Shown here: piece by piece, positions 1-58,379 of the stretch | Layout: the number at the start of each line of letters is the position of its first letter | Position numbering within the stretch: position 1 is the stretch's first letter | Virus record (IMG/VR): IMGVR_UViG_3300027965_000006 | Coordinates: 1-58,379 of that record | Source of the DNA: a virus | Reading direction: 5' to 3' (one strand) | DNA length: 58,379 nucleotides | Made by a program: the position numbers and the translations under genes | The notes under the pieces: model-generated | The model's database searches: none | Told to the model about the DNA's origin: nothing | Seen by the model: the letters and a program-made list of their open reading frames with translations, nothing else

Positions 1-154
1 CAAGGCTCGGCTCGCCGCCCATCTGATCGGGTATCCGATGGTCATAGCGGAAGCGGCCCGGCATCAGCAGGGCGCCACAGCCTTCGGCCTCACAGCGTCC
101 TTTCGCGCGCTGGAAGGCGGCGAGCTTTACCTTGGCTGAAAACTCCTGTCTCAC
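1..154 (-). CDS. HNH endonuclease, N-terminal part (runs off window start)
   Basis: The GTG start overlaps the stop of the upstream gene (GTGA). The 51 visible residues contain a zinc/HNH signature: a Cys pair (C21, C26), then YDHRIPDQMGGE, the usual DH...P...GG core of small phage HNH nucleases. Reading across the window ends (position 1 to 58379) stays in frame for 13 more residues to a TGA at 58341-58339, giving 64 aa in total. The second Cys/His pair expected at the C-terminus is not visible after the junction. It is the last gene of the leftward early operon. HNH proteins near terminase or early genes often act in packaging or homing; the role here is inferred. Confidence 0.75.
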   Translation of the reverse strand, partial: MRQEFSAKVKLAAFQRAKGRCEAEGCGALLMPGRFRYDHRIPDQMGGEPSL

Positions 155-480
155 CTGACTCTCTCCGCTGCCCGAATGTTGGCATTCTCGGTGCGCCAAC
201 ATTCGATGATGAACTCGGCACCGCGCACCCGCTGCCGATGATCCTCAAGTTCAAGCGTGGCGTTCGCTTCGTCGTCCCTGGCCTTCACGTAGGCTGCAGC
301 CGTCTCGGCTGTCGCCTTGCGGGCATCGACCGGACCATCGGCGAGCAGCAGCGCCTTGGCGTAGAGCTGCTTCGCCTTGTTCTCGGCGTCGAGCAGTCGC
401 TTCCGAGCGCGGGCGAGCGGGTGTGGCTGCTCGTTGAGATACGCCAACGCCTGCTCGACCATTTGCTCGGTGACGATCAT
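151..480 (-). CDS. Hypothetical early protein, 109 aa
   Basis: No family recognised. The protein is charged and helical (Glu/Ala/Arg-rich), with a probable coiled coil in residues 20-90. Its ATG overlaps the end of bet by four bases and its stop overlaps the GTG of the HNH gene, so it is translationally coupled in the recombination operon. A role in recombination is possible only by context. Confidence 0.7.
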
Positions 481-1370
481 TCGGCCGCCTCAGTCACGGC
501 ATTGAAGCTGTCCAGTCGCGCCTTTGTGGCGGCCGTGATGGAGCGGAACGCCTTCGGGGCGTGCTCAGCGATCTTGTCCAGCACGTCCTTGTTGACCTGC
601 TGCCACTCCGCGAGCTCGGTCGCGTCTTTGGCCGTCTTGACGGCGGCGATGTACGTCGCGCCCCAATTCAGGGTGTTGCCCTCGAACGGGATCGCGTGAG
701 GCGACACCTCGCCGGTCTCGGGATGCGTCGGCGCCTCAATCGGCTTCGGCGGGATCACTTCCTGCTTGGGCGCCTCAGCCGGCAGGCTGCTGGCCTGATC
801 CATCTCGTCCGACGTGTAGAGGCCGGAAAGCTCCTGCGGGAACGCCTTGCGCAACGCTAGCGCCTCGGCGCACTTCGCCAGCATCACGTCCGGCATGTTC
901 GCCCACATGCGGGTCGGCACGCCGTCACGCGTTTTCTGGGCGTAGGAGTCGAACCGGGCGACGCCCCAGCACGGCTCCTTGAAGTCGTCGCGGATCACGC
1001 CGACGCGGGCAGCCAAGGGTGGCTCAGCCTGCAGCCACACGTCACACCACTGGCCATCCTTGCCGCACCAGTACGGGCCGACCTGGCCGGCGTATTTGCC
1101 GCTGCGCTCGGCCACCAGCCGGAAGCCGTCGATCGACACCTGGATTGACCTGACAGTGACCCACTGCTCGCCGCGCTTCTCGCGCCGCTCGATCGAGTAG
1201 ATTTGCCGGGCGAACGGGTCGAGACCGGTGCGCTCGCACTGCCACATGAACATCTTGAGTTCGTCGTCGGTCGCCCCCTTGCAGATGACCTTCTTGATAA
1301 GGTCCACCTGTTCGGGGTTGAAATGCGCAACAGCCTGAGGCTGGGCGCGTGTGGGAAGGTTGACGTTCAT
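477..1370 (-). CDS. bet: Phage recombination protein Bet (Red-beta family)
   Basis: Single-strand annealing protein of the lambda Red type, 297 aa, close to family length. Conserved stretches typical of Bet are present: [30 protein letters not shown] and [17 protein letters not shown], the last about two thirds in. The C-terminal third (after about residue 195) is variable and proline-rich. The open frame extends upstream, but the ATG at 1370 sits in an ATGA overlap with the exonuclease stop. With the adjacent exonuclease it forms a double-strand-break recombination pair. It lies in the leftward early operon and is therefore expected to be repressed in lysogeny. Confidence 0.93.
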
Positions 1371-2155
1371 TGCACTGCCTCCTTGATGCTGAGCCGTCCG
1401 GCTCGGTCCCTCTTGATCTCGATCGCGTGTCCGAAGCACCGGGCGGCATCGCTCGGCACCATGGCCTTGAGTTCCTTTTCGGCGGCCTCGTTGTCCTTGC
1501 GGGCCTGCCGTGTGGTGGCCCACGTCGCGGCATTCGCGCCCCACGAGTTGTTGCCGGTCATGTCGTAGGTCTTCTCGGCCTTGACCGGCGCCGTGACGGC
1601 CGCCTGGGCGAAGGGTTTGCGGAGATCCCATACGCACCGGATGAATTCGGTGGCGCGCTTGAGCAGCTCGGCCGCGTAGGCGGCATCGCCGTCGATAATC
1701 TCGACGATCGGCTCGCTGGCGCCCATGATGACCGATAGGGCGCAGCGCCGCGCGCCGGTCACGATCATTTGCCAGTGCATTTGCGCCTGATAGCGGGCGA
1801 TGATGGTCTCGATCGGCTCGCGCCCGCCGACGTGCTTGCACTCGATCGGGCAGTCGAGTTTGACGGACCAGCCGTCGAGCGTGCAGGCGGACCAGCCGTT
1901 CATGTGAGTGACGACTTCGCCGCGCCGGGTGACTTCGCCGCTCTTGCGCTCGAACCAGTCGAGGTTGAGGCTTTCGGTGTGCGAGCCGAGCTGCACCGCC
2001 CAGACGCCGGAAAGGTCTTCCGGCACGTAGTCAGGGTCGCCGACCATCTCGCGCCAAAGGTTCATGATCTCGGCCTGGTCGCCGGTCATGAGGCAGGCGA
2101 CGCGCGAGGCGGTCAGCTTGCCGTCGCGGGCCGCGGTTTGGGCGGGACTCAACAT
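1367..2155 (-). CDS. YqaJ/lambda-type exonuclease
   Basis: Predicted 5'-3' dsDNA exonuclease, partner of Bet, 262 aa. The catalytic PD-(D/E)XK core is visible: LDG (D94), then CPIECKHV (E105, K107), followed by the QAQMHWQM helix near residue 125 that is characteristic of YqaJ recombinases. The N-terminal TAS motif (residues 15-17) is also typical. The start ATG has a purine-rich site (GAGGGG) upstream. The gene overlaps bet by ATGA and follows dam by two bases. Confidence 0.9.
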
Positions 2156-2157
2156 AG

Positions 2158-3078
2158 CTATTTTCCCCTCAGTCTTGGTTGATTAGCAAAATCGGGCTTG
2201 CGGCCCGCGTGAGTGAACATGTCGTGCTGCGCCTGGGCCATGTCGATCGCGGCCGAGGCCCGCGGATTGATCCAGAGGACTTCGACACGATCTCTCGCAC
2301 CGTCCGCGTGAGCTTCCAGCTCGACCCTTCTCCACCCAGGCAGCGCCTTGTCGTAGCTGTCATGCGGATAGCCTGACAGGATCACGAAGCCTTTGAGCGT
2401 TCGCAGAAACGTCAGCAGGCGCGCGTGTCCATCGGCGTCGAGTTCGTGGGTGTAGCAACGGTTCCGGTGCATCGCCGATGATCTGGTCTCCCATACGTAG
2501 GGCGGATCGACGTAGTGCAACGTCTCGGCGCTATCGTGCTGCCCCATGACCTCCAATGCGTCGCGGTTCTCGATCACGATGCCGCGCAGCCGCTCGATGA
2601 TCGCCGGCAGGCGGTCGGGGTAGTTCGCCCAGTCGTGCGCCGGCGTGGTCCCTGATCGGTTTGAATTGGCCCGGAAGCCGGTGCGGGTAGCCTTGTTGTG
2701 GCCGTTCGATCCGAACCCCATGAAGCAGAGGATAACGAGCCTCCGCGCACGCTCGACCGGCTCGTCGGTATCGAGATAGCCGACCTCGAACTCGTCGCGA
2801 GCGAACGGGGTGAGGCGCAGTTTCTCCGAGAGCTGGCGCGCCTGGGTGTCGTCTTGGAGCACCCGAAATAGGTTCACAACCTCTTGGTCAAGATCGTTGT
2901 AGACCTCGCCGTAGGCCCGCGGCTTCTGCATGAGCACAGAAGCGGCCCCGCCGAATGGCTCGACGTACACCCGGTGCGGAGGAAAGTGGCTGATGATCCA
3001 CGGTGCCAGTTTCCACTTGCCGCCGTGCCAGCGGAGCACGGGCCGAGTCGGTTCGGCTATGGTCGCCATTACGTTCAT
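2158..3078 (-). CDS. D12-class N6-adenine DNA methyltransferase (Dam-like)
   Basis: 306 aa. It shows the order of motifs expected for Dam/D12 enzymes: an N-terminal RWHGGK box (residues 16-21), the SAM-binding EPFGGAASVL (40-49), and the catalytic DPPY at 191-194. It probably methylates GATC-like sites on phage DNA, either to protect it from host restriction or to mimic host marking; the target is not deducible here. It is coupled by ATGA to the tiny membrane gene upstream and followed by exo. Confidence 0.9.
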   Translation of the reverse strand: MNVMATIAEPTRPVLRWHGGKWKLAPWIISHFPPHRVYVEPFGGAASVLMQKPRAYGEVYNDLDQEVVNLFRVLQDDTQARQLSEKLRLTPFARDEFEVGYLDTDEPVERARRLVILCFMGFGSNGHNKATRTGFRANSNRSGTTPAHDWANYPDRLPAIIERLRGIVIENRDALEVMGQHDSAETLHYVDPPYVWETRSSAMHRNRCYTHELDADGHARLLTFLRTLKGFVILSGYPHDSYDKALPGWRRVELEAHADGARDRVEVLWINPRASAAIDMAQAQHDMFTHAGRKPDFANQPRLRGK

Positions 3079-3149
3079 TTCGCCAGCATGTTTATAAGGG
3101 TGCCGATCGCGAAGCAGATCGATCCGGCAAGGTAGAAGTAGTTGGCCAT
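3075..3149 (-). CDS. Tiny single-span membrane protein, 24 aa
   Basis: A short ORF encodes MANYFYLAGSICF followed by AIGTLINMLAK. Almost all of it is one hydrophobic helix. The stop overlaps the dam ATG (ATGA), matching the coupling seen through the whole operon, which is the main support. Function unknown. Confidence 0.6.
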   Translation of the reverse strand: MANYFYLAGSICFAIGTLINMLAK

Positions 3150-3168
3150 GTTCGCTGAAGTTCCGTGA

Positions 3169-3345
3169 TTACGCGGAAGTCGGAATGGCGCCGCCGTCGA
3201 TCTCGTAGCCGGCCTTCTGCAGCTCGCGCATGTACCAAGCGCGATCCTCGGTGCTCAGCGCCTTGATCTCGGTCATGAACGACCCGGCGGACTGGCCCGG
3301 CTTCTTGAACACTTCGGTCATCGTCGCGATGAAGGACTTGGCCAT
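3169..3345 (-). CDS. Hypothetical small early protein, 58 aa
   Basis: The ATG at 3345 is preceded by an excellent ribosome-binding site (CAGGAGAAAGCT). The protein starts MAKSFIATMTEVFKK and looks soluble, helical and mixed-charge, ending DGGAIPTSA. It sits in the leftward early operon between two other small genes. No family recognised. Confidence 0.7.
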   Translation of the reverse strand: MAKSFIATMTEVFKKPGQSAGSFMTEIKALSTEDRAWYMRELQKAGYEIDGGAIPTSA

Positions 3346-3385
3346 AGCTTTCTCCTGGGTTAAGTTGCTGGTTTAGTTATCGAGT

Positions 3386-3634
3386 TCACAGTAAGTTTTT
3401 GCGCAGCCGCGCGGCGCACCGGCGGCAAAGGTTGTCGTCCTCAAGCGCATCGGCGGCGGAACGGTCATCGAGCGCGAGCCAGCCGGTGGACGCAGGAAGG
3501 CCGCAGAGCGTCCCGCTGCCGTTGGAGGCGTGGTAGGGCTCGCGCTTCCACCACTGATGGTTTCGGCCCGATCCGGTGGCCGCCCGAGGCTTGGCACTGC
3601 AAACGAAGTGAAGCATGGGCCGATCCCCACTCAT
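3386..3634 (-). CDS. Small protein with C-terminal CxxC, 82 aa
   Basis: Frame chosen over a competing minus-strand frame (3373-3630) because it has a coherent C-terminal LCRRCAARLR motif, a possible half zinc knuckle, and an NHQWWKREPYH patch. The start is uncertain: ATG at 3634 or the internal ATG at 3616 (MLHFVCSAK). Function unknown. Confidence 0.55.
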   Translation of the reverse strand: MSGDRPMLHFVCSAKPRAATGSGRNHQWWKREPYHASNGSGTLCGLPASTGWLALDDRSAADALEDDNLCRRCAARLRKNLL

Positions 3635-3640
3635 GATTTC

Positions 3641-3871
3641 TCATTCCATCGCGTTGATCTTTTCGAGATCGCCGGGCTTCGGCCATTCGAACGCAAAGGC
3701 TCGTCCGCGCAGGACTTCCCAAGCCGCGAAAAGTCGGCCGGCGGTGTATGGAACGCATACGGCGCGAACCCATTGCGAATAGCGGGTGCCTTGGCGCTCG
3801 ACGAAAACCTCGGTCTGCGCGCCTCGCGCATAGCAGCGCCGAAAGTTGTGGATGTAGAATGGTGTGCTCAT
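3641..3871 (-). CDS. Hypothetical protein, 76 aa
   Basis: The ATG at 3871 follows an AAGGA-type site. The protein starts MSTPFYIHNFRR and is rich in aromatic and basic residues (RQGTRYSQWVRAV, FEWPKPGDLEKI). It is in tandem with its neighbours, with only 6-7 bp gaps. Not recognised. Confidence 0.6.
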   Translation of the reverse strand: MSTPFYIHNFRRCYARGAQTEVFVERQGTRYSQWVRAVCVPYTAGRLFAAWEVLRGRAFAFEWPKPGDLEKINAME

Positions 3872-3877
3872 TTTTCC

Positions 3878-4186
3878 TTAGTGGCGCTCATCCGCATGCA
3901 CTACGTGCATGTTGATCGGCGCCTTATCCATTTCCTCTTGGAACATCCTGACCCTGGTGCGGATGCGTTTAGCGCACCATTCGCTAAACCGGCGGGTCCC
4001 CGCTGCGGTGGCAGTCTCTTTTGATGTCGATGCCGCGAACGAGAGGACCATCAGGCAGGCCGAAATGATCTCGCCAGAAAGCAAGATCAATGTTCCTCCG
4101 CCATATTGCTTTCCAACATCAAAGATCGCGGTAGTTATCGCTTCTTCGATCTTCTCGGCATATTCCTGGTTAACCACTTGTGGCAT
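3878..4186 (-). CDS. Hypothetical protein with central hydrophobic segment, 102 aa
   Basis: Starts MPQVVNQEYAEKIEEA. A Gly/Leu/Ile-rich segment around residues 29-52 (GGGTLILLSGEIIS...) could be membrane-associated, and a basic amphipathic region follows (RIRTRVRMFQEEMDK). Base use here is less GC-rich than in the neighbours. Early operon member of unknown role. Confidence 0.6.
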   Translation of the reverse strand: MPQVVNQEYAEKIEEAITTAIFDVGKQYGGGTLILLSGEIISACLMVLSFAASTSKETATAAGTRRFSEWCAKRIRTRVRMFQEEMDKAPINMHVVHADERH

Positions 4187-4194
4187 CTATTCTC

Positions 4195-4635
4195 TCACGT
4201 ATCTTGATTGGGTAATTGTGCGTCGGCCGATGCCCTTGAGCGCCATGAACGTCCCCCCTGTCCCGAAACGCAGGGCACCTTTCTGAAAGCCGACCCCGAC
4301 GCTGGCCGGCCGGTCTCCACGGGAGGGGGTAACTCACGTTTGCGGTCGAGCGCCGAGCGCCCCGGCAAAGGATCGCCGAAATAGGTTTGTCCGTAGTTGC
4401 GCGGCATCGCGAACAAAGCATCACGCTCGGCTAATAGGTCGGCTTCGTTGCGGATAGGGGAGGGGGATGGAGCCGGCGCGCGATGCGCTTGCGCGATGCT
4501 GCCGTTGATGCCGCCCCATGACAGACGATCGGCGCGGGCGAGGATGCGCGATCTACGCAAGGACGCGGACTGACGCGAGCGCGATAGGACATCCGCGATC
4601 CGCTTCGCCTGCTGTGCGGAGTTCAGGTAGCTCAT
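4195..4635 (-). CDS. Hypothetical basic protein, 146 aa
   Basis: Starts MSYLNSAQQAKRIADV at an ATGA overlap with the upstream gene. The N-terminal part is helical and very basic. The C-terminal third (after about residue 95) is low-complexity Pro/Gly/Arg/Ser and may be disordered. No domain recognised. The upstream extension of this frame is a shadow. Confidence 0.6.
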   Translation of the reverse strand: MSYLNSAQQAKRIADVLSRSRQSASLRRSRILARADRLSWGGINGSIAQAHRAPAPSPSPIRNEADLLAERDALFAMPRNYGQTYFGDPLPGRSALDRKRELPPPVETGRPASGSAFRKVPCVSGQGGRSWRSRASADAQLPNQDT

Positions 4636-4946
4636 GCCGCGACCCTCAGCCCGCGCGCCCAGGCAAGGCCGGCGTGCTTCTCGATGAAGTCGCGAACCGC
4701 AAGGGTGATGTCGTCGCCGGCCGCCTGCCGCTGCTCGGCCTCGTTGGCGACCGCGCGCGCGATCGTCTCCGTCACGTCGTCGCAGACGTGTTCCTCGGGA
4801 TTGCATTGCAGGATCGCCGTGATGTCGGCGACCGGAACCTGCTCGTTGAGGATGTCGGCGACGACGGCGGCGCGCGTGAGGAACAGGCGCTCGAGGATCG
4901 AGTCCTCGGTCCAGTCGAGCCGAAGCACGAAAACGTCTTGTGGCAT
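4632..4946 (-). CDS. First gene of leftward early operon, 104 aa, unknown
   Basis: ATG at 4946 (MPQDVFVLRLDW) chosen over the longer frame because a strong GGAGG site lies just upstream and the PL promoter is a further 25 bp away. The protein is acidic and helical (ILERLFLTRAAVVADILNEQ). Being first after PL, it is a candidate regulator or anti-host protein, but no motif proves this. Confidence 0.65.
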   Translation of the reverse strand: MPQDVFVLRLDWTEDSILERLFLTRAAVVADILNEQVPVADITAILQCNPEEHVCDDVTETIARAVANEAEQRQAAGDDITLAVRDFIEKHAGLAWARGLRVAA

Positions 4947-4971
4947 GCGATCCTCCAAATCAGAGGACCGC

Positions 4972-5000
4972 AATTTGGGACGCTCAGTCCCACATGTCAA
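4972..5000 (-). promoter_or_regulatory. Leftward early promoter PL
   Basis: On the minus strand: TTGACA (5000-4995), 17-bp spacer, CAAATT (4977-4972). The spacer and -10 are covered by an operator palindrome (4976-4992). It drives the operon starting at 4946. The design is nearly identical to PR at 5550-5578. Confidence 0.65.
4976..4992. promoter_or_regulatory. Operator OL, TGGGAC-N5-GTCCCA
   Basis: A perfect 6-bp inverted repeat with a 5-bp centre, preceded by ATT exactly like the operator in PR. Its position over PL implies repression by the adjacent CI-like and/or Cro-like protein. Confidence 0.7.
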
Positions 5001-5003
5001 GGA

Positions 5004-5297
5004 CTATTTGTCGAGCGGTAGATAACCCCGTGACGCCATGCAACCCTCGTAGACCGTCTCGAGGCTGCCCGAATAGCCGAACATCCGCGAGCCAATCTGC
5101 GCGTTATCCCCAGCCGACAAGTTGGCGCGCTCAGTATCGCCGCGGCACGCGGCTTGATCGGCCATTAGCTGATTTTGGGTGATGTCCTTCCCGTCCGCGC
5201 GCGTCCAAAGCTGTGGAGTATGCGCGCAGGCGGTTAGGAAGATCGGCGCTGCCGCGATCCAGAGGCAGCGGCTGACTCCTGACCAGTGATCAGCCAT
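5004..5297 (-). CDS. Small outer-membrane-type lipoprotein
   Basis: 97 aa from ATG 5297 (or 103 aa from 5315). Basic N-terminus, hydrophobic stretch and a lipobox FLTAC with the Cys at about residue 24 predict lipidation. The mature part resembles small rhizobial lipoproteins (TPQLWTRADG..., with a later Cys pair). It starts inside the 3' end of the repressor gene and stops just before PL, so it is probably co-transcribed with the repressor and expressed in lysogeny. That would fit lysogenic conversion or superinfection exclusion, which is inference. Confidence 0.75.
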   Translation of the reverse strand: MADHWSGVSRCLWIAAAPIFLTACAHTPQLWTRADGKDITQNQLMADQAACRGDTERANLSAGDNAQIGSRMFGYSGSLETVYEGCMASRGYLPLDK

Positions 5298-5500
5298 GTC
5301 ATTGAAACCCCGCATATTTTGCAGAACTTCGGAAGAAGCCTGATCGGCAAGTCCGTGTCGCGGCCGCCCTCATATTTGGAGTAGGCGTCGCGCGTGACAC
5401 CTAGCAGCTCGGCCATGTCTTCCTGCGTGCGCGGCCCGCGCGCCTCCTTAAGGCGCCTCTTAAAGCCCTGACGCCACTGACGATCTGCCCCTTCATCCAT
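5234..5500 (-). CDS. CI-like XRE-family repressor
   Basis: A helix-turn-helix domain covers most of the 88-residue product: FKRRLKEARG, then TQEDMAELLGVTRDAYSKYE, the canonical XRE turn, then LLPKFCKICGVSMTWLITG. There is no C-terminal peptidase domain, so this is a short repressor. Start choice is uncertain: ATG 5500 lies directly beside an operator half-site and could be leaderless; ATG 5542 (102 aa) has an AAGG site. It is divergent from the Cro-like gene, the classic immunity switch arrangement. Confidence 0.8.
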   Translation of the reverse strand: MDEGADRQWRQGFKRRLKEARGPRTQEDMAELLGVTRDAYSKYEGGRDTDLPIRLLPKFCKICGVSMTWLITGQESAAASGSRQRRSS

Positions 5501-5517
5501 GCGGACAACTTGTCCCA
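5501..5517. promoter_or_regulatory. Third operator copy, GCGGAC-N5-GTCCCA
   Basis: Matches 10 of 12 arm positions of the OL/OR palindrome with the same 5-bp spacing. It abuts the candidate repressor start at 5500, suggesting autoregulation of the repressor promoter. Confidence 0.5.
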
Positions 5518-5528
5518 CAGCAGGTTGG

Positions 5529-5542
5529 ATGTCACGGGACAT
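5529..5542. repeat. Inverted repeat ATGTC-ACGG-GACAT
   Basis: Lies between the two operators of the immunity region. The same arms with a different centre recur at 11935-11948, so it may be a binding site for a second regulator. Confidence 0.4.
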
Positions 5543-5549
5543 CGCGGCC

Positions 5550-5578
5550 TTGACATTTGGGACCGTGGGTCCCATAGA
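5550..5578 (+). promoter_or_regulatory. Rightward early promoter PR
   Basis: TTGACA (5550-5555), 17-bp spacer, CATAGA (5573-5578). The spacer is almost entirely the OR operator. It transcribes the Cro-like gene at 5586 and the early right operon. Confidence 0.65.
5558..5574. promoter_or_regulatory. Operator OR, TGGGACC-GTG-GGTCCCA
   Basis: A perfect 7-bp inverted repeat inside PR. Arms and flanks match OL at 4976-4992. Confidence 0.7.
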
Positions 5579-5585
5579 TGGGAGC

Positions 5586-5813
5586 ATGTCAAAGCCCACT
5601 TCGTTTCGGTCGATCATCGCCCTCTGGCCGACCCAGGAGGCACTTGCGCTTGATGTGGGCGCCTCGCATGACGCGGTGCGCAAGTGGGCGCAGCGCGGAT
5701 TCATCCCTTCCGAATGGTGGACCTCGTTGCTCGGCACCACCCGAGCCCGCCAAGCTGGCGTCAACGCTGATTTGCTCGCGAAACTCGCCGCTTCCCGTGA
5801 GGCCGCCGCATGA
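5586..5813 (+). CDS. Cro-like HTH protein (YdaS-type)
   Basis: 75 aa from ATG 5586, preceded by a TGGGAG site; the longer frame crosses PR and is rejected. The HTH reads WPTQEALALDVGASHDAVRK, then WAQRGFIPSEWW, the pattern of YdaS/Cro-like antirepressors. First gene of the rightward operon and divergent from the repressor, so it is the likely lytic-switch protein binding the same operators. Confidence 0.8.
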   Translation: MSKPTSFRSIIALWPTQEALALDVGASHDAVRKWAQRGFIPSEWWTSLLGTTRARQAGVNADLLAKLAASREAAA

Positions 5814-6069
5814 CGCCTCGGGAACTCCAACACCCTGCCCGACACTGCCGCACTCCCTCTTCTCGGGGGTCGGTACCATCTTATGACCGAATTGCGACAG
5901 GACGCCATCAAAAGGTTGTGTGTGCGGCATACGGTCAAATACTGATCCGGTCAGCAGGTCCCAACGTAAACCGGGCCGCTCCCACCATCCCCAGTTCCAA
6001 TCAGATTCTCGCGACCGATCAACGGGCGCGGCGTCGTGTTCATTGTCGCGTTGGGGAGGCGTTTTTGTC

Positions 6070-6366
6070 ATGGGTGCATTGTCCGCGGTTCCGAAATCGG
6101 AACCGGAAGAATCGACCGACGAGCCGAGACAGAGACCGACGCGGCGCGTCGTTAGCGCGAAAACCGGGTCAGATCGCATCACTTTCGGCGATCTCGCGCG
6201 CTTCGCTTGTCCTTACAAAACAGCAGCTTGGCTGGCACACATCGCGAAATGCGAGGTGCGAACCGCAGAACGATGGCTCGAGGGCAAACACGAGCCGCCA
6301 ATGGAAATGCTCGGCGCCGTGATGGCCGAGATCATGCGCCGGTTCAATCAGCGGATCGGCGAGTAG
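6070..6366 (+). CDS. HTH regulator, possible CII-like activator
   Basis: 98 aa from ATG 6070, with GGGGAGG upstream. The C-terminal half holds a helix-turn-helix-like segment (WLAHIAKCEVRTAERWLEGK, then HEPPMEMLGAVMAEIM). The N-terminal about 45 residues are charged and probably disordered. Second gene after the Cro-like protein, the position of CII in lambdoid phages; functional equivalence is inferred. Nothing firm was seen in 5814-6069. Confidence 0.65.
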   Translation: MGALSAVPKSEPEESTDEPRQRPTRRVVSAKTGSDRITFGDLARFACPYKTAAWLAHIAKCEVRTAERWLEGKHEPPMEMLGAVMAEIMRRFNQRIGE

Positions 6367-6421
6367 CACGGGGGTTGCTTGTTGCGTTCGCGTGCTGCGC
6401 TTCCAGCGCCACGGGGATGCC

Positions 6422-6844
6422 ATGCCGCAAGCCTGCCACGCGATCGATTACATCGACCCGCCTTTCATGGCGCCGCTCGAATGCGTGATGGACATCCCGT
6501 TCCCGCCGAGCACCAACAAGCTCTGGCGCATCAGCGGCCGGCGCAATCACCTGTCCGCCGAATACCAAGCTTGGCGGAAGCAGGCCGACATGGCGGTCAT
6601 CGCCAACGGCACTTGGCGCAATCGCGTCGCGATGCCGGCGCACTTCACGGCGCTGATCCTGCTCAGCACCGAGCACCGCACGGCTCGAACCGACGGAGAT
6701 AATCGGATTAAGGCGTGCCTGGATTGGGCGCAGCGGATTGGGCTGATCACCAATGACGCGAAGTGCGACGAGGTGACGGCCCGGTGGGTGCCGACGCATG
6801 AGGCGCCGCACGGCGCCAGATTGGTTTTACGGAGCGTGGCATGA
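6422..6844 (+). CDS. rusA: RusA-like Holliday junction resolvase
   Basis: 140 aa from ATG 6422, chosen for its GGGG site; a GTG at 6392 is possible. N-terminal IPFPPSTNKLW and the acidic metal-binding block RTDGDNRIKACLDWAQR (D91, D93, K97, D101), followed by NDAKCDEV, match RusA, which cleaves four-way junctions as a dimer. It probably resolves recombination intermediates before packaging. ATGA overlap with the next gene. Confidence 0.88.
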   Translation: MPQACHAIDYIDPPFMAPLECVMDIPFPPSTNKLWRISGRRNHLSAEYQAWRKQADMAVIANGTWRNRVAMPAHFTALILLSTEHRTARTDGDNRIKACLDWAQRIGLITNDAKCDEVTARWVPTHEAPHGARLVLRSVA

Positions 6845-7425
6845 GCCGAAATCTTGCCACGCAGGCAAGTCGAGCGCCGCTCGCCGAGCGCAAGGATGAT
6901 CTGTACGAAACGCCGCCCGAGGCCGTTCGAGCACTGCTACGCGTCGAGCCGCTGCCGCCAACGATCTGGGAATGTGCCTGCGGTCCTGGCAGCATCGTGC
7001 GCGAACTCCGCGCCGCGGGCCATTTGGTCTACGCCACAGATCTCGTGGACTACGGCTGTCCTGATTCTGAGGCGCGGATCGATTTTCTGTTGGAGCGCCA
7101 GCCATCGTTTTGTGTCGGCGCGGTGGTGACGAACCCGCCGTACAAACTGGCGAACAAGTTCGTCTCCCATGCGCTCGCACTCGGCATTCCAAAGGTGGTC
7201 ATGCTTCTGCGGCTCGCCTTCCTAGAAGGACAAGGCCGCACACCGATCCTTGATCAAGGGCTACTGGCCCGCGTCCACGTCTTTCGCAATCGGTTGCCTC
7301 GAATGCATCGTTCTGGATGGGACGGTCCGCATGCGTCGTCGTCGATTGCGTTCGCATGGTTCGTCTGGGACCTCGCGCATCGCGGCCCGACCGAGCTGCG
7401 CCGGCTCTCGTGGGAGGCCGCATGA
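6841..7425 (+). CDS. SAM-dependent DNA adenine methyltransferase
   Basis: 194 aa. The SAM motif IWECACGPGSIV lies at residues 42-53 and the catalytic NPPY at 98-101, an N6-adenine or N4-cytosine type order. The C-terminal part (SGWDGPHASSSIAFAWFVWD) is a common feature of short phage methylases. This is the second methylase of the genome, after the D12 enzyme in the left operon. ATGA-coupled on both sides. Confidence 0.85.
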   Translation: MSRNLATQASRAPLAERKDDLYETPPEAVRALLRVEPLPPTIWECACGPGSIVRELRAAGHLVYATDLVDYGCPDSEARIDFLLERQPSFCVGAVVTNPPYKLANKFVSHALALGIPKVVMLLRLAFLEGQGRTPILDQGLLARVHVFRNRLPRMHRSGWDGPHASSSIAFAWFVWDLAHRGPTELRRLSWEAA

Positions 7426-8018
7426 GCCGACCCACTCCCGAGGACATCGAGGCCGCCAAGACGCCAGCCGGTGGCTGGACGCGCGAGCAGCTCGCACAAT
7501 GGGGCGTGCCGTGGCCGCCGCCGGTCGGCTGGCGCGATCGGCTATGCGCGGATGCGGCCCTTAACCGGCCGCTCGACGATGGCGATCGACCGCAATGGCG
7601 ATCGGTCGGGCGCGCGTCCCAGGACGCTACTCGCGTGTCGGAATATACGCTCGCCCTTAAGCCGCACTGCGACAGCCCAATAGAGGTCATGCTCGGCGCG
7701 CATCTGCGATGGATCATCGCGAAGCGCCAAGCGTGGGCCGAGGCGCTTCCGCAATATCGCCTCCAGAGGTTCCGCTACGATTTCGCGATCAAGGTTCCGG
7801 GCCTTCTATTGTCGCCGATCGTCCTGATCGAATGTGACGGCGCCGAATTTCACTCGACCGCAGCGCAGATCGCCAACGATCAAAAGAAAGACGCCCTCGC
7901 CGCCGAAATTGGCGCTGCCATGTTCCGCTTCACCGGCAAAGACATCGTGCGCGACCCGCACGGATGCGCATTGCTGGCGTTCACCGAGTTCATGCGACGG
8001 ACGGCGAACCTGCGATGA
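7422..8018 (+). CDS. DUF559/Vsr-like PD-(D/E)XK endonuclease
   Basis: 198 aa. The C-terminal nuclease fold shows SPIEVML (E88), FRYDFAI (D120) and LIECDGAEFH (E137, D139, H143), as in very-short-patch-like and DUF559 nucleases. The N-terminal 40 residues carry a separate GGWTREQLAQWGVPWPPP segment, possibly a DNA-binding or targeting module. Coupled to the methylase upstream, so a modification/nicking pairing is conceivable; homing or mismatch nicking are alternatives. Confidence 0.75.
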   Translation: MSRPTPEDIEAAKTPAGGWTREQLAQWGVPWPPPVGWRDRLCADAALNRPLDDGDRPQWRSVGRASQDATRVSEYTLALKPHCDSPIEVMLGAHLRWIIAKRQAWAEALPQYRLQRFRYDFAIKVPGLLLSPIVLIECDGAEFHSTAAQIANDQKKDALAAEIGAAMFRFTGKDIVRDPHGCALLAFTEFMRRTANLR

Positions 8019-8767
8019 CGCCGATCGCCGACATGGCAGAACAGCTGCTCGCGGCCGGCGTGTCCGCGGAGCACGTCGTCGCCGCTATTCGGGCGGCCGA
8101 GCGCACAGCTGCGCTGGCGCGTTCCACCGGAATTCCGGTGGATGCAGCTGCCGAAAAACGGCGCGCATGGGATCGAGCAAGGAAAGCAAAGGCCGCAAAT
8201 TCCACCGGAATTCCACCGGAAATTCCACCGGACCAAGAAACCGCTCTTTCTTCTTCTAAGGAAAAAGATGCTCATCAAGTTCCTAAGAAAGAAAGAGCGC
8301 GTGGCGAAAAACTTCCACCGGATTGGAAGCCTAGCGAACAGCACTACGCCCAAGGCGCCGAACTCGGCCTCGATCGCCAGCAGGTCGACGGCCAAGGCGA
8401 AGACATGCGGCTATGGGCTCGAGCAAACGAGCACCGCGCGGTGGCGCGAAAGTCAGACTGGGATCTCACGTTTTCGGGCTGGATGAGGAGGAACTGCAAT
8501 GGGCACGGAACTCGCAACGATCGAGCCAATTCTGCCGCTCGACCAGGCGCGACCGGCGCGGATGCCATCCTTGCCGGGATGGGTCGAATTGCGTCTCGCA
8601 TCCCTCGCGAGGGTCGTCCAGGTGGACCAGGCGGGGAAATACCGCGAAGCCCCGACGCTTCCGCGGGATCTCCTCCCGATCGACAGTCAGAAGGCGATGC
8701 TGCGGCAGCACGTCGCCGCGCTGAACAAGAGCTGCTCGATGACGCCCGAAGCGGACGCTGGGGCTGA
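8015..8767 (+). CDS. DnaT-like phage replication protein
   Basis: 250 aa. Residues 97-160 (GEKLPPDWKPSEQH ... DWDLTFSGWMRRN) match the C-terminal ssDNA-binding module of DnaT/replication-initiation proteins of temperate phages. The N-terminal region is helical. After residue 160 the frame stays open for about 90 residues, with a plausible ADAILAGMGRIASRI segment, but overlaps the next gene. It probably recruits host replication machinery. Confidence 0.7.
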   Translation: MTPIADMAEQLLAAGVSAEHVVAAIRAAERTAALARSTGIPVDAAAEKRRAWDRARKAKAANSTGIPPEIPPDQETALSSSKEKDAHQVPKKERARGEKLPPDWKPSEQHYAQGAELGLDRQQVDGQGEDMRLWARANEHRAVARKSDWDLTFSGWMRRNCNGHGTRNDRANSAARPGATGADAILAGMGRIASRIPREGRPGGPGGEIPRSPDASAGSPPDRQSEGDAAAARRRAEQELLDDARSGRWG

Positions 8768-9173
8768 GGCGGCGACGCTCGTGATCGTGACGAAGATGCT
8801 GCTGGCGCTTGCCGGCCAGCGCACGAGCGAAACCGGGGCTGAGGCGAAGGGCGAGGCCTACATGGCCGCGCTGGACGATATTCCGGCGTGGGCGGTCGAC
8901 GAGGCGGTGCGCGGTTGGTACCGCGGATCGAGCCGGCAGTTGGATCCTCGACAACCCCACGATTTCCGATATGCGCCGGCGCCGGCTGTGCTGCGGCGGC
9001 TGGCGAAAATCGAGGCTTTCAAGGTCAAGGGCCGCGCGATCGCACTGCAGGCCTTGATCGATGCCGAGCCGAAGATCGAATACAGCGAGGAGCACTGCGC
9101 AACGATGCGCGAGCGGATCGCAGGACTATTTCTCGGGCGCCGCGCCGCAGAGCAGGCCAAGGCGGCGCTATGA
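8499..9173 (+). CDS. Putative replication accessory protein (helicase-loader-like position)
   Basis: 224 aa. The ATG at 8499 has a near-perfect Shine-Dalgarno (GAGGAGGAACTGCA), so this start is well supported although it lies 269 nt inside the previous gene in another frame. The protein is helical: VTKMLLALAGQRTSE, ALDDIPAWAVDEAVRGWYRG, then a C-terminal MRERIAGLFLGRR. Its position after a DnaT-like gene resembles lambda O-P pairs, but no P-loop is seen, so the role is inferred. Confidence 0.7.
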   Translation: MGTELATIEPILPLDQARPARMPSLPGWVELRLASLARVVQVDQAGKYREAPTLPRDLLPIDSQKAMLRQHVAALNKSCSMTPEADAGAEAATLVIVTKMLLALAGQRTSETGAEAKGEAYMAALDDIPAWAVDEAVRGWYRGSSRQLDPRQPHDFRYAPAPAVLRRLAKIEAFKVKGRAIALQALIDAEPKIEYSEEHCATMRERIAGLFLGRRAAEQAKAAL

Positions 9174-9356
9174 CTGCGGCAGCCCGTGGGCGAGATACTG
9201 GGCGAGCAACAGCTCGACCGTGCGCGGCACGTCCTGGCGCCCGGCGGCGATGCGCTGGGTGGATGACAGCGACAGCCCGAGCAATTCCGCGGTGCGCTTG
9301 CTCGCCGGGGTCAGCCCCAGCGAGCGCAGCGCGGCGAGATAGCGTGAGGTGGTCAT
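9168..9356 (-). CDS. Small HTH protein A, 62 aa (paralogue of 10454-10669)
   Basis: RYLAALRSLGLTPASKRTAE, then LLGLSLSSTQRIAAGRQ. The spacing of helices resembles a compact Cro-type fold. It aligns almost end to end with the protein at 10454-10669 (both have RYLA..., LGL.P, KRTA..LG, R..AG and GLP). TGATG coupling to the upstream gene; its stop overlaps the end of the replication gene on the other strand. Confidence 0.65.
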   Translation of the reverse strand: MTTSRYLAALRSLGLTPASKRTAELLGLSLSSTQRIAAGRQDVPRTVELLLAQYLAHGLPQS

Positions 9357-9568
9357 CAGATGTCGCCCGCCCGCAGCGCCCGACCGACGCGCTCAATCTC
9401 GTCCTCGCCGAGCCAATGGCTACGTTGCGGCTGCGCGATACGGATACGGCCGTCATCGGTCACCTCGACCTCACGGCAGTTGTAGATCGTCTTGATTCCG
9501 TCGATCAGCGCCTCGCGGTCGTTTTCGATCGCGGCGTTGATCCAACCCTGAGCCGTCATCGTCGTCAT
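9356..9568 (-). CDS. Hypothetical protein, 70 aa
   Basis: ATG 9568 chosen for its GGGAGAGACAG site; the longer frame runs through the promoter. Starts MTTMTAQGWINAAIEND, then shows an acidic, beta-rich core (VEVTDDGRIRIAQPQR). First gene of a two-gene operon with HTH protein A. Confidence 0.65.
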   Translation of the reverse strand: MTTMTAQGWINAAIENDREALIDGIKTIYNCREVEVTDDGRIRIAQPQRSHWLGEDEIERVGRALRAGDI

Positions 9569-9607
9569 CTGTCTCTCCCGTCCGGGCGACCATCGCCCAT
9601 GGACAGC

Positions 9608-9636
9608 AGGATATGTCATGGTGATGGATATGTCAA
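9608..9636 (-). promoter_or_regulatory. Promoter for the 9568-9168 operon
   Basis: Minus strand: TTGACA (9636-9631), 17-bp spacer, TATCCT (9613-9608). This is the closest match to a sigma-70 promoter among the accessory genes. Confidence 0.65.
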
Positions 9637-9643
9637 CATGACA
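9631..9643. promoter_or_regulatory. Candidate operator TGTCA-ACA-TGACA
   Basis: An inverted repeat overlapping the -35 of the above promoter. ATATGTCA also occurs directly repeated at 9611-9618 and 9628-9635, 17 bp apart, and CGTGATCACG (9644-9653) is a further palindrome. The regulator could be HTH protein A (autoregulation) or TetR. Confidence 0.45.
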
Positions 9644-9684
9644 CGTGATCACGTTATGTTACAACGGCAGGCCAAGGCAGGGGC

Positions 9685-9873
9685 ATGAGCGAGCCGATCG
9701 TACTGCGCTGCTCGCGCGATCTCGCGCTGCGCCTCGGGGCGGTCGCGCCGGACGATGCCGCGCACTTCCGCGCGCTCGCGGCCGCGGCGGGCGGCATGCT
9801 GATTCGCGACGTCGCGACCGGCTGGCCACTGTTCTGGCCGCCAGCGCGGGCCGAGGCTGTCAGTTCGCGGTAA
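9685..9873 (+). CDS. Hypothetical protein, 62 aa
   Basis: ATG at 9685 after AGGCAGGGGC. Ala/Arg-rich, with a possible short amphipathic helix (DDAAHFRALAAAAGG) and a Trp-containing end (GWPLFWPP). Lone plus-strand gene, divergent from the 9568 operon and overlapping the TetR 3' end. Unknown. Confidence 0.5.
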   Translation: MSEPIVLRCSRDLALRLGAVAPDDAAHFRALAAAAGGMLIRDVATGWPLFWPPARAEAVSSR

Positions 9874-10450
9874 TCTTTGCCGTCGCGTGGCGCGCCTTCT
9901 CCCCCGCGTAGCCGATCGCCCGCAGCGCCAGACCGATGATCGCCCGCTCGGTCTTTGGACCGGCCGCCCCCTGCAGAACCGAGGCCGTCAGCGCGCCCCA
10001 GACCGCGATTGCGACCAGCCCGGCGTCGCACGGCGGAATCTCCCGCCGGCGCACCGCTGCCTCGATTGCGTCCTGCAGCTCGCGGGTCACGCAAACCCAG
10101 TAGCCGGGCTCGCCGGCGAGCGAGCGCGTCAGGGGCAGGGAAAGCCGCGCCCGGGCGAGATACGCGCCCAGCGCCGCCGCCAGCCCCGCGGCGCTATCCT
10201 TGGGATGGCATGCCCGGATCGCGCCGAGATCCCGCTCGAGCCGCTGCGCCACCACGGCGGCGACGAGCTCGCCCAGGTTCGGAAAATGCAGGTAAAGCGT
10301 TCCGACCGCGATTCCGGCACCCGCGGCGACGTCATCCACGTTGATGGCGGACAGCCCGTCGCGCGCCGCTAGGTCGGCAGCTGCGGCCAGAATCTCCGCC
10401 CGCCGGCCGGCCAGACGCGCGAGCACCCGCTCGGTTCTTCGATAGGCCAT
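9860..10450 (-). CDS. TetR/AcrR-family transcriptional regulator
   Basis: 196 aa. The N-terminal HTH (about residues 12-58) contains RAEILAAAADLAARDGLSAI, then INVDDVAAGAGIAVGTLYLHF, the standard TetR signature ending in YxHF. The C-terminal helices would form the ligand pocket and dimer interface. It is unusual in a phage accessory block; it may regulate lysogenic or host efflux genes. It directly follows HTH protein B in the same direction. Confidence 0.88.
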   Translation of the reverse strand: MAYRRTERVLARLAGRRAEILAAAADLAARDGLSAINVDDVAAGAGIAVGTLYLHFPNLGELVAAVVAQRLERDLGAIRACHPKDSAAGLAAALGAYLARARLSLPLTRSLAGEPGYWVCVTRELQDAIEAAVRRREIPPCDAGLVAIAVWGALTASVLQGAAGPKTERAIIGLALRAIGYAGEKARHATAKITAN

Positions 10451-10453
10451 GGA

Positions 10454-10669
10454 TCAGGTCTCCTCGTCGTCAGGTAAGCCGAATTTCTGGAACATCCACA
10501 AGAGGCGCGCGAGCGTGCCGGTTACCGGCGAGGTTCCCGCGGACAATCGCGCGGCGTGGCGCGGCGTGACGCCGAGCATGTGCGCGGTGCGCTTGTCCAC
10601 ACCCGGACGAAGCCCCAGCTTTTCGATCGTCGCAAGGTAGCGCTTTCGGGTGTACTGTGTCCGCGTCAT
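10454..10669 (-). CDS. Small HTH protein B, 71 aa (paralogue of 9168-9356)
   Basis: ATG 10669 chosen after GGAACGCACC. Contains RYLATIEKLGLRPGVDKRTA, then HMLGVTPRHAARLSAG, aligning with HTH protein A. Immediately upstream of tetR (3-bp gap), so the two are co-transcribed. Confidence 0.65.
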   Translation of the reverse strand: MTRTQYTRKRYLATIEKLGLRPGVDKRTAHMLGVTPRHAARLSAGTSPVTGTLARLLWMFQKFGLPDDEET

Positions 10670-10721
10670 GGTGCGTTCCCTGGGTTGCCCTCGCTGGGCC
10701 CTGGTCGAGCCGCGATGATAA

Positions 10722-10751
10722 GGCCCGGGCGGGCGCCAACCCGCCCGGGCC
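10722..10751. terminator. Strong stem-loop terminator
   Basis: Perfect 12-bp GC stem (GGCCCGGGCGGG / CCCGCCCGGGCC) with a 6-nt loop. GCTTTTCG follows on the plus strand and TTATCATC on the minus strand. It ends the leftward operon 11865-10762 and insulates the HTH-B/tetR pair. Confidence 0.75.
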
Positions 10752-10761
10752 GCTTTTCGTT

Positions 10762-10998
10762 TCACAAACTCAACCGATCATTGGCCGCCTGATCCTCGTA
10801 TCGGATCGTATTGTTGCAGTCCCACATCGGGCCACAGAATCGGGAAAGAACGGGCTGACCTTGCAGTTCCGCGCGATGGCGCGGGTTGTCGTTCAGCTTG
10901 ATCACGTCGACGCCGGCCGCGGCGGCCCAAGCGAATATGTCGGTTGGCTGCGTTACGATCATATGCCCGTCAACGATCTGCACGATTTTGTATCGCAT
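10762..10998 (-). CDS. Hypothetical protein, 78 aa
   Basis: Starts MRYKIVQIVDGHMIV. An alpha/beta-like N-terminal half (DIFAWAAAAGVDVIKLND) is followed by a polar tail containing a Cys pair (RFCGPMWDC). Last gene of the leftward operon before the terminator. Not recognised. Confidence 0.65.
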   Translation of the reverse strand: MRYKIVQIVDGHMIVTQPTDIFAWAAAAGVDVIKLNDNPRHRAELQGQPVLSRFCGPMWDCNNTIRYEDQAANDRLSL

Positions 10999-11002
10999 GG
11001 TT

Positions 11003-11191
11003 TCATCCTCGCTGTTTGATCAGGTCTTCCAAGTCGATCTGCGCCGGGCTATCGCCAAACAGCCCGACGTCGCACGGTTGCTGCGGCCGAACGGGTCGCA
11101 GGGGTTGCTTGGCGCGCTCGTGCGCGATGCCGTCTCGGCGCGGCGGATTGCCGGCAAGATCAAGCTGGCGCGGGTCATCGGTCAGGATCAT
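11003..11191 (-). CDS. Hypothetical protein, 62 aa
   Basis: Starts MILTDDPRQLDLAG and ends CDVGLFGDSPAQIDLEDL. Small DxxLFG-containing proteins of this shape are common in phage accessory regions. ATG overlaps the stop of the upstream gene. Confidence 0.6.
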   Translation of the reverse strand: MILTDDPRQLDLAGNPPRRDGIAHERAKQPLRPVRPQQPCDVGLFGDSPAQIDLEDLIKQRG

Positions 11192-11364
11192 TGATCCATC
11201 CCCAGAATACGGCGGCGCTCGCTATCCAACTCGGCGATGCGACGCTTGATCTTGATTTTCTCGGCGAGTGTAAGACTGGAAGTCTGCAGCAATAACTGCA
11301 GATCTCCGATCTTGCGAAAAATCTCGCCCGATTGGTCGAATTGCTCTTTGGTGATGACGCGCAT
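11188..11364 (-). CDS. Small coiled-coil protein, 58 aa
   Basis: ATG 11364 with an AGGGAGGGCCAC site. A single long helix with heptads (EIFRKIGDLQLLLQ, LAEKIKIKRRIAELDSERRR). Unknown. Confidence 0.6.
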   Translation of the reverse strand: MRVITKEQFDQSGEIFRKIGDLQLLLQTSSLTLAEKIKIKRRIAELDSERRRILGMDQ

Positions 11365-11374
11365 GTGGCCCTCC

Positions 11375-11644
11375 CTAAAACGTATCCAACAGATCGACCG
11401 GGATGCGCCGGTCCGGGAACACCGCGTCGCAGTAATCGAACAACGCCTGCGACATCTCGAATTTGCAGCGATGCACGATCTCGGCGAACGGCCCGCTCGT
11501 GCGATTCGCCAGCATGGCGCGAGTCGACCTATAGACGCGTACCGTCGACCCGCCACGCTCGCGCCGCACCTTGGCGGCGGTGCGGAAATCGTCATCGAAG
11601 GGAGTGAACATGCTCAGTCCCTCCAGCAAGGCGTTCATTGTCAT
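11375..11644 (-). CDS. Hypothetical protein, 89 aa
   Basis: Starts MTMNALLEGLSMFTPF at an ATGA overlap. Basic, mixed alpha/beta (STVRVYRSTRAML, FAEIVHRCKFEMSQALFDYC). Unknown. Confidence 0.6.
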   Translation of the reverse strand: MTMNALLEGLSMFTPFDDDFRTAAKVRRERGGSTVRVYRSTRAMLANRTSGPFAEIVHRCKFEMSQALFDYCDAVFPDRRIPVDLLDTF

Positions 11645-11865
11645 CCCTCCACGCGGTTGTCGAAGATGATGCGGTCGCGGTTCCAGATGCGGCCGTTGTA
11701 CGAAAAGCGTCCGATAATCTGATTAGATCCGCCGACGCGCACGGCCGGAGTAGGGAAGGTGCGCATGCCCTCGCCGCTCGCATCACGGATGCGGCTGTAG
11801 GCGCGCGAAAGGTCCGCAAGCGTCGCCGCCTCGACCATCTGGCCTCGAAGGTTAAAGAACCACAT
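11641..11865 (-). CDS. Hypothetical protein, 74 aa; first gene of leftward operon
   Basis: ATG 11865 follows GAGGAAACCAAA. Starts MWFFNLRGQMVEAATL, then RVGGSNQIIGRFSYNGRIWN, beta-rich. Driven by the promoter at 11912-11941. Confidence 0.65.
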   Translation of the reverse strand: MWFFNLRGQMVEAATLADLSRAYSRIRDASGEGMRTFPTPAVRVGGSNQIIGRFSYNGRIWNRDRIIFDNRVEG

Positions 11866-11911
11866 TTTGGTTTCCTCGCTGTTGTTCCCGGCGCCAACCA
11901 GGAATGACGAG

Positions 11912-11941
11912 ACAATAGCACGCCTGATGACAAAATGTCAG
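11912..11941 (-). promoter_or_regulatory. Candidate promoter for the 11865-10762 operon
   Basis: Minus strand CTGACA (11941-11936), 18-bp spacer, TATTGT (11917-11912). The -35 lies inside the palindrome cluster. Confidence 0.5.
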
Positions 11942-11967
11942 CGGACATTTCCGCACAATAGCGGAAA
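11928..11967. repeat. Cluster of three overlapping palindromes
   Basis: TGACA-AAA-TGTCA (11928-11940), AAATGTC-AGCG-GACATTT (11933-11950) and TTTCCGC-ACAATA-GCGGAAA (11948-11967) overlap each other. The second shares arms with 5529-5542. Likely a multi-site operator or a replication/packaging element. The rest of the 317-bp gap 11866-12182 holds no convincing gene. Confidence 0.5.
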
Positions 11968-12043
11968 GAATGGCCACGTTCTCATTTCTTCGATGGTCGA
12001 CGCGGCCGCGAGTGAAATCGCCAACGCGCAACAAAACGCCGAA

Positions 12044-12060
12044 AGGTCCGAATCGGACCT
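12044..12060. repeat. Palindrome AGGTCCG-AAT-CGGACCT
   Basis: Perfect 7-bp arms in the intergenic region upstream of the GIY-YIG gene; possible operator for the rightward transcript. Confidence 0.4.
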
Positions 12061-12182
12061 AACTCGCCCAACGAAATCAACAACAACGTACCATCTTGAC
12101 AAGCGCTGCCGACTTGGCGTCGTCTCGCGCGCGGCACAGTCGCCCCGTTGAAACGAATGCAATCTCAGTACATCATGCTGCC

Positions 12183-12677
12183 ATGGAAAGGCCAACCCGC
12201 GAAACCCTGATCGCCGACGCTCGCCAAGCCAAGGCGGCCGCTCTTGAGCAGCGCGACGTCAAGGCCATCGACGCCGCAAGCGATCTCCTCCGCCAGCTCG
12301 GCGACGACCGCTTTACCGAGCAAGAGCGGCAAGAGATCAGCCTGATCGCCGAGCTCGACGCCATCGGCACTGCGCTCTATCGCCATTTCGACCATGACGG
12401 ACGATTGCTCTATGTCGGCATCTCGTTGAGCGCCGTCACGCGCACCGCACAACACCGCAGTCGCGCCCCCTGGTTCAGCCAGATCACGCGAATCGAGATC
12501 GAGTGGCACAAGTCCCGCTCAGCCGCAGCACTTGCCGAAAAGCGCGCAATCAAGGCCGAGCGCCCGCTCTACAACATCGTCCACAACGAGGCCGACAATG
12601 GCGACCCTGACAAACCCCAAACACGAACGGTTCGCGCAGGAACTCGCAAACGGCGTAAGTGCAAGTCAGGCCTATGA
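12183..12677 (+). CDS. GIY-YIG nuclease
   Basis: 164 aa. The central domain has ALYRHFDHDGRLLYVGIS (GIY..YVG variant: LYR...LYVG), an Arg in AVTRTAQHRSRAPWF, and a C-terminal AEKRAIKAERPLYN with catalytic-type Glu and Asn. The N-terminal 45 residues are helical. Free-standing GIY-YIG genes beside terminase are usually homing or packaging-linked. Its 3' end overlaps the small terminase start by 80 nt. A TTGACA at 12096 has no good -10 partner. Confidence 0.8.
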   Translation: MERPTRETLIADARQAKAAALEQRDVKAIDAASDLLRQLGDDRFTEQERQEISLIAELDAIGTALYRHFDHDGRLLYVGISLSAVTRTAQHRSRAPWFSQITRIEIEWHKSRSAAALAEKRAIKAERPLYNIVHNEADNGDPDKPQTRTVRAGTRKRRKCKSGL

Positions 12678-13128
12678 AAAAGCCGGCTTCAGGCCCAATC
12701 GGCCAAACGCTTCGCGCCTACGACACTCCGAACACATAAAGCAACGCGTCGCCGAATTGCTCGCGGCAAGGCAGCGGCAAGCCGAGAAAGCGTCCGAAAA
12801 AGCCCTGCGCGAGCTCGCAATCGATCGCCGATGGGTGCTAGAGCGCCTCGTCACGAACGCCACGACCGCGCTGGAGAACGGCGACGGCAGCGTTGCAAAC
12901 CGCGCGCTTGAGCTGATCGGGATTGAGCATGGCATGTTTATCAAGCGCAGTGAGACCGGCGGCCCCGGCGATTTCGCCGCGATCCAGAGCGCGCAAGACC
13001 TGATTGCTCAAGTCCGTCAACAGCTTGGCGACAAGTTTGCTGACTTCCTCGCCAGCGAGCTCGGTGCCGACGACGTGCCGCCGATCGACTTGGCAACGGT
13101 TGAGACCGCCAATCGAGACGCGACATAA
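12598..13128 (+). CDS. Terminase small subunit
   Basis: 176 aa from ATG 12598; the frame upstream is a shadow of the nuclease. The N-terminal DNA-binding region NPKHERFAQELANGVSASQA, then YEKAGFRPNR, is the typical TerS helix-turn-helix, followed by helical oligomerisation segments (HIKQRVAELLAARQRQ) and an acidic tail. It recognises packaging sites and feeds DNA to TerL. TerL is unusually distant (12.3 kb away, across the glycan operon). Confidence 0.85.
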   Translation: MATLTNPKHERFAQELANGVSASQAYEKAGFRPNRPNASRLRHSEHIKQRVAELLAARQRQAEKASEKALRELAIDRRWVLERLVTNATTALENGDGSVANRALELIGIEHGMFIKRSETGGPGDFAAIQSAQDLIAQVRQQLGDKFADFLASELGADDVPPIDLATVETANRDAT

Positions 13129-13334
13129 CAAGGCGTTACACCTAAGTCATTGATATTGCTTGGTCTAGTTGTTCAATCAGGCAGCGTGACCGCCGCGCAA
13201 CCGGATCGACTTGGCGCGCGCCGCGGCCGGCCGGCGGAGGAAAAAGGGGGTCCGGTGCATACGGCGGCAGGGCTCGGCTGGATTGCGCTGGCCAAAACGC
13301 GGTCCCTCCGCTCCCCAAAACATAGGAGGTTCCG

Positions 13335-13544
13335 ATGCGCGGGGTTCGGTACGATACGGCGGGCATTGAAGAAGGGGACCCGTCTCTGTGGTAGGATGCG
13401 GTGCTTCGGGGCCCGCCTGAACGGGCGTCGGCGGTATACGGGGGCAAACCCGGGAGTGGTCACCCGGTCCGGCGCGCGAGCGCCCATCCAATCCGCGAGG
13501 CGGTGCAAGACCTCACCGCGCGGTTTTCCGGGGACCCGTTCTGA
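13335..13544 (+). pseudogene. Amber-interrupted 68-residue ORF
   Basis: ATG 13335 has a textbook AGGAGGTTCCG site. The frame gives MRGVRYDTAGIEEGDPSLW, then TAG (13392-13394), then continues in frame for 49 residues, including HPIREAVQDLTARFSGDP, to TGA 13544. The downstream part looks like real protein. Either an amber mutation broke the gene, readthrough occurs, or only the 19-residue peptide is made. The 206 bp between TerS and this ORF shows only GC-rich repeats. Confidence 0.5.
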
Positions 13545-13559
13545 TGCAGGGAGGTTCCG

Positions 13560-13892
13560 ATGAACAGACGCTCGTTGCTTAAGGTCCTGGCGGGGTTGCC
13601 GCTGGTCGGGGCGCTGTTTCGGATCGAGGGGGTCTCGGCGTCGCCTGTGCCGGCTCGGCGCGTCTATGCGGCTGCTGGTGCGACGGTGACGTGTGCGAAC
13701 GGGCACCCGATCTGCGATTTTGCGGAGACGGTGTATTTCGGGGACTTTCAGGACCTGCCGCGGCAACTGGGAAACTGGCGGCAGGCTGAGCCGGTGGTTG
13801 GACAGTGCCCGATACCGGGGTGCGCGCGGTGCGGCGCGGCGTTTACGGATGGGACCCGGTGGCACTTTGCCGATGGGTGGCGCCGATCATAG
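13560..13892 (+). CDS. Exported/membrane-anchored Cys-rich protein, 110 aa
   Basis: ATG preceded by AGGGAGGTTCCG, nearly the same ribosome site as the ORF upstream. N-terminal NRRSLLKVLAGLPLVGAL is a signal or anchor with an RR pair. The mature part has C..GHPIC and CPIPGCARCGA, a probable zinc knuckle, and ends FADGWRRS. Unknown role. Confidence 0.7.
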   Translation: MNRRSLLKVLAGLPLVGALFRIEGVSASPVPARRVYAAAGATVTCANGHPICDFAETVYFGDFQDLPRQLGNWRQAEPVVGQCPIPGCARCGAAFTDGTRWHFADGWRRS

Positions 13893-14171
13893 GCCTCGAT
13901 AACCGTACATCGCGCGCCGCATCTCAGCGTCCATTTTTGCCGAGATTTCACGCCGCAATTGGTCGGCAATGGCTGGATGGACGATCAGCGTTCCGTCGAC
14001 GTGCTGTAGCGCAATCGGCTTGTGGCGGATGATGATGTTCTGGCGATGCCCCTGCTGGCGGCGCCGCTCGGCTCGCGAGGGCGAGCGCACGCGTGACCAA
14101 TCCTCGATCGGCTCGTAGGCTTCGGCGCTCTCGATTATGCGCACACCGGCGAACGTGCTCATGGTCGTCAC
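13887..14171 (-). CDS. Hypothetical protein, 94 aa
   Basis: GTG at 14171 overlaps the upstream stop (GTGA); ATG 14162 is an alternative with GAGG upstream. Basic centre (SRAERRRQQGHRQNIIIRHK) and a helical end (AIADQLRREISAKMDAEMRR). Terminal gene of the leftward glycan operon. Confidence 0.6.
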   Translation of the reverse strand: MTTMSTFAGVRIIESAEAYEPIEDWSRVRSPSRAERRRQQGHRQNIIIRHKPIALQHVDGTLIVHPAIADQLRREISAKMDAEMRRAMYGYRGL

Positions 14172-14581
14172 CTCACCGGATCCCCGGTGTCGTGGTGGAA
14201 GGATGAGCCGGAGGTCGCAGCAGGCGCGCTCGGGCTAGGAGGAGGGGCAGGCTGAAAGGTGGGGCCGTCGAGCGGGGGGCCTCCGTTGCCCATGGCCTGC
14301 TGCATGGCGACGAGCTGGTCGTCGTAGGCTTTGATCTGGTCGAAATGGGACCCGGCGCCGGCGAGGTGCTGCTCGAAGGCGTCGAGGATTTTGGCGCCGC
14401 GGTCCGATTCGGAGGCGGCTTTGGCGGTCAGGGTGTTGGCGCGCTGGATGTTCTGGGCGAGGCGCTGGATGTCGATGGTTGGCATGGGCTTCTCCATGGC
14501 GGCCGCGACGGCGGCGAGGTACGGGCGCATGCGGTATCGCGCGAGGTCGGCGATGAGTTTCGGGTCGAAGTAGTACCGCAT
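14168..14581 (-). CDS. Hypothetical coiled-coil protein, 137 aa
   Basis: Starts MRYYFDPKLIADLARYR. The middle is helical (RLAQNIQRANTLTAK, ILDAFEQHLAGAGSHFDQIK) and the tail is Pro-rich and low complexity (APPPSPSAP). It follows neuB in the same direction. Unknown. Confidence 0.6.
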   Translation of the reverse strand: MRYYFDPKLIADLARYRMRPYLAAVAAAMEKPMPTIDIQRLAQNIQRANTLTAKAASESDRGAKILDAFEQHLAGAGSHFDQIKAYDDQLVAMQQAMGNGGPPLDGPTFQPAPPPSPSAPAATSGSSFHHDTGDPVR

Positions 14582-14605
14582 CGGGACCCGGGTTGGAACA
14601 TGGGT

Positions 14606-15652
14606 TCAGCTCTTCGCGAGCGCCCATTCGCCGATCGGCTCGCCGCGGGCGATGTCGCGCGGGCATGTCCGGCCGATCAGGTCGGGCAGCCTGCTCGGCG
14701 GCAGGCCGTGGCCGGGCCGGATCGAGCGGATGTTGGTCTCCGTGAAGGGGGACCCGGCCGCGATGTCGGCAACCGCGAATACGGACCGCCGCAGCGGGCG
14801 GTGCATGTCCTGGCTCGGCGCCGGCGATGGCTGGCAGGCCGCCCAGGCGTTGCGGACCGCGGCGGCCATGGCGGCGAATTCCTTCGGCTCGAGGCTGAAC
14901 GTGGCGTCAGGCGTGGTGCTGGACAGGGTGAAGTGCTTCTCGACGATGGCCGCGCCGAGGACGGTTGCGGCGACGGGGATCTCGATGCCGGTGGTGTGGT
15001 CGGACAGGCCGGTCTCGGCGGCAACGCCGAAGGCCTGCCGCGCCCACAGCGGACCCCGCAGCCACGCCATGCGGCGCAGATTGGCCTCCCCGGCCGGGAC
15101 GGGATAGCCCGATACGCAGTGCAGGAGCGCAGCACCGTCGGCACCGTGCGTCGCATGAAGGGCGCTCCGGATTTCCTTGTCGCTCGCCATCCCGGTGGAG
15201 AGGATCATCGGCTTGCCGAGCCGCGCGGCGTAGCGGATGAGCGGGGCGTCGACGAGCTCGAACGACGCGATCTTGATTGCGGGGGCCTCGAGGCGCTCCA
15301 TGAGGTCGACGGACGATTTGTCGAACACCGAGGCGAACCAAGTTATCCCCAGTTTTTTTGCATGCTCGGCAATTCGGGGAAACCACGCGAACGGCGTCTG
15401 CGCGCGCCGGTAGAGGTCGTAGAGCCGCTGTCCCTTCCATGGCCCGTCGGCGATAACGAACTCCGGCCGGTCGCAGTTGAGCGTGATGGTGTCGGCCTCG
15501 TAGCACTGGAATTTTACACAATCCGCGCCAGCTGCCTTCGCCGCATCCATCGTGCGCAGCGCGAGGTCGAGGTCGCCGCCGTGGTTCGCGCCGATTTCGC
15601 AAATCAGGTATGGCGGCTGGTCAGCGCCGATTGATCTTCCGTCGATATTCAT
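14606..15652 (-). CDS. NeuB/PseI-type nonulosonic acid synthase
   Basis: 348 aa. Predicted to condense phosphoenolpyruvate with a 6-carbon diamino- or acetamido-sugar to a 9-carbon nonulosonic acid. ICEIGANHGGDLDLAL, GADCVKFQCYEADTIT, WKGQRLYDLYRRAQTPF (closest in style to PseI), IKIASFELVDAPLI and STGMASDKEI trace the TIM barrel. The C-terminal about 60 residues (RRSVFAVADIAAGSPF, RPGHGLPP) form an antifreeze-like SAF domain. Start 15652 overlaps the upstream gene by 32 nt. Key enzyme of the cassette. Confidence 0.9.
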   Translation of the reverse strand: MNIDGRSIGADQPPYLICEIGANHGGDLDLALRTMDAAKAAGADCVKFQCYEADTITLNCDRPEFVIADGPWKGQRLYDLYRRAQTPFAWFPRIAEHAKKLGITWFASVFDKSSVDLMERLEAPAIKIASFELVDAPLIRYAARLGKPMILSTGMASDKEIRSALHATHGADGAALLHCVSGYPVPAGEANLRRMAWLRGPLWARQAFGVAAETGLSDHTTGIEIPVAATVLGAAIVEKHFTLSSTTPDATFSLEPKEFAAMAAAVRNAWAACQPSPAPSQDMHRPLRRSVFAVADIAAGSPFTETNIRSIRPGHGLPPSRLPDLIGRTCPRDIARGEPIGEWALAKS

Positions 15653-15893
15653 CGGTCCACATCTCGTGTTCGTATCGAGCGATTGGCTGACCCTCGTACA
15701 TACCAGCCGTCCAATCCCAATCCTTCATGAACTCGATCACGTCGGCGCGCCGCCATCCTTTGATCTGAAGCAGGGCTTGCGCGAGTTCTTCCGGAATCGG
15801 AAGTTCCTGCGCGAGCCAGTTGATGATGACGCATTCGATGACCGACGCTGGATTGAGCGGCGTCTGATACCAGATCGGGAAGATGTCGCGCAC
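15621..15893 (-). CDS. Hypothetical protein, 90 aa (GTG start)
   Basis: Starts at GTG 15893 (M/V-RDIFPIWYQTPLNPASV), the only start after an in-frame stop. Aromatic-rich helices (ECVIINWLAQELPIPEELAQ, VIEFMKDWDW). Between the 44-aa ORF and neuB. Unknown. Confidence 0.6.
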   Translation of the reverse strand: MRDIFPIWYQTPLNPASVIECVIINWLAQELPIPEELAQALLQIKGWRRADVIEFMKDWDWTAGMYEGQPIARYEHEMWTDEYRRKINRR

Positions 15894-15897
15894 AGGA

Positions 15898-16032
15898 TCA
15901 TTCCGTCTTCACACCGAGCGCCTTCGCACTCATGGTGACGATCCGCTGAAACGAAAGCGCCGTCATCGGCTGGTGATACATCATGACCGGCCATGCGACG
16001 GACGAGAGGAAGCGGGCGCGCCAGCGTTTCAT
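15898..16032 (-). CDS. Small basic protein, 44 aa
   Basis: ATG 16032 follows AAGGTGACATGTAA. Encodes MKRWRARFLSSVAWPVMMYH, then ends SAKALGVKTE. A basic N-terminus and a short hydrophobic middle suggest membrane association. Tandem position in the operon supports it. Confidence 0.5.
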   Translation of the reverse strand: MKRWRARFLSSVAWPVMMYHQPMTALSFQRIVTMSAKALGVKTE

Positions 16033-16039
16033 TTACATG

Positions 16040-16486
16040 TCACCTTAGACTGTCGAATTTGGCGACGCGCTCGATGTCGACCGTTTCTGCCTTGATCAGC
16101 CCCTCGCAGACCATCCGCTCAATAATTCGCCGGTCGTAATGCGTCCCGTAACAAGTCGCCTGATCCCCAAGACTTGGAGAGTAGGTGCGATGATCGCCAT
16201 GAATCGATGTGTATTGTCGGCCGATGCGCAGGTCACTTAGGAACTTCGATGCTTGCTTCTGGTACTCGTGTTCCGTCAGCGGGTTTTCCCCAAACCTCCC
16301 GCCATTCTTGCCGAAAATCGCGACAAATGGTTGCCCCTGACGCTCCCGGTGTTCGATTCCTATTCCACCGCCGGCTGGCGTTGCGACTGAGACTGGCCAG
16401 TCTGGTGGAAATGCCGATAACATTTCCATGAAATCGGCGACGGTTTCTGGACCGTCCCACATGCTCTCGTATTTTTTATTGGTCAT
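16040..16486 (-). CDS. Hypothetical protein, 148 aa
   Basis: Starts MTNKKYESMWDGPETVADFM, overlapping the aminotransferase stop by 11 nt. Polar, alpha/beta, with FPPDWPVSVATPAGGGIGIE and a C-terminal YDRRIIERMVCEGLI helix. Less GC-rich than the sugar genes. Unknown. Confidence 0.6.
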   Translation of the reverse strand: MTNKKYESMWDGPETVADFMEMLSAFPPDWPVSVATPAGGGIGIEHRERQGQPFVAIFGKNGGRFGENPLTEHEYQKQASKFLSDLRIGRQYTSIHGDHRTYSPSLGDQATCYGTHYDRRIIERMVCEGLIKAETVDIERVAKFDSLR

Positions 16487-17609
16487 TTGCTAGCCTCATA
16501 TACGCGGCGACTTTCTGGAACGCCGTGCCGATCTGCCTGATCTGCGCGAGCGTCGGGTCCCACGCGCAGTTTTCGAAATAGAACAGCCGATTGTCGTGCA
16601 GGTCCTCCGCGACGCGGCACGGCCGCGCGAACTTCGCGAACGCGGGCAGGCGATAGAGCGGGGCCACATAGCCCTCGACGAGCGGGACGCCCTCGGCCGC
16701 GAGCGCCTGCACGAATGCCGCGCGTCGCCGTGCGCCGCCGTCGATCAGGAACGGGATCGTGTAATAGACGTGCGTGCAGCCAGGCCGCACCACCGGCGGC
16801 CGCAGCCCCGCAATGTTGCCGATCGCGTCGATGATCGCCTCGGCCTTCTCGACGCGATCCTGCACGAGGCGCTTGCCCTTCTTCAACTGCGCGAGCGCGA
16901 TGGCGGCGGTAACTTCGGTCATGCGCAGATTGAGGCCGACGCGGTCGCCCGCCATCTCGCCGTGATTGATGAAGTGGCGCATCTTGAGCGCGAGATCGGC
17001 GTCATCGGTCGTGCAGACGCCTCCCTCGCCGCTGTTCCAATGTTTGTGGACATTCATGCTCCAGCAGCCGATATGCCCGATCGTGCCCGCGTAACGTCCG
17101 CGCTCTATCGCGAACGGGGACTGAGCATTGTCCTCAATGATTGGACGAGCAGGACTCATGAACCTGGACATCTCGTTCACCTGAGCTGGATGACCAAACA
17201 GATTCGTGACGATGGCGCACTTCACGGCGATGTTGATTCCGGAGCTTCCGAAGCTTTCATCTTCGCAATCGTCAAAATGCAGTTTCGCTCCCAGCAATGC
17301 CGGCGCGGCCGCGCTTGCGCTCATCGTGAGACAGGGGACGGAGACTGGATCGCCGTGTTCGACGCCGGCCGCAGCACATGCCGCCAACAGTCCACTCGTC
17401 GCCGAATTGCACGCGACGGCATTCTTGACCCCGAATTCCTTGCACCACGCCTCCTCAAGCGCGCGCACCCAATAGCCGCCGCGCTCCTGCCCGCCGATGA
17501 AACCGGACAGCGGCCAGCTCATCGCGGTGACGGCGGCCTCGCGCTCCTCCTTGCCGATCGAGCGGTAGGGAAGAATCGGCGTGGTGACGGCGGGGCGCGG
17601 GTCCGTCAT
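16476..17609 (-). CDS. DegT/DnrJ/EryC1-family sugar aminotransferase (PseC-like)
   Basis: 377 aa, normal family length. PLP-dependent. NSATSGLLAAC binds cofactor phosphate, IIEDNAQSPF (D160) contacts the pyridine N, and SMNVHKHWNSGEGG carries the Schiff-base lysine K189. NHGEMAGDRVGLNLRMTEV, then AAIALAQLKK, are typical substrate-loop motifs. It probably aminates the 4-keto-6-deoxy sugar made by the PseB-like dehydratase. The exact sugar cannot be told from sequence. Confidence 0.87.
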   Translation of the reverse strand: MTDPRPAVTTPILPYRSIGKEEREAAVTAMSWPLSGFIGGQERGGYWVRALEEAWCKEFGVKNAVACNSATSGLLAACAAAGVEHGDPVSVPCLTMSASAAAPALLGAKLHFDDCEDESFGSSGINIAVKCAIVTNLFGHPAQVNEMSRFMSPARPIIEDNAQSPFAIERGRYAGTIGHIGCWSMNVHKHWNSGEGGVCTTDDADLALKMRHFINHGEMAGDRVGLNLRMTEVTAAIALAQLKKGKRLVQDRVEKAEAIIDAIGNIAGLRPPVVRPGCTHVYYTIPFLIDGGARRRAAFVQALAAEGVPLVEGYVAPLYRLPAFAKFARPCRVAEDLHDNRLFYFENCAWDPTLAQIRQIGTAFQKVAAYMRLANDQ

Positions 17610-17618
17610 TTGGGCTAT

Positions 17619-18620
17619 TCAGCCTTCGTTTTTGAAACTGTTGAAACCAACTTGACGGCGCATGCCACCTCGGCCATCCGAGGCGATGGCCTCGCTTCGC
17701 ATCTCGTCGAGGCGTTGAAAAACCTCGTCCTCAGGCTGTTCAAAGCAGCGCGCGGCAACGATAACCTCTCGCAAATGGGCGATGCTGTAGCCCTCGGATC
17801 GCTTTACCCAACGAGCCAGCGTCACGTCGTCAAGCGCCGGCTCTTTGGCTTTGAAGTAGACCCGTCGCGCCTCGGCAGAGGGCATGTCCACCAGCATGAT
17901 CGTATCGAAGCGCGATGGGCGGTCGACAAATCGGCGATCGAGATATTCGGGATAGTTCGTCGTCGCGACGTGTACGACGTTGGAAATCTGCGTCTCGCCA
18001 TCCAGCAGCGCCAGAAATCCATGATCGCCGTGGCGCTGCACCAGCGCGTCGAGGTCTTCCATGATCGAGATCATGGGGCGCGCCGGCTCGATCCGGCGAA
18101 GGACCGAGATGCACATCGTTGCAAGCGCCGGGTCTTCGACGAAGATCACGACGCCGTTGTGAGACCGAACAAGTTCCTGCGTCATCTGCCAGATGGCACT
18201 CGTCTTGCCGCTGCCCGGAGGACCCCAAAGAAGGAGGCCGCGCTTGAAGGTAAAGCCGCGCTCGGCAAAATTGGCGCGCAGGGTCCAGAACTTTCGGAAT
18301 TCGGATAGCAGCTTCTCGACCGCCCCATCTGGCAGATGAAGGAGACTGTCGATCTCGATAGGCATCTTTTCGAGGTACGGGCCGCGATTGGAGATACGGC
18401 ACCGATAGGCGCCCGCGGGGATTTCCTTGACGACATCAGTGACGGGAAAGAACGCATCGCCACTTTGCGCCCAGCATCTCGCGCTCGCGGCAATCTGCGC
18501 CCATTCGTTGTCAACGGGCGCCACAGCCTGCGACGCTTCTGGGTAACCCTGGGAGTGGGCCCCTACCATCGTCCCAACCCGGTTGGCAAAACTGGCGTTG
18601 CTCAATTGCGCTCCCTTCAA
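17619..18620 (-). CDS. BCS1-like AAA+ ATPase
   Basis: 333 aa. Walker A GPPGSGKT (133-140), Walker B ISIMEDLD (184-191), sensor-1 in ATTNYPE, and an arginine region DRPSRFD are all present, so ATPase activity is expected. The N-terminal 120 residues have no recognised domain and no clear transmembrane helix. It lies between two sugar genes with ATGA coupling. It could remodel a protein complex or act in phage defence or assembly; function unknown. Confidence 0.8.
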   Translation of the reverse strand: MKGAQLSNASFANRVGTMVGAHSQGYPEASQAVAPVDNEWAQIAASARCWAQSGDAFFPVTDVVKEIPAGAYRCRISNRGPYLEKMPIEIDSLLHLPDGAVEKLLSEFRKFWTLRANFAERGFTFKRGLLLWGPPGSGKTSAIWQMTQELVRSHNGVVIFVEDPALATMCISVLRRIEPARPMISIMEDLDALVQRHGDHGFLALLDGETQISNVVHVATTNYPEYLDRRFVDRPSRFDTIMLVDMPSAEARRVYFKAKEPALDDVTLARWVKRSEGYSIAHLREVIVAARCFEQPEDEVFQRLDEMRSEAIASDGRGGMRRQVGFNSFKNEG

Positions 18621-19480
18621 GATCGGGCCTCCAGCGCCGCGCGCAATTCATCCACGCTCATGCGCCGGGCCTTGTCGCTGCTGTTGCCGGGTCCCATGCT
18701 CTCGTGTTTCTTTTCGAACGCGGGAAGCCCGCGCACGTCCATCGTCGCGCCCATGGCTTCGGCAAGGTCGCCAAGCCGATAGGCGGGCAGTGTCGGTATC
18801 ATCACCTCGCCGCCCTTCATGGTCTCGATCGTGTTGAGCACGAGGTCGACGGCCTGATCCATCGTCATGAAGAATCGCGTGCAGTCGGGATCGGTGACCG
18901 GCACCGACGGCGCGCCGCCGGCGATGATCTCCTTCCACGTCGGGACGACGGAGCCGGTTGACGCCCAGACATTTCCATATCTGCAGACGGCGAAGATCGG
19001 ACCGTTCCAGCCGCGCGTGTTGTTGGCGTTGAGGAACAAGGATTCGGCGAACGCCTTGCTCGTGCCATAGGGGCTGACGGGTTCGAATGCCTTGTCGCTC
19101 GACAGGGCGACGACGCGGCACACGCCGGCGTCTTGCGCGGCCTCGATCACGTTGGTGGCTCCGTCGATGTTGGTTTTCTTGACCTCGATCGGGTTGTAGG
19201 CGCCGACCTCGATGCGCTTGAGCGCCGCGGCATGAACGACGGTCTCAATGCCGTGCATGGCGCGGTGCAGGCGGTCGCGGTCGCGGACATCGCCGATGAA
19301 CATGCGAAGCGTGCCGAACTGATCGAGCGCGGATAGTTCGCGCAGCATGGCGGCCTGCCGGTGTTCGCTGCGCGAATAGATCACGATGCGATGGGGCGGG
19401 GACGGCAAGCGGAGCAGGCGCTTGGTGAACGCCGTTCCAAACGCACCCGAGCCGCCGGTGATGAGGATGCTGCCGATCAT
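18617..19480 (-). CDS. PseB-like UDP-sugar 4,6-dehydratase
   Basis: 287 aa from ATG 19480 (GGGAGCGCAG site), a little short for PseB (about 330). Extended-SDR fold: ITGGSGAFGTAF nucleotide loop, IYSRSEHRQAAMLREL, FIGDVRDRDRL, VVHAAALKRIEVGAYNPIE, then ALSSDKA and SPYGTSKA (YxxxK), all hallmarks of inverting UDP-GlcNAc 4,6-dehydratases. First committed step of pseudaminic-type pathways. Confidence 0.88.
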   Translation of the reverse strand: MIGSILITGGSGAFGTAFTKRLLRLPSPPHRIVIYSRSEHRQAAMLRELSALDQFGTLRMFIGDVRDRDRLHRAMHGIETVVHAAALKRIEVGAYNPIEVKKTNIDGATNVIEAAQDAGVCRVVALSSDKAFEPVSPYGTSKAFAESLFLNANNTRGWNGPIFAVCRYGNVWASTGSVVPTWKEIIAGGAPSVPVTDPDCTRFFMTMDQAVDLVLNTIETMKGGEVMIPTLPAYRLGDLAEAMGATMDVRGLPAFEKKHESMGPGNSSDKARRMSVDELRAALEARS

Positions 19481-19623
19481 CTGCGCTCCCACGGCCGGGC
19501 GCATTTGCGGCGGGACACGAAGATCAGTTTGCGCAAAAAATCCTCCCATTCGATCGCGGTCCGGTATTGCTTTGCGGTGCAGCGCCATTCGCGATCGAAC
19601 CAAAAGTGGAGCAAGTCGAGCAT
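19477..19623 (-). CDS. Small basic protein, 48 aa
   Basis: ATG 19623 overlaps the stop of the fused transferase gene (TGATG) and its own stop overlaps the dehydratase ATG, filling an otherwise empty 143-bp gap. Encodes MLDLLHFWFDREWRC, ending RRKCARPWERR. Aromatic and basic. Unknown. Confidence 0.5.
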   Translation of the reverse strand: MLDLLHFWFDREWRCTAKQYRTAIEWEDFLRKLIFVSRRKCARPWERR

Positions 19624-21650
19624 CACGATGCCCTCACCATCGGCGCGATCGTCGCGCCCTCGAGGCGCCGCGCGATATTGTCGTGATCAAGTGCCTCGCG
19701 CATGATCGCCAGCGTGTGGTCATAGGATTTCAGAACGCGCTTGATATCGCCTTGCGTGTGGGCATAGCAGATGTTGTGCGATCCGATGATCAGGGTCCCG
19801 CTCGCGATCATCTCTTTGCGGAACAGAGCCCAGAGCTGGTCGACCGTCGCATTCTCGTGCGCCTTCATCGAAATGCGCTTGAGCGGGGCCTGACCATAGA
19901 GGCCGATCACGTCACCGAGTCCGTGCGCGCGGATGAGGTCGGTAACGTCGCTGCGCAACGTCTCGCCGGTCTCCCAAATCTTGTCGATGACGTTCTCGCG
20001 CTCCATCTTCGCAATGGTCGCGATCGACGCCGCGAGCGACAGCGTCTCGCCGCCGAACGTGCCGGAGAAGAACACGCACGGGTTCGGCGGCTCCAGCTTG
20101 CGCATGATATCGGCGCGCCCGACCAGCGCGGACAGCGGCATGCCGTTCGCCATCGCCTTGCCGAAGCAGGCGAGGTCCGGCGTCACGCCGTAGTATTCCT
20201 GCGCACCGCCGAGTGCGAAGCGGAAGCCGGTGATGACCTCGTCGAAGATCAGGAGGGGTCCTTCTTTGTCGCAGACATTACGCAGGTATTGCAGATATTG
20301 TGGGTTGCCTTCCGGCTCGACGATGATTGCAGCTACGTTGGAGAGGTCGTCGGGCGGACACTGGCTGAAATCAAGTCGTGCCGTCAGCTCCTTGACCGCA
20401 GTCGGCACGCCGAGATCGCGGAACGCGCCCGCGATCGACCAGTCATGCCAGCCATGATACCCGCCGCAGATGAGCACGCGGTCGCGGCCCGTGTAGGCGC
20501 GGGCGAGGCGGATCGCCGCCGTCGTCACGTCGGAGCCGTTCTTGCCGAACCGCACCATCTCGGCGCACGGGATCAGCCGCGTGAGCTTTTCGGCGAGCTG
20601 CGCTTCGAGTTCAGTGGAGAGACTGAAAGAGGCTCCAGATGCAAGCTGAGTGCGCACGGCACGGTCAACGTCTGCGTCACGGTAGCCAAGAATGTTTGGC
20701 AGCAGTGCGGACACGAGATCGACAAACTCGTTCCCGTCGATATCCCAACAGACTCCTCCCTGCCCGTGACTGAGGAAGAGCGGGGAGGGCTGGGGGAATT
20801 GAACGAAAGACTTGCTGAAGGTTTGCGCTGCGAGCGGGATGACTTTGTGCGCGCGCTCGAACTGCGCCTGCGACCTTTCGTATGACCGCGGGATGATCGG
20901 CTCATTGGCGATGGCCTCATAGTAACGTTCGTTCATCGGGTGGTGCCGGTTGATCTTGCGCAGCTCAGGCTTGCGGTCGAGCACGGCAAGGATATCGAGG
21001 TAGCGCGCGGGCGGGCCGTGCAGCTCGTTGGCGATGGCACTGCAGAACCGATAGTCGTTTTTGGTGTCGAGCACCCAGCGCTCTTTGTGCAAGCCGGGGA
21101 TCGGACACACGACCGCCGCGGCCGGCAGGCGCGAGCGGTTGCGCTGGATGAAGGTCGTGACGCACTCACGGTCGATCGGCCGCGTTGCGACTTCATGCGC
21201 GAACGCGAGCGAGTCGAAGGTGAATGCTTCGACATCAAGCCCGTCCGGCCATGTACGCGGATCGATGTTGGAGACGTAGTCGGCGCCGGTCTCCTTCTGC
21301 AGACGCACGACCTCGCCGATAACGTATGGATCGATGAACGGGCAGTCTCCGGTGATGCGCACGACGATGTCGGCCTCGACCTCTGCGGCTGCGCAATAGA
21401 CGCGGTCGAGAACGTCGTTCTCCGAACCCTGGTAGCAGGGAATATCATGGCGAGCGCACCACGCCCTGATCGGATCGTCGCCGACGAGCCCGGTCGTGGC
21501 GACGACGACTTGGTCGACGCCGGCCGCAGCGCGTGCAGCAGTGTAGACCCAGTGCAGCACCGGACGACCATCGCGGCCGAGCGGCATCAGCACCTTGCCG
21601 GGCAGGCGAGTCGAGCCCATGCGGGCGATGATGACGGCGGTTACGGTCAT
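19623..21650 (-). CDS. SpsF-type cytidylyltransferase fused to class-III (GSA-type) aminotransferase
   Basis: 675 aa, two domains. Residues 1-245: nucleotidyltransferase with RMGSTRLPGKVL (10-21) and RITGDCPFIDP (98-108), the CMP-sugar activating type. Residues 255-665: glutamate-1-semialdehyde aminotransferase-like, with NGSDVT (371-376), GGYHGWHDW (396-404), IFDEVITGFR (468-477) and PLP lysine K498 in FGKAMANG. Such fusions occur in bacterial surface-polysaccharide clusters. It probably makes a CMP-activated sugar and an amino group on a precursor; the order of reactions is unknown. Confidence 0.9.
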   Translation of the reverse strand: MTVTAVIIARMGSTRLPGKVLMPLGRDGRPVLHWVYTAARAAAGVDQVVVATTGLVGDDPIRAWCARHDIPCYQGSENDVLDRVYCAAAEVEADIVVRITGDCPFIDPYVIGEVVRLQKETGADYVSNIDPRTWPDGLDVEAFTFDSLAFAHEVATRPIDRECVTTFIQRNRSRLPAAAVVCPIPGLHKERWVLDTKNDYRFCSAIANELHGPPARYLDILAVLDRKPELRKINRHHPMNERYYEAIANEPIIPRSYERSQAQFERAHKVIPLAAQTFSKSFVQFPQPSPLFLSHGQGGVCWDIDGNEFVDLVSALLPNILGYRDADVDRAVRTQLASGASFSLSTELEAQLAEKLTRLIPCAEMVRFGKNGSDVTTAAIRLARAYTGRDRVLICGGYHGWHDWSIAGAFRDLGVPTAVKELTARLDFSQCPPDDLSNVAAIIVEPEGNPQYLQYLRNVCDKEGPLLIFDEVITGFRFALGGAQEYYGVTPDLACFGKAMANGMPLSALVGRADIMRKLEPPNPCVFFSGTFGGETLSLAASIATIAKMERENVIDKIWETGETLRSDVTDLIRAHGLGDVIGLYGQAPLKRISMKAHENATVDQLWALFRKEMIASGTLIIGSHNICYAHTQGDIKRVLKSYDHTLAIMREALDHDNIARRLEGATIAPMVRAS

Positions 21651-21856
21651 TTGCTGCTATTGATCTGTATGTTCATCGATTGGAGCATGTCGCTTGCGTG
21701 CACCCATGCGACGCCGTTCCAAACCTCGAAATCGGTTATCTCCTCCGGAGGAGTTCCTGGCGGGTAATCTCCGGTGACATGAACGTCGCCGAGGTAGGGA
21801 TTCTCGGGGCGCGGTGAGGGGCCCGGATAGTCCGGGTATCGGAGCTCCCGTTTCAT
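21647..21856 (-). CDS. Hypothetical protein, 69 aa
   Basis: Starts MKRELRYPDYPGPSPRPENP; Pro-rich, then EVWNGVAWVHASDMLQS. ATGA-coupled at both ends between two sugar genes. The FEVWNGVAW stretch resembles small beta modules of phage structural proteins. Unknown. Confidence 0.6.
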   Translation of the reverse strand: MKRELRYPDYPGPSPRPENPYLGDVHVTGDYPPGTPPEEITDFEVWNGVAWVHASDMLQSMNIQINSSK

Positions 21857-22728
21857 GTCGGCAGCCCCGCCATCTTGCGCGCGTCGAGGCAGAGCCGCAG
21901 TACGGCGAGTCCGTCCTCTCCGGTGGCGCCGCGCGTTTCCTTGCCTTCACAGCGATCGACGAAGGCGCGCATCTCGGCCATGTAGTCGTCGTCCCATGAC
22001 GCGAAGCCGCTTGCGGACATTCGATTTGTTCCCACTACGAGATCAGAGGATCGTCTTTCCAGGTCCACCGCGATCAGGCCATGCTCGCCTGCGATGACGA
22101 AGGTGCGAAAACTCGGAGCGGTGACGTAGTCGAGATGCACAGTCGTCCGCGTCATGTCGTCGTGCACCAAAAAGAGATCAGCTATTTCGTCTCCATCCGT
22201 CGAAGCCGCAGAGGCCAAAGTCGCCGGACCGAGCAGATGCAGCGCAAGATCGAGTTCGTGTGCTCCCCAGTTCAAAATGACGCCATCCCGCCGATAGGCC
22301 GGGCGGTTATTTTTCTGAGCGCAGGTGAAGTTAGCCCATAAAGGCTTGCCGATCGCAGTGGCGCCGAGCCAGCGCTTTGCGTCAATGACCGATTGATGAA
22401 ACCGCAACATGCACCCGACCATCACCTGCGCGCCGTTCTTCTTTGCCAGCGCGAGCAGGTCGGTGATGACCTCCGGGCTGCCGGTCGCGATCGGCTTCTC
22501 GACGAAGATGTGCTTGCCGCGCTCGGCTGCGGCGCGGATGCCGCCGGAATGGAATGCGCTCGGCGTCGCGATCACCACGGCATCGCAGATGTCGTAGACC
22601 TCGCGCTCGAAACTCATGTCCATCCGGCCGGCGGGGTCGAAGTGGATCACGTCATGCCCGAGCGCGGAGAGATTCGCGGCGTGGCGCGAGCCGATCGATC
22701 CCGCGCTGCCGAGGACGCCGATCTTCAT
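21853..22728 (-). CDS. Gfo/Idh/MocA-family oxidoreductase
   Basis: 291 aa. N-terminal Rossmann GVLGSAGSIGSRHA (4-17), then HIFVEKPIATGSPE (catalytic Lys in EKP, 77-79), LNWGAHELDLALHLLG (His/Asp in the substrate site) and a C-terminal alpha/beta domain. NAD(P)-dependent oxidation or reduction of a sugar or inositol. ATG 22728 with a GAGGAGCGCCC site. In this cassette it could oxidise a nucleotide-sugar carbon before transamination. Confidence 0.87.
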   Translation of the reverse strand: MKIGVLGSAGSIGSRHAANLSALGHDVIHFDPAGRMDMSFEREVYDICDAVVIATPSAFHSGGIRAAAERGKHIFVEKPIATGSPEVITDLLALAKKNGAQVMVGCMLRFHQSVIDAKRWLGATAIGKPLWANFTCAQKNNRPAYRRDGVILNWGAHELDLALHLLGPATLASAASTDGDEIADLFLVHDDMTRTTVHLDYVTAPSFRTFVIAGEHGLIAVDLERRSSDLVVGTNRMSASGFASWDDDYMAEMRAFVDRCEGKETRGATGEDGLAVLRLCLDARKMAGLPT

Positions 22729-23330
22729 GGGCGCTCCTCGATCAGATGACCCTTGCGCAGTGCGGTCACGCATTCGTCGCCAATGATCCGGCGCTCCATC
22801 AGCATGTACCAAGGATGCGCCAGCCACAGTTTTGCGAAGTCGAAATGATAGGCGGTCACGCCGGCGTTGTGCTTGTAGAAGCGAGCGAAGGACTCGCCCT
22901 TCACGGCAAAGTCGTGGATGACGAGAACGCCGGTGTAGAAGGTCAGCACGCGGTTGACCTCGGCGGCGATGCGCAGCCAATCGGCGGGATCGGTCAGATA
23001 CAAACAGAACCCGCAGATCACGAGATCGAACATCTCGCGGCCAAGCGGAAGGGAATCGGCGGTGCCGCGCGCGGCCGGGACGGAGTTGAGCCCGCCCGCC
23101 TCGGCGACCGCCTTCGCGCTCGGGTCGACGCCGAACACCTCGCATCCGTATTGTGCGCGCAGCCGAGCGAGCCGCCATCCGTTGGCGCAGCCTATTTCGA
23201 GCACGCGCTTCGGCTGCAGGCGGAGATCGGCGATGACCTCGCTCACCGGATCGTGCTGGCCGAGCTTGGCGCGGTTGCGCTCCAGCCACGCATCGCCTTC
23301 CGATTCGAGCATGATGTCGGTCTGGCTCAC
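22725..23330 (-). CDS. SAM-dependent class I methyltransferase
   Basis: 201 aa from GTG 23330 (GTGA overlap). Motif I VLEIGCANGWRLARLR (43-58), then FGVDPSAKAV, then FDLVICGFCLYL. Similar small methyltransferases decorate surface sugars; O- or N-methylation of the nonulosonate is inferred from context. Confidence 0.83.
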   Translation of the reverse strand: MSQTDIMLESEGDAWLERNRAKLGQHDPVSEVIADLRLQPKRVLEIGCANGWRLARLRAQYGCEVFGVDPSAKAVAEAGGLNSVPAARGTADSLPLGREMFDLVICGFCLYLTDPADWLRIAAEVNRVLTFYTGVLVIHDFAVKGESFARFYKHNAGVTAYHFDFAKLWLAHPWYMLMERRIIGDECVTALRKGHLIEERP

Positions 23331-23731
23331 GGACGAAGCTCGTAGGTGTGTTGCAGCGCCTTGAAGCCGAGGCACTGGAACATGCGGGCCGAGCGTGCGT
23401 TGCCCGGCGCGACGTTGGCGAGATAGCGCTCACGCGGATGCGCCTTCATCAGCAGGCTAATCGCGGCCGGCGCGTAGCCGCGACCCCAGTACGACTTGAA
23501 GATCGACACGCCGATCTCGTCATCGACCGTGAGATAGATCGCGCCGACATATTCGCCGTCGACCTCGATGAGGTACCACTCGGTATAAGGTCTGGAGGCG
23601 AAAAATCTCGCGTGCTCGACGAGCGCCGGCATCTTGCGATGCGAGATGTTCGCTTCGGCCGGACGCTCCGCGAGCAGGTCGTAGAGCAGCGGCATCGCGC
23701 CGTGCTCGGTATAGGCATCGACAAGTTTCAC
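23327..23731 (-). CDS. GNAT acetyltransferase 1 (PseH-like position)
   Basis: 134 aa from GTG 23731 after GGGAGGTTCCG. The GNAT core is visible: WYLIEVDGEYVGAIYLTV, then IFKSYWGRGYAPAAISLLM (acetyl-CoA loop, Q/RxxGxG/A variant) and GNARSARMFQCLGFK. Probably N-acetylates the amino-sugar intermediate as PseH does. Confidence 0.82.
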   Translation of the reverse strand: MKLVDAYTEHGAMPLLYDLLAERPAEANISHRKMPALVEHARFFASRPYTEWYLIEVDGEYVGAIYLTVDDEIGVSIFKSYWGRGYAPAAISLLMKAHPRERYLANVAPGNARSARMFQCLGFKALQHTYELRP

Positions 23732-24243
23732 CGGAACCTCCCGTAATAGACGGCGGCGGTGAGTTCGTTCCCGAGCATGAAATGCGCGCGGCGCTCGCCC
23801 TCGAAGGTGAAGCCGGACCGCTCCGCGACCTTGCGCATGGCGTGGTTCGCCGCCATGAATCCGCATTCGAGCTTGCGGAAGCCGCCCGCATCCTTGTCGA
23901 GCAGCCATGCCGATGCGGCCTTGAACGCCTCAGTCGCAAATCCCTTGCCCCATTGCTCGCGGTCGCCGATCATCACGCCGAGATCGGCGATGTGATTGGG
24001 CTCGTCGGCGTCGGCTGAGATGTTGCCGATGTGCGCGCCGTCGGCGACGTGCTCTATGGCCCAGAGATGGCTGCCGGGCGGGCGCGAGCGGATGTAGGTC
24101 AGTTGGGATGACAACGAATGGTGCGCATGCCGTTGTTCGGAGAACGCGACAACTTGCGGATCACGCAACCAATCGACTTGGCGCTGCGTGGCCTTGGTCA
24201 GCGGCCGCAGGACGAGGCGCTCGGTGTTCAAAGTTGGCGTCAT
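23728..24243 (-). CDS. GNAT acetyltransferase 2 (RimJ/RimL-type)
   Basis: 171 aa from ATG 24243. NTERLVLRPLT start typical of RimJ/L, then GVMIGDREQWGKGFATEAFK (CoA-binding QxxGxG-like), and NHAMRKVAERSGFTFEGERR. Two acetyltransferases in a row would allow di-N-acetylation, as in di-acetamido nonulosonic acids. Confidence 0.84.
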   Translation of the reverse strand: MTPTLNTERLVLRPLTKATQRQVDWLRDPQVVAFSEQRHAHHSLSSQLTYIRSRPPGSHLWAIEHVADGAHIGNISADADEPNHIADLGVMIGDREQWGKGFATEAFKAASAWLLDKDAGGFRKLECGFMAANHAMRKVAERSGFTFEGERRAHFMLGNELTAAVYYGRFR

Positions 24244-24554
24244 CGATCTTTGATCCAGTCGAACCAAGATCGGAAAAACCATCGTCGCCATTCGAATCCG
24301 GCAAATCCGATTTCTCTGCCGGTCCAGGCTGCCGCCGAGCCTTGAATGGTGGCCGCAGGGGATAAGTGTCGATAGCGAATCGGCGGAAGCCAATTCCATG
24401 CACAGCCGGCACTCAGGCGCCACACGATATCGCCCTCGCTTACATGATTGCGGCGCAATAGACCGAATGAAATTTCTCGGTCGGCGTAGTAATAGAACGA
24501 CCGCCCGATGTAGAAATATCCGAATTTGTCGTGACGAATGCGCATCGCGGTCAC
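24240..24554 (-). CDS. Hypothetical Trp/aromatic-rich protein, 104 aa
   Basis: GTG 24554 chosen (AGGAGCCGCG site and GTGA overlap); ATG 24545 is possible. FGYFYIGRSFYYYADREI, then FEWRRWFFRSWFDWIKDR. ATGA overlap into GNAT 2. Unknown. Confidence 0.55.
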   Translation of the reverse strand: MTAMRIRHDKFGYFYIGRSFYYYADREISFGLLRRNHVSEGDIVWRLSAGCAWNWLPPIRYRHLSPAATIQGSAAAWTGREIGFAGFEWRRWFFRSWFDWIKDR

Positions 24555-24919
24555 CGCGGCTCCTGAGAATTGCAGCATCCGTAAGGGCTTATGCGCTCGT
24601 CCAGCTCGAAGATTTCCGGCAGCTTCCGGTTCAGCTCGGCATAGAGCCGACAGCGCGGCGTGGCGTCGGGCTTGAACTTGCAATTCTGGCACCGCACCTG
24701 CCGCTCGACATAGCCGGTCTGCTTGCGGGTGAGGCTTGCGATATTGCGGTCGCGCGTCGGCGTGCCCTTGATGTGGAAATTGCAGCTGCCGTCGTGCGCC
24801 GAGACCTCCGCGTTGCCCATGATGGCGCAGCGGTCCTTGCCGAAGGCGCACGAGCCGCACTGGGCAAACGTGTCGTCGCGGCCTTCGAGATAGAGGAACG
24901 CGCTGCGGGTGATTTTCAT
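24551..24919 (-). CDS. Cys-rich hypothetical protein, 122 aa
   Basis: At least nine Cys in pairs: CGSCAFGKDRC, C at about 46, CQNC, C at about 90, and CC near the end. Probably zinc-binding or redox. ATG at 24919 overlaps the upstream stop. Not recognised. Confidence 0.65.
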   Translation of the reverse strand: MKITRSAFLYLEGRDDTFAQCGSCAFGKDRCAIMGNAEVSAHDGSCNFHIKGTPTRDRNIASLTRKQTGYVERQVRCQNCKFKPDATPRCRLYAELNRKLPEIFELDERISPYGCCNSQEPR

Positions 24920-25140
24920 GATTTTTTCATCCGATCGATGCGGTCCTGCACCAGCACGAGCACGCCTTCGAGCGCGAGCCGCACGCCGGATGCGCTGACG
25001 TCGTAGTCGCCGAGCGCGCGGCGCTCGATCAGGCCGGGGATTCCCGTCTTCCGCGCCGGTTTTCCGAGCGAATCGACCGTGAATGGCGGATCGCCCTGCA
25101 AAATCTTGTCGCGGAGGGCGAGAAAATCGTCGCGGGTCAT
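24916..25140 (-). CDS. Hypothetical protein, 74 aa
   Basis: Starts MTRDDFLALRDKILQGDPPF. Helical, soluble (GVRLALEGVLVLVQDRIDR). ATGA-coupled on both sides at the head of the glycan operon. Confidence 0.65.
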   Translation of the reverse strand: MTRDDFLALRDKILQGDPPFTVDSLGKPARKTGIPGLIERRALGDYDVSASGVRLALEGVLVLVQDRIDRMKKS

Positions 25141-25304
25141 GCCGAACTCCCGGCCGTGAGGGCTTTTTCGAGCAGAACGCCCATCATTGAGGCGGTTGAG
25201 CGCATTTCCTGCACCGCGAGCGCCTGAATCGCCTCGCGCACGGTCCGGCGCAGGGTGATTCGTGTCTGCCAGCTCTCAAATTCGCCCTCGATGCGGCGCT
25301 GCAT
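25137..25304 (-). CDS. Small helical protein, 55 aa; first gene of the glycan operon
   Basis: MQRRIEGEFESWQTRITLRR, then TVREAIQALAVQE and MMGVLLEKALTAG. The pattern suggests a ribbon-helix-helix or helical regulator. Its stop overlaps the next ATG (ATGA). A competing minus frame (25184-25423) runs into the terL start and is rejected. No clear minus-strand promoter was found in 25305-25415. Confidence 0.55.
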   Translation of the reverse strand: MQRRIEGEFESWQTRITLRRTVREAIQALAVQEMRSTASMMGVLLEKALTAGSSA

Positions 25305-25415
25305 GTGCTGATTGATACCAAACTGACACCAAAACGCAATAAGAATGAGTAACGGTTCATCTTATCCACCGTTTTTGCTATGCTTTCGGTCGATGCGCGC
25401 TTCGGAGCAGCAAAA

Positions 25416-28226
25416 ATGGGCATGACGCCGGCTCAGGCGGCGGTTTTCGCCCGCGCGCTCAAGCGCGGCCGCGAAATCCAGGAGGCGGAGCGCTGCGAGG
25501 CGAGCCTCTACGAGTTCGTCAAGGCTGCCTGGCACGTGTTCGACCCGGCCGAGTTCGTCGGCAACTGGCACCTGGAGGACATCTGCGAGCACCTGGAGGC
25601 GGTGGCGCGCGGCAACATCCCGCGGCTCCTGATCAACGAGCCGCCGCGCACCGGGAAGACCGCCCTGGTATCGATCTGCTTCCCGGCGTGGGTGTGGGCG
25701 CAGCGCGAAAAGGGCCCGCTGATGGGCCCGCAGGTCTCGTTCTACTACGCGAGCTACGCCGAGCAGCTGTCGCTCGAGCATTCGCTCAAATGTCGGCGCC
25801 TGATCGAATCGCGCTGGTATCAGCGGCTATGGGGCAGTCGCTTCAAGCTGGTCTCCGACCGCAATACCAAGGGGCACTTCGAGAACGACAAGGGTGGCTA
25901 CCGCATGGCGTCGTCGGTCGACGCGAGAGCCACGGGGTTTGGCGCGGATATCTTGTGCCTGCCAAAGGATGAGCATATACTCACGTCTTCGGGATGGCTC
26001 CCGATCGGAAAAATAGTTGGGGAAAAACTGGACGTCGAGGTCGCGGGCTATGACCACGCGACCGGATGTGTCGTTTGGCAGAGAATCCTTGAGCACGAAC
26101 AAAATCCGGGACGGCCGCTCGTCGCAGTCACTTTTGATGGCGGCTCTTTTCGGTGCACCGACGACCATCCCGTCTTCGTCGAGGGACGGGGTTACGTCCC
26201 CGCCGGAAGCGTCCGTGTCGGTGACCGCCTCATCCTGTGTGATCTGTCAGGGCCCGCTCTATTTCGCGAAACGCAGGGCGAGCAACAAGGTGACGTGCTC
26301 GGCGCGATGCTATGCGGAACTACAGCGGCGCAGGATCGCGGCGAGTACCACGCCATGCAGGGTATGCGGCGCCCCGGTCTACGCGACGCCAGCACACCGA
26401 CGCCGTGGCAATGGGCAGTATTGCTCAAGGGTTTGTTCAGGAAAGGCAGAAGCCGGCGCGAAAAATCATCAGTGGCTTGGCGGAAAGGTTACGAAGAACT
26501 GCAAGCGTTGCGGTGCCGAGTTTCGCTGCGATCCGGGGCAATCGGCGCGACGGCAATACTGCAGCCATTCGTGCACTTCTCGTTCGGCATGGGATCGGCG
26601 CGGTCGGATGCCGTGGCGAAATTGCGAGGAGTGCGGGCTGCCGTTCAAGCGTGGCGCAGTGGACGGCAAGAAGGTCAGATTCTGCTGCAAGGCATGCAAG
26701 GACCGGGCGCATGCCAAAGAGATGCGGGACCGGGGCAATCCGCGCTACGTCCACGGCGAATCTCGGCGGCGATACGGGCGTGGTTGGACAAGGGGGCGCA
26801 AGCTATCCGTTCGCTCTCGGGATGGCTTCATGTGCCGCGTTTGCAGCCTGCCGGAATCGGAGCATGGGACGGCGTTGCACGTGCACCACATCAACTACGA
26901 CAAGAACGACATGGCGCTCGACAACCTGATTTCAGCCTGTCGCGACTGCCACGGTCGGATGCACGGGACGCCCGACCAGCGCAAGGAGTGGCAACGGCGG
27001 TTGTCCGCTCTATTGAGCGCGCCGGCTACGCCGAGCACACCTACAATCTCAATGTAAGCCCCTGCCACAACTACTTTGCCGGCGGCGCGTTGCTGCACAA
27101 CTGCGCCGACGACCCGCACCTCGTGAAAGAGGCCGAATCGGACCTCGTGCGCGAGGGCGTGGTGCGGTGGTGGAGTGAGACGATGCCGAGCCGCATGAAC
27201 GACCGGCGCACCGGCGCCATGGTCGTGGTGATGCAGCGCGTGCACGAAGGCGATCTTTCGGGGCACATCCTCGCCAACGACCTCGGCTACGTGCATATCT
27301 GCGTGCCGCTCTGCTACGTGCCGTGCTTCCACGTCAATGCCTGGGTCGGCGACCGGATCGAGACGATCATCGGCGAGGAAGACGTCGCGGAAATTGCTGA
27401 CGAGGACGTGTTCTGGACCGATCCGCGCACCGAGGAGGGCGAGCTGCTGTGGCCCGCCCGCCTGCCGGCGAGCGAGGTGGCGAAGATCGAAAAAGAGGTG
27501 GGCCCGTATGGGTTTGCGGGGCAATACCAGCAGGAGCCGGCCCCGCGCGGCGGCGGAATCATCCGCGCCGAGTGGTGGCAGCAATACAACGACGACGTCG
27601 GGGCCGACGCCGGCGCCAAGCCGGGGCAATACCCGCCGTGCGAATACATCCTCGCGTCGCTCGACACCGCCTACACCGAAAAAGAGGAAAATGACTATTC
27701 GGCGCTGTCGATCTGGGGCATCTGGCGCGACAAGAACGGCAACCCGCAGATCATCCTCATGCTGTGCTGGCAGGAGCGGCTCCAGATACACGAGCTGGTG
27801 AGCCGGGTCGGGGCGGACTGCAAGACCTTCACGGTCGACCGGCTGATCATCGAGGACAAGGCGGCCGGCCATTCGGTGAGCCAGGAACTGGCGCGGCTGT
27901 TCGGCACGTTTGATTTCGGCATCGAGCTGGTCAATCCCCGGACCGGGTTCATCAAATCGCCCGACAAGGTGGCGCGGCTGCAGACGGTGGTGCACTTGTT
28001 CGCCGAGGGGCTTGTCTGGGCTCCGGACAAGGCGTGGGCGGACGAGATGATCAAGCAGTGCGCCCTGGTGCCGCGCGCGCTGCACGACGATCTGGCGGAT
28101 TCGATGAGCCAAGCCCTGATCTACCTGCGCCGCGCCGGCTGGGCGCAGCGCAAGGAGGAGCGGGCGATCGAGGTCGAGGACGAGCTACGCTATCGGCCCC
28201 GGTCCGGGGCGCTCTATCCGGTGTGA
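25416..28226 (+). CDS. terL: Terminase large subunit with in-frame intein
   Basis: 936 aa from ATG 25416 (GGAG site at -9; ATG 25380 is an alternative). Extein: Walker A NEPPRTGKT, C-terminal RNase H-like nuclease with ASLDTAYTEKEEND, IEDKAAG and HDDLADSMSQAL. A 382-residue insert (25956-27101) starts at Cys and ends HN before Cys, between FGADIL and CADDPHLVKEAESD. Removing it restores a continuous Walker B (ILCADDP) and a 554-aa terminase of ordinary length. The motor needs splicing to be active. Confidence 0.93.
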   Translation: MGMTPAQAAVFARALKRGREIQEAERCEASLYEFVKAAWHVFDPAEFVGNWHLEDICEHLEAVARGNIPRLLINEPPRTGKTALVSICFPAWVWAQREKGPLMGPQVSFYYASYAEQLSLEHSLKCRRLIESRWYQRLWGSRFKLVSDRNTKGHFENDKGGYRMASSVDARATGFGADILCLPKDEHILTSSGWLPIGKIVGEKLDVEVAGYDHATGCVVWQRILEHEQNPGRPLVAVTFDGGSFRCTDDHPVFVEGRGYVPAGSVRVGDRLILCDLSGPALFRETQGEQQGDVLGAMLCGTTAAQDRGEYHAMQGMRRPGLRDASTPTPWQWAVLLKGLFRKGRSRREKSSVAWRKGYEELQALRCRVSLRSGAIGATAILQPFVHFSFGMGSARSDAVAKLRGVRAAVQAWRSGRQEGQILLQGMQGPGACQRDAGPGQSALRPRRISAAIRAWLDKGAQAIRSLSGWLHVPRLQPAGIGAWDGVARAPHQLRQERHGARQPDFSLSRLPRSDARDARPAQGVATAVVRSIERAGYAEHTYNLNVSPCHNYFAGGALLHNCADDPHLVKEAESDLVREGVVRWWSETMPSRMNDRRTGAMVVVMQRVHEGDLSGHILANDLGYVHICVPLCYVPCFHVNAWVGDRIETIIGEEDVAEIADEDVFWTDPRTEEGELLWPARLPASEVAKIEKEVGPYGFAGQYQQEPAPRGGGIIRAEWWQQYNDDVGADAGAKPGQYPPCEYILASLDTAYTEKEENDYSALSIWGIWRDKNGNPQIILMLCWQERLQIHELVSRVGADCKTFTVDRLIIEDKAAGHSVSQELARLFGTFDFGIELVNPRTGFIKSPDKVARLQTVVHLFAEGLVWAPDKAWADEMIKQCALVPRALHDDLADSMSQALIYLRRAGWAQRKEERAIEVEDELRYRPRSGALYPV
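25956..27101 (+). other. Hint-type intein in TerL (382 codons)
   Basis: Block A CLPKDEHILTSSGWLPIG starts with the nucleophilic Cys; block B FRCTDDHPVFV has the TxxH motif; block F HTYNLNVSPCHNYFAGG and block G LLHN+C close it. In the terminase frame the roughly 750 nt between about 26250 and 27000 read as low-complexity Arg/Ala/Gly sequence, because the endonuclease lies in another frame. Confidence 0.9.
26215..27057 (+). CDS. Zinc-finger HNH homing endonuclease nested out of frame in the intein
   Basis: The +1 frame is open from 26017 to 27057. The conserved part starts near 26236: four tandem C-x2-C...C-x3-C (or C-x2-C) modules, then VRSRDGFMCRVC, HVHHINYDKND and LISACRDCHGRMH, a complete HNH domain. 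GTG 26215 with GGAAG 6-7 bp upstream is a plausible own start (280 aa); earlier ATGs exist at 26017 and 26137. Expected to nick or cut intein-free terL alleles. Confidence 0.75.
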   Translation: MSVTASSCVICQGPLYFAKRRASNKVTCSARCYAELQRRRIAASTTPCRVCGAPVYATPAHRRRGNGQYCSRVCSGKAEAGAKNHQWLGGKVTKNCKRCGAEFRCDPGQSARRQYCSHSCTSRSAWDRRGRMPWRNCEECGLPFKRGAVDGKKVRFCCKACKDRAHAKEMRDRGNPRYVHGESRRRYGRGWTRGRKLSVRSRDGFMCRVCSLPESEHGTALHVHHINYDKNDMALDNLISACRDCHGRMHGTPDQRKEWQRRLSALLSAPATPSTPTISM

Positions 28227-28414
28227 CGAAATCCGCTGATCGCCCAGGCCAGCAGTCCGCCGATCAACAGGACGGCGAGGGGCGGAACGGCGCACAGGCG
28301 GATGGCGACATCGAGCGGAGACGACCACGCGATCGGCACGGTGATCACGAGCCATAGCGCCGTCGCCGCGAGCCAAAGGCGGACGAGGCCGCGTCGCCAG
28401 TTTATCCGGGCCAT
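28214..28414 (-). CDS. Small two-span membrane protein, 66 aa
   Basis: ATG 28414 follows AGCAGGAAC. MARINWRRGLVRLWLAATAL, a helix to about residue 29, then a second helix LCAVPPLAVLLIGGLLAWAI. Antisense to the late genes, so probably expressed separately; a candidate exclusion or lysogenic protein. Confidence 0.65.
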   Translation of the reverse strand: MARINWRRGLVRLWLAATALWLVITVPIAWSSPLDVAIRLCAVPPLAVLLIGGLLAWAISGFRHTG

Positions 28415-28513
28415 GTTCCTGCTCCCCGTCCGCAATCTTATACCGCCATCGCCCCTAGCGCCACGGGCGCGGCTGTGTTATTTCCATGGAAGGAGTGAAT
28501 TATCGCTCATCAC

Positions 28514-30949
28514 ATGGCCGCGCCCACCAGCCTTCGCCTCGTTGACCAGCAGCCGGACGCCGAGCCGCTCGCGCCGTCGACGGTGCAGTTGCCGGGCGAC
28601 GATGACGGCATCTCGCTGGAGAACGGCGCGCTCAAGGTCGAGCGGCCGGACGGTTCGGTCACCATCGACCTCAATCCGGATCTGTCCGGCGCGCAATCGG
28701 GCAGCGGCGACTTCTACCGCAACCTCGCCCTTGAGATCGCCGAGGCCGATCTCGCGGCGATTGCGACCGATCTTCTGACCGGCATCGAGTACGACGAGCA
28801 GTCGCGGCGGGAATGGCTGGAGACGCGGGCGACCGGAATCAAGCTCTTGGCGCTCAAGCTGGAGGAGCCGCGCGGCGACGTCGGGACGTCATCGGCCCCG
28901 CTCGAAGGCATGGCGACCATCCGCCATCCGCTCCTGCTGGAGGCGACGGTCCGGTTCCAGGCGACGGCGCGCGGCGAGTTGCTGCCCGCCGCAGGTCCCG
29001 TGAAGGTGCGCAACGACGCGACGCCGGCCCCGGAGCCGCCCGCACCGGGCACGCCGCCGGCCGCGATCGGCCACAACGGCGGACCGTCGATGACCGAACT
29101 CGACGATCTCGGCACCGCGCTCGAAAAGGACATGAACCACTATCTCACGGTGACGGCGAGCGAATACGTCGCCGACACCGACCGCATGCTGTTCTACATC
29201 GGCTTCGGCGGGGACGGATTCAAGAAGGTCTACAACTGCCCGCTGCGCCGCCGCCCGGTGTCCGAATCGGTCGATGCCGAGAACATCATCGTGTCGAACG
29301 CCGCGACCGACCTGCAGAACTGCGGCAGAGTGACTCACCGCATCAAGATGCGGCCGTCGGTGCTGCGCCGCATGCAGATCGTCGGCGAGTACCGCGACGT
29401 GCCGCTCAATCCGCCGAATCCGTCCGAGCCGGTCAACGCGGTGGACAAGGAGAAGGCCGCTATCGCCGGGGTGAAACCGCAGCCGCAGCGACCGAAGGAC
29501 AACGATTACACGGTCTATGAGGTCTACTGCGAGCTCGACCTCGACAAGTTCGCGCCGGACCAGTTCAAGGGCAAGGCGCTGCCGCTGCCCTATGTGGTGA
29601 CGCTGGAGAAGGAAAGCCGACAGGTTCTGCAAGTTCGGCGCAACTGGAACGAGGACGATCCGCAGTGCCTCGCCAAGCGGTTCTTCGTCCAGTTCCCGTT
29701 CATCCGCGGCCTCGGTTTCTACGGGCTCGGGCTGATCCACCTGCTCGGCAACGTGACGATGACGCTGACGGCGGTGTGGCGCGAGTTCATCGACAGCGGG
29801 ATGTTCGCGAATTTTTCCGGCTGGCTATTCGCCAAGGGCGCCGGGCGCCAACTCACCAATCAGCTTCGCGTGCCGCCGGGCGGCGGCATCGGGGTCGACG
29901 TGCCGCCGGGCATGCGGATCCAGGACGCCTTCATGCCGCTCCCGTACAAGGAGCCCGGCGCATCGTTCTCGCAATTCGTCACCCACGTCGAGGAGGTCGG
30001 CCAGCGGCTCGGGCAGACCGCCGACGTCAACATCGGCGAGGGCAAGCAGGACATGCCGGTCGGAACCACCATGGCGCTGATCGAGCAGTCGACCAAGGTC
30101 ATCGACTCGGTGCACAAGCGGCTGCACGCCGCCCAGGCCGAGGAGTTCGCGCTGCTCAAGGAGCGCTTCCGCGAGGATCCGGAGGCGTTCTGGCGCCACA
30201 ACAAGAAGCCGGCGCGGCAGTGGCAGGTGGAAGAGTTCAAGCGGGCGCTGGAGCAGCGTGAGCTTGTCCCGGTCGCCGATCCGAACAACCCGACGTCGCT
30301 GCATCGCATCGCCAAGGCGACGATCATCGATGCGCTGGTGACCAAGTATCAGCAATTGTTCAACGCGCCGAACGCGGTGCGTCGCATCCTGCGGGTCGCC
30401 GGGATCGATGCCGAGGGGTTGCTCAATGCGCAGCCGGCGCCGCCCCCGCCCGACCCGCGCTTTGCCGCGATCCAGGCCAAGGCGCAGGCCGAGGCGATGA
30501 AGGCCGAGATCGACAAGGCGCGGGTGCTGATCCAGGCGCAGACCGCGCAGGCCAATTTCGCCGACAAGCAGGCCGAACGCGCCTTCAAGGAGCGCATGCA
30601 GCAGTTCGAGATGTATCTCGAGGCGATGCGGGTGCAGGCCGAGGCGATAATCCACGCGCATGACCTGCACCGCGACAACGTGCAGGCCGCTTCCGAGATC
30701 GAAACGCAGCGCGCGCAGGCGGCACACGAGATCGCGATGGACCACGCCGCACACCAGCAGGACATGACGCACGAGGCGCAGCGGCACGAGCTCGGCCTTG
30801 CGGCCGAGCGGGCGCGCGCCGAGCAGCAAGGCGGCGCCGTCGAAGATCGCCACGAGCAGCAGATGCGCCACGCCGACGAGAAGCACGAGGCGCAACTGGC
30901 GCATCAGCGCGCCATGGCGGCCGCAAAGCCCAAACCGGGAGAGAAATGA
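28514..30949 (+). CDS. Portal protein (podovirus type)
   Basis: 811 aa. Portal core roughly residues 200-600 (YTVYEVYCELDLDKF, FPFIRGLGFYGLGLIHLLG, QTADVNIGEG, GTTMALIEQSTKVI), the long portal type of P22-like phages. The C-terminal 190 residues are a long Ala/Glu/Gln/His coiled coil, possibly the barrel. Start is uncertain: the strong AAGGAG lies 18 bp before ATG 28514, suggesting an upstream non-ATG start may be used. Confidence 0.85.
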   Translation: MAAPTSLRLVDQQPDAEPLAPSTVQLPGDDDGISLENGALKVERPDGSVTIDLNPDLSGAQSGSGDFYRNLALEIAEADLAAIATDLLTGIEYDEQSRREWLETRATGIKLLALKLEEPRGDVGTSSAPLEGMATIRHPLLLEATVRFQATARGELLPAAGPVKVRNDATPAPEPPAPGTPPAAIGHNGGPSMTELDDLGTALEKDMNHYLTVTASEYVADTDRMLFYIGFGGDGFKKVYNCPLRRRPVSESVDAENIIVSNAATDLQNCGRVTHRIKMRPSVLRRMQIVGEYRDVPLNPPNPSEPVNAVDKEKAAIAGVKPQPQRPKDNDYTVYEVYCELDLDKFAPDQFKGKALPLPYVVTLEKESRQVLQVRRNWNEDDPQCLAKRFFVQFPFIRGLGFYGLGLIHLLGNVTMTLTAVWREFIDSGMFANFSGWLFAKGAGRQLTNQLRVPPGGGIGVDVPPGMRIQDAFMPLPYKEPGASFSQFVTHVEEVGQRLGQTADVNIGEGKQDMPVGTTMALIEQSTKVIDSVHKRLHAAQAEEFALLKERFREDPEAFWRHNKKPARQWQVEEFKRALEQRELVPVADPNNPTSLHRIAKATIIDALVTKYQQLFNAPNAVRRILRVAGIDAEGLLNAQPAPPPPDPRFAAIQAKAQAEAMKAEIDKARVLIQAQTAQANFADKQAERAFKERMQQFEMYLEAMRVQAEAIIHAHDLHRDNVQAASEIETQRAQAAHEIAMDHAAHQQDMTHEAQRHELGLAAERARAEQQGGAVEDRHEQQMRHADEKHEAQLAHQRAMAAAKPKPGEK

Positions 30950-31176
30950 TGCCCCATATCCACCATGACGACGCCCGCAAGTCGCGCGGCGACAAGCTCA
31001 AGGCCATGACCGGCCAGCGCGGCGAGTACCCGCCCGATCGCGCGGCGCGCATCGCCAATCTCGGCGCCAGCGGCAGCGCGCAGGGCGATGCCGCCAAGCC
31101 GCCAGCCGAGGTCTTCGTCGGCGCCCCGGCGCGGCAGGTTTCCAACACCGGAAAGGTCATCGGAGAGGACGACTGA
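30946..31176 (+). CDS. Hypothetical small virion-region protein, 76 aa
   Basis: ATGATG overlaps the portal stop. HIHHDDARKSRGDKLKAM, then Ala/Gly/Pro-rich. Unknown. Confidence 0.6.
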   Translation: MMPHIHHDDARKSRGDKLKAMTGQRGEYPPDRAARIANLGASGSAQGDAAKPPAEVFVGAPARQVSNTGKVIGEDD

Positions 31177-31177
31177 C

Positions 31178-31702
31178 ATGCACCCCTTCCATCGCCACAA
31201 CGAGCACAAGAAGTCGCACGAGCGCGTCGGCCACATCCTCAAGCACGAGCCGAAGGATCAGCAGCGCCACGACGGCAAGGCATTCAGCCATCACGTCCGC
31301 TCAAAGTCGGCCGCCGTCGCGCACGAGCACAAGGTCGCTGGCAAGAAGAAGCCTGGACGCTACGCCCGTGGCGGCAAGGTCAAGGGTCATCAGACGAACA
31401 TCGCGATTGTGGTCCCGCACCGTTCACCCTCCCCCACGCCCGCGGGGCCACAAGCCGGGGCGGCCCCACCCATCCCCCCCATGGCGGCCGCCCCGGCGCC
31501 CATGGCCCCCCCGCCTCCCGGCATGCCGATGCGCGCCCGCGGCGGCAAGGTGATCGACGGCGAGGCGACCGCCGGCAATATCGGCAAGTGGGGCAGGCGC
31601 GCCGCCAAGAACTCCTATGCGCGCGGCGGCCGCCTGCCGAGCGCCGGCGCGCAGACTGGCGTCGCGCGGCTGCAACAGGCGCACGCCCGGGGCCATCGCT
31701 GA
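31178..31702 (+). CDS. His/Lys-rich virion protein with RGGK repeats, 174 aa
   Basis: N-terminal HPFHRHNEHKKSHERV is extremely basic; the middle is a Pro/Ala/Met linker; three copies of an (Y/M)xARGG(K/R) motif occur (RYARGGKVKG, MRARGGKV, SYARGGRL). The same motif recurs in the proteins at 36898 and 50343. Probably a minor capsid or DNA-binding protein. Confidence 0.65.
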   Translation: MHPFHRHNEHKKSHERVGHILKHEPKDQQRHDGKAFSHHVRSKSAAVAHEHKVAGKKKPGRYARGGKVKGHQTNIAIVVPHRSPSPTPAGPQAGAAPPIPPMAAAPAPMAPPPPGMPMRARGGKVIDGEATAGNIGKWGRRAAKNSYARGGRLPSAGAQTGVARLQQAHARGHR

Positions 31703-31911
31703 TGGCGGACGGTCTTCCGGTCATCGCCAGCCGGCACGCAAGCGTGCTCAAGCAGAAGATCGCGGCCGAGCGCGACAAGCTGCTCGAATCGCTCGCTGCC
31801 GGCGTGCCGGACTGGAATGTCTATCAACAGGTCGTCGGCCGGCTCGCCGGATTGAGCGACGCCGAGAAACTCAGCGACGACGCGGATTACGAACTCAGCG
31901 GAGGTTCCTGA
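31702..31911 (+). CDS. Hypothetical protein, 69 aa
   Basis: TGATG coupling to the previous gene. Helical: SVLKQKIAAERDKLLESLAA, then VYQQVVGRLAGLSDAEKL. Similar small helical proteins sit between portal and scaffold in related phages. Confidence 0.65.
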   Translation: MADGLPVIASRHASVLKQKIAAERDKLLESLAAGVPDWNVYQQVVGRLAGLSDAEKLSDDADYELSGGS

Positions 31912-32316
31912 ATGTCGATTGCCAGTGCCAAGAAGATCGAGGTAATCGCCCAGGCGAAGGACCCGAAACAGGCGATTTTTGATGCGGTGGGCGACCTCAC
32001 CGGCGTCGAGGTGTTTTCCGACCTCGTGCTGGTCGGCACCTTCATCCGCAACGAGAAGACGGCGGGGGGAATCATCATGCCGACCTCGCACCTGCAGGAG
32101 GACGAATTCCAGGGCAAGGTCGGGCTGGTGCTCAAGTCGGGCCCGCTCGCCTGGCTCGATGGCGAGAATGAGCCCGGGAGCAACGCGCGGCCCGGCACCT
32201 GGGTCGTCTATGCCATCAAGGACGGCTGGCCGGTGCAGATCAACGGCACCGCCTGCCGCTTCGTGCCCTACGAGAAGCTGCGCGCGCGCGTCGCCGACCC
32301 GAAGGCGGTGTTCTAA
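31912..32316 (+). CDS. GroES-like co-chaperonin
   Basis: 134 aa. The Cpn10 beta-barrel pattern is clear: DLVLVGTFIRNEKTAGGIIM (mobile loop region), EFQGKVGLVLKSGPLAW, TWVVYAIKDGWPVQING, CRFVPYEKLRARV. It lies directly upstream of scaffold and capsid, and probably docks on host GroEL to fold the phage coat protein, as T4 gp31 does. Confidence 0.78.
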   Translation: MSIASAKKIEVIAQAKDPKQAIFDAVGDLTGVEVFSDLVLVGTFIRNEKTAGGIIMPTSHLQEDEFQGKVGLVLKSGPLAWLDGENEPGSNARPGTWVVYAIKDGWPVQINGTACRFVPYEKLRARVADPKAVF

Positions 32317-33353
32317 TGCCCAAACTGCGCCCCCTGAAGAAGCCGGAAGAGATCGCCGCCGTGCCGGCCGACCAGCCAGTCGCAATCGACCTGTCGCCCG
32401 CCGAGTCGCCGGAGCCCGAGGCGCCGGAGACGCTGGGCGAGCAGCCGCGCGATGCTGCTGGCCGATTTGCGGCCACGCCGCCGCCGGAGCCGGAGGAGCC
32501 GGAAGAGGGCGCCGAGCCGGCGGAGAACTCGCTCGCAAAACAGCTCGAAGCCGCGAAGCAGGCCGAGGCGGCGGCGAAGCAGCGGGCCGATGCGGAAGCC
32601 GCGCGCGCCGAGGCGGCGCTGCGGCAGGCGCGCGAGACCGAGGCCAATCTCGCCCGCGAGCGGGCCGGCCGCGAGCAGGCCGAATACGACACGGTGGTCA
32701 ACGCGATCGGTGCGGCGCAGGCCGAATTGGAGAAGGCCGAATCGGATTACGAGGCCGCGGCCGCCGCGCAGGACTGGAAGGCCGCAGCCGCCGCGCAACG
32801 GCGCATGTCGACGGCGGGTGCGCGGCTGGTACAGCTCGAGGACGGCAAGGTCGCAATCGAGGCGCGCCGCGAGGAAGAGAAGAAGCGCCCCGACCCGCCG
32901 CCCCAAGCGCATGACTTCGAGGCGAAGATCGCAGCGCTTCCAGAGCCGGCCAAGACGTGGTTGCGCGCCCGCCCGGAATACATGAACGATCAGGACAAGA
33001 ACGAGCAGATCGGCGCGGCCCACAACTACGTCGTGAAGGTGCAGCGGAAGCAGGCGTGGACGCCGGAATATTTCGAGGCGCTGGAGACGCATCTCGGCAT
33101 TCGCAAGTCGCCGACAGTACCCGATCCCGAGCCTGAACCGCAACCGCAGACCCGAAGGAGCCCGCCCATGTCCGCCCCCGTTTCCCGCGACGCGCCGAAC
33201 CTCTCGACCGGCCGGCCGCAGAGTCGCACCATCACGCTGTCGCCGGCGCAGAGGGACGCAGCTCGGATCAGCGGAATTTCGGAAACCGAATATGCGAAGA
33301 ACCTGATTCGCCTCAATGAGTTGAAGGCCCAGGGGCATTACCAAGAGCGATGA
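32316..33353 (+). CDS. Scaffolding-type protein
   Basis: 345 aa, overlapping the co-chaperonin by one base. Acidic Pro/Glu N-terminus, a central coiled coil (about residues 75-190, Ala/Glu/Lys/Arg), and a C-terminal basic helix ISETEYAKNLIRLNELKAQG, which in scaffolds contacts the coat. Position before the capsid gene supports the call. Confidence 0.75.
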   Translation: MPKLRPLKKPEEIAAVPADQPVAIDLSPAESPEPEAPETLGEQPRDAAGRFAATPPPEPEEPEEGAEPAENSLAKQLEAAKQAEAAAKQRADAEAARAEAALRQARETEANLARERAGREQAEYDTVVNAIGAAQAELEKAESDYEAAAAAQDWKAAAAAQRRMSTAGARLVQLEDGKVAIEARREEEKKRPDPPPQAHDFEAKIAALPEPAKTWLRARPEYMNDQDKNEQIGAAHNYVVKVQRKQAWTPEYFEALETHLGIRKSPTVPDPEPEPQPQTRRSPPMSAPVSRDAPNLSTGRPQSRTITLSPAQRDAARISGISETEYAKNLIRLNELKAQGHYQER

Positions 33354-33392
33354 TTCCCGAGCGATTGGCTTCACGTTTGAGGAGATAGAAGC

Positions 33393-33992
33393 ATGACCGA
33401 CCAGCCCAACCCGTTCGCCCCGCGCAAGCCCGGCCGCCCGGCCCGCAAGCCCGCCGCACCCGCAGCCGAACCCGCGCCGCAGCGGCTCGCCGCCAAGCCG
33501 TCGCTCCTCTCCAAGATGAAGGCGCGGCCGAACTGGGACGACGATACCGCGCTCATGGTCGGCGAGGAGGGCACCGATACGCTGAAGATCCCGGACGACA
33601 TCGTGCAATCGCTGTGGCGCGACGGCATCGCGCTCGAATGGCACACCCGCACGGTGCGCGGCCAGGAGGCGCGGGGACAGGTGGCAAGCTCGGTCAAGGG
33701 CGGCTGGACGCCGGTGCACAACAGCGACTTCGACGGCCTGCTCGACGGCATGTTCCTGCCCAAGGGCATGGACGACTACATCGCCAAAGATGACTGCTTC
33801 CTGGTGGCGCGGCCGGTCGGCGTGCACCAGCGGGCGAAGCAGCGCGAGCGGGCACTGGCGCGGGCGCCGCTGGAGGTGAAGGCGGCCGAGATCGGGCAGG
33901 GCATACCGGGCGTGACCGGGGCCGATCATCCCTCGGCACGCAGCCAGAACCGTATCAACGTGACGCGCGAGCGGATCGAAATTCCGGAGTGA
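33393..33992 (+). CDS. Conserved-type virion-region protein, 199 aa
   Basis: Starts after AGGAGATAGAAGC. N-terminal Pro/Ala/Lys linker, then an alpha/beta core (IPDDIVQSLWRDGIALEWHT, GWTPVHNSDFDGLLDGMFL). Located between scaffold and capsid. Role unknown. Confidence 0.65.
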   Translation: MTDQPNPFAPRKPGRPARKPAAPAAEPAPQRLAAKPSLLSKMKARPNWDDDTALMVGEEGTDTLKIPDDIVQSLWRDGIALEWHTRTVRGQEARGQVASSVKGGWTPVHNSDFDGLLDGMFLPKGMDDYIAKDDCFLVARPVGVHQRAKQRERALARAPLEVKAAEIGQGIPGVTGADHPSARSQNRINVTRERIEIPE

Positions 33993-33996
33993 TCCT

Positions 33997-34176
33997 GTGG
34001 CACGCCGCGGATGCTCCATCTGCGGGCGCCCGATCATCGCCCGGCGACCGGGTTGGGGGAGAATGGTCGCCCCGGGGCGAGATCACGATCTCTGTCAGCG
34101 TTGCTGGAAGGCGGAACGCGACCGTCTCCGGCCGAAGCGCCGGCCCCCACTTGCGCAATCGCGTGAACCAGTATAA
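33997..34176 (+). CDS. Small zinc-ribbon protein, 59 aa (GTG start)
   Basis: GTG 33997 with GGAG 8 bp upstream. GCSICGRP and DLCQRCWKAERDRL give a C-x2-C...C-x2-C knuckle; the tail is basic. The frame fills the gap before the capsid promoter. Late regulator or structural factor is possible. Confidence 0.6.
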   Translation: MARRGCSICGRPIIARRPGWGRMVAPGRDHDLCQRCWKAERDRLRPKRRPPLAQSREPV

Positions 34177-34177
34177 T
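34150..34177 (+). promoter_or_regulatory. Late promoter with perfect TATAAT
   Basis: TATAAT at 34172-34177; the best -35 is CTTGCG (34150, 16-bp spacer). It would drive the abundant capsid genes. GTCGTTCA follows directly and recurs at 38021. Confidence 0.5.
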
Positions 34178-34296
34178 AGTCGTTCATTGCTTCATGGGCG
34201 GCGCTCGCCCGAAGCCTAAACCATCGCACGCCGTGATGGCTCGGATGTGACCGAAAACCGCGTGGACGCGGGGCCGGTCGACATGAGGAGCTATCA

Positions 34297-34965
34297 GTGG
34301 CGAACACCCTCGCAAATCCCACCGGAGGCTTTCAGTGGTTCGGCCGCCAAGACGGCGGCTCGCCCACGGCCGGCCTCACCCCCGTCTGGATCGGCACCTC
34401 CGACGCCAGCACGATCTTCAAGGGCGACCCGGTCATCACGTCATCGGCCGGAGGCGCCAACAACAACGGGCGCTACATCACCCAGGCCACGAGCGGCAAC
34501 AGCCAGATCGTCGGCGTCTTCATGGGGATGGAGCAGTACAACCCCACGGTCGGCCGCACCATCTGGCACAACTTCTACAACGGCACGATCTCGAACTCGA
34601 CCGGCGACATCAAGGCGTGGATCATCGATGATCCGAGCGCGCTGTTCCTGGTCCAGGGCTCGACGGTCCAGACGCTGCTCTCATCGTTCATTGGCCTGAA
34701 CGCCGGCTTCACGGCTAACTCGTCGAGCGGCAACACCACCTCCGGCCTTTCCAACGTCGCGCTGCAGTCGACCACGGTCGGCTCGACCAACACGCTGCCG
34801 TTCCGCATCGTCGACTTCTACTCGGCTTACGCGCCGCCGGCCAACCCCGGCAACCTCTCCAGCAACGCCTTCGTCAACGGCACCGACAACACTACCGCGG
34901 CGAACATGGTGCTCGTCCGCCTCAACAACTGCGACCGTCTCAATCTGACGGCGCGGTCGTCGTAA
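34297..34965 (+). CDS. Virion protein upstream of capsid (decoration-like), 222 aa
   Basis: GTG start with GAGGAG upstream. MANTLANPTGGFQWFGRQDG, beta-rich, Asn/Ser/Thr/Gly-rich. Position immediately before the major capsid suggests a head decoration or minor head protein. Confidence 0.7.
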   Translation: MANTLANPTGGFQWFGRQDGGSPTAGLTPVWIGTSDASTIFKGDPVITSSAGGANNNGRYITQATSGNSQIVGVFMGMEQYNPTVGRTIWHNFYNGTISNSTGDIKAWIIDDPSALFLVQGSTVQTLLSSFIGLNAGFTANSSSGNTTSGLSNVALQSTTVGSTNTLPFRIVDFYSAYAPPANPGNLSSNAFVNGTDNTTAANMVLVRLNNCDRLNLTARSS

Positions 34966-34977
34966 GGGGAGCCCACC

Positions 34978-35892
34978 ATGCCCGTCGCACTCAGTCAAAT
35001 CCGCGACCTCCTGCTCCCCGGCCTGTGGGGCATCGACGGCAAGTATCCGCAGATCGAGCGCCAGTGGCCGCAGATCTTCAAGCGCGTCCAGTCGAACATG
35101 GCTTTGGAGCGCCGCGCCGCGATGCGCTACCTCGGCTACGCCCAGCTCAAGAACGAGGGCCAGCCCACCGCCGCCGACAACAACATGGGGCAGCGCTACA
35201 TCTACAACGCCGAGCACTTCGAGATCGGCCTGATGTACGCGATCACCCGCAAGGCGATCGACGACAATCTCTACAAGAACGAGTTCGGGCCGAACAACGA
35301 CGGCCTGATGGAGGCGTTCAAGGAGACCGAGGAGGTCTACGCCGCGAACGTGCTCAACAACGGCAACGTGTTCAACGTCGTGACCCAGGGCGACGGCGTT
35401 TCGCTGATCAACACGGCGCACCCGATCGACGGCGCGACCATCGCCAACCAGCCCTCGCCGGACGTTTCGCTCAACGAGACCTCGCTGCTCAACGCCGCGA
35501 TCACCGTGCGCTCGACCTGGAAGAGCAATGCCGGTCTCAAGATTCACGCGCGCGGCCAGAAGCTGATCGTCCCGGCGAATCTGGAGCCGATCGCGGCGCG
35601 CCTGTTCCGCTCCGAGTTGCGCGTCGGCACCGGCAACAACGACATCAACGCGGTCAAGGAAATGGAGCAGTCCTTCAAGGAGGGCTACTTCGTCTACGAC
35701 TACCTGACCTCGTCGTTCGCCTGGTTCGTCAAGACCAACATCGATGGCCTCGTGTTCTTCGAGCGCAAGCCGTTCGAGTCGGACATGAGCGTCGAGTTCA
35801 CGACCGACAACCTGCTGGTCAAGGGTTATCAGCGCTACATCCCGGCCTACTACGAGTGGCGCTCCCTCTACGGCACCTATCCCACCTCGTAA
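34978..35892 (+). CDS. Major capsid protein
   Basis: 304 aa. LLPGLWGIDGKYPQIERQW, YIYNAEHFEIGLMYAITRKA, LKIHARGQKLIVPANLEP, DGLVFFERKPFESDMSVEF match the HK97-fold coat with N-arm, E-loop and P-domain order of Mu-F/P22-like heads. No N-terminal delta domain, consistent with a separate scaffold. Confidence 0.85.
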   Translation: MPVALSQIRDLLLPGLWGIDGKYPQIERQWPQIFKRVQSNMALERRAAMRYLGYAQLKNEGQPTAADNNMGQRYIYNAEHFEIGLMYAITRKAIDDNLYKNEFGPNNDGLMEAFKETEEVYAANVLNNGNVFNVVTQGDGVSLINTAHPIDGATIANQPSPDVSLNETSLLNAAITVRSTWKSNAGLKIHARGQKLIVPANLEPIAARLFRSELRVGTGNNDINAVKEMEQSFKEGYFVYDYLTSSFAWFVKTNIDGLVFFERKPFESDMSVEFTTDNLLVKGYQRYIPAYYEWRSLYGTYPTS

Positions 35893-35904
35893 GGGGCTGC
35901 GCGC

Positions 35905-36882
35905 ATGAGCGTCACTGCAAACAGCGGCCCGCAGGTCAATTTCGGCGTCACGCTGACCTCGTCGGGCGCGGACCTGGAGCACAACCCGGATCGCGGGCCT
36001 TCGGTCGTCGACCTCGGCGAGATGATGGTCGACCCGCGGCCGCCGTTCTGCTTCCAGCCGGGGCAGGCTTCGTCGAAGGCATTCTACGGGTGGGCGGGCG
36101 CCTTCGGCGGCCCGGTGGTGGATCAGGCGCCGTCGGCCACTTCGACCAACAACGTCTCGTCGGCGCAGGTGCCGACCGGCGGCACCGCGCTCACGCTCGC
36201 GACCAACACGTCGCTCGGCTTCGGCGCGGCGGTGACGATCAACGCCTACGAGGGCGGCACGGTGTCGATCCGACCGATCGACGGCGCCATGGGCGGTCAG
36301 GCGTTCGGCGTCTCCGGTGGCATCAACATCTGGGACCCGACCAAGGCGGTCACCCGCACGCTCAACATCAACGGCTCCTCGAACGGGTCGAGTGCGGAGG
36401 CGTGGTCGATCTATGGCCGCGATCTCTATGGCCAGAAGGTCACCGAGACCGTGGTCGGCGCCTCGATCTCGGTCAACTCGAAGAAGGCCTACAAGTACAT
36501 CTCCTCGATCGTGCCCTCGACGGTGAACGGCGCGATCGGCTCGACCGTGGTCACGGTCGGGCTGAACGACGTGTTCGGCTTCCCGCTGCGGGTCGATCAT
36601 CCGGCCTATGTCACGGTGTGGGCCGGCCCGGCGTCGAGCGCGACCTTGGTCAACATCTCGACTGGCGCGCACACGTTCGCGGTTACCTCGGCGGCGTCGA
36701 ACACCACGGGCGACGTGCGCGGCACGATCGCGACGTCTGGCGTCGTCGGCTCGGTGTCGAATGCGTCGAACTGGAAGATCGTGATGTTCATCTCGCCGAG
36801 CGTGCAGAACCTGCAGGGTGTCTCGCAGGGATCGAGCTACCCGTCCGGCCTCGTCGGCCTGACGCAGTTCTCGTCGAACTAA
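35905..36882 (+). CDS. Beta-rich virion protein, 325 aa
   Basis: MSVTANSGPQVNFGVTLTSS; all beta, Ser/Thr/Val/Gly-rich, no transmembrane. Follows the capsid gene by 12 bp. Probably a head decoration or a fibre-like surface protein. Confidence 0.65.
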   Translation: MSVTANSGPQVNFGVTLTSSGADLEHNPDRGPSVVDLGEMMVDPRPPFCFQPGQASSKAFYGWAGAFGGPVVDQAPSATSTNNVSSAQVPTGGTALTLATNTSLGFGAAVTINAYEGGTVSIRPIDGAMGGQAFGVSGGINIWDPTKAVTRTLNINGSSNGSSAEAWSIYGRDLYGQKVTETVVGASISVNSKKAYKYISSIVPSTVNGAIGSTVVTVGLNDVFGFPLRVDHPAYVTVWAGPASSATLVNISTGAHTFAVTSAASNTTGDVRGTIATSGVVGSVSNASNWKIVMFISPSVQNLQGVSQGSSYPSGLVGLTQFSSN

Positions 36883-36897
36883 CGGAAGGAGCGAACC

Positions 36898-37125
36898 ATG
36901 GCGCATCGCCACAAGGTCCATCACCGCGCCAAGGGCGGCCGCGTGGTCTACGAGGGCAAGGGCAGCCACGTCGAGCACGAGGCCGAGGAGAGGAAGCACG
37001 GCGGCCGCGTGAAGCATCACGACGGCCACAAGATGCACGGTCACAAGGGCAAGCACCGCTTCGCGCGCGGCGGCCGCGCCGGCAGCGACAAGCACCCTTT
37101 CAGCTCGGCGCACCGGGGAGCGTAG
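36898..37125 (+). CDS. His/Lys/Arg-rich RGG protein, zero-frame product (75 aa)
   Basis: Starts MAHRHKVHHRAKGGRVVYEG. Contains GGR repeats (AKGGRV, HGGRVK, ARGGRAG). Ends at TAG 37125, but a slippery CCCTTTC at 37095 in the correct frame would shift ribosomes -1 into a 73-codon extension. Confidence 0.75.
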   Translation: MAHRHKVHHRAKGGRVVYEGKGSHVEHEAEERKHGGRVKHHDGHKMHGHKGKHRFARGGRAGSDKHPFSSAHRGA

Positions 37126-37143
37126 GCGGCTACGCCTCGGGTG
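37095..37143 (+). promoter_or_regulatory. Programmed -1 frameshift signal
   Basis: C-CCT-TTC (37095-37101) fits X-XXY-YYZ in the zero frame. Nine nt downstream a hairpin starts: CACC/GGTG outer stem (37111-37114 / 37140-37143) and GCGTAG/CTACGC inner stem (37120-37125 / 37130-37135) with loop GCGG. The zero-frame TAG lies inside the hairpin. Confidence 0.7.
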
Positions 37144-37322
37144 GTAAGGCCCACTGGATCCAGGCAGCGATCAAGCATCCGGGCGGCCTGCATCGCGCCC
37201 TGCATGTGCCGCAGGGCGAGAAGATCCCGGCCGCGAAGCTCGCCAAGGCCCGCCATTCGGAGAACCCGCGGGTGCGCCGGATGGCGGGCCTCGCCAAGAC
37301 GCTGAAGGGCATGCACCACTGA
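37101..37322 (+). CDS. -1 frame extension of the RGG protein (73 aa)
   Basis: QLGAPGSVGGYASGGKAHWI, then HPGGLHRALHVPQGEKIPAA, then RMAGLAKTLKG. The frame has no usable ATG/GTG/TTG start, so fusion by frameshifting (68 + 73 = 141 aa) is the simplest reading. The YASGGK block continues the motif of the zero-frame part. Confidence 0.65.
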   Translation, partial: QLGAPGSVGGYASGGKAHWIQAAIKHPGGLHRALHVPQGEKIPAAKLAKARHSENPRVRRMAGLAKTLKGMHH

Positions 37323-37323
37323 C

Positions 37324-38004
37324 ATGCAGCCGATCTACGTCACCAAGAAGATCACGACCCTGGCGTCGTCGAACCTCGTCGGCAGCGTGTCGACGGCGGC
37401 GACGTCGGTCGCGACGGTGAACTCGTCCAACATGCCGCTCGATACCCAGCGGCGCATCGTCTTCACCTCGACGGCGGCCGATACCTCCTCGCTCAAGCTC
37501 ACGTTCACGGGCACGCGGGAAGGCGGCGGGACGGTGGTTGAATCGGTCACTGGGTCGACCGCGGGCGCGGGCACCAACGCCACCACGCTGTCGGACTTCC
37601 TGACCGTGACGGCGATAGGATTCTCCTCCAATGCCAACGTGCCGGTCCTCATCGGTGTCTCCTCGGCGGCCGGCACGCCATGGAAGCCGGCCAACTGGCA
37701 GACCACGCCGATCAACCTGTCGGCCGCGGTCGTTCTCAACTCGTCGCAAGCCTCGGCGACATGGGAATTCACCCTCGACGACGTTACCGGGACGTATCCC
37801 AACCCGAACGTCACAGTGCCGTCGGTGTTTGCCTCGACCGGCATTTCCGGCGCGGTCGGCTCGAGCGGGGCGAATTTCGGCTCGTCCGGGACCATGACGA
37901 CGGCATCGATCTCCTTCCCGGTCGCCTACTGGCGGATGACGCTGACCTCGTCGTCCTCGACCTATCTGCTCGACGCCACCGTCTTGCAGGCGGGCATCGG
38001 ATAG
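37324..38004 (+). CDS. Beta-rich virion protein, 226 aa
   Basis: MQPIYVTKKITTLASSNLVG; all-beta, Ser/Thr-rich, ending YLLDATVLQAGIG. Two bases after the frameshift product. Structural role inferred from position. Confidence 0.65.
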   Translation: MQPIYVTKKITTLASSNLVGSVSTAATSVATVNSSNMPLDTQRRIVFTSTAADTSSLKLTFTGTREGGGTVVESVTGSTAGAGTNATTLSDFLTVTAIGFSSNANVPVLIGVSSAAGTPWKPANWQTTPINLSAAVVLNSSQASATWEFTLDDVTGTYPNPNVTVPSVFASTGISGAVGSSGANFGSSGTMTTASISFPVAYWRMTLTSSSSTYLLDATVLQAGIG

Positions 38005-38046
38005 GGCATAGATTAGAGCGGTCGTTCACTCTTTTGAGGCCGCTTG

Positions 38047-38976
38047 ATGGGGATCCTGACGCCGACCTTCGCCGACAAGCAACGCGCCAATGGCGGCGCC
38101 CCGCACGTGGTCGCGGCGCATGAGCCGTTGGCGACCGGGGAGATGATGCCCTACGCCTTCTCGTCCCCCGCCCTGCCGGCCGAGCCGAAGCCTGCCCCCG
38201 TCGCCGAGTCGAAGCCGCTCAAGGTCGCGCTGATCGGCACCGCACCGTCCTCGCGCATGCTGGCCCCCTATGGCGACCCGTCGTGGACGATCTGGGCCTG
38301 CTCGCCCGGCAACATGAAGCAGATTCCGCGTTTCGACGCCTGGTTCGAGATCCACGCCAACCTGCTGTGGCCCGAGCACGCCGCCTACGGTCCGCCCTAC
38401 CTCGAATGGCTCAAGACGCTGACCTGCCCGGTCTACATGCAGGACCAGGTGCAGGTGCCGAACGCGACCACCTTCCCGATGGAGGAGCTGGTCGCCGAGT
38501 TCGGAAACGACTTCTTCACGTCGTCCTTCGCCTGGATGATGGCGTTCGCGATGAAGCAGGGCGCCAAGGAGATCGCGCTCTACGGCATCGACATGGCGAG
38601 CCGCGACGAATACATCCTGCAGCGGCCCGGCTTCTTCTTCTTCCGCCACATCGCCCGCACGCGCGGCATCACGGTCTCGGCCCCGCACGAATCCGACATC
38701 ATGCAGTCGCCGCCGCTCTACGGCTACAGCGACTCGCATCCGTTCGGCCGCAAACTGGCGGCGCGGCGCCAGGAGATCAAGGGCCGCATCAACGACATGT
38801 CGAACCAGCACGCGCAGCTCGCCAACAACCTGACCTACCTGCGCGGCGCCGACGAGGACATGGACTACGTGCAGAACATCTGGGCCGGCGTCGCCGACCA
38901 GATCAGGCTGCTGCAGCACGAGAACGACCGGCTCAAGCAAGAGAACCAGCAGCTTCGTCTCGCGCCGCCGGGGTGA
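38047..38976 (+). CDS. Rossmann-like phage protein with C-terminal coiled coil, 309 aa
   Basis: ATG 38047 (a TTG at 38044 is possible). Residues 59-230 look enzymatic: KVALIGTAPSSRMLAPYGDP, FDAWFEIH, SSFAWMMAFAMKQGAKEIAL, YGIDMASRDEYILQRPGF. The end is a coiled coil (LLQHENDRLKQENQQL). The pattern recalls phage proteins with a DUF115/glycosyltransferase-like fold; activity unproven. Confidence 0.6.
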   Translation: MGILTPTFADKQRANGGAPHVVAAHEPLATGEMMPYAFSSPALPAEPKPAPVAESKPLKVALIGTAPSSRMLAPYGDPSWTIWACSPGNMKQIPRFDAWFEIHANLLWPEHAAYGPPYLEWLKTLTCPVYMQDQVQVPNATTFPMEELVAEFGNDFFTSSFAWMMAFAMKQGAKEIALYGIDMASRDEYILQRPGFFFFRHIARTRGITVSAPHESDIMQSPPLYGYSDSHPFGRKLAARRQEIKGRINDMSNQHAQLANNLTYLRGADEDMDYVQNIWAGVADQIRLLQHENDRLKQENQQLRLAPPG

Positions 38977-38979
38977 GCG

Positions 38980-41607
38980 GTGACGCTCTCGCTCACCCAC
39001 GCCAAGGTCTCCAGCGTCACGGCCATCGCGCCGCCGACCGCCCTGGTCACCCCGACCGACTGGAACGCGCAGCACACGATTTCGGCCGCTGGCCTCTCAG
39101 TACTTGGCGTCACCGGATCGGCCGCCACCAGCGTCGCCGACATCACCGGCACCGCGAACCAGGTCCTGCGGGTCGATTCGGCCGGATCGACGCTCGCCTT
39201 CGGGGCGATCAATCTCGCCAGCACCAGCGCGGTCGCCGGCATCCTCGGCGGCGCCAACGGCGGGACCGGCGTCAACAACGGCACCTCGACCATCACGGTT
39301 GCCGGCAATTTCACGGTGGCGACCAACGGCGGCACGCTCGCGTTCGGCGCGGCGTCGAAGACCCTGACCGTCAACAACTCGCTCACGCTCGCCGGCGCCG
39401 ATGCGACGACGATGACGTTCCCGAGCGCGTCGGACACTGTGATGGGTCTCGGTGCGGCGCAGGCCGTTACGGGAAACAAGACTTTCAATTCCGGTACGCT
39501 GCTGCTCGCGGGCGCGACATCGGGCACAATCATACTCAAGGCCGCGGCGGTCGCCGGGGCGAATACGATCACACTCCCGGCCGGAACGACAGATTTCTCT
39601 GCAACCGGAGGCGCCGGCCAATACGTCAAGCAATCCGGCGCTGGCGCGGCCCTCACGGTCGGCACAATTACGGCGACTGATCTTCCGGGATCGTTCTCAG
39701 GCTTTGCCAATCCGACCGCATCGATCGGCCTGACGGCGGTCAATGGTGTTGCCACGACCGCGATGCGTTCCGATGGCGCGCCCGCGCTCTCGCAGGCCAT
39801 CGCGCCAACGTGGTCGGCAACACACATCTTCTCCGCAGCGACGATGTTGCAGTTACAGAGCCCGTCCGTTCGCACATGGAGCCTCTCCTACGACGGCACG
39901 CAGAATTTCGGCTCTGGCAGCGCCGTTAAGGCACTGAAACTCTCGTCCGACCTTCCCTCGCCGGTGCCGATCTGGGTGACCGAATACGGGATTCTCCACG
40001 TCGGGAACGTCTTCGCTCAGCAGCCCAACCTTTCGCCCATGAGCGACTCGACCGGGCCGGGCATCCGCCTTTTCGGCGACATCCTGGTCGGCGACGTGCG
40101 ATCGTTCGGTGATCTCGTCACCACCGTCACCGGAGCCGTCAACAACGGCTCCGGTCTCATTCGCCTCACTGCAAGCACGACGGGGCTAGCGACCGGCAAC
40201 GTCATTCAGGTCGGCGGCGTCGGCGGCGTTCCCAATGCGACGGGCGTGTGGACCATCACGGTCATCGACGGTACCCACATGGACCTGCAAGGTTCGACGT
40301 TCGCGGGATCATTCACGACAAACGGCTGGTTTGGCACCGGCGCGAACTCGATGGGGCTCGGCTGGAAAGAGCCGGGCGCGGTACCGACCTCGACGCGGCT
40401 CTACAGCGGCTCCGACCTCAATGTGGACGGCACCGGAGGCGGCTACATCATTGCGCATCCCGACAGCACTCTTACGCAATGCGCGGACCCCGGCGCGCTC
40501 GAGCTTGTCGCCTACGGCTCCTCCGGGTCAGGGACCTACTTCAACAAGGTTCGCATCGCCGCGCGCAACGGGGTCGGCACCATCACCGATCTTGCGGTTT
40601 TGGGGACATCCGGCATCACCTGCTCGGTAAACCTCACGGTCGCAACCGTCTTCGGAGGATCAGCCGCAGGTTCGACGCTCAACCTGCAGAGCACGTCTAA
40701 CGGCGCGCCGTCAGGCGACAAGATCACGATGACGACCGGCGGCAGCGTGCGCTGGACGATGCTCTCCAGCGGCAACATCGGCTTCGGCACCGAGACCAAT
40801 CCGACGCAAGGTTTCTGGACCTATTCGAAGAACGTCTCGACCGGGTTCTCCGCCAGCGGCGTCACGACAAATGGACTGGTCTTCGTAGGGGCAGATTCTG
40901 CCAGTGGCGGCTACGCGACGTTTACGTTTGCCCAGGCCGGCATCAACCAGTTCATGCGCGCGGAGGGCACCGGCGCGAGCCCAACGGCCCTCGGTGCGGG
41001 GTCTCTCATCGGTGGAATAGTTGCGGGCGGAGCAACCGGCGCGGCGACTTGGACCTCTGCGACCAAGGGGCGGATACTCTTTGTCTCGACCGAGTCCGGC
41101 GTCTGGTCGAGCACCAATCAGGGCTGCGGTATCGAATTTGATACGACGGCGGCCGGCGGCACGACACGCGCGCAGGCGATGCTGCTCAAGGCCGGGCTCA
41201 TCATCGGCGCCGGCACGACCGATCCGGGCGCTGGCGCGCTGCAGGCGAGCGCCGGCATCACGTCCACCGGCGCCACCTCCGGCATCGGTTACGCCACGGG
41301 AGCAGGCGGCACCGTCACCCAGGCAACCAGCCGAACCACGGGCGTCACCCTCAACAACGTGACTGGCGCCATTACGCTCGTGAGTGCGGCCGGCTCAGCC
41401 TCGTTTCAGTCCTTCACGGTGAGCAATACCGCCGTTGCGGCAACTGATGTCATAAAAGTCAACCAGAAATCAGGCACCGACAAATACGAGATATTCGTCA
41501 CCAACATCGCCGCCGGCAGCTTCCAGATCACGTTCGCCACCACGGGCGGGACGACCACTGAGCAGCCGGTTTTCCAGTTTGTCGTCATCAAGGGAGCGAA
41601 CGCTTGA
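38980..41607 (+). CDS. Tail fibre-like protein, 875 aa
   Basis: GTG start. N-terminal LSLTHAKVSSVTAIAPPTAL, then many Gly/Thr/Ala beta repeats with the ILGGANGGTGVNNG signature common in phage fibres, and a C-terminal VVIKGANA. No intramolecular chaperone domain recognised. Likely a host-recognition fibre or appendage. Confidence 0.75.
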   Translation: MTLSLTHAKVSSVTAIAPPTALVTPTDWNAQHTISAAGLSVLGVTGSAATSVADITGTANQVLRVDSAGSTLAFGAINLASTSAVAGILGGANGGTGVNNGTSTITVAGNFTVATNGGTLAFGAASKTLTVNNSLTLAGADATTMTFPSASDTVMGLGAAQAVTGNKTFNSGTLLLAGATSGTIILKAAAVAGANTITLPAGTTDFSATGGAGQYVKQSGAGAALTVGTITATDLPGSFSGFANPTASIGLTAVNGVATTAMRSDGAPALSQAIAPTWSATHIFSAATMLQLQSPSVRTWSLSYDGTQNFGSGSAVKALKLSSDLPSPVPIWVTEYGILHVGNVFAQQPNLSPMSDSTGPGIRLFGDILVGDVRSFGDLVTTVTGAVNNGSGLIRLTASTTGLATGNVIQVGGVGGVPNATGVWTITVIDGTHMDLQGSTFAGSFTTNGWFGTGANSMGLGWKEPGAVPTSTRLYSGSDLNVDGTGGGYIIAHPDSTLTQCADPGALELVAYGSSGSGTYFNKVRIAARNGVGTITDLAVLGTSGITCSVNLTVATVFGGSAAGSTLNLQSTSNGAPSGDKITMTTGGSVRWTMLSSGNIGFGTETNPTQGFWTYSKNVSTGFSASGVTTNGLVFVGADSASGGYATFTFAQAGINQFMRAEGTGASPTALGAGSLIGGIVAGGATGAATWTSATKGRILFVSTESGVWSSTNQGCGIEFDTTAAGGTTRAQAMLLKAGLIIGAGTTDPGAGALQASAGITSTGATSGIGYATGAGGTVTQATSRTTGVTLNNVTGAITLVSAAGSASFQSFTVSNTAVAATDVIKVNQKSGTDKYEIFVTNIAAGSFQITFATTGGTTTEQPVFQFVVIKGANA

Positions 41608-41631
41608 TGAATCAAGAGATGGAGAAATAAA

Positions 41632-41970
41632 TTGTCGATCGACTTTACGGCCGTGCTGCGCGACTTCGACGACCGTCCCATCCGCGACGAGATCGCCATG
41701 GCATCGGCCGGCACTGGGGCGGCGCCGATCGATCTCACCCTCGGCCGCGCGGCGGCGCATGCGCTGTGCGCGAGCTTCGAGGACGAGCGCAACATTTCGG
41801 GAGAGAAGAAGTTCGAGCGAGGGATGCTTGCCGTCAAGGTGCGTGACGCGACTGATGTCGAGTTGAAAAGCGAGCAGGTCACCATCATCAAGCAAGCGCT
41901 AGCCAAGCTGTACGGCCCCGTGGTGATCTATCGCGCCTATCCGCTGCTCGACCCGAGCGAGAAGGCGTGA
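41632..41970 (+). CDS. Hypothetical virion-region protein, 112 aa (TTG start)
   Basis: TTG 41632 after GGAGAAATAAA. MSIDFTAVLRDFDDRPIRDE, then FERGMLAVKVRDATDVELKS. Small proteins of this form occur next to fibre genes. Unknown. Confidence 0.65.
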   Translation: MSIDFTAVLRDFDDRPIRDEIAMASAGTGAAPIDLTLGRAAAHALCASFEDERNISGEKKFERGMLAVKVRDATDVELKSEQVTIIKQALAKLYGPVVIYRAYPLLDPSEKA

Positions 41971-42185
41971 GCGCCAAGGTCACCATCATCGAGAAGATCG
42001 TCCCGCCGCAGGCCGCGGTCGGCAACATCGAGACGCCGATCGCGATCCTCAGCCCCGTCGCCGCCGCCTTCCAGCAGGACGCCTTCCAGAGCAACGCCTT
42101 CCAGATGAGCCCGGTGACCCCGACCAGCCTGACGGCGCAGGCCTACCCGGCCGCCGTGACGGTCATCGAGACCGTACCCGGCTGA
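41967..42185 (+). CDS. Hypothetical protein, 72 aa (GTG start)
   Basis: GTGA overlap with the previous stop. VTIIEKIVPPQAAVGN, then two QQDAFQSNAF repeats. Unknown; possibly structural. The 63 bp after it hold no gene. Confidence 0.55.
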   Translation: MSAKVTIIEKIVPPQAAVGNIETPIAILSPVAAAFQQDAFQSNAFQMSPVTPTSLTAQAYPAAVTVIETVPG

Positions 42186-42248
42186 TAGACCGGCCCTCCA
42201 AGCCGTGGTAAAACTGAGCCAACATTCATCGGTTGGTGCCACTGGACC

Positions 42249-42533
42249 ATGCCAGTCAACGTCACGTCCGGCAATTCGGCCGAGTTCGTCGCCCAGTTCT
42301 TCGACTCGACCGGGGCGGCGACCACGCCGTCGTCGGCGACGCTGACCATCACCTACACGGCCGCCGCCGGCTCGACCGCGAGCACGTCGCTCGGAATGAC
42401 GCTCTCCGGCACCACCTTCACGGCGACCTGGGCGACCTCGGTCGCGGCCATCGGTGCCGTCAACTGGTCGGTCAACGCGCCGGGCCAGACCGCCGCCACC
42501 ACCGGCTCGCTCCGGCTGATCTCGGGGAACTGA
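42249..42533 (+). CDS. Small Ig-like beta protein, 94 aa
   Basis: MPVNVTSGNSAEFVAQFFDS, a Ser/Thr/Ala beta sandwich pattern with GAVNWSVNAPG. Probably a head or tail surface protein. Confidence 0.6.
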   Translation: MPVNVTSGNSAEFVAQFFDSTGAATTPSSATLTITYTAAAGSTASTSLGMTLSGTTFTATWATSVAAIGAVNWSVNAPGQTAATTGSLRLISGN

Positions 42534-42537
42534 CGCC

Positions 42538-43236
42538 ATGTTCTCGCCAAGCGTGCAACTGTCAGGTTCGTACAACTTTAATCCGTCGGGCGGAGAAATC
42601 ATCCTCACTGCGTTCGACCGCATCCAAATCCGGCCGACCGAGATCACCGCCGCGCACATGCAGCGCGCCGTGATGGAAATGAACCTCGCGCTGGTGAAGT
42701 TCAACAACCTGCAGCCGAACCTGTGGACCGTCGACCTGCAGTCGTTCCCGCTGCTCGCCGGCTCGGCGACCTATTCGATCCCGGCCGAGACGACCATGAT
42801 CCTCGACGGCTTCCTGCGCTACGGCAGCCCGGCCACCGATCGCTATCTCTACCAGATCAGCCGCAGCGAATACGCGGCGATCTCGGTCAAGACGACGCAG
42901 GGCTTCCCGTCGCAGTTCTGGTTCGACCGGCTGATCTCGCCGACCGTGACGTTCTACCTCACACCCGACGCCGCCTATTCCTACGAGTTCTTCTATTACC
43001 GGGTTCGGCAAATTCAGGACGCGACCATCACCAACGGCGCCAACATCGAGGTGATCTACCGCTTCCTCGACGCGCTCACGGCCGCGGTGGCGCATCGGCT
43101 CGCCCGCATCTACCGGCCGGAGCTGGAGCAGCTGCGCAAGAGCGACGCCGACGAGGCGTGGCTGATCGCGGCGGCGCAGGACACCGAGGCGGTGCCGCTC
43201 TACATCACGCCGGCCGTCGGCGGCTACTGGCGCTAG
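42538..43236 (+). CDS. Head-tail adaptor protein 1, 232 aa
   Basis: GGEIILTAFDRIQIRPTEIT, then MNLALVKFNNLQPNLWTVDL, LIAAAQDTEAVPLY. Helical-plus-beta organisation like podovirus connector adaptors (P22 gp4 / T7 gp11 type). Paired with the protein at 44093. Confidence 0.7.
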   Translation: MFSPSVQLSGSYNFNPSGGEIILTAFDRIQIRPTEITAAHMQRAVMEMNLALVKFNNLQPNLWTVDLQSFPLLAGSATYSIPAETTMILDGFLRYGSPATDRYLYQISRSEYAAISVKTTQGFPSQFWFDRLISPTVTFYLTPDAAYSYEFFYYRVRQIQDATITNGANIEVIYRFLDALTAAVAHRLARIYRPELEQLRKSDADEAWLIAAAQDTEAVPLYITPAVGGYWR

Positions 43237-43239
43237 CCG

Positions 43240-44091
43240 ATGCGCCAGCACGGACATGCCCGCATCGACCCGCGCCATCCGCAGGCGCTCGGTATTTGCG
43301 ACCGCTGCGGCCGCATGGACAATCTGCGCAATCTCAGTTGGCAGTACGACTGGCAGTTCGGGCCTCGACTAAAAAACTTGCGCATACTTTGTTGTGCCTC
43401 ATGTCTCGACCGCCCGCAGGAATCCGGCCGCACCATCGTGCTGCCGCCCGATCCGGTGCCGGTGATGAACGCGCGGCCGGAGAACTACGCCAACGCCGAC
43501 AATCCGCTCTCCCCGCTCGGCTACAACGTCATCGACATGTTCGTGCCGGGATCGAGCCTCGGGGCGAACATCGGCACGATGACGCAGAACGCCGGGCTCG
43601 ACGCGGCGTTCGCGCAAGCGCCGCTCACGCTGCAGTCGACCGGGACGTCGGCCTTCACCACGGTCACGACCGCGCTGGTCAACAAGCCGTTCGGCCAGTC
43701 GGCGGCGAAGCTGATCTCCGATTCGAGCTTCGGCAACACGGTCGGCAAGAACTGGAACGGCAACGCCGACGGCACCACGATCTCGCTGCCGTCGACGGTC
43801 GCGGCGATCACCCACACGGTGTCGTCGGCGACCGCCTACGCGCCGAACGACATGGCGTTTTTGCGCTCTGGCGCGACCGGCTGGCTGTTCCAGGGATCGA
43901 ACGACGGCGCGACGTGGACGACGCTGTCGAGCGGCACCACGGCCGGGACGGTCGCGGAGACGCTCGGCTTCACGCCGTCCGGGGGCGCCTACGGCTATCA
44001 CCGCTTCGCGCTGCAGGGCGACGGCATTTCCAACGTCGCCGTGGCGGGGCTGGTGATCAGCGTGTCGGACGCGGCGGCGAACGAGATTTGA
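43240..44091 (+). CDS. Zinc-knuckle plus discoidin-like virion protein, 283 aa
   Basis: N-terminus GICDRCGRMDNL ... ILCCASCLDRP, a C-x2-C...C-x2-C zinc site; residues 95-283 resemble an F5/8C (discoidin) beta sandwich with GWLFQGSNDGATWTTL and a C-terminal YGYHRFALQGDG. Such folds bind glycans. Located between two adaptors. Confidence 0.65.
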   Translation: MRQHGHARIDPRHPQALGICDRCGRMDNLRNLSWQYDWQFGPRLKNLRILCCASCLDRPQESGRTIVLPPDPVPVMNARPENYANADNPLSPLGYNVIDMFVPGSSLGANIGTMTQNAGLDAAFAQAPLTLQSTGTSAFTTVTTALVNKPFGQSAAKLISDSSFGNTVGKNWNGNADGTTISLPSTVAAITHTVSSATAYAPNDMAFLRSGATGWLFQGSNDGATWTTLSSGTTAGTVAETLGFTPSGGAYGYHRFALQGDGISNVAVAGLVISVSDAAANEI

Positions 44092-44092
44092 C

Positions 44093-44812
44093 ATGAGCAT
44101 AACCTACGCCTCGTATGTCTCGCAGCTCGCCAACATCATGGTGGTGTCGTCGGCGGATGCGAACTTCGCCACCTTCCTGCCGGGCGCGATCGACTACGCG
44201 GAGGGCCGTGTCTACCGCGACCTCAACCTGGTCGCCCAATACGTGACCGACGCCTCCGGCACCTGCTCGTCGGGCACGCGCACGCTCGCACTGTCGACGG
44301 CCTCCGGCACCTATCTGGTGGTCGAGCAGGTGAGCATCCTGACATCAGCGGGCGCGCCGTCCTCGGCGGCGACGCGCAACCAGCTCTACGCGGTCTCGCC
44401 CGACTACATCAACGCCACCTATCCGTCGGCGGCGTCGTCCAACACCGGGCAGCCGGCGTTCTGGGCGCGGCTCAACGACACCACGATCATGTTCGGCCCG
44501 GCGCCCGACCAGCCTTACGGCGTCGAGGTGTACGGCACGCAGCGCCCGACGCCGCTGTCGTCCGCCAACTCCTCGACCTGGCTCACGCAGAACGTCCCCG
44601 AACTGTTCATGGCCGCCACTATGGTGTTCGCGACCGGCTACATGCGCGACTTCGGCGCGCAGTCCGACAATCCGCAGATGGCGCAATCGTGGGAGCAGAC
44701 CTATCGGGCGCTGCTGGAGACGGCCAACCGCGACGAGCTGCGCAAGAAGTTCTACGGGCCGGCCTGGACGGCCGCGGTGCCGTCGCCCCTCGCCACGCCG
44801 CCGCGGGCCTGA
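44093..44812 (+). CDS. Head-tail adaptor protein 2, 239 aa
   Basis: MSITYASYVSQLANIMVVSS, FLPGAIDYAEGRVYRDLNLV, PDYINATYP, NVPELFMAATMVFATGYMRD. Fits the phage adaptor/connector family of podoviruses. Confidence 0.72.
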   Translation: MSITYASYVSQLANIMVVSSADANFATFLPGAIDYAEGRVYRDLNLVAQYVTDASGTCSSGTRTLALSTASGTYLVVEQVSILTSAGAPSSAATRNQLYAVSPDYINATYPSAASSNTGQPAFWARLNDTTIMFGPAPDQPYGVEVYGTQRPTPLSSANSSTWLTQNVPELFMAATMVFATGYMRDFGAQSDNPQMAQSWEQTYRALLETANRDELRKKFYGPAWTAAVPSPLATPPRA

Positions 44813-44815
44813 GCG

Positions 44816-46843
44816 ATGCCGCGCAGCGCCGTCCAACTCAAGCCTGGTGTCGACACCCAGCTCACGCTCTCCGCCAACCAGGCGGGAGTGTCGCAGTCGC
44901 AGCTCATCCGCTTCAAGGAAGGGCTGCTGCAAAGCTACGGCGGCTGGACCAACTACGTCGGCTTCACCATCGCGTCGACCATCCGCGACCTGCATCCCTG
45001 GCAGGACATCAACGGCACCAAGCGGCTGTCCGCCGCCGCGACTGGCAACGTGGTGGTGATCACGTCGGGCTCGGCGCAGGACATCACGCCGCAGACCAAC
45101 ACCACCAACCCGGCGCCGAACTTCTCCACCACCAACGGTTCCTGCCTCGTCACCATCGTCGACGGCGGCTCGAGCGCGTCGACCTTCAACACGGTGTATT
45201 TCAACACCCCGGTCGCCATCGCGGGCTTCCTGCTCAACGGCGCCTATCCGATCCACTCGGTCGGCGGCTCGTCGACCTACACGATCGCGCTGACCGCGAA
45301 CGCGACCGCGACGGTGACGTCGAGCGGCATCCTGCCGGTGTTCGCCGCCTCGTCGGGCTCCGGCACCGTGACGGTGACGCTGCCGAACAACGGCTTCACG
45401 GCGACCACTGGGCTCTTCCAGCAGTTCATCGCCGCGACCAGCGTCGGCGGACTGACGGTGCAGGGCAAGTACCAGATCGCCTCGGTCACCGACTCGACCA
45501 ACTTCACCATCAACGCGACGCAGCAGGCGAGCGCCACCGCGTCATCGACGATGAACGGCGGCCTCGCCCAGCTCGTCTACTACGTCACACTCGGCCCGAC
45601 CCAGGCGGGCTCCGGCTTCGGCGCCGGCGGTTTCGGATCGGGCGGCTTCGGCACCGGCACGGCGCAGTCGGGCGCGGCCGGCACGCCGATCACGGCGACC
45701 GACTGGACGCAGGACAACTTCGGCGAAATCCTGCTGATGTGCCCGACCGACGGGCCGATCTACGCCTGGTCGGCCGACTTCGGCTTCCAGAACGCGCAGG
45801 TGGTCAACCAGGCGCCGTTCTTCAACGGCGGCATCTTCGTGTCGATGCCGCAGCAGATCCTGGTGGCATGGCGCTCGGTGCAGGCGAGCGGCGTGCAGGA
45901 CCCGCTGATCGTGCGCTGGTCGAACGCCGGCGACTACACCAACTGGACGGTCTCCAACCAGACCACCGCGGGCTCGTTCCACATCCCGACCGGCTCGAAG
46001 ATCGTCGGCGGGCTGCAGTGCCCGCAATACGCCCTGATCTCGACCGACGTCGACGTGTGGACGATGACCTATGTGGGCGGCACGGTCATCTTCAACTTCA
46101 ACCGGGTCGGCACCGGCTGCGGCTTCATCGGCCCGCACGCCTGCGGGGTGCTGGCCGGCGCGCCCTACTGGATGAGCACCAACAATTTCTTCACCCTCGG
46201 CCCGAACGGCGCCGCGCCGCTGCCGTGCACGGTGTGGGACGCGGTGTTCCAGAATCTCTCCGCCGCCAACCAGTCGAAGGTGCGCGTCGCGGTCAACTCG
46301 GCCTTCAACGAGATCGCCTGGTTCTACCCGTCCGCCAACTCGACCGGCGAGAACGACAGCTACGTCAAGGTGCACATGGAGGGGCAGGAATACGAATGGG
46401 ACTACGGCACGCTCACGCGCACCGCGTGGGCGGACGTGTCCGCCCTGGGGATGCCGATCGGGGCGGACGCCTCCGGGCAGATCTACCAGCACGAGAGCGG
46501 CAACAACATCACGGGGGCTGGACTGCCGACCTTCCGCACCGGCTGGTTCACGCTGTCTGAGGGCACCGATATTCCTTTCGTCGACCTGATCATGCCCGAC
46601 TTCATCTGGGGCACGCGGTCCGGCGCGCAAACCTCGTCGGTCGCCATCACCTTCTTCGGCTGTGATAACCTGAGCGACACGGCGACGACCTACGGGCCGT
46701 TCGTTGTCAGCAATACGACCAATTATGTCAACTGCCGCATTCGCAACCGCTACCTGTCGATGCAGGTGCAGAGCAACGCGAGCTCGGAATTCTGGCGGCT
46801 CGGCCGCATCCGCTTCCGCTTCGCGCAATCGGGGAGGCGCTGA
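44816..46843 (+). CDS. P22 gp10-like packaged-DNA stabilisation/tail hub protein
   Basis: 675 aa. MPRSAVQLKPGVDTQLTLSA, SQSQLIRFKEGLLQSYGGW, RWSNAGDYTNWTVSNQTTAG, FNEIAWFYPS and RLGRIRFRF match the beta-propeller hub of P22-type tails. Asn/Thr-rich. Follows the adaptor genes as in P22-like phages. Confidence 0.78.
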   Translation: MPRSAVQLKPGVDTQLTLSANQAGVSQSQLIRFKEGLLQSYGGWTNYVGFTIASTIRDLHPWQDINGTKRLSAAATGNVVVITSGSAQDITPQTNTTNPAPNFSTTNGSCLVTIVDGGSSASTFNTVYFNTPVAIAGFLLNGAYPIHSVGGSSTYTIALTANATATVTSSGILPVFAASSGSGTVTVTLPNNGFTATTGLFQQFIAATSVGGLTVQGKYQIASVTDSTNFTINATQQASATASSTMNGGLAQLVYYVTLGPTQAGSGFGAGGFGSGGFGTGTAQSGAAGTPITATDWTQDNFGEILLMCPTDGPIYAWSADFGFQNAQVVNQAPFFNGGIFVSMPQQILVAWRSVQASGVQDPLIVRWSNAGDYTNWTVSNQTTAGSFHIPTGSKIVGGLQCPQYALISTDVDVWTMTYVGGTVIFNFNRVGTGCGFIGPHACGVLAGAPYWMSTNNFFTLGPNGAAPLPCTVWDAVFQNLSAANQSKVRVAVNSAFNEIAWFYPSANSTGENDSYVKVHMEGQEYEWDYGTLTRTAWADVSALGMPIGADASGQIYQHESGNNITGAGLPTFRTGWFTLSEGTDIPFVDLIMPDFIWGTRSGAQTSSVAITFFGCDNLSDTATTYGPFVVSNTTNYVNCRIRNRYLSMQVQSNASSEFWRLGRIRFRFAQSGRR

Positions 46844-47068
46844 ATGGCTTCACTGACCGATCTTCTCACGGCGATGCAGCAGGGTGTGACCGGGCTCAAC
46901 AACCTGACCAACACGTTCAAGAGCTTCTTCCCGCAGGCGACCACGTCGTCGACCGTGGCGCCGTCGTCCGTCGGCGCGATCACGTTCACGTCGTCGCAGC
47001 CGGTGGGCTTCCTGCTGGTGACGCTGTCGAGCGGGACGACGGTCAAATTCCCCTACTACAACCAGTGA
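46844..47068 (+). CDS. Small virion-region protein, 74 aa
   Basis: MASLTDLLTAMQQGVTGLNN, an amphipathic helix followed by a beta end (VGFLLVTLSSGTTVKFPYY). ATG directly follows the hub stop. Unknown. Confidence 0.6.
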   Translation: MASLTDLLTAMQQGVTGLNNLTNTFKSFFPQATTSSTVAPSSVGAITFTSSQPVGFLLVTLSSGTTVKFPYYNQ

Positions 47069-47079
47069 AGGGCTGAGCG

Positions 47080-47997
47080 ATGGCCTCGACGTTCACGGCG
47101 AACATCAACCTGGAAGAGCCCGCCCGCGGCGACGACGTGGGAACGTGGGATACACCAGTCAACAACAACATGACGCTGGTCGACCTCGTCGCCGGCGGCC
47201 AGTCGAAGATCACGCTCAACAACGCCAACGTGACCTTGTCGGCGGCGCAGTTCCAGTCGAACATCATCACGTTCCAGTCGACCTTGACCGGCAGCGTGAC
47301 GATCACCTTCCCGTCCACGTTCAAGAAGCCGTACACGGTCGAGCACCTGTGCACGGGATCGAGCGCGTTCACGATCACGCTGCAGACCACGGTCGCGGGC
47401 GGGCAGGCGATCGTCTGTCCACCGGGGCAGGGCTTCGACTGCTACAATGACGGGACGAACCTCAAGTTCAAGAATCTCGGCCCGCAGGTCGGCGGCTATT
47501 GGGATTATTGCGGCTCGTCGGTGCCCGCGTGGGTGTCGGGCTGCACCGTGCCGCCATATCTCAACTGCGACGGAACGACTTTCTCGTCGGCCACCTATCC
47601 ACAACTCACCGTGATCATGGGCGGCACGACGTTGCCGGACCTGCGCGGCCGCGTGCGCGGCTATCTCAACCAGGGAACCGGCCGCATGACCTCCTCTGGC
47701 GGCGTGGATGGCAACACGCTGTTTGCCTCGGGCGGAGGTCAGACGACGACGCTGTCAAGCCTGCATCTGCCACAGCTTTCGGACCCCGGGCACCTTCATA
47801 CCGAGAATATCGGTGGCGGATCTGGCAGCGTGAATGCCGTTGCATTTTTGGCCGGAGATGGCGCCACCAACAATACATCCTTCAACACGACGCAGTCGGC
47901 CAAAACCGGCATTACCTACGGTAGTTCTAGCCAGATCGGCGCGCCGGTGGTGCAGCCGACCGCAATCGGCGGCCTGACCTTGATCCGCGCCGGCTGA
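47080..47997 (+). CDS. Tail collar-domain fibre (receptor-binding candidate)
   Basis: 305 aa. N-terminal virion-binding part (ANINLEEPARGDDVGTWDTP); C-terminal phage collar/microcystin-like domain: YLNCDGTTFSSATYPQL, LPDLRGRVRGYLNQG, HLPQLSDPGHLHTE. The His-rich end is typical of collar fibres that bind metals and sugars. Its 3' end overlaps an O-acyltransferase on the other strand. Confidence 0.8.
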   Translation: MASTFTANINLEEPARGDDVGTWDTPVNNNMTLVDLVAGGQSKITLNNANVTLSAAQFQSNIITFQSTLTGSVTITFPSTFKKPYTVEHLCTGSSAFTITLQTTVAGGQAIVCPPGQGFDCYNDGTNLKFKNLGPQVGGYWDYCGSSVPAWVSGCTVPPYLNCDGTTFSSATYPQLTVIMGGTTLPDLRGRVRGYLNQGTGRMTSSGGVDGNTLFASGGGQTTTLSSLHLPQLSDPGHLHTENIGGGSGSVNAVAFLAGDGATNNTSFNTTQSAKTGITYGSSSQIGAPVVQPTAIGGLTLIRAG

Positions 47998-48940
47998 GCC
48001 ACGACCGCTTGACGGCGACCGTAAGGGGCCGCTCGATCAGGATATGGGCAGCGACTCCGATCATCCCGCTCAACGCCATGACGCCAATGGATGCCGCAAG
48101 GCTGTTGCTCGCGAAATCGCCCGCATTGATCAGCCGCATGACGATCGTGTGGGTGAGGTAGATCGAATACGAGGCGTCCCCCAAGATGATCGCCGGGCGC
48201 CAACGAAGATCGGCATTTGCGGTCGACGCGAGCAACGCTGCCGCGACGATGACAACCGGATAGATGGCGTCAGACGTGGCCGCTTGAACGACGTAGCATA
48301 GAACGACGAGCGCCCAAGCCGCGTATCCGAACGATGAGGATGGCGGCGCCGTGCGCAGGAAACTCCACGCGTAATAGAGGATGATCCCGTACAGGAAAAA
48401 ATAGACGTAGGGATGAGCGTAGACCTTGCACACGGTCGCGGCGCACCCGAATGCCGGCAGGCTCAGGATTGAGACAACGGCCGCCGCGGTCAGGATCGGG
48501 GCATGTTTCGGACTGATGCGGAGCGCCGCCGCGAACAGCACGTAGAAATACATTTCGAGATTGAGCGTCCAGCCGACCCCGAGCATCGGCGCGTCCGCCG
48601 ACGGCAGGAAGAGCAGGCTGCGGAATAGGGAGGTCGTAAAATCCGCATGCCAGTTCCAGAACCGGAAGAACGCGGATCGCTCGACCACCAGCGCGAGAAC
48701 GATGGTGCAGAGCCAGTACATCGGCACGATACGGATCAATCGTCGCTGGAAAAAATCCGCCGGTTCACGCTCCGCGATGAAGCACATGATGAAGCCGCTG
48801 ATGACGAAGAAGGTTGCGACGGCTCCAAAATCGGCGTGGAACCCGCCGATCAGATAGCCCGCGTGGTAAAAGACGACGGCGAGCGCCGACAATCCGCGGA
48901 GCGCCTGAAGCGATCCGATCGTCTCGTATTTCGCGGCCAT
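47927..48940 (-). CDS. O-acyltransferase, acyltransferase-3/OafA family
   Basis: 337 aa from ATG 48940 (AGGGGGAAA site). About ten transmembrane helices. SLQALRGLSALAVVFYHAGY carries the family R-G-A-VVFYH catalytic His; YFYVLFAAALRI and GDASYSIYLTHTIVM complete it. Acetylates cell-surface polysaccharide; phage copies cause serotype conversion. Placed antisense, right after the fibre gene, so probably expressed in the lysogen. The 3' end overlaps the fibre gene by 71 nt. Confidence 0.9.
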   Translation of the reverse strand: MAAKYETIGSLQALRGLSALAVVFYHAGYLIGGFHADFGAVATFFVISGFIMCFIAEREPADFFQRRLIRIVPMYWLCTIVLALVVERSAFFRFWNWHADFTTSLFRSLLFLPSADAPMLGVGWTLNLEMYFYVLFAAALRISPKHAPILTAAAVVSILSLPAFGCAATVCKVYAHPYVYFFLYGIILYYAWSFLRTAPPSSSFGYAAWALVVLCYVVQAATSDAIYPVVIVAAALLASTANADLRWRPAIILGDASYSIYLTHTIVMRLINAGDFASNSLAASIGVMALSGMIGVAAHILIERPLTVAVKRSWLSRRGSRSGRRLRSAAPPARRSG

Positions 48941-49002
48941 TTTCCCCCTGCGTGCCCCGCAGTCGGGGAGTTGAGCAATTCCTGACCCCCACCGCAAGGG
49001 GC

Positions 49003-49031
49003 TTCCCCGACCAAACAAATGAGCGTAAAAT
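49003..49031 (+). promoter_or_regulatory. Promoter for the 49038 operon (leaderless-type)
   Basis: TTCCCC (49003-49008), 17-bp spacer, TAAAAT (49026-49031), then exactly 6 nt to the ATG at 49038 with no ribosome site. A start at +7 would put the transcript 5' end on the ATG. Confidence 0.45.
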
Positions 49032-49037
49032 CACTTC

Positions 49038-49820
49038 ATGCCGCTGATTAAGTCGCCCAGCCGCGCGGCGGTCGGGACCAACATCCGGGAAATGCAGGCA
49101 GCAGGGCATCCGCACGCCCAAGCGGTGGCCGCTGCACTCAATAACGCCCGCCGCTACGGCGCCAAGTTCGCCGACGGCGGCAACGCTCCGTTCTATGCCG
49201 CGCCGACCATCTACGGCTCCAAGACGCAGGCCGACATCCGCGGCGCGCTCGACGACATCGCGCGCCGGTTCCGGCCGCCGCCCGGAAAGGCGGCCTTTGC
49301 CGGGGGCGGCGCCACCACGCCGTTCGTCGAGCGGGCCGGGGCCTACCGGCTGGCGCACGAGGGGTTCATTCACAGTCCCGTGCCGGGCAGGACCGACGCC
49401 TTGCCCATCACGGTCAAGGGCGGCAGCTACATTTTGCCGGCCGATCATGTCGCGGCGATCGGGCAGGGCAACAGCCTCGCCGGCGCCGACATCGTCAATC
49501 ACATGTTCGGACTCGGTCCGGCCGGCGGATCGCCGCTGGGCAAGGGCATCGGTGCGGGACTGCATCCGATCAGGCCGACCATTCCGCATCTGTGGCACAT
49601 GGCCGTTCGCAAGGACGGCGGCGCGTCGCCGACGAAAATCATCGCCGCCGGCGGCGAGGTCGCGATCCCGCCCGCGAACGTCGTCGCCGGCGTGCGCAAG
49701 ATGACCGGCAATCCGCACGTCACCCTCGATCAGGCTCACAAGATTCTCGACGCATGGGTGATCAACACCCGCAAGAAGCACATCAAGACCTTGAAGGGTC
49801 TCAAACCGCCGAAGCGATAG
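49038..49820 (+). CDS. Virion-associated protein, 260 aa
   Basis: MPLIKSPSRAAVGTNIREMQ, then QAVAAALNNARRYG, a short N-terminal domain common in phage structural proteins; later KGGSYILPADHVAAIGQG and GGEVAIPPANVVAGVRKM are two copies of a G(G)xxxIPPxxV unit. Likely internal or tail-hub protein. Confidence 0.65.
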   Translation: MPLIKSPSRAAVGTNIREMQAAGHPHAQAVAAALNNARRYGAKFADGGNAPFYAAPTIYGSKTQADIRGALDDIARRFRPPPGKAAFAGGGATTPFVERAGAYRLAHEGFIHSPVPGRTDALPITVKGGSYILPADHVAAIGQGNSLAGADIVNHMFGLGPAGGSPLGKGIGAGLHPIRPTIPHLWHMAVRKDGGASPTKIIAAGGEVAIPPANVVAGVRKMTGNPHVTLDQAHKILDAWVINTRKKHIKTLKGLKPPKR

Positions 49821-49822
49821 CG

Positions 49823-50332
49823 ATGGCCGCCCCCTCGATCGTCCGCATCGCGCGCCCGGAGGATTACATGGGCGTGTGGAAGTTGTTGCTGTGCTCGCAC
49901 GCCGAGAACGGCAAATTCCCGCTCGCCCCAGAGAAGGTCGAATACTTCGTCCAGCGCGCCCTGGTGCCCGAGGTCATTCCACCCGACGACACCGGCCCGC
50001 GCGGCGTCATCGGCGTGATCGGGCCGCCGGGCGGCGGGCTCGAGGGTCTCGCCTTCGTGATCATCTCCTGCTTCTGGTACACGACGCAGAGACATCTTGA
50101 AGAGTTAATGGTGTTCGTCGATCCGGAGTGCCGGCGCTCCAACCACGCGCGCGCGCTGATCGACTGGATGAAACAGCAGAGCGACGAGACGCATCTGCCG
50201 CTGCTCACCGGCATCATCTCGACCGAGCGCACCGAGGCCAAGGTGCGGCTTTACGAGCGCGCGCTGCCGAAGGCGGGCGCCTTTTTCCTCTACGGCGCCG
50301 CGCCGTCGAGCGCCGCGCATGCGCTGAACTGA
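49823..50332 (+). CDS. GNAT acetyltransferase 3
   Basis: 169 aa from ATG 49823. SIVRIARPEDYMGVWKLLL, AFVIISCFWYTTQRHLEELM, VDPECRRSNHARALIDWMKQ (CoA-binding region without the classic Gly loop), and VRLYERALPKAGAFFLY. Lies among virion genes; a role in modifying virion or host protein is possible. Confidence 0.75.
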   Translation: MAAPSIVRIARPEDYMGVWKLLLCSHAENGKFPLAPEKVEYFVQRALVPEVIPPDDTGPRGVIGVIGPPGGGLEGLAFVIISCFWYTTQRHLEELMVFVDPECRRSNHARALIDWMKQQSDETHLPLLTGIISTERTEAKVRLYERALPKAGAFFLYGAAPSSAAHALN

Positions 50333-50342
50333 GGAGGCGACA

Positions 50343-53180
50343 ATAGGGTCGAAAGGCTCGCAACAGGTTCAATCGAACCAATCGCAGCAGTACACGCCCG
50401 ACCCGAACGCCTATGCGGCGATCTCGGCGGCGCTGTCGCGCGCGCAGGGGGTGGCGGGAACGCCGTTCTCCACGCCCGTGGCGCCGGTTGCCGGCTTCTC
50501 GCCGCAGCAGCTGCAGGCGTTCAACGAGGTCGGCGCGAACCAAGGCTATGCGCAGCCCTACATCAACACGGCGGCGAACTACTTCTCGCCGGCGGGCGCG
50601 CAGGGCTTCCTCAATCCGTACACGGCCAACGTCACGGCGAACCTGCAGGACATCTTCGGCCAGCAGAACGTGCAAAATACGGGTGCGCTCACGCAGGCGG
50701 CGGGCGGGGTCGGGGCGGACCGCATCGCGGTCGGCCAGTCCGAGCTCGCCAAGCAGCAGGGGCTGGCGGCGGGGCAGACCTACGCCAACCTCTACGGCAA
50801 CGCCGCCAATCTCGCCCAGTCGGCCGGGTTCGGCACGGCCAATCTCGGCACGGCGGGGCAGAACGCCGCCTTCCAGGGCGCACAGATGCTGCTCGGCACC
50901 GGCGGCCTGCAGCAGCAGGAACAGCAGGCGCAGCTCAATGCGCCCTACCAGAACGTGCTGCAGCAGATCGCGTGGCCGTACCAGAACGCCCAGTTCCTCG
51001 CCGGCATCACCGGGGCGCTCGCGCCGGGACTTGGCGGCACCACCACGGGGCAGGGCACCACGACCTATCCGGGGCCGTCCTGGCTCGGCACCATCGCGGG
51101 CCTCGGCATGACCGGCGCCGGCGTCTACGGGCTCGGCAATCAGCAGGGATGGTGGGGCAGCGGCAAGGGAAGCGGGGGCGGCGGTCAGGCGCCGAGCGCG
51201 CGCGGGGGCCGCATCCATCCCTATGCGTCCGGCGGGGCGACGGACGACGCCGACATGGTGCCGGCCGTCTCGGGCGACCCGTTTTTGCGCATGGTCGAGG
51301 CGCGCAATCTTCAGTCCGCCGGCGCTGATGCGCCGGGGGGCGGCCCGATCCGCCTGCCGACCGGGGTGAATGCCCAGCCGATCGACGCCGAGCCGCAAAG
51401 TATCGTGCCGCAGGGCGGCGTTCCGGCGATCCAGCCGCGCATTCCGCAGCTCAACCTCTCGACGCCAGCCCCGTCGGGCGGCGGCAAGGGATCCGGTCTC
51501 GGCGACGTGCTCTCGACCGGCCTCAAGGTCGCCAGCATGTTCCGCCGCGGCGGGGCCGCCCATCCGTATTCCGAGGCCGAGCACATGGACGATGGCGGCG
51601 TCCCCGTCTCGCCGAACGACCGCGTCGCCCAGGCATGGGACAACGCCAATCGCTGGAATACGCAGGGCGCCGGCCTCATTCCGGGCGATGCCCATACGCC
51701 CGACCTGCTCGCGGCCGCCCCCGACGTGCCGTTGCCGCGCGCGCGGCCGGACATCAGCGCCGCGGCACCACCGGCCGAGGATGCCGATTTGCCGCCCTCC
51801 GCAACGCCGACGGCGGGCCTTCCTGACGACGCCCCTTCCAACCCCTATGCGCCGCCGAACGCGCGCCAGAGCCTCGCCAACTCGCCCTGGATGCCCCTGA
51901 TCACGGCGGGCCTCGGGACGCTGGCGGCGGCCGGCAGCCGGGACGCGCGCGGTTTGCCGATCTCGCCCGCGGCGGCGATCGGGGCCGGCGGCCTGCAGGG
52001 CGTCAAGACGCTGGAAAGCCAGCGCGCGGCGGAGCAGAAGCAGGAAAGCATCGACCAGGCGGCGCGCCGGCTCGATCAGGTCGCCCAGTTCCACCGCGAC
52101 CAGTATACCAAGATGACGCCATATCAGCAGGCGGAGATCGGCACGAGGCAGTATGCCCAGACCCACATGACGCCGTACCAGGAAGCGGAGGCGTCGAAGC
52201 CGTTCGTGGTCGGGCAGAACGCGCTCGGGCTCAATGTCTATGGGCGGCGCCTGCCGAACGGCCAGATCGTCGATGCCGCGACCGGGCAGCCGATCACGGA
52301 CAAGAATACCGCGGCGCCAAAGAATACCGACGACGAGGCCGCGCTGCCGCCAACCTCGACACCGACGGCGACGGGCGACATCCGCGACGAGTCGGTCCTG
52401 CGCGAGGTCGACCCGAAGATGGCGGCGACCATCCGTGCGATCGACGAGGGGCGCACCTCGATCGCGTCGGTGCCGCTCAAGATGCGCGGGCAGGTGCTCA
52501 ACCTGGTCAACGCCTACGACCCGTCCTGGGATCAGACGACCTGGGCGGCGCGCAACCGGATGCAGTCCGACCTCGCCCCCAACGGCAATTCCGGCAAGCT
52601 GCTGCTCGCCGTCAACCAGCTGCTGCCCCACCTCAAGGTCGCGAGCGACAAGGCGGCGGCGCTCGACAACGGCAACTTCCCGGCCGCCAACGCGGTGACG
52701 AACTGGCTGCTCACCCAGGCCGGCGATCCGCGCGTCACCTCGTTCAACACGGTGCGCGAGGTCGCCGCGCTGGATGCGGCACGCCTGTTGCGCGGCTCCG
52801 GTGCCATGGCGGAGGCGGACATCAATAATTGGCGCGAGCTTCTGGCGAGCTCGGGATCGCCGCGCCAGCTGCAGGAGAACATCGGGCTCCTGTCCGACGA
52901 GCTGATCGGCGCGCGCGTCTCCTCGATCGAGCATTCCTACCGCATGATCATGCGCAAGGATCCGCCGTCACTCGTGTCGGACGAGGCGAAGGACGCGCTC
53001 GCCGCGATCCAGAAGCGCCGGCCGAAGGCTCCAGGAGAGGCGGCGCCGGCCGCCCAACAGCCGGCACCTGCGCCTACTGCAGCAGCACCGGCACCGGCCG
53101 CAGTGCCACCCACACGCGTGCGTCAGAATGGCCATACCTACGAGCGTCAGCAGGATGGCTCCTATAGGGCGGTTGATTGA
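50343..53180 (+). CDS. Large internal/ejection-type virion protein; apparent ATA start
   Basis: 945 aa if started at ATA 50343, which lies 5 nt after a perfect AGGAGG; the first GTG in frame (50451) has no such site. N-terminus (I/M)GSKGSQQVQSNQSQQYTPD is the style of phage GSK-type ejection proteins. Gln/Ala-rich N-terminal third, ARGGRIHPYASGGA and FRRGGAAHPYS repeats in the middle, helical C-terminal third. Probably ejected or a core protein. Confidence 0.7.
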   Translation: MGSKGSQQVQSNQSQQYTPDPNAYAAISAALSRAQGVAGTPFSTPVAPVAGFSPQQLQAFNEVGANQGYAQPYINTAANYFSPAGAQGFLNPYTANVTANLQDIFGQQNVQNTGALTQAAGGVGADRIAVGQSELAKQQGLAAGQTYANLYGNAANLAQSAGFGTANLGTAGQNAAFQGAQMLLGTGGLQQQEQQAQLNAPYQNVLQQIAWPYQNAQFLAGITGALAPGLGGTTTGQGTTTYPGPSWLGTIAGLGMTGAGVYGLGNQQGWWGSGKGSGGGGQAPSARGGRIHPYASGGATDDADMVPAVSGDPFLRMVEARNLQSAGADAPGGGPIRLPTGVNAQPIDAEPQSIVPQGGVPAIQPRIPQLNLSTPAPSGGGKGSGLGDVLSTGLKVASMFRRGGAAHPYSEAEHMDDGGVPVSPNDRVAQAWDNANRWNTQGAGLIPGDAHTPDLLAAAPDVPLPRARPDISAAAPPAEDADLPPSATPTAGLPDDAPSNPYAPPNARQSLANSPWMPLITAGLGTLAAAGSRDARGLPISPAAAIGAGGLQGVKTLESQRAAEQKQESIDQAARRLDQVAQFHRDQYTKMTPYQQAEIGTRQYAQTHMTPYQEAEASKPFVVGQNALGLNVYGRRLPNGQIVDAATGQPITDKNTAAPKNTDDEAALPPTSTPTATGDIRDESVLREVDPKMAATIRAIDEGRTSIASVPLKMRGQVLNLVNAYDPSWDQTTWAARNRMQSDLAPNGNSGKLLLAVNQLLPHLKVASDKAAALDNGNFPAANAVTNWLLTQAGDPRVTSFNTVREVAALDAARLLRGSGAMAEADINNWRELLASSGSPRQLQENIGLLSDELIGARVSSIEHSYRMIMRKDPPSLVSDEAKDALAAIQKRRPKAPGEAAPAAQQPAPAPTAAAPAPAAVPPTRVRQNGHTYERQQDGSYRAVD

Positions 53181-54823
53181 TGGCCGACGCGCCCCCCTTT
53201 AACCCGAACGCCCCGTTCGATACCGTGACAGGTCCGGCGGCACCGCCGCCGTTCGATCCGAATAAGCCGTTTGAGCCAGTCGATCAGCCGGCCGCGCCGC
53301 CGCACGGCACGTTCCTCGGCGCGCTCGAATCGCTCGGCACCGGAGCGGTGCAATGGGCGCTCCAGCAGGCGCGCGGCGAGCAGATCGAGTCGGAGGACCG
53401 CGCGCGAGCATTCACCGATCAGCCGAATGCCGGGCCGCCAATCCCGACCGGCGACCAGGCCAATCAGATGCTCGGCCTGCATCAACCGACCGGATTCATG
53501 GAGCGCGGCGCCGAGGCGGTCGGCAGCAATCTCGTCAATCCCGGCAGCTGGTTCGGGCCAGGCGGCTGGATCGCCAAGGGATTGATGGCGGTCGGGTCGG
53601 GCGTCGGCTCGGAGGCGGCCGGCGAGGCATTCCAGGGGACGAGCCTGGAGATGCCGGCGCGGATCGTCGGCGGCATGGCGGCGGGCCCGCTCGCTGCCCG
53701 CGCGATCAAGCCGACGCTGCGGCCGGACCAGCAGGCGCTGGCGGATGCCGGCGTCACCATGACGCCCGGTCAGCTTTTCCCGGGCCCCCTCGGGTGGGCG
53801 AAGGACATCGAGGACCGGGCCTCGAGCTTTCCGATCCTCGGCAGCTTCATCAAGGCGGGGCGCCAGCGTTCCGTCGAATCCTTCAACAGGGCGGTCGGCA
53901 ACCAGGCGCTGGAGCCGATCGGCGAGCGGCTCGATCCGCGCACGCCGGCCGGGCACGAGACCATCGGCGAGGTCGAGCAGAAGCTCGGCGACGCCTATGA
54001 CAATCTGCTGCCGAGCCTCCATTACATTCCGGACCGGCAATTTGCCGTCGACATGAACGGCATCCTTCGCAACGAAGTGAACCTGATGCCGGCGCCGCAA
54101 CAGGCCCAGTTCCACAACATCGTGGATACGGTGCTCGGGCCGCCGGCGCCGATGAACGGGGCGATGCTCAAGAACATCGAAAGCGAGCTTACGGCCAGAG
54201 CCGCCAACTACAGCTCCTCGCAGATCGCTTCCGAGCGCGACCTCGGGCGCGCGCTCAATGGCGTGATCCGTTCGATCCGCTCCAACCTGGAGCGGAGCAA
54301 CCCGGCGCAGGCGGACGAGCTTTCGCGCATCAATGCCGGCTGGGCGATGTTCTCGCGCATGCGTGGCGCCGCGGCCCGGCGCGCCACCAGCGACGGGGTG
54401 TTCACGCCTTCTGATCTGCTCGCCGCAATCCGATCCGGAGACAAGTCGGTCGCGCGCGGCGCGTTTGCGCGCGGCGACGCGCTGATGCAGGCATTCGGCG
54501 AGGCTGGCCAGCGGGTATTGCCGAGCAAGGTCGGATCGAGCGGCACGACCGAGCGGGCCTCGCTGATCGGCGGCCTTGCGGCGGCCGCGCATTACATCCA
54601 CGAGCCGCACGTCCTCGCTGGCACCATGGCGGCCGGCACGGCAGCGACGCTGCCCTACACGCGCCCCGGCATGTGGGCGGTCAATCGCTGGGCGGCGCCG
54701 ACGACCGGCGCCCGCGCCGGCTACGCGGCCGCGGCGCAGGGACCCTATTCACTTTTCATGCGCCCGGCGGTCCAGGCGGCCCCGTTCGCCTTCCTCAATC
54801 CCTACGCGCCGTCGTCGCCCTAA
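53180..54823 (+). CDS. Large ejection/injection-type virion protein, 547 aa
   Basis: TGATG overlap with the previous gene. Pro-rich N-terminus with repeated PFDP/PFEP units, a Gly/Ala hydrophobic region (WIAKGLMAVGSGVGSEAAGE), long helices in the middle (IGEVEQKLGDAYDNLL, LERSNPAQADEL) and GLAAAAHYIHEPHVLAGTMA near the end. Fits P22 gp7/gp16/gp20-like injection proteins by position and composition. Confidence 0.65.
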   Translation: MADAPPFNPNAPFDTVTGPAAPPPFDPNKPFEPVDQPAAPPHGTFLGALESLGTGAVQWALQQARGEQIESEDRARAFTDQPNAGPPIPTGDQANQMLGLHQPTGFMERGAEAVGSNLVNPGSWFGPGGWIAKGLMAVGSGVGSEAAGEAFQGTSLEMPARIVGGMAAGPLAARAIKPTLRPDQQALADAGVTMTPGQLFPGPLGWAKDIEDRASSFPILGSFIKAGRQRSVESFNRAVGNQALEPIGERLDPRTPAGHETIGEVEQKLGDAYDNLLPSLHYIPDRQFAVDMNGILRNEVNLMPAPQQAQFHNIVDTVLGPPAPMNGAMLKNIESELTARAANYSSSQIASERDLGRALNGVIRSIRSNLERSNPAQADELSRINAGWAMFSRMRGAAARRATSDGVFTPSDLLAAIRSGDKSVARGAFARGDALMQAFGEAGQRVLPSKVGSSGTTERASLIGGLAAAAHYIHEPHVLAGTMAAGTAATLPYTRPGMWAVNRWAAPTTGARAGYAAAAQGPYSLFMRPAVQAAPFAFLNPYAPSSP

Positions 54824-54858
54824 GTCGGCGACCCGACCGTGTCGCGCTACCGCCGGTA

Positions 54859-54888
54859 GTGACTTTGCCGTAAGAGTGAGTGTATATT
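54859..54888 (+). promoter_or_regulatory. Lysis-module promoter (leaderless-type)
   Basis: GTGACT (54859-54864), 18-bp spacer, TATATT (54883-54888), then 6 nt to ATG 54895. Same -10-to-ATG layout as at 49026-49038. Confidence 0.45.
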
Positions 54889-54894
54889 CATCTC

Positions 54895-55266
54895 ATGCGG
54901 CCTCTCTCGATCGCGGTCCTCATCCTCGTCGCGTTCGCCCTTCCGGCCAGCCCGCGCTGGCGGGCGGAATACGCGAGTGCGCCCGTCGCGGTGCAGCAAT
55001 GGTACCGCAACGCGGAGCTGACCCCGGCGGCGCAGGAGCGCTTCCCGTTCAAGAAATGCTGCGACCATGCGGACGTGGTGAAGACGAAGTTCAACGTCAA
55101 CCGCACGACCGCCGGCGACGAATGGTATTGGCTCGACGGCGATACGTGGCGGCGCATTCCCGACGACATCATCCATTGGAACGAGCGCGCGCCGGGCGGG
55201 CAGCCGACGCTGTTCGTCTATTCCGGCCAGGAAACCTGCTTCTTTCCCGGCGATGGAGGCATCTGA
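54895..55266 (+). CDS. Secreted protein of the lysis module, 123 aa
   Basis: Signal peptide MRPLSIAVLILVAFALPASP. Mature: FPFKKCCDHADVVKTKF, DEWYWLDGDTWRRIPDDIIH, FVYSGQETCFFPGDGGI. Conserved style in alphaproteobacterial phages. A GTG start at 54880 is an alternative. TGATG into the endolysin. Role unknown. Confidence 0.7.
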   Translation: MRPLSIAVLILVAFALPASPRWRAEYASAPVAVQQWYRNAELTPAAQERFPFKKCCDHADVVKTKFNVNRTTAGDEWYWLDGDTWRRIPDDIIHWNERAPGGQPTLFVYSGQETCFFPGDGGI

Positions 55267-56066
55267 TGGCGGCTTCGTCCTATGATGCCTGCGAGGCGCG
55301 CCTGCTGGTTCACGAGGGCGGCTACACCAACGATCCACGCGACCCTGGCGGCCCGACGAATTGGGGCATCACGATCGCGGACTATCGCCACTACAAGATG
55401 CCCAACGCGACGGCCGCCGACGTGAAGGCAATGCCGTTGGCCGATGCCAAGGACATCTACCGGCGCAAATATTGGGTGGCGAACGGCCTCTCCTGCGACG
55501 ACCTTCCCGCTGGTGTCGACGACAGCGTCTTTGATTATCGCGTGAATTCCGGGATCGGCCGCGCCGACAAGGTGCTGCGCCGCGTGCTCGGGCTGCCCGA
55601 CGATGCGCCGAACGGCGTCGTGATCGGCGCTCTCGAGCAGCGCGATACCAAGGCCGTCATCAACGCCATCAACGACGAGCGGATCGCGTTCCTGCGCAGC
55701 CTGCGCACCTGGGACCATTTCGGGGCGGGGTGGGGGCGGCGCGTCGCCGAGGTGCGCGCGTTCTCGCTCCAGCTCGCCGAGGGCGCGGCGCCCCCGACGC
55801 CGGTTCCGAGCGACGACGTCCAGCACGCCCGCAAGGGCCGCGTGCCGGCTCCTACCAAGGCCCGCACCGACATCAAGACTGCGGGGACGACCGCGACGGC
55901 GACCGCCACGGCCGCGGCGCACGGACATCCCGCGCTCGCCGCTGCCGCGATCATCGGCGGCGCCGTCGTCACCCTCGGCGCCCTGTGGTGGATCAACCGC
56001 AAGCACCAGGCGGCGCAGGAAGCGCCCATCCCCAACGTCATCCCGGTTCCCGCCAAGGCGGCCTGA
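55266..56066 (+). CDS. GH108 N-acetylmuramidase (endolysin) with C-terminal membrane segment
   Basis: 266 aa. LLVHEGGYTNDPRDPGGPTN with catalytic Glu17, then WGITIADYR, KYWVANGLSCDDLP, DYRVNSGIGRADKVL: the complete GH108 domain plus a peptidoglycan-binding-3-like end (about to residue 185). An Ala/Thr linker leads to a membrane segment ALAAAAIIGGAVVTLGALWW near residue 225-245, unusual for an endolysin; it could tether the enzyme. Confidence 0.9.
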   Translation: MAASSYDACEARLLVHEGGYTNDPRDPGGPTNWGITIADYRHYKMPNATAADVKAMPLADAKDIYRRKYWVANGLSCDDLPAGVDDSVFDYRVNSGIGRADKVLRRVLGLPDDAPNGVVIGALEQRDTKAVINAINDERIAFLRSLRTWDHFGAGWGRRVAEVRAFSLQLAEGAAPPTPVPSDDVQHARKGRVPAPTKARTDIKTAGTTATATATAAAHGHPALAAAAIIGGAVVTLGALWWINRKHQAAQEAPIPNVIPVPAKAA

Positions 56067-56080
56067 GAGGAGAAGGAATC

Positions 56081-56419
56081 ATGCTGCTCACGCTCCGTCT
56101 CGTCTTCGACTTCGGACTCGCGGCGCTCGCGGCCTATTTCGTGTTCAACGTCTATGCTGGCTACCGCGCCGCGACCGGCACCGTATGGCAGCGCCTGCTC
56201 GCCGGCGCACGCAACTCGGCGACGATGCTGTGGAGCAAGTTCTGCATCATCCTCGCGGCCGTCGTCGCCAATCTCGACCAGATCGCCGATGCGATCGGGC
56301 AGCCGGAGGCGAAGCAATACATCGCCGACATCCTCGGCAACCCGAAGGCGGTCGCCGGCGTGATGCTCGCGATCACCGCCGTGACGATGATCGCGCGGGC
56401 GCGCACGCTCACGAGCTGA
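56081..56419 (+). CDS. Membrane protein of the lysis module, 112 aa
   Basis: ATG after GAGAGGAGAAGGAATC. Helix LVFDFGLAALAAYFVFNVYA, middle FCIILAAVVANLDQIADAIG, C-terminal VMLAITAVTMIARARTL. Holin-like topology is possible. Confidence 0.65.
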   Translation: MLLTLRLVFDFGLAALAAYFVFNVYAGYRAATGTVWQRLLAGARNSATMLWSKFCIILAAVVANLDQIADAIGQPEAKQYIADILGNPKAVAGVMLAITAVTMIARARTLTS

Positions 56420-56423
56420 CGCG

Positions 56424-56882
56424 ATGATCGCCCTGCAGTTCGCCGCCGAGGATGGCTGGCCGTCGCGCCTGATCGAGTTCTATGGGCACGGCGCGTTCTC
56501 CCACGTCGACGCCGTGCTGCCCGACGGCAACCTGCTCGGTGCCCGGCTGATGGGCGGCGTCGCCATCCGCAAGGACGGCTACGCGCATTTCGCCCGCACG
56601 CGACGCATCGACCTCGATGCGCTCGCGACGCCGGCGCAGGCCGAGGCATTCTACGCTTTCCTGACCCGTCAGGTCGGCAAGCCTTACGATTCATGGGCCA
56701 TCGCCGGGTTCGTTTCGGGACGCGACTGGCGCGCCGACGACAAATGGTTCTGCTCCGAGCTCGCCGCCGCGGCGCTGGAGGCGGCCGGCATCATCCGCAG
56801 GCTGCTCACGCCCGCGAACAAGCTCACGCCACCCGACCTGCTGCTGGTGCTGAGCGCGCTGACCGACCTGGAGGCGGCCTGA
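56424..56882 (+). CDS. Papain-like (YiiX/YaeF-type) amidase or peptidase
   Basis: 152 aa. GHGAFSHVDAVLPDGNLLG (His of the permuted papain fold), VGKPYDSWAIAGFVSG, then KWFCSELAAAALEAAGI with the catalytic Cys. Enzymes of this C92-like type are common in phage lysis cassettes and probably hydrolyse a cell-wall or lipid amide. Confidence 0.8.
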   Translation: MIALQFAAEDGWPSRLIEFYGHGAFSHVDAVLPDGNLLGARLMGGVAIRKDGYAHFARTRRIDLDALATPAQAEAFYAFLTRQVGKPYDSWAIAGFVSGRDWRADDKWFCSELAAAALEAAGIIRRLLTPANKLTPPDLLLVLSALTDLEAA

Positions 56883-56883
56883 C

Positions 56884-57303
56884 ATGCTCTCGCTGCTCGC
56901 CTCGCTGATCGGGCTCATTCCGGGGCTGACCAATCTCGCCTCGACCATCGCGACCAAGGCGTTCGACGCCAAGGTCAAGATGTTCCAGGCGCGCACCGGT
57001 GCAGACCGCGACGTCGCCGTGCAAGCGCTGCGCACGGCGGCGCTGGAAAATCACGCCAGCGCCGAGCGTCTCAAGATCGTGGCCGGAAGCTGGCTGCTGA
57101 CCGCCCTGGTCGCCGGCTTCGCACTGCCGCTGATCGTCTTCGAATGGAAGGTGGTGGTGGTCGACATCGTGCTCAAGCTCGGCACGACCGATCCGATCAG
57201 GGGCCAGGTCGCCGACTGGGCGCAGGTGATCATCGCCTCGCTGTTCGGCTCGACCAGCGCCGTTGCCGTGACCAGCATGTGGCTGAACCGCAAGAACCAA
57301 TAG
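56884..57303 (+). CDS. Holin-like protein, 139 aa
   Basis: N-terminal amphipathic/hydrophobic LLASLIGLIPGLTNLASTI, then a charged helix, two transmembrane helices (WLLTALVAGFALPLIVF; VIIASLFGSTSAVAVTSMW) and a basic C-terminus LNRKNQ. Matches three-segment phage holins. Confidence 0.75.
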   Translation: MLSLLASLIGLIPGLTNLASTIATKAFDAKVKMFQARTGADRDVAVQALRTAALENHASAERLKIVAGSWLLTALVAGFALPLIVFEWKVVVVDIVLKLGTTDPIRGQVADWAQVIIASLFGSTSAVAVTSMWLNRKNQ

Positions 57304-57370
57304 CAGGCGGGGCGCGCGACCGCAGGAACGACCGCACGCCCCTTGACACCAGCAAGAGGAAAACTTGCCG

Positions 57371-57430
57371 ATGCCCAGAAGCACAATACGAGGGGAAATG
57401 CTAACCGGACGTGAAGGCCGCCGGAAATGA
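57371..57430 (+). CDS. Possible 19-aa peptide upstream of the spanin-like gene
   Basis: MPRSTIRGEMLTGREGRRK; its stop overlaps the next ATG (ATGA). Weak ribosome site. Could be a translational coupler only. Confidence 0.3.
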   Translation: MPRSTIRGEMLTGREGRRK

Positions 57431-57705
57431 GTGCTGCAATCTGGATCGCGCTCGGCGGCTTCGTCCTGACGGCGATTGGCGGCATTTTCGGCGCGCTACT
57501 GGTGCCTTGGCGCCTTCGTGGCTGGCTCGGTGATCAGTTCGACGCGACCCGCAAGATGTTCAACGACACCATGAAGTCGCACGAGGACAAGGATCAGGAG
57601 CGCCACGAAGAGAACCTTGAGCGATTCGCTCGGATACGCATCGCACTTGCCAAGGCGGGTATCAACCCGAATGGCGAGAATGGAATAGCGCAGGACCGCC
57701 ACTAA
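57427..57705 (+). CDS. Inner-membrane spanin/holin-like protein, 92 aa
   Basis: N-terminal helix WIALGGFVLTAIGGIFGALL, then a charged coiled coil (ATRKMFNDTMKSHEDKDQER...). N-anchor plus coiled coil is the layout of i-spanins (Rz), though an antiholin is possible. Confidence 0.6.
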   Translation: MSAAIWIALGGFVLTAIGGIFGALLVPWRLRGWLGDQFDATRKMFNDTMKSHEDKDQERHEENLERFARIRIALAKAGINPNGENGIAQDRH

Positions 57706-57725
57706 TCGGCATGGGGAAGATTCCA

Positions 57726-58238
57726 ATGGCCCGACTTCTTGCCTTTGCTCTCGCAATCCTCGCCTGTCTTCCGGCGCAAGCCCGACACGCTCATCGGCAC
57801 CATCATCATTCCGTTTTTCGCTCTGGCGGATCCGGGCCGGCGCGATGCGATGACCGATTCCTTTCTTCTTGCGACGTGCGCTCGTGGCAGGAGACGCGGC
57901 GGCGAGTTCACGCGACATCGATCCCTGCGGGCTCGATCGTCTCGCACCCCGCGGGCTGCCCGCATGTCGCCTTCTGCGGCTGCGGTGCCGCCGTCGAGAT
58001 GTTCGGGCGTCCGATCAGGGAATTGTGGCTCGCTGCCAACTGGTTCCGGTTTCCTCGATCCGCGCCCGGGCCGGGAACGGCGGCTGTCCGCCAGCATCAC
58101 GTCATGGTCATCCGGGAATATCTCGGCGGCGGCCGGGCGCTGGTCTACGACGCCAACTCGGGGCACCACCTGACGCGAGTTCATGTCGTGTCACTTGCCG
58201 GCTACACGATCGTCAAGCCGCGCGAGCGATACTTCTGA
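57726..58238 (+). CDS. Secreted CHAP-like protein, 170 aa
   Basis: ATG 57726 after GGGGAAG. Signal peptide RLLAFALAILACLPAQA, His-rich linker HAHRHHHH, then GCPHVAFCGCGAAVEMFG with the candidate Cys nucleophile and HHVMVIREYLGGGRALVYDA, an NlpC/CHAP-like layout. Last gene of the lysis operon. Confidence 0.7.
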   Translation: MARLLAFALAILACLPAQARHAHRHHHHSVFRSGGSGPARCDDRFLSSCDVRSWQETRRRVHATSIPAGSIVSHPAGCPHVAFCGCGAAVEMFGRPIRELWLAANWFRFPRSAPGPGTAAVRQHHVMVIREYLGGGRALVYDANSGHHLTRVHVVSLAGYTIVKPRERYF

Positions 58239-58242
58239 CCAA

Positions 58243-58260
58243 TCCGGCCTTGCGGCCGGA
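58243..58260. terminator. Short GC hairpin
   Basis: TCCGGCC-TTGC-GGCCGGA just after the last stop codon; no T-run. Probably stabilises the 3' end. Confidence 0.35.
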
Positions 58261-58307
58261 TACAGGGCGCCTTCCTCCCAAGCGACCCTGTCCAATGCCC
58301 TGACTTC

Positions 58308-58339
58308 GGGCCGCTGGCGATGAGCTGGCGGCCCTTTTT
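58308..58339 (+). terminator. Rho-independent terminator of the lysis operon
   Basis: GGGCCGC, 13-nt loop, GCGGCCC, then TTTTT. The leftward HNH gene ends right on the T-run from the other side. Confidence 0.75.
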
Positions 58340-58379
58340 CATTTGCGCACCCGCCGAACCATCACCTTGGCTCGATATG
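58339..58379 (-). CDS. HNH endonuclease, C-terminal part (joined across window ends)
   Basis: Read leftward from position 1 into 58379, the frame continues A-YRAKVMVRRVRK and stops at TGA 58341-58339. The full gene would be complement(58339..58379 + 1..154), 64 aa. It depends on the molecule being circular. Confidence 0.5.
   Translation of the reverse strand, partial: YRAKVMVRRVRK

What the first reader, a model, noticed from the sequence alone, without database searches (positions are those of the whole stretch)
14606..24243. Phage-borne nonulosonic-acid (pseudaminic/legionaminic-like) pathway
Eight enzyme genes in one coupled operon (NeuB/PseI synthase, DegT aminotransferase, PseB-like dehydratase, SpsF-aminotransferase fusion, Gfo/Idh oxidoreductase, methyltransferase, two GNATs) would build and CMP-activate a modified nine-carbon sugar. 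Motifs are seen; the product is inferred. A near-complete surface-sugar pathway on a phage could let it rewrite host O-antigen, capsule or flagellar glycan and so control receptor availability.
Basis: partly seen in the sequence, partly recalled or inferred. Interest (0 to 1): 0.92.

Follow-up and report, generated by a model that had tools for sequence, protein, structure and literature searches.

The report
Phage makes sialic-acid-like sugars
A group of related bacterial viruses carries, as a standard part of its genome, genes for making a sialic-acid-like sugar and a likely enzyme for attaching it to something, probably the virus particle or the host surface; few cultured phages show anything similar.

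Summary
Eight sugar-enzyme genes lie at 14606-24243, between the phage's own TerS and TerL genes. They are not host flank. The synthase passes the pseudaminic-acid-synthase (PseI) cut-off.

Three results change the picture. (1) The cluster is not a stray cargo gene set. All 17 relatives with portal identity of 55% or more and enough sequence carry it in the same place, against 0 of 10 more distant ones. The key enzymes form one phage clade and co-diverge with the portal (Mantel r 0.87). (2) The pathway is not complete. PseG is missing in 21 of 21 phage records, while all 12 bacteria tested with the same fusion enzyme have it. The phage DegT is not a PseC orthologue. Its predicted fold matches Cst-I/Cst-II sialyltransferases (top 12 PDB hits). 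It is absent from relatives without the cluster.

Best reading: a phage-encoded make-and-attach system for a modified nonulosonic acid, most likely decorating the virion. Host-surface modification is the main rival. The product, acceptor and activity are inferred, not shown. I rate it a new variant of a known kind.

The parts
14606..15652 (-). PseI/NeuB-type nonulosonic acid synthase with C-terminal SAF domain
   Evidence: PF03102 1.3e-72, PF08666 SAF 5e-11; TIGR03586 PseI 373.5 bits, over its 340.25 cut-off; best PDB match 8h2c PseI 4e-67; K47, K127, H219, E238, H240 invariant in 11 phage homologues
16476..17609 (-). DegT-family sugar aminotransferase, a second type distinct from PseC
   Evidence: PF01041 5.9e-45; below all equivalog cut-offs; tree places it with the bacterial DegT downstream of NeuB, not with PseC; K189 in 'NVHKH' invariant
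17619..18620 (-). AAA ATPase interleaved in the cluster; window-specific and not a sugar enzyme
   Evidence: PF00004 1e-10; not found in the cluster of the relatives
18617..19480 (-). PseB-like UDP-GlcNAc 4,6-dehydratase, short form
   Evidence: PF02719 1.7e-72; TIGR03589 298 bits, best hit but under the 407.75 cut-off; PDB 2gn4 UDP-GlcNAc C6 dehydratase 1e-65; S127, D129, K130, Y138, K142 invariant
19623..21650 (-). Fusion: SpsF-type cytidylyltransferase (about res 1-230) + GSA-type class-III aminotransferase (about res 255-675)
   Evidence: PF02348 9e-24 and PF00202 6e-46; STRLPGK and FGKxMxNG (K498) invariant in 14 phages
21647..21856 (-). small ORF of 69 aa, coupled to its neighbours, function unknown
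   Evidence: 4-bp overlaps on both sides
21853..22728 (-). Gfo/Idh/MocA oxidoreductase
   Evidence: PF01408 1.8e-15; PDB 3c1a 8e-11
22725..23330 (-). class I SAM methyltransferase
   Evidence: PF13649 8.5e-14; bacterial homologues beside NeuB or SpsF-GSA in L184 (47%), L255 (41%), L247 (39%)
23327..23731 (-). GNAT N-acyltransferase 2, present in few relatives
   Evidence: PF13302 3e-9; also in L005 and L049
23728..24243 (-). GNAT N-acyltransferase 1, conserved throughout the clade
   Evidence: PF13302 8e-21; 17 of 17 cluster-positive genomes analysed
38047..38976 (+). putative CMP-nonulosonate transferase with GT42-like fold; C-terminal coiled coil
   Evidence: AlphaFold model mean pLDDT 74, about 62-93 over residues 60-210; Foldseek PDB ranks 1-12 all Cst-I/Cst-II, E 1e-4 to 4e-4; absent from cluster-negative relatives; in the distant phage L341 it is in one gene run with GSA-AT, AKR, SpsF-type, mini-NeuB and PseB
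38980..41607 (+). 875-aa Ser/Thr-rich (25%) protein beside the transferase gene; candidate acceptor or spike (speculative)
   Evidence: composition; no Pfam hit; PHROG 18251, unknown function
12532..13128 (+). terminase small subunit, phage anchor on one side
   Evidence: phrog_51 2.6e-17
25380..28226 (+). terminase large subunit (interrupted by an intein), phage anchor on the other side
   Evidence: phrog_38 1.8e-79; intein about 25956-27101
28514..30949 (+). portal protein, used as the clade marker
   Evidence: phrog_1216 8e-24; MW202675 45%
34978..35892 (+). major capsid protein
   Evidence: 58% to the annotated MCP of MW202675
47927..48940 (-). membrane acyltransferase-3 (OafA-like O-acetylase), window-specific, beside the tail collar gene
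   Evidence: PF01757 1.4e-24; only this genome in the set

Best explanation
The cluster is a core module of a lineage of tailed phages that makes and attaches a modified nonulosonic acid. Shown by sequence and comparison: a PseB-type dehydratase, two aminotransferases (DegT, GSA-type), a Gfo/Idh oxidoreductase, GNAT(s), a methyltransferase, a PseI-type synthase and an SpsF-type cytidylyltransferase are inherited together beside terminase, along with a GT42-fold protein encoded in the virion block. Inferred: during infection PseB converts host UDP-GlcNAc to a 4-keto-6-deoxy sugar. The aminotransferases, oxidoreductase, GNATs and methyltransferase turn it into a diamino, acylated and possibly methylated hexose. 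A host hydrolase or an unrecognised enzyme replaces PseG. PseI condenses the sugar with PEP, SpsF activates it with CTP, and the GT42-like protein transfers it. Most likely acceptor: a virion surface protein, since the transferase gene lies in the late structural block next to spike-like genes. The role would be to mask or tune the particle surface, or to aid adsorption.
For: The cluster is found in 17 of 17 relatives with portal identity of 55% or more and at least 2.5 kb upstream of TerL, and in 0 of 10 more distant ones. Gene order is conserved. Phage SpsF-GSA and DegT are each monophyletic, SH-aLRT 100, and distances track the portal, SpsF-GSA r 0.87. PseI is over its cut-off. Active-site residues are invariant. 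The transferase candidate has Cst-I/II as all 12 top PDB fold hits. It is absent from MW202675 (complete), G023 (61 kb) and 15 other cluster-negative records, and I saw no homologue in a Hyphomicrobiales prophage relative. All 8 contigs of 57 kb or more found through the transferase carry SpsF-GSA. In the distant phage L341, GSA-AT, AKR, SpsF-type, mini-NeuB, PseB, portal and transferase form one gene run. Related bacterial clusters hold PseB, SpsF-GSA and NeuB, one beside flagellin-type genes.
Against: No PseG in any phage record and no PseC orthologue, so the phage set alone may not suffice. The GT42 assignment rests on a 74-pLDDT model with modest TM-scores (0.29-0.46). Sequence profiles give only E=1 to a sialyltransferase and 0.039 to MptE-like, and the Cst catalytic His was not located. 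No acceptor is identified, and the neighbouring spike-like genes also vary in a cluster-negative phage. The window's OafA-like acyltransferase hints at host-surface modification. One relative (G017) seems to lack NeuB next to the cluster.
Confidence: 0.5

Rival explanations
1. The same sugar is made, but it is put on the host surface (LPS, capsule or flagellin), changing receptor availability, superinfection or immunity of the host: surface conversion, in a lysogen or during infection.
For: Prophage-encoded epaA/epaB turn host pseudaminic acid into its 8-epimer in Acinetobacter capsule (PMC12053666), and phage O-acetyltransferases act on nonulosonic capsule sugars (PMC6586298, abstract). Homologous bacterial clusters serve surface glycans; L255 lies beside flagellin-type genes. 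The window carries an OafA-like acyltransferase, and a cluster-negative relative is a chromosomal prophage.
Against: No tyrosine integrase in the window, one over cut-off in 19 records. No O-antigen polymerase or flippase, or membrane glycosyltransferase, was recognised in the cluster. The predicted transferase is soluble-looking and lies with virion genes. The cluster is conserved in a whole clade, unlike patchy conversion genes.
Confidence: 0.3
2. The module supplements a host nonulosonic-acid pathway: the phage relies on host PseC/PseG and host transferases, and only boosts or alters the host's own sugar (tailoring), for example to keep its receptor available.
For: PseG and PseC are missing in the phages, while PseG is present in 12 of 12 bacteria with the SpsF-GSA pathway. 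Variable tailoring genes (second methyltransferase, formyltransferase-like, PIG-L-like deacetylase, ATP-grasp-like) occur in relatives.
Against: The phages keep the committed steps (PseB-like dehydratase, PseI, CTP-transferase) and, on the fold evidence, their own transferase. L341 keeps a minimal set of the same kind.
Confidence: 0.15
3. The enzymes make an unrelated product, and the PseI-like synthase works on another acceptor aldose or for another purpose.
For: Several enzymes score below equivalog cut-offs. Some relatives carry a shortened synthase without the SAF domain.
Against: PseI is over cut-off. Bacterial clusters with the same fusion enzyme contain NeuB in 60 of 80 and PseB in 57 of 80 loci. 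The shortened synthase folds like PseI, E 9e-11.
Confidence: 0.05

Closest known systems
Bacterial SpsF/GSA-type nonulosonic acid clusters (e.g. L184 Hyphomicrobiaceae MAG, L185 Paramagnetospirillum, L255 Aeromonas caviae)
   Same: PseB, Gfo or AKR oxidoreductase, SpsF + GSA aminotransferase, PseI and often the same methyltransferase, clustered together. The phage enzymes nest beside alphaproteobacterial ones.
   Different: The phage cluster lacks PseG and the PseC orthologue, uses a second-type DegT, sits beside terminase, and is paired with a transferase in the virion block.
CMP-pseudaminic acid pathway (PseB-C-H-G-I-F) of Helicobacter/Campylobacter
   Same: PseB-like and PseI enzymes, GNAT, CTP-transferase activity predicted.
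   Different: No PseG, no PseC orthologue; SpsF-type instead of PseF; extra Gfo/Idh, GSA aminotransferase and methyltransferase.
Bacillus subtilis sps legionaminic acid pathway (PMC7439481)
   Same: SpsF-type cytidylyltransferase and a NeuB-type synthase (SpsE); SpsF is needed to deliver the sugar to the spore surface.
   Different: B. subtilis has SpsG (PseG-like) and serves the spore crust; product legionaminic acid.
Prophage epaA-epaB of Acinetobacter baumannii (PMC12053666)
   Same: Phage genes acting on a nonulosonic acid of the bacterial surface.
   Different: They only epimerise host-made pseudaminic acid; there is no synthase, no own transferase, and presence is patchy.
GT42 sialyltransferases Cst-I/Cst-II
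   Same: Predicted fold of 38047-38976; the family uses a CMP-activated nonulosonic acid.
   Different: No clear sequence homology; catalytic residues unmapped; acceptor unknown; long C-terminal coiled coil.
Phages that glycosylate their own particles (mycobacteriophages; known to me, plus PMC11256854, which predicts it for Maravista)
   Same: Phage-encoded transferase suspected to modify virion proteins.
   Different: Those carry transferases; here a biosynthesis operon for an unusual sugar accompanies the transferase.

Membership tests
PseI (pseudaminic acid synthase) | TIGR03586 equivalog score | tested here: met
   373.5 bits against cut-off 340.25
PseI (pseudaminic acid synthase) | NeuB active-site residues and C-terminal SAF domain | tested here: met
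   K47, K127, H219, E238, H240 invariant, E19/E132 nearly so; PF08666 5e-11
PseI (pseudaminic acid synthase) | makes L-glycero-L-manno (Pse) stereochemistry | not testable with these tools
   needs enzyme assay
CMP-pseudaminic acid pathway (six enzymes) | PseB dehydratase | tested here: inconclusive
   best family but 298 against cut-off 407.75 bits; catalytic residues kept; 2gn4 1e-65
CMP-pseudaminic acid pathway (six enzymes) | PseC aminotransferase | tested here: not met
   113.9 against cut-off 423.5 bits; separate clade in the tree
CMP-pseudaminic acid pathway (six enzymes) | PseG UDP-sugar hydrolase | tested here: not met
   0 of 21 phage records, controls ring
CMP-pseudaminic acid pathway (six enzymes) | PseH acetyltransferase | tested here: inconclusive
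   two GNATs, generic families only
CMP-pseudaminic acid pathway (six enzymes) | CMP-sugar synthetase | tested here: inconclusive
   SpsF-type CTP_transf_3 domain, motif intact; activity unknown
SpsF/GSA-type nonulosonic acid cluster | SpsF-GSA enzyme clustered with PseB and NeuB | tested here: met
Moron / sporadic auxiliary metabolic gene | patchy presence, recent transfer | tested here: not met
   17 of 17 clade members with coverage; monophyly; Mantel r 0.87 with portal
GT42 sialyltransferase (38047-38976) | fold | tested here: met
   12 of 12 top PDB hits Cst-I/II, prob 1.0, but TM-scores only 0.29-0.46
GT42 sialyltransferase (38047-38976) | sequence profile membership | tested here: inconclusive
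   9c08 at E=1; MptE-like 0.039 in 2 of 13 members; no hhalign match to the MptE-like protein of L002
GT42 sialyltransferase (38047-38976) | catalytic His and CMP-sugar transfer activity | not tested
   residue-level structural alignment not available; activity needs an assay
Lysogenic conversion module | integrating phage with integrase | tested here: inconclusive
   no PF00589 in the window; a repressor-like gene is present; a relative is a prophage
Virion glycosylation system | sugar on virion proteins | not testable with these tools
   needs mass spectrometry of particles

The most novel reading that the evidence does not exclude
A whole phage lineage synthesises and attaches its own modified sialic-acid-like sugar to its virions. 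It uses a core operon beside terminase and a GT42-fold transferase in the capsid/tail block, with some members using a compact synthase that lacks the SAF domain.
Probability: 0.4. Interest if true: 0.9.

Novelty: new variant of a known kind. Interest (0 to 1): 0.8.

Why it matters
Phages are known to alter host surface sugars with one or two genes and, in a few cases, to glycosylate their particles. A nearly full biosynthetic pathway for a nine-carbon acid sugar, kept as a core feature of a lineage and paired with a candidate transferase, would mean that a virus brings its own surface chemistry instead of borrowing the host's. It would make testable why phages pay for such a coat (hiding from surface-binding defences, spacing from host glycans, adsorption). 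It also offers enzymes of interest: an SpsF-GSA fusion, a compact PseI-like synthase and a new sialyltransferase-fold family.

Tried and rejected
Host flank of a prophage junction: rejected, since terminase genes bracket the cluster and the clade conserves it. Sporadic moron: rejected. MptE/Maf membership of 38047-38976: first lead, but full Pfam scans are weak and hhalign to the clear MptE-like protein of L002 finds nothing; the fold search points to GT42 instead. PseG hidden elsewhere in the contigs: not found. Glycosyltransferases elsewhere in the clade: a Pfam tally of 104 other proteins showed none among the 25 families listed of 52. A variable Ser/Thr-rich spike block as a hallmark of the clade: not specific, since a cluster-negative phage has one too. 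Closest isolate phages: only 3 weak NeuB matches in 50,697 records. Literature searches for phage nonulosonic-acid synthesis gave no match for this system; the library holds open-licence papers only. Host identity: 397 genomes of one order gave two hits to the portal profile, one examined and shown to be a cluster-negative prophage.
Full report
WHAT WAS CHECKED. The window is one IMG/VR virus record of 58,379 bases. GNAT1 to PseB are translationally coupled by 1-4 bp overlaps; an AAA ATPase and small ORFs are interleaved. The gene called NeuB passes the pseudaminic acid synthase (PseI) equivalog cut-off, and its best solved relative is PseI of Campylobacter jejuni, 8h2c. Residues that line the NeuB active site are conserved in phage homologues (their roles are recalled from the NeuB literature). 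PseB-like, DegT and SpsF-GSA also keep their catalytic motifs.

IT IS PHAGE DNA. The terminase small subunit (12532-13128) and large subunit (25380-28226) bracket the cluster; portal, capsid and virion genes follow. A scan with the portal protein gave 80 viral loci. Among those with at least 2.5 kb upstream of TerL, all 17 with portal identity of 55% or more carry cluster genes at this place, and none of the 10 below do. In whole contigs fetched from 16 of these phages the order is TerL then, divergently, GNAT1-(MT2)-MT-Gfo-SpsF/GSA-PseB-(extra)-DegT-NeuB. DegT, PseB, SpsF-GSA, Gfo and GNAT1 occur in every cluster-positive genome (17 of 17 with the window), while MT and NeuB are missing in a few, in part at contig edges. 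Phage SpsF-GSA and phage DegT each form one clade with SH-aLRT 100. Distances between genomes for SpsF-GSA track those for portal (Mantel r 0.87), capsid (0.81) and TerL (0.89), p=0.001; NeuB less so (0.33-0.49), with an unrelated NeuB in G008. So this is an old, mostly vertically inherited core module in which single enzymes have been replaced. Tailoring genes vary: a second methyltransferase, a formyltransferase-like gene, or an ATP-grasp-like plus PIG-L-like plus GNAT set, named from sequence inspection.

WHERE THE ENZYMES COME FROM. Of the 80 kept loci, 60 also hold NeuB and 57 PseB within the flanks. One, in Aeromonas caviae, is followed by genes I read as flagellar (flagellin, FliD/FliS-like), by sequence inspection. 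These bacterial clusters look like surface-glycan clusters. PseG is found in all 12 of the bacterial genomes tested, 11 over the cut-off, but in none of 21 phage records. The phage DegT groups with a second bacterial DegT type that lies downstream of NeuB, not with the PseC beside PseB. The phage pathway is therefore not simply the textbook one. Which aminotransferase does the C4 amination, and what replaces PseG, are open.

A CANDIDATE TRANSFERASE. A weak MptE-like signal in three relatives led to one protein family, window 38047-38976. It is 55-66% identical across 13 phages. An AlphaFold model from these (mean pLDDT 74; the globular core mostly 80-93 with dips) was searched against the PDB: the first twelve hits are all Cst-I or Cst-II sialyltransferases (E 1e-4 to 4e-4, probability 1.0; TM 0.29-0.46), and the next hits are weaker. 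In the viral library a DUF115 protein of a mimivirus appears at rank 6. Sequence searches alone are not significant. The family is absent from 17 cluster-negative records including complete MW202675 and the 61-kb G023, most of the others being short contigs (the same search missed it in the partial, cluster-positive contig G001). I saw no homologue in a Hyphomicrobiales prophage that shares capsid (58%), portal (47%) and virion genes. In the other direction, all 8 contigs of 57 kb or more found through the transferase family carry SpsF-GSA. In L341, a phage with a different TerL and portal, the GSA aminotransferase, an aldo-keto reductase, an SpsF-type protein, a short NeuB, PseB (70%), the portal and the transferase-like gene follow one another on one strand. 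These associations make the link between sugar synthesis and the transferase-like gene strong; its activity is still inferred.

MECHANISM AND RIVALS. Committed view: host UDP-GlcNAc to a 4-keto-6-deoxy sugar (PseB); amination and acylation, with an oxidation step by Gfo/Idh and methylation at unknown points; release from UDP by a host or unknown hydrolase; condensation with PEP (PseI); CTP activation (SpsF); transfer by the GT42-like protein. The acceptor is most likely a virion surface protein, because the transferase gene is embedded in the capsid/tail block beside spike-like genes, which in several relatives show beta-propeller, TIG or pectate-lyase-like hits, and no integrase was found in the window. 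Main rival: host surface modification, for which there is precedent with phage genes acting on host pseudaminic acid (PMC12053666) and on nonulosonic capsule sugars (PMC6586298), and the window has an OafA-like acyltransferase. A third view is supplementation of a host pathway, which the missing PseG favours.

KNOWN OR NEW. In the phages collection (50,697 records) only three weak NeuB matches exist, PHROGs gave no hit for the synthase, and the paper library returned nothing on a phage-borne synthesis pathway. Parts are known: SpsF as a NeuA replacement (PMC7371886), SpsF in legionaminic acid delivery (PMC7439481), and a GSA aminomutase beside a cytidylyltransferase and PseG in a Legionella O-antigen locus (PMC3694923). 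The combination as a core phage module with its own likely transferase is, as far as these searches go, new.

LIMITS. All relatives are metagenomic contigs, none known complete. Genes were called by a home-made codon model. The trees are quick ones. The host is unknown; one relative is a prophage in a genome drawn from the order of L184 (Hyphomicrobiaceae). E-values of the AlphaFold/Foldseek route depend on a mid-confidence model. No product or acceptor has been observed.

Noticed in passing
G002, G003, G041, G045, G054, L341 (L354:115-777, L151:10917-11567, L351:162-803, L352:166-813, L353:162-791, L341:6152-6778): Compact PseI-like synthases of about 208-220 aa with no SAF domain and an internal deletion, yet with the catalytic residues kept and 60-68% identity to one another; the AlphaFold model (pTM 0.82) matches PseI 8h2c at E 9e-11.
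   Followed up: partly
25956-27101: Intein inside the terminase large subunit (about residues 181-562 of the reading); the relatives analysed have TerL without it.
   Followed up: partly
L002 (IMGVR_UViG_3300028837_001401): An unrelated phage with a NeuB-like protein, a CMP-transferase-like, a KdsC-like and an MptE-like protein (PF01973, 97.6 bits) among structural genes: a second, independent case of a phage nonulosonic-acid set with a possible transferase (several names by sequence inspection only).
   Followed up: partly
47927-48940: OafA-like membrane acyltransferase (PF01757) on the opposite strand between the tail collar gene and other late genes; not in the relatives.
   Followed up: no
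PP496355.1 34781-35584 (L348): Microcystis phage Mvi-Yong1342-1 has a distant homologue (31%) of the transferase candidate, annotated as a type 11 methyltransferase, directly upstream of its terminase small subunit.
   Followed up: no
L344:10013-10726: A 33%-identical relative of the transferase candidate near two DegT-type aminotransferases and glycosyltransferase-like genes in another phage contig.
   Followed up: no
17619-18620: AAA ATPase inserted in the sugar cluster of this genome only.
   Followed up: no
56424-56882: Small protein matching PHROG 1128 (enoyl-CoA hydratase/carnithine racemase-like moron) near the lysis genes.
   Followed up: no
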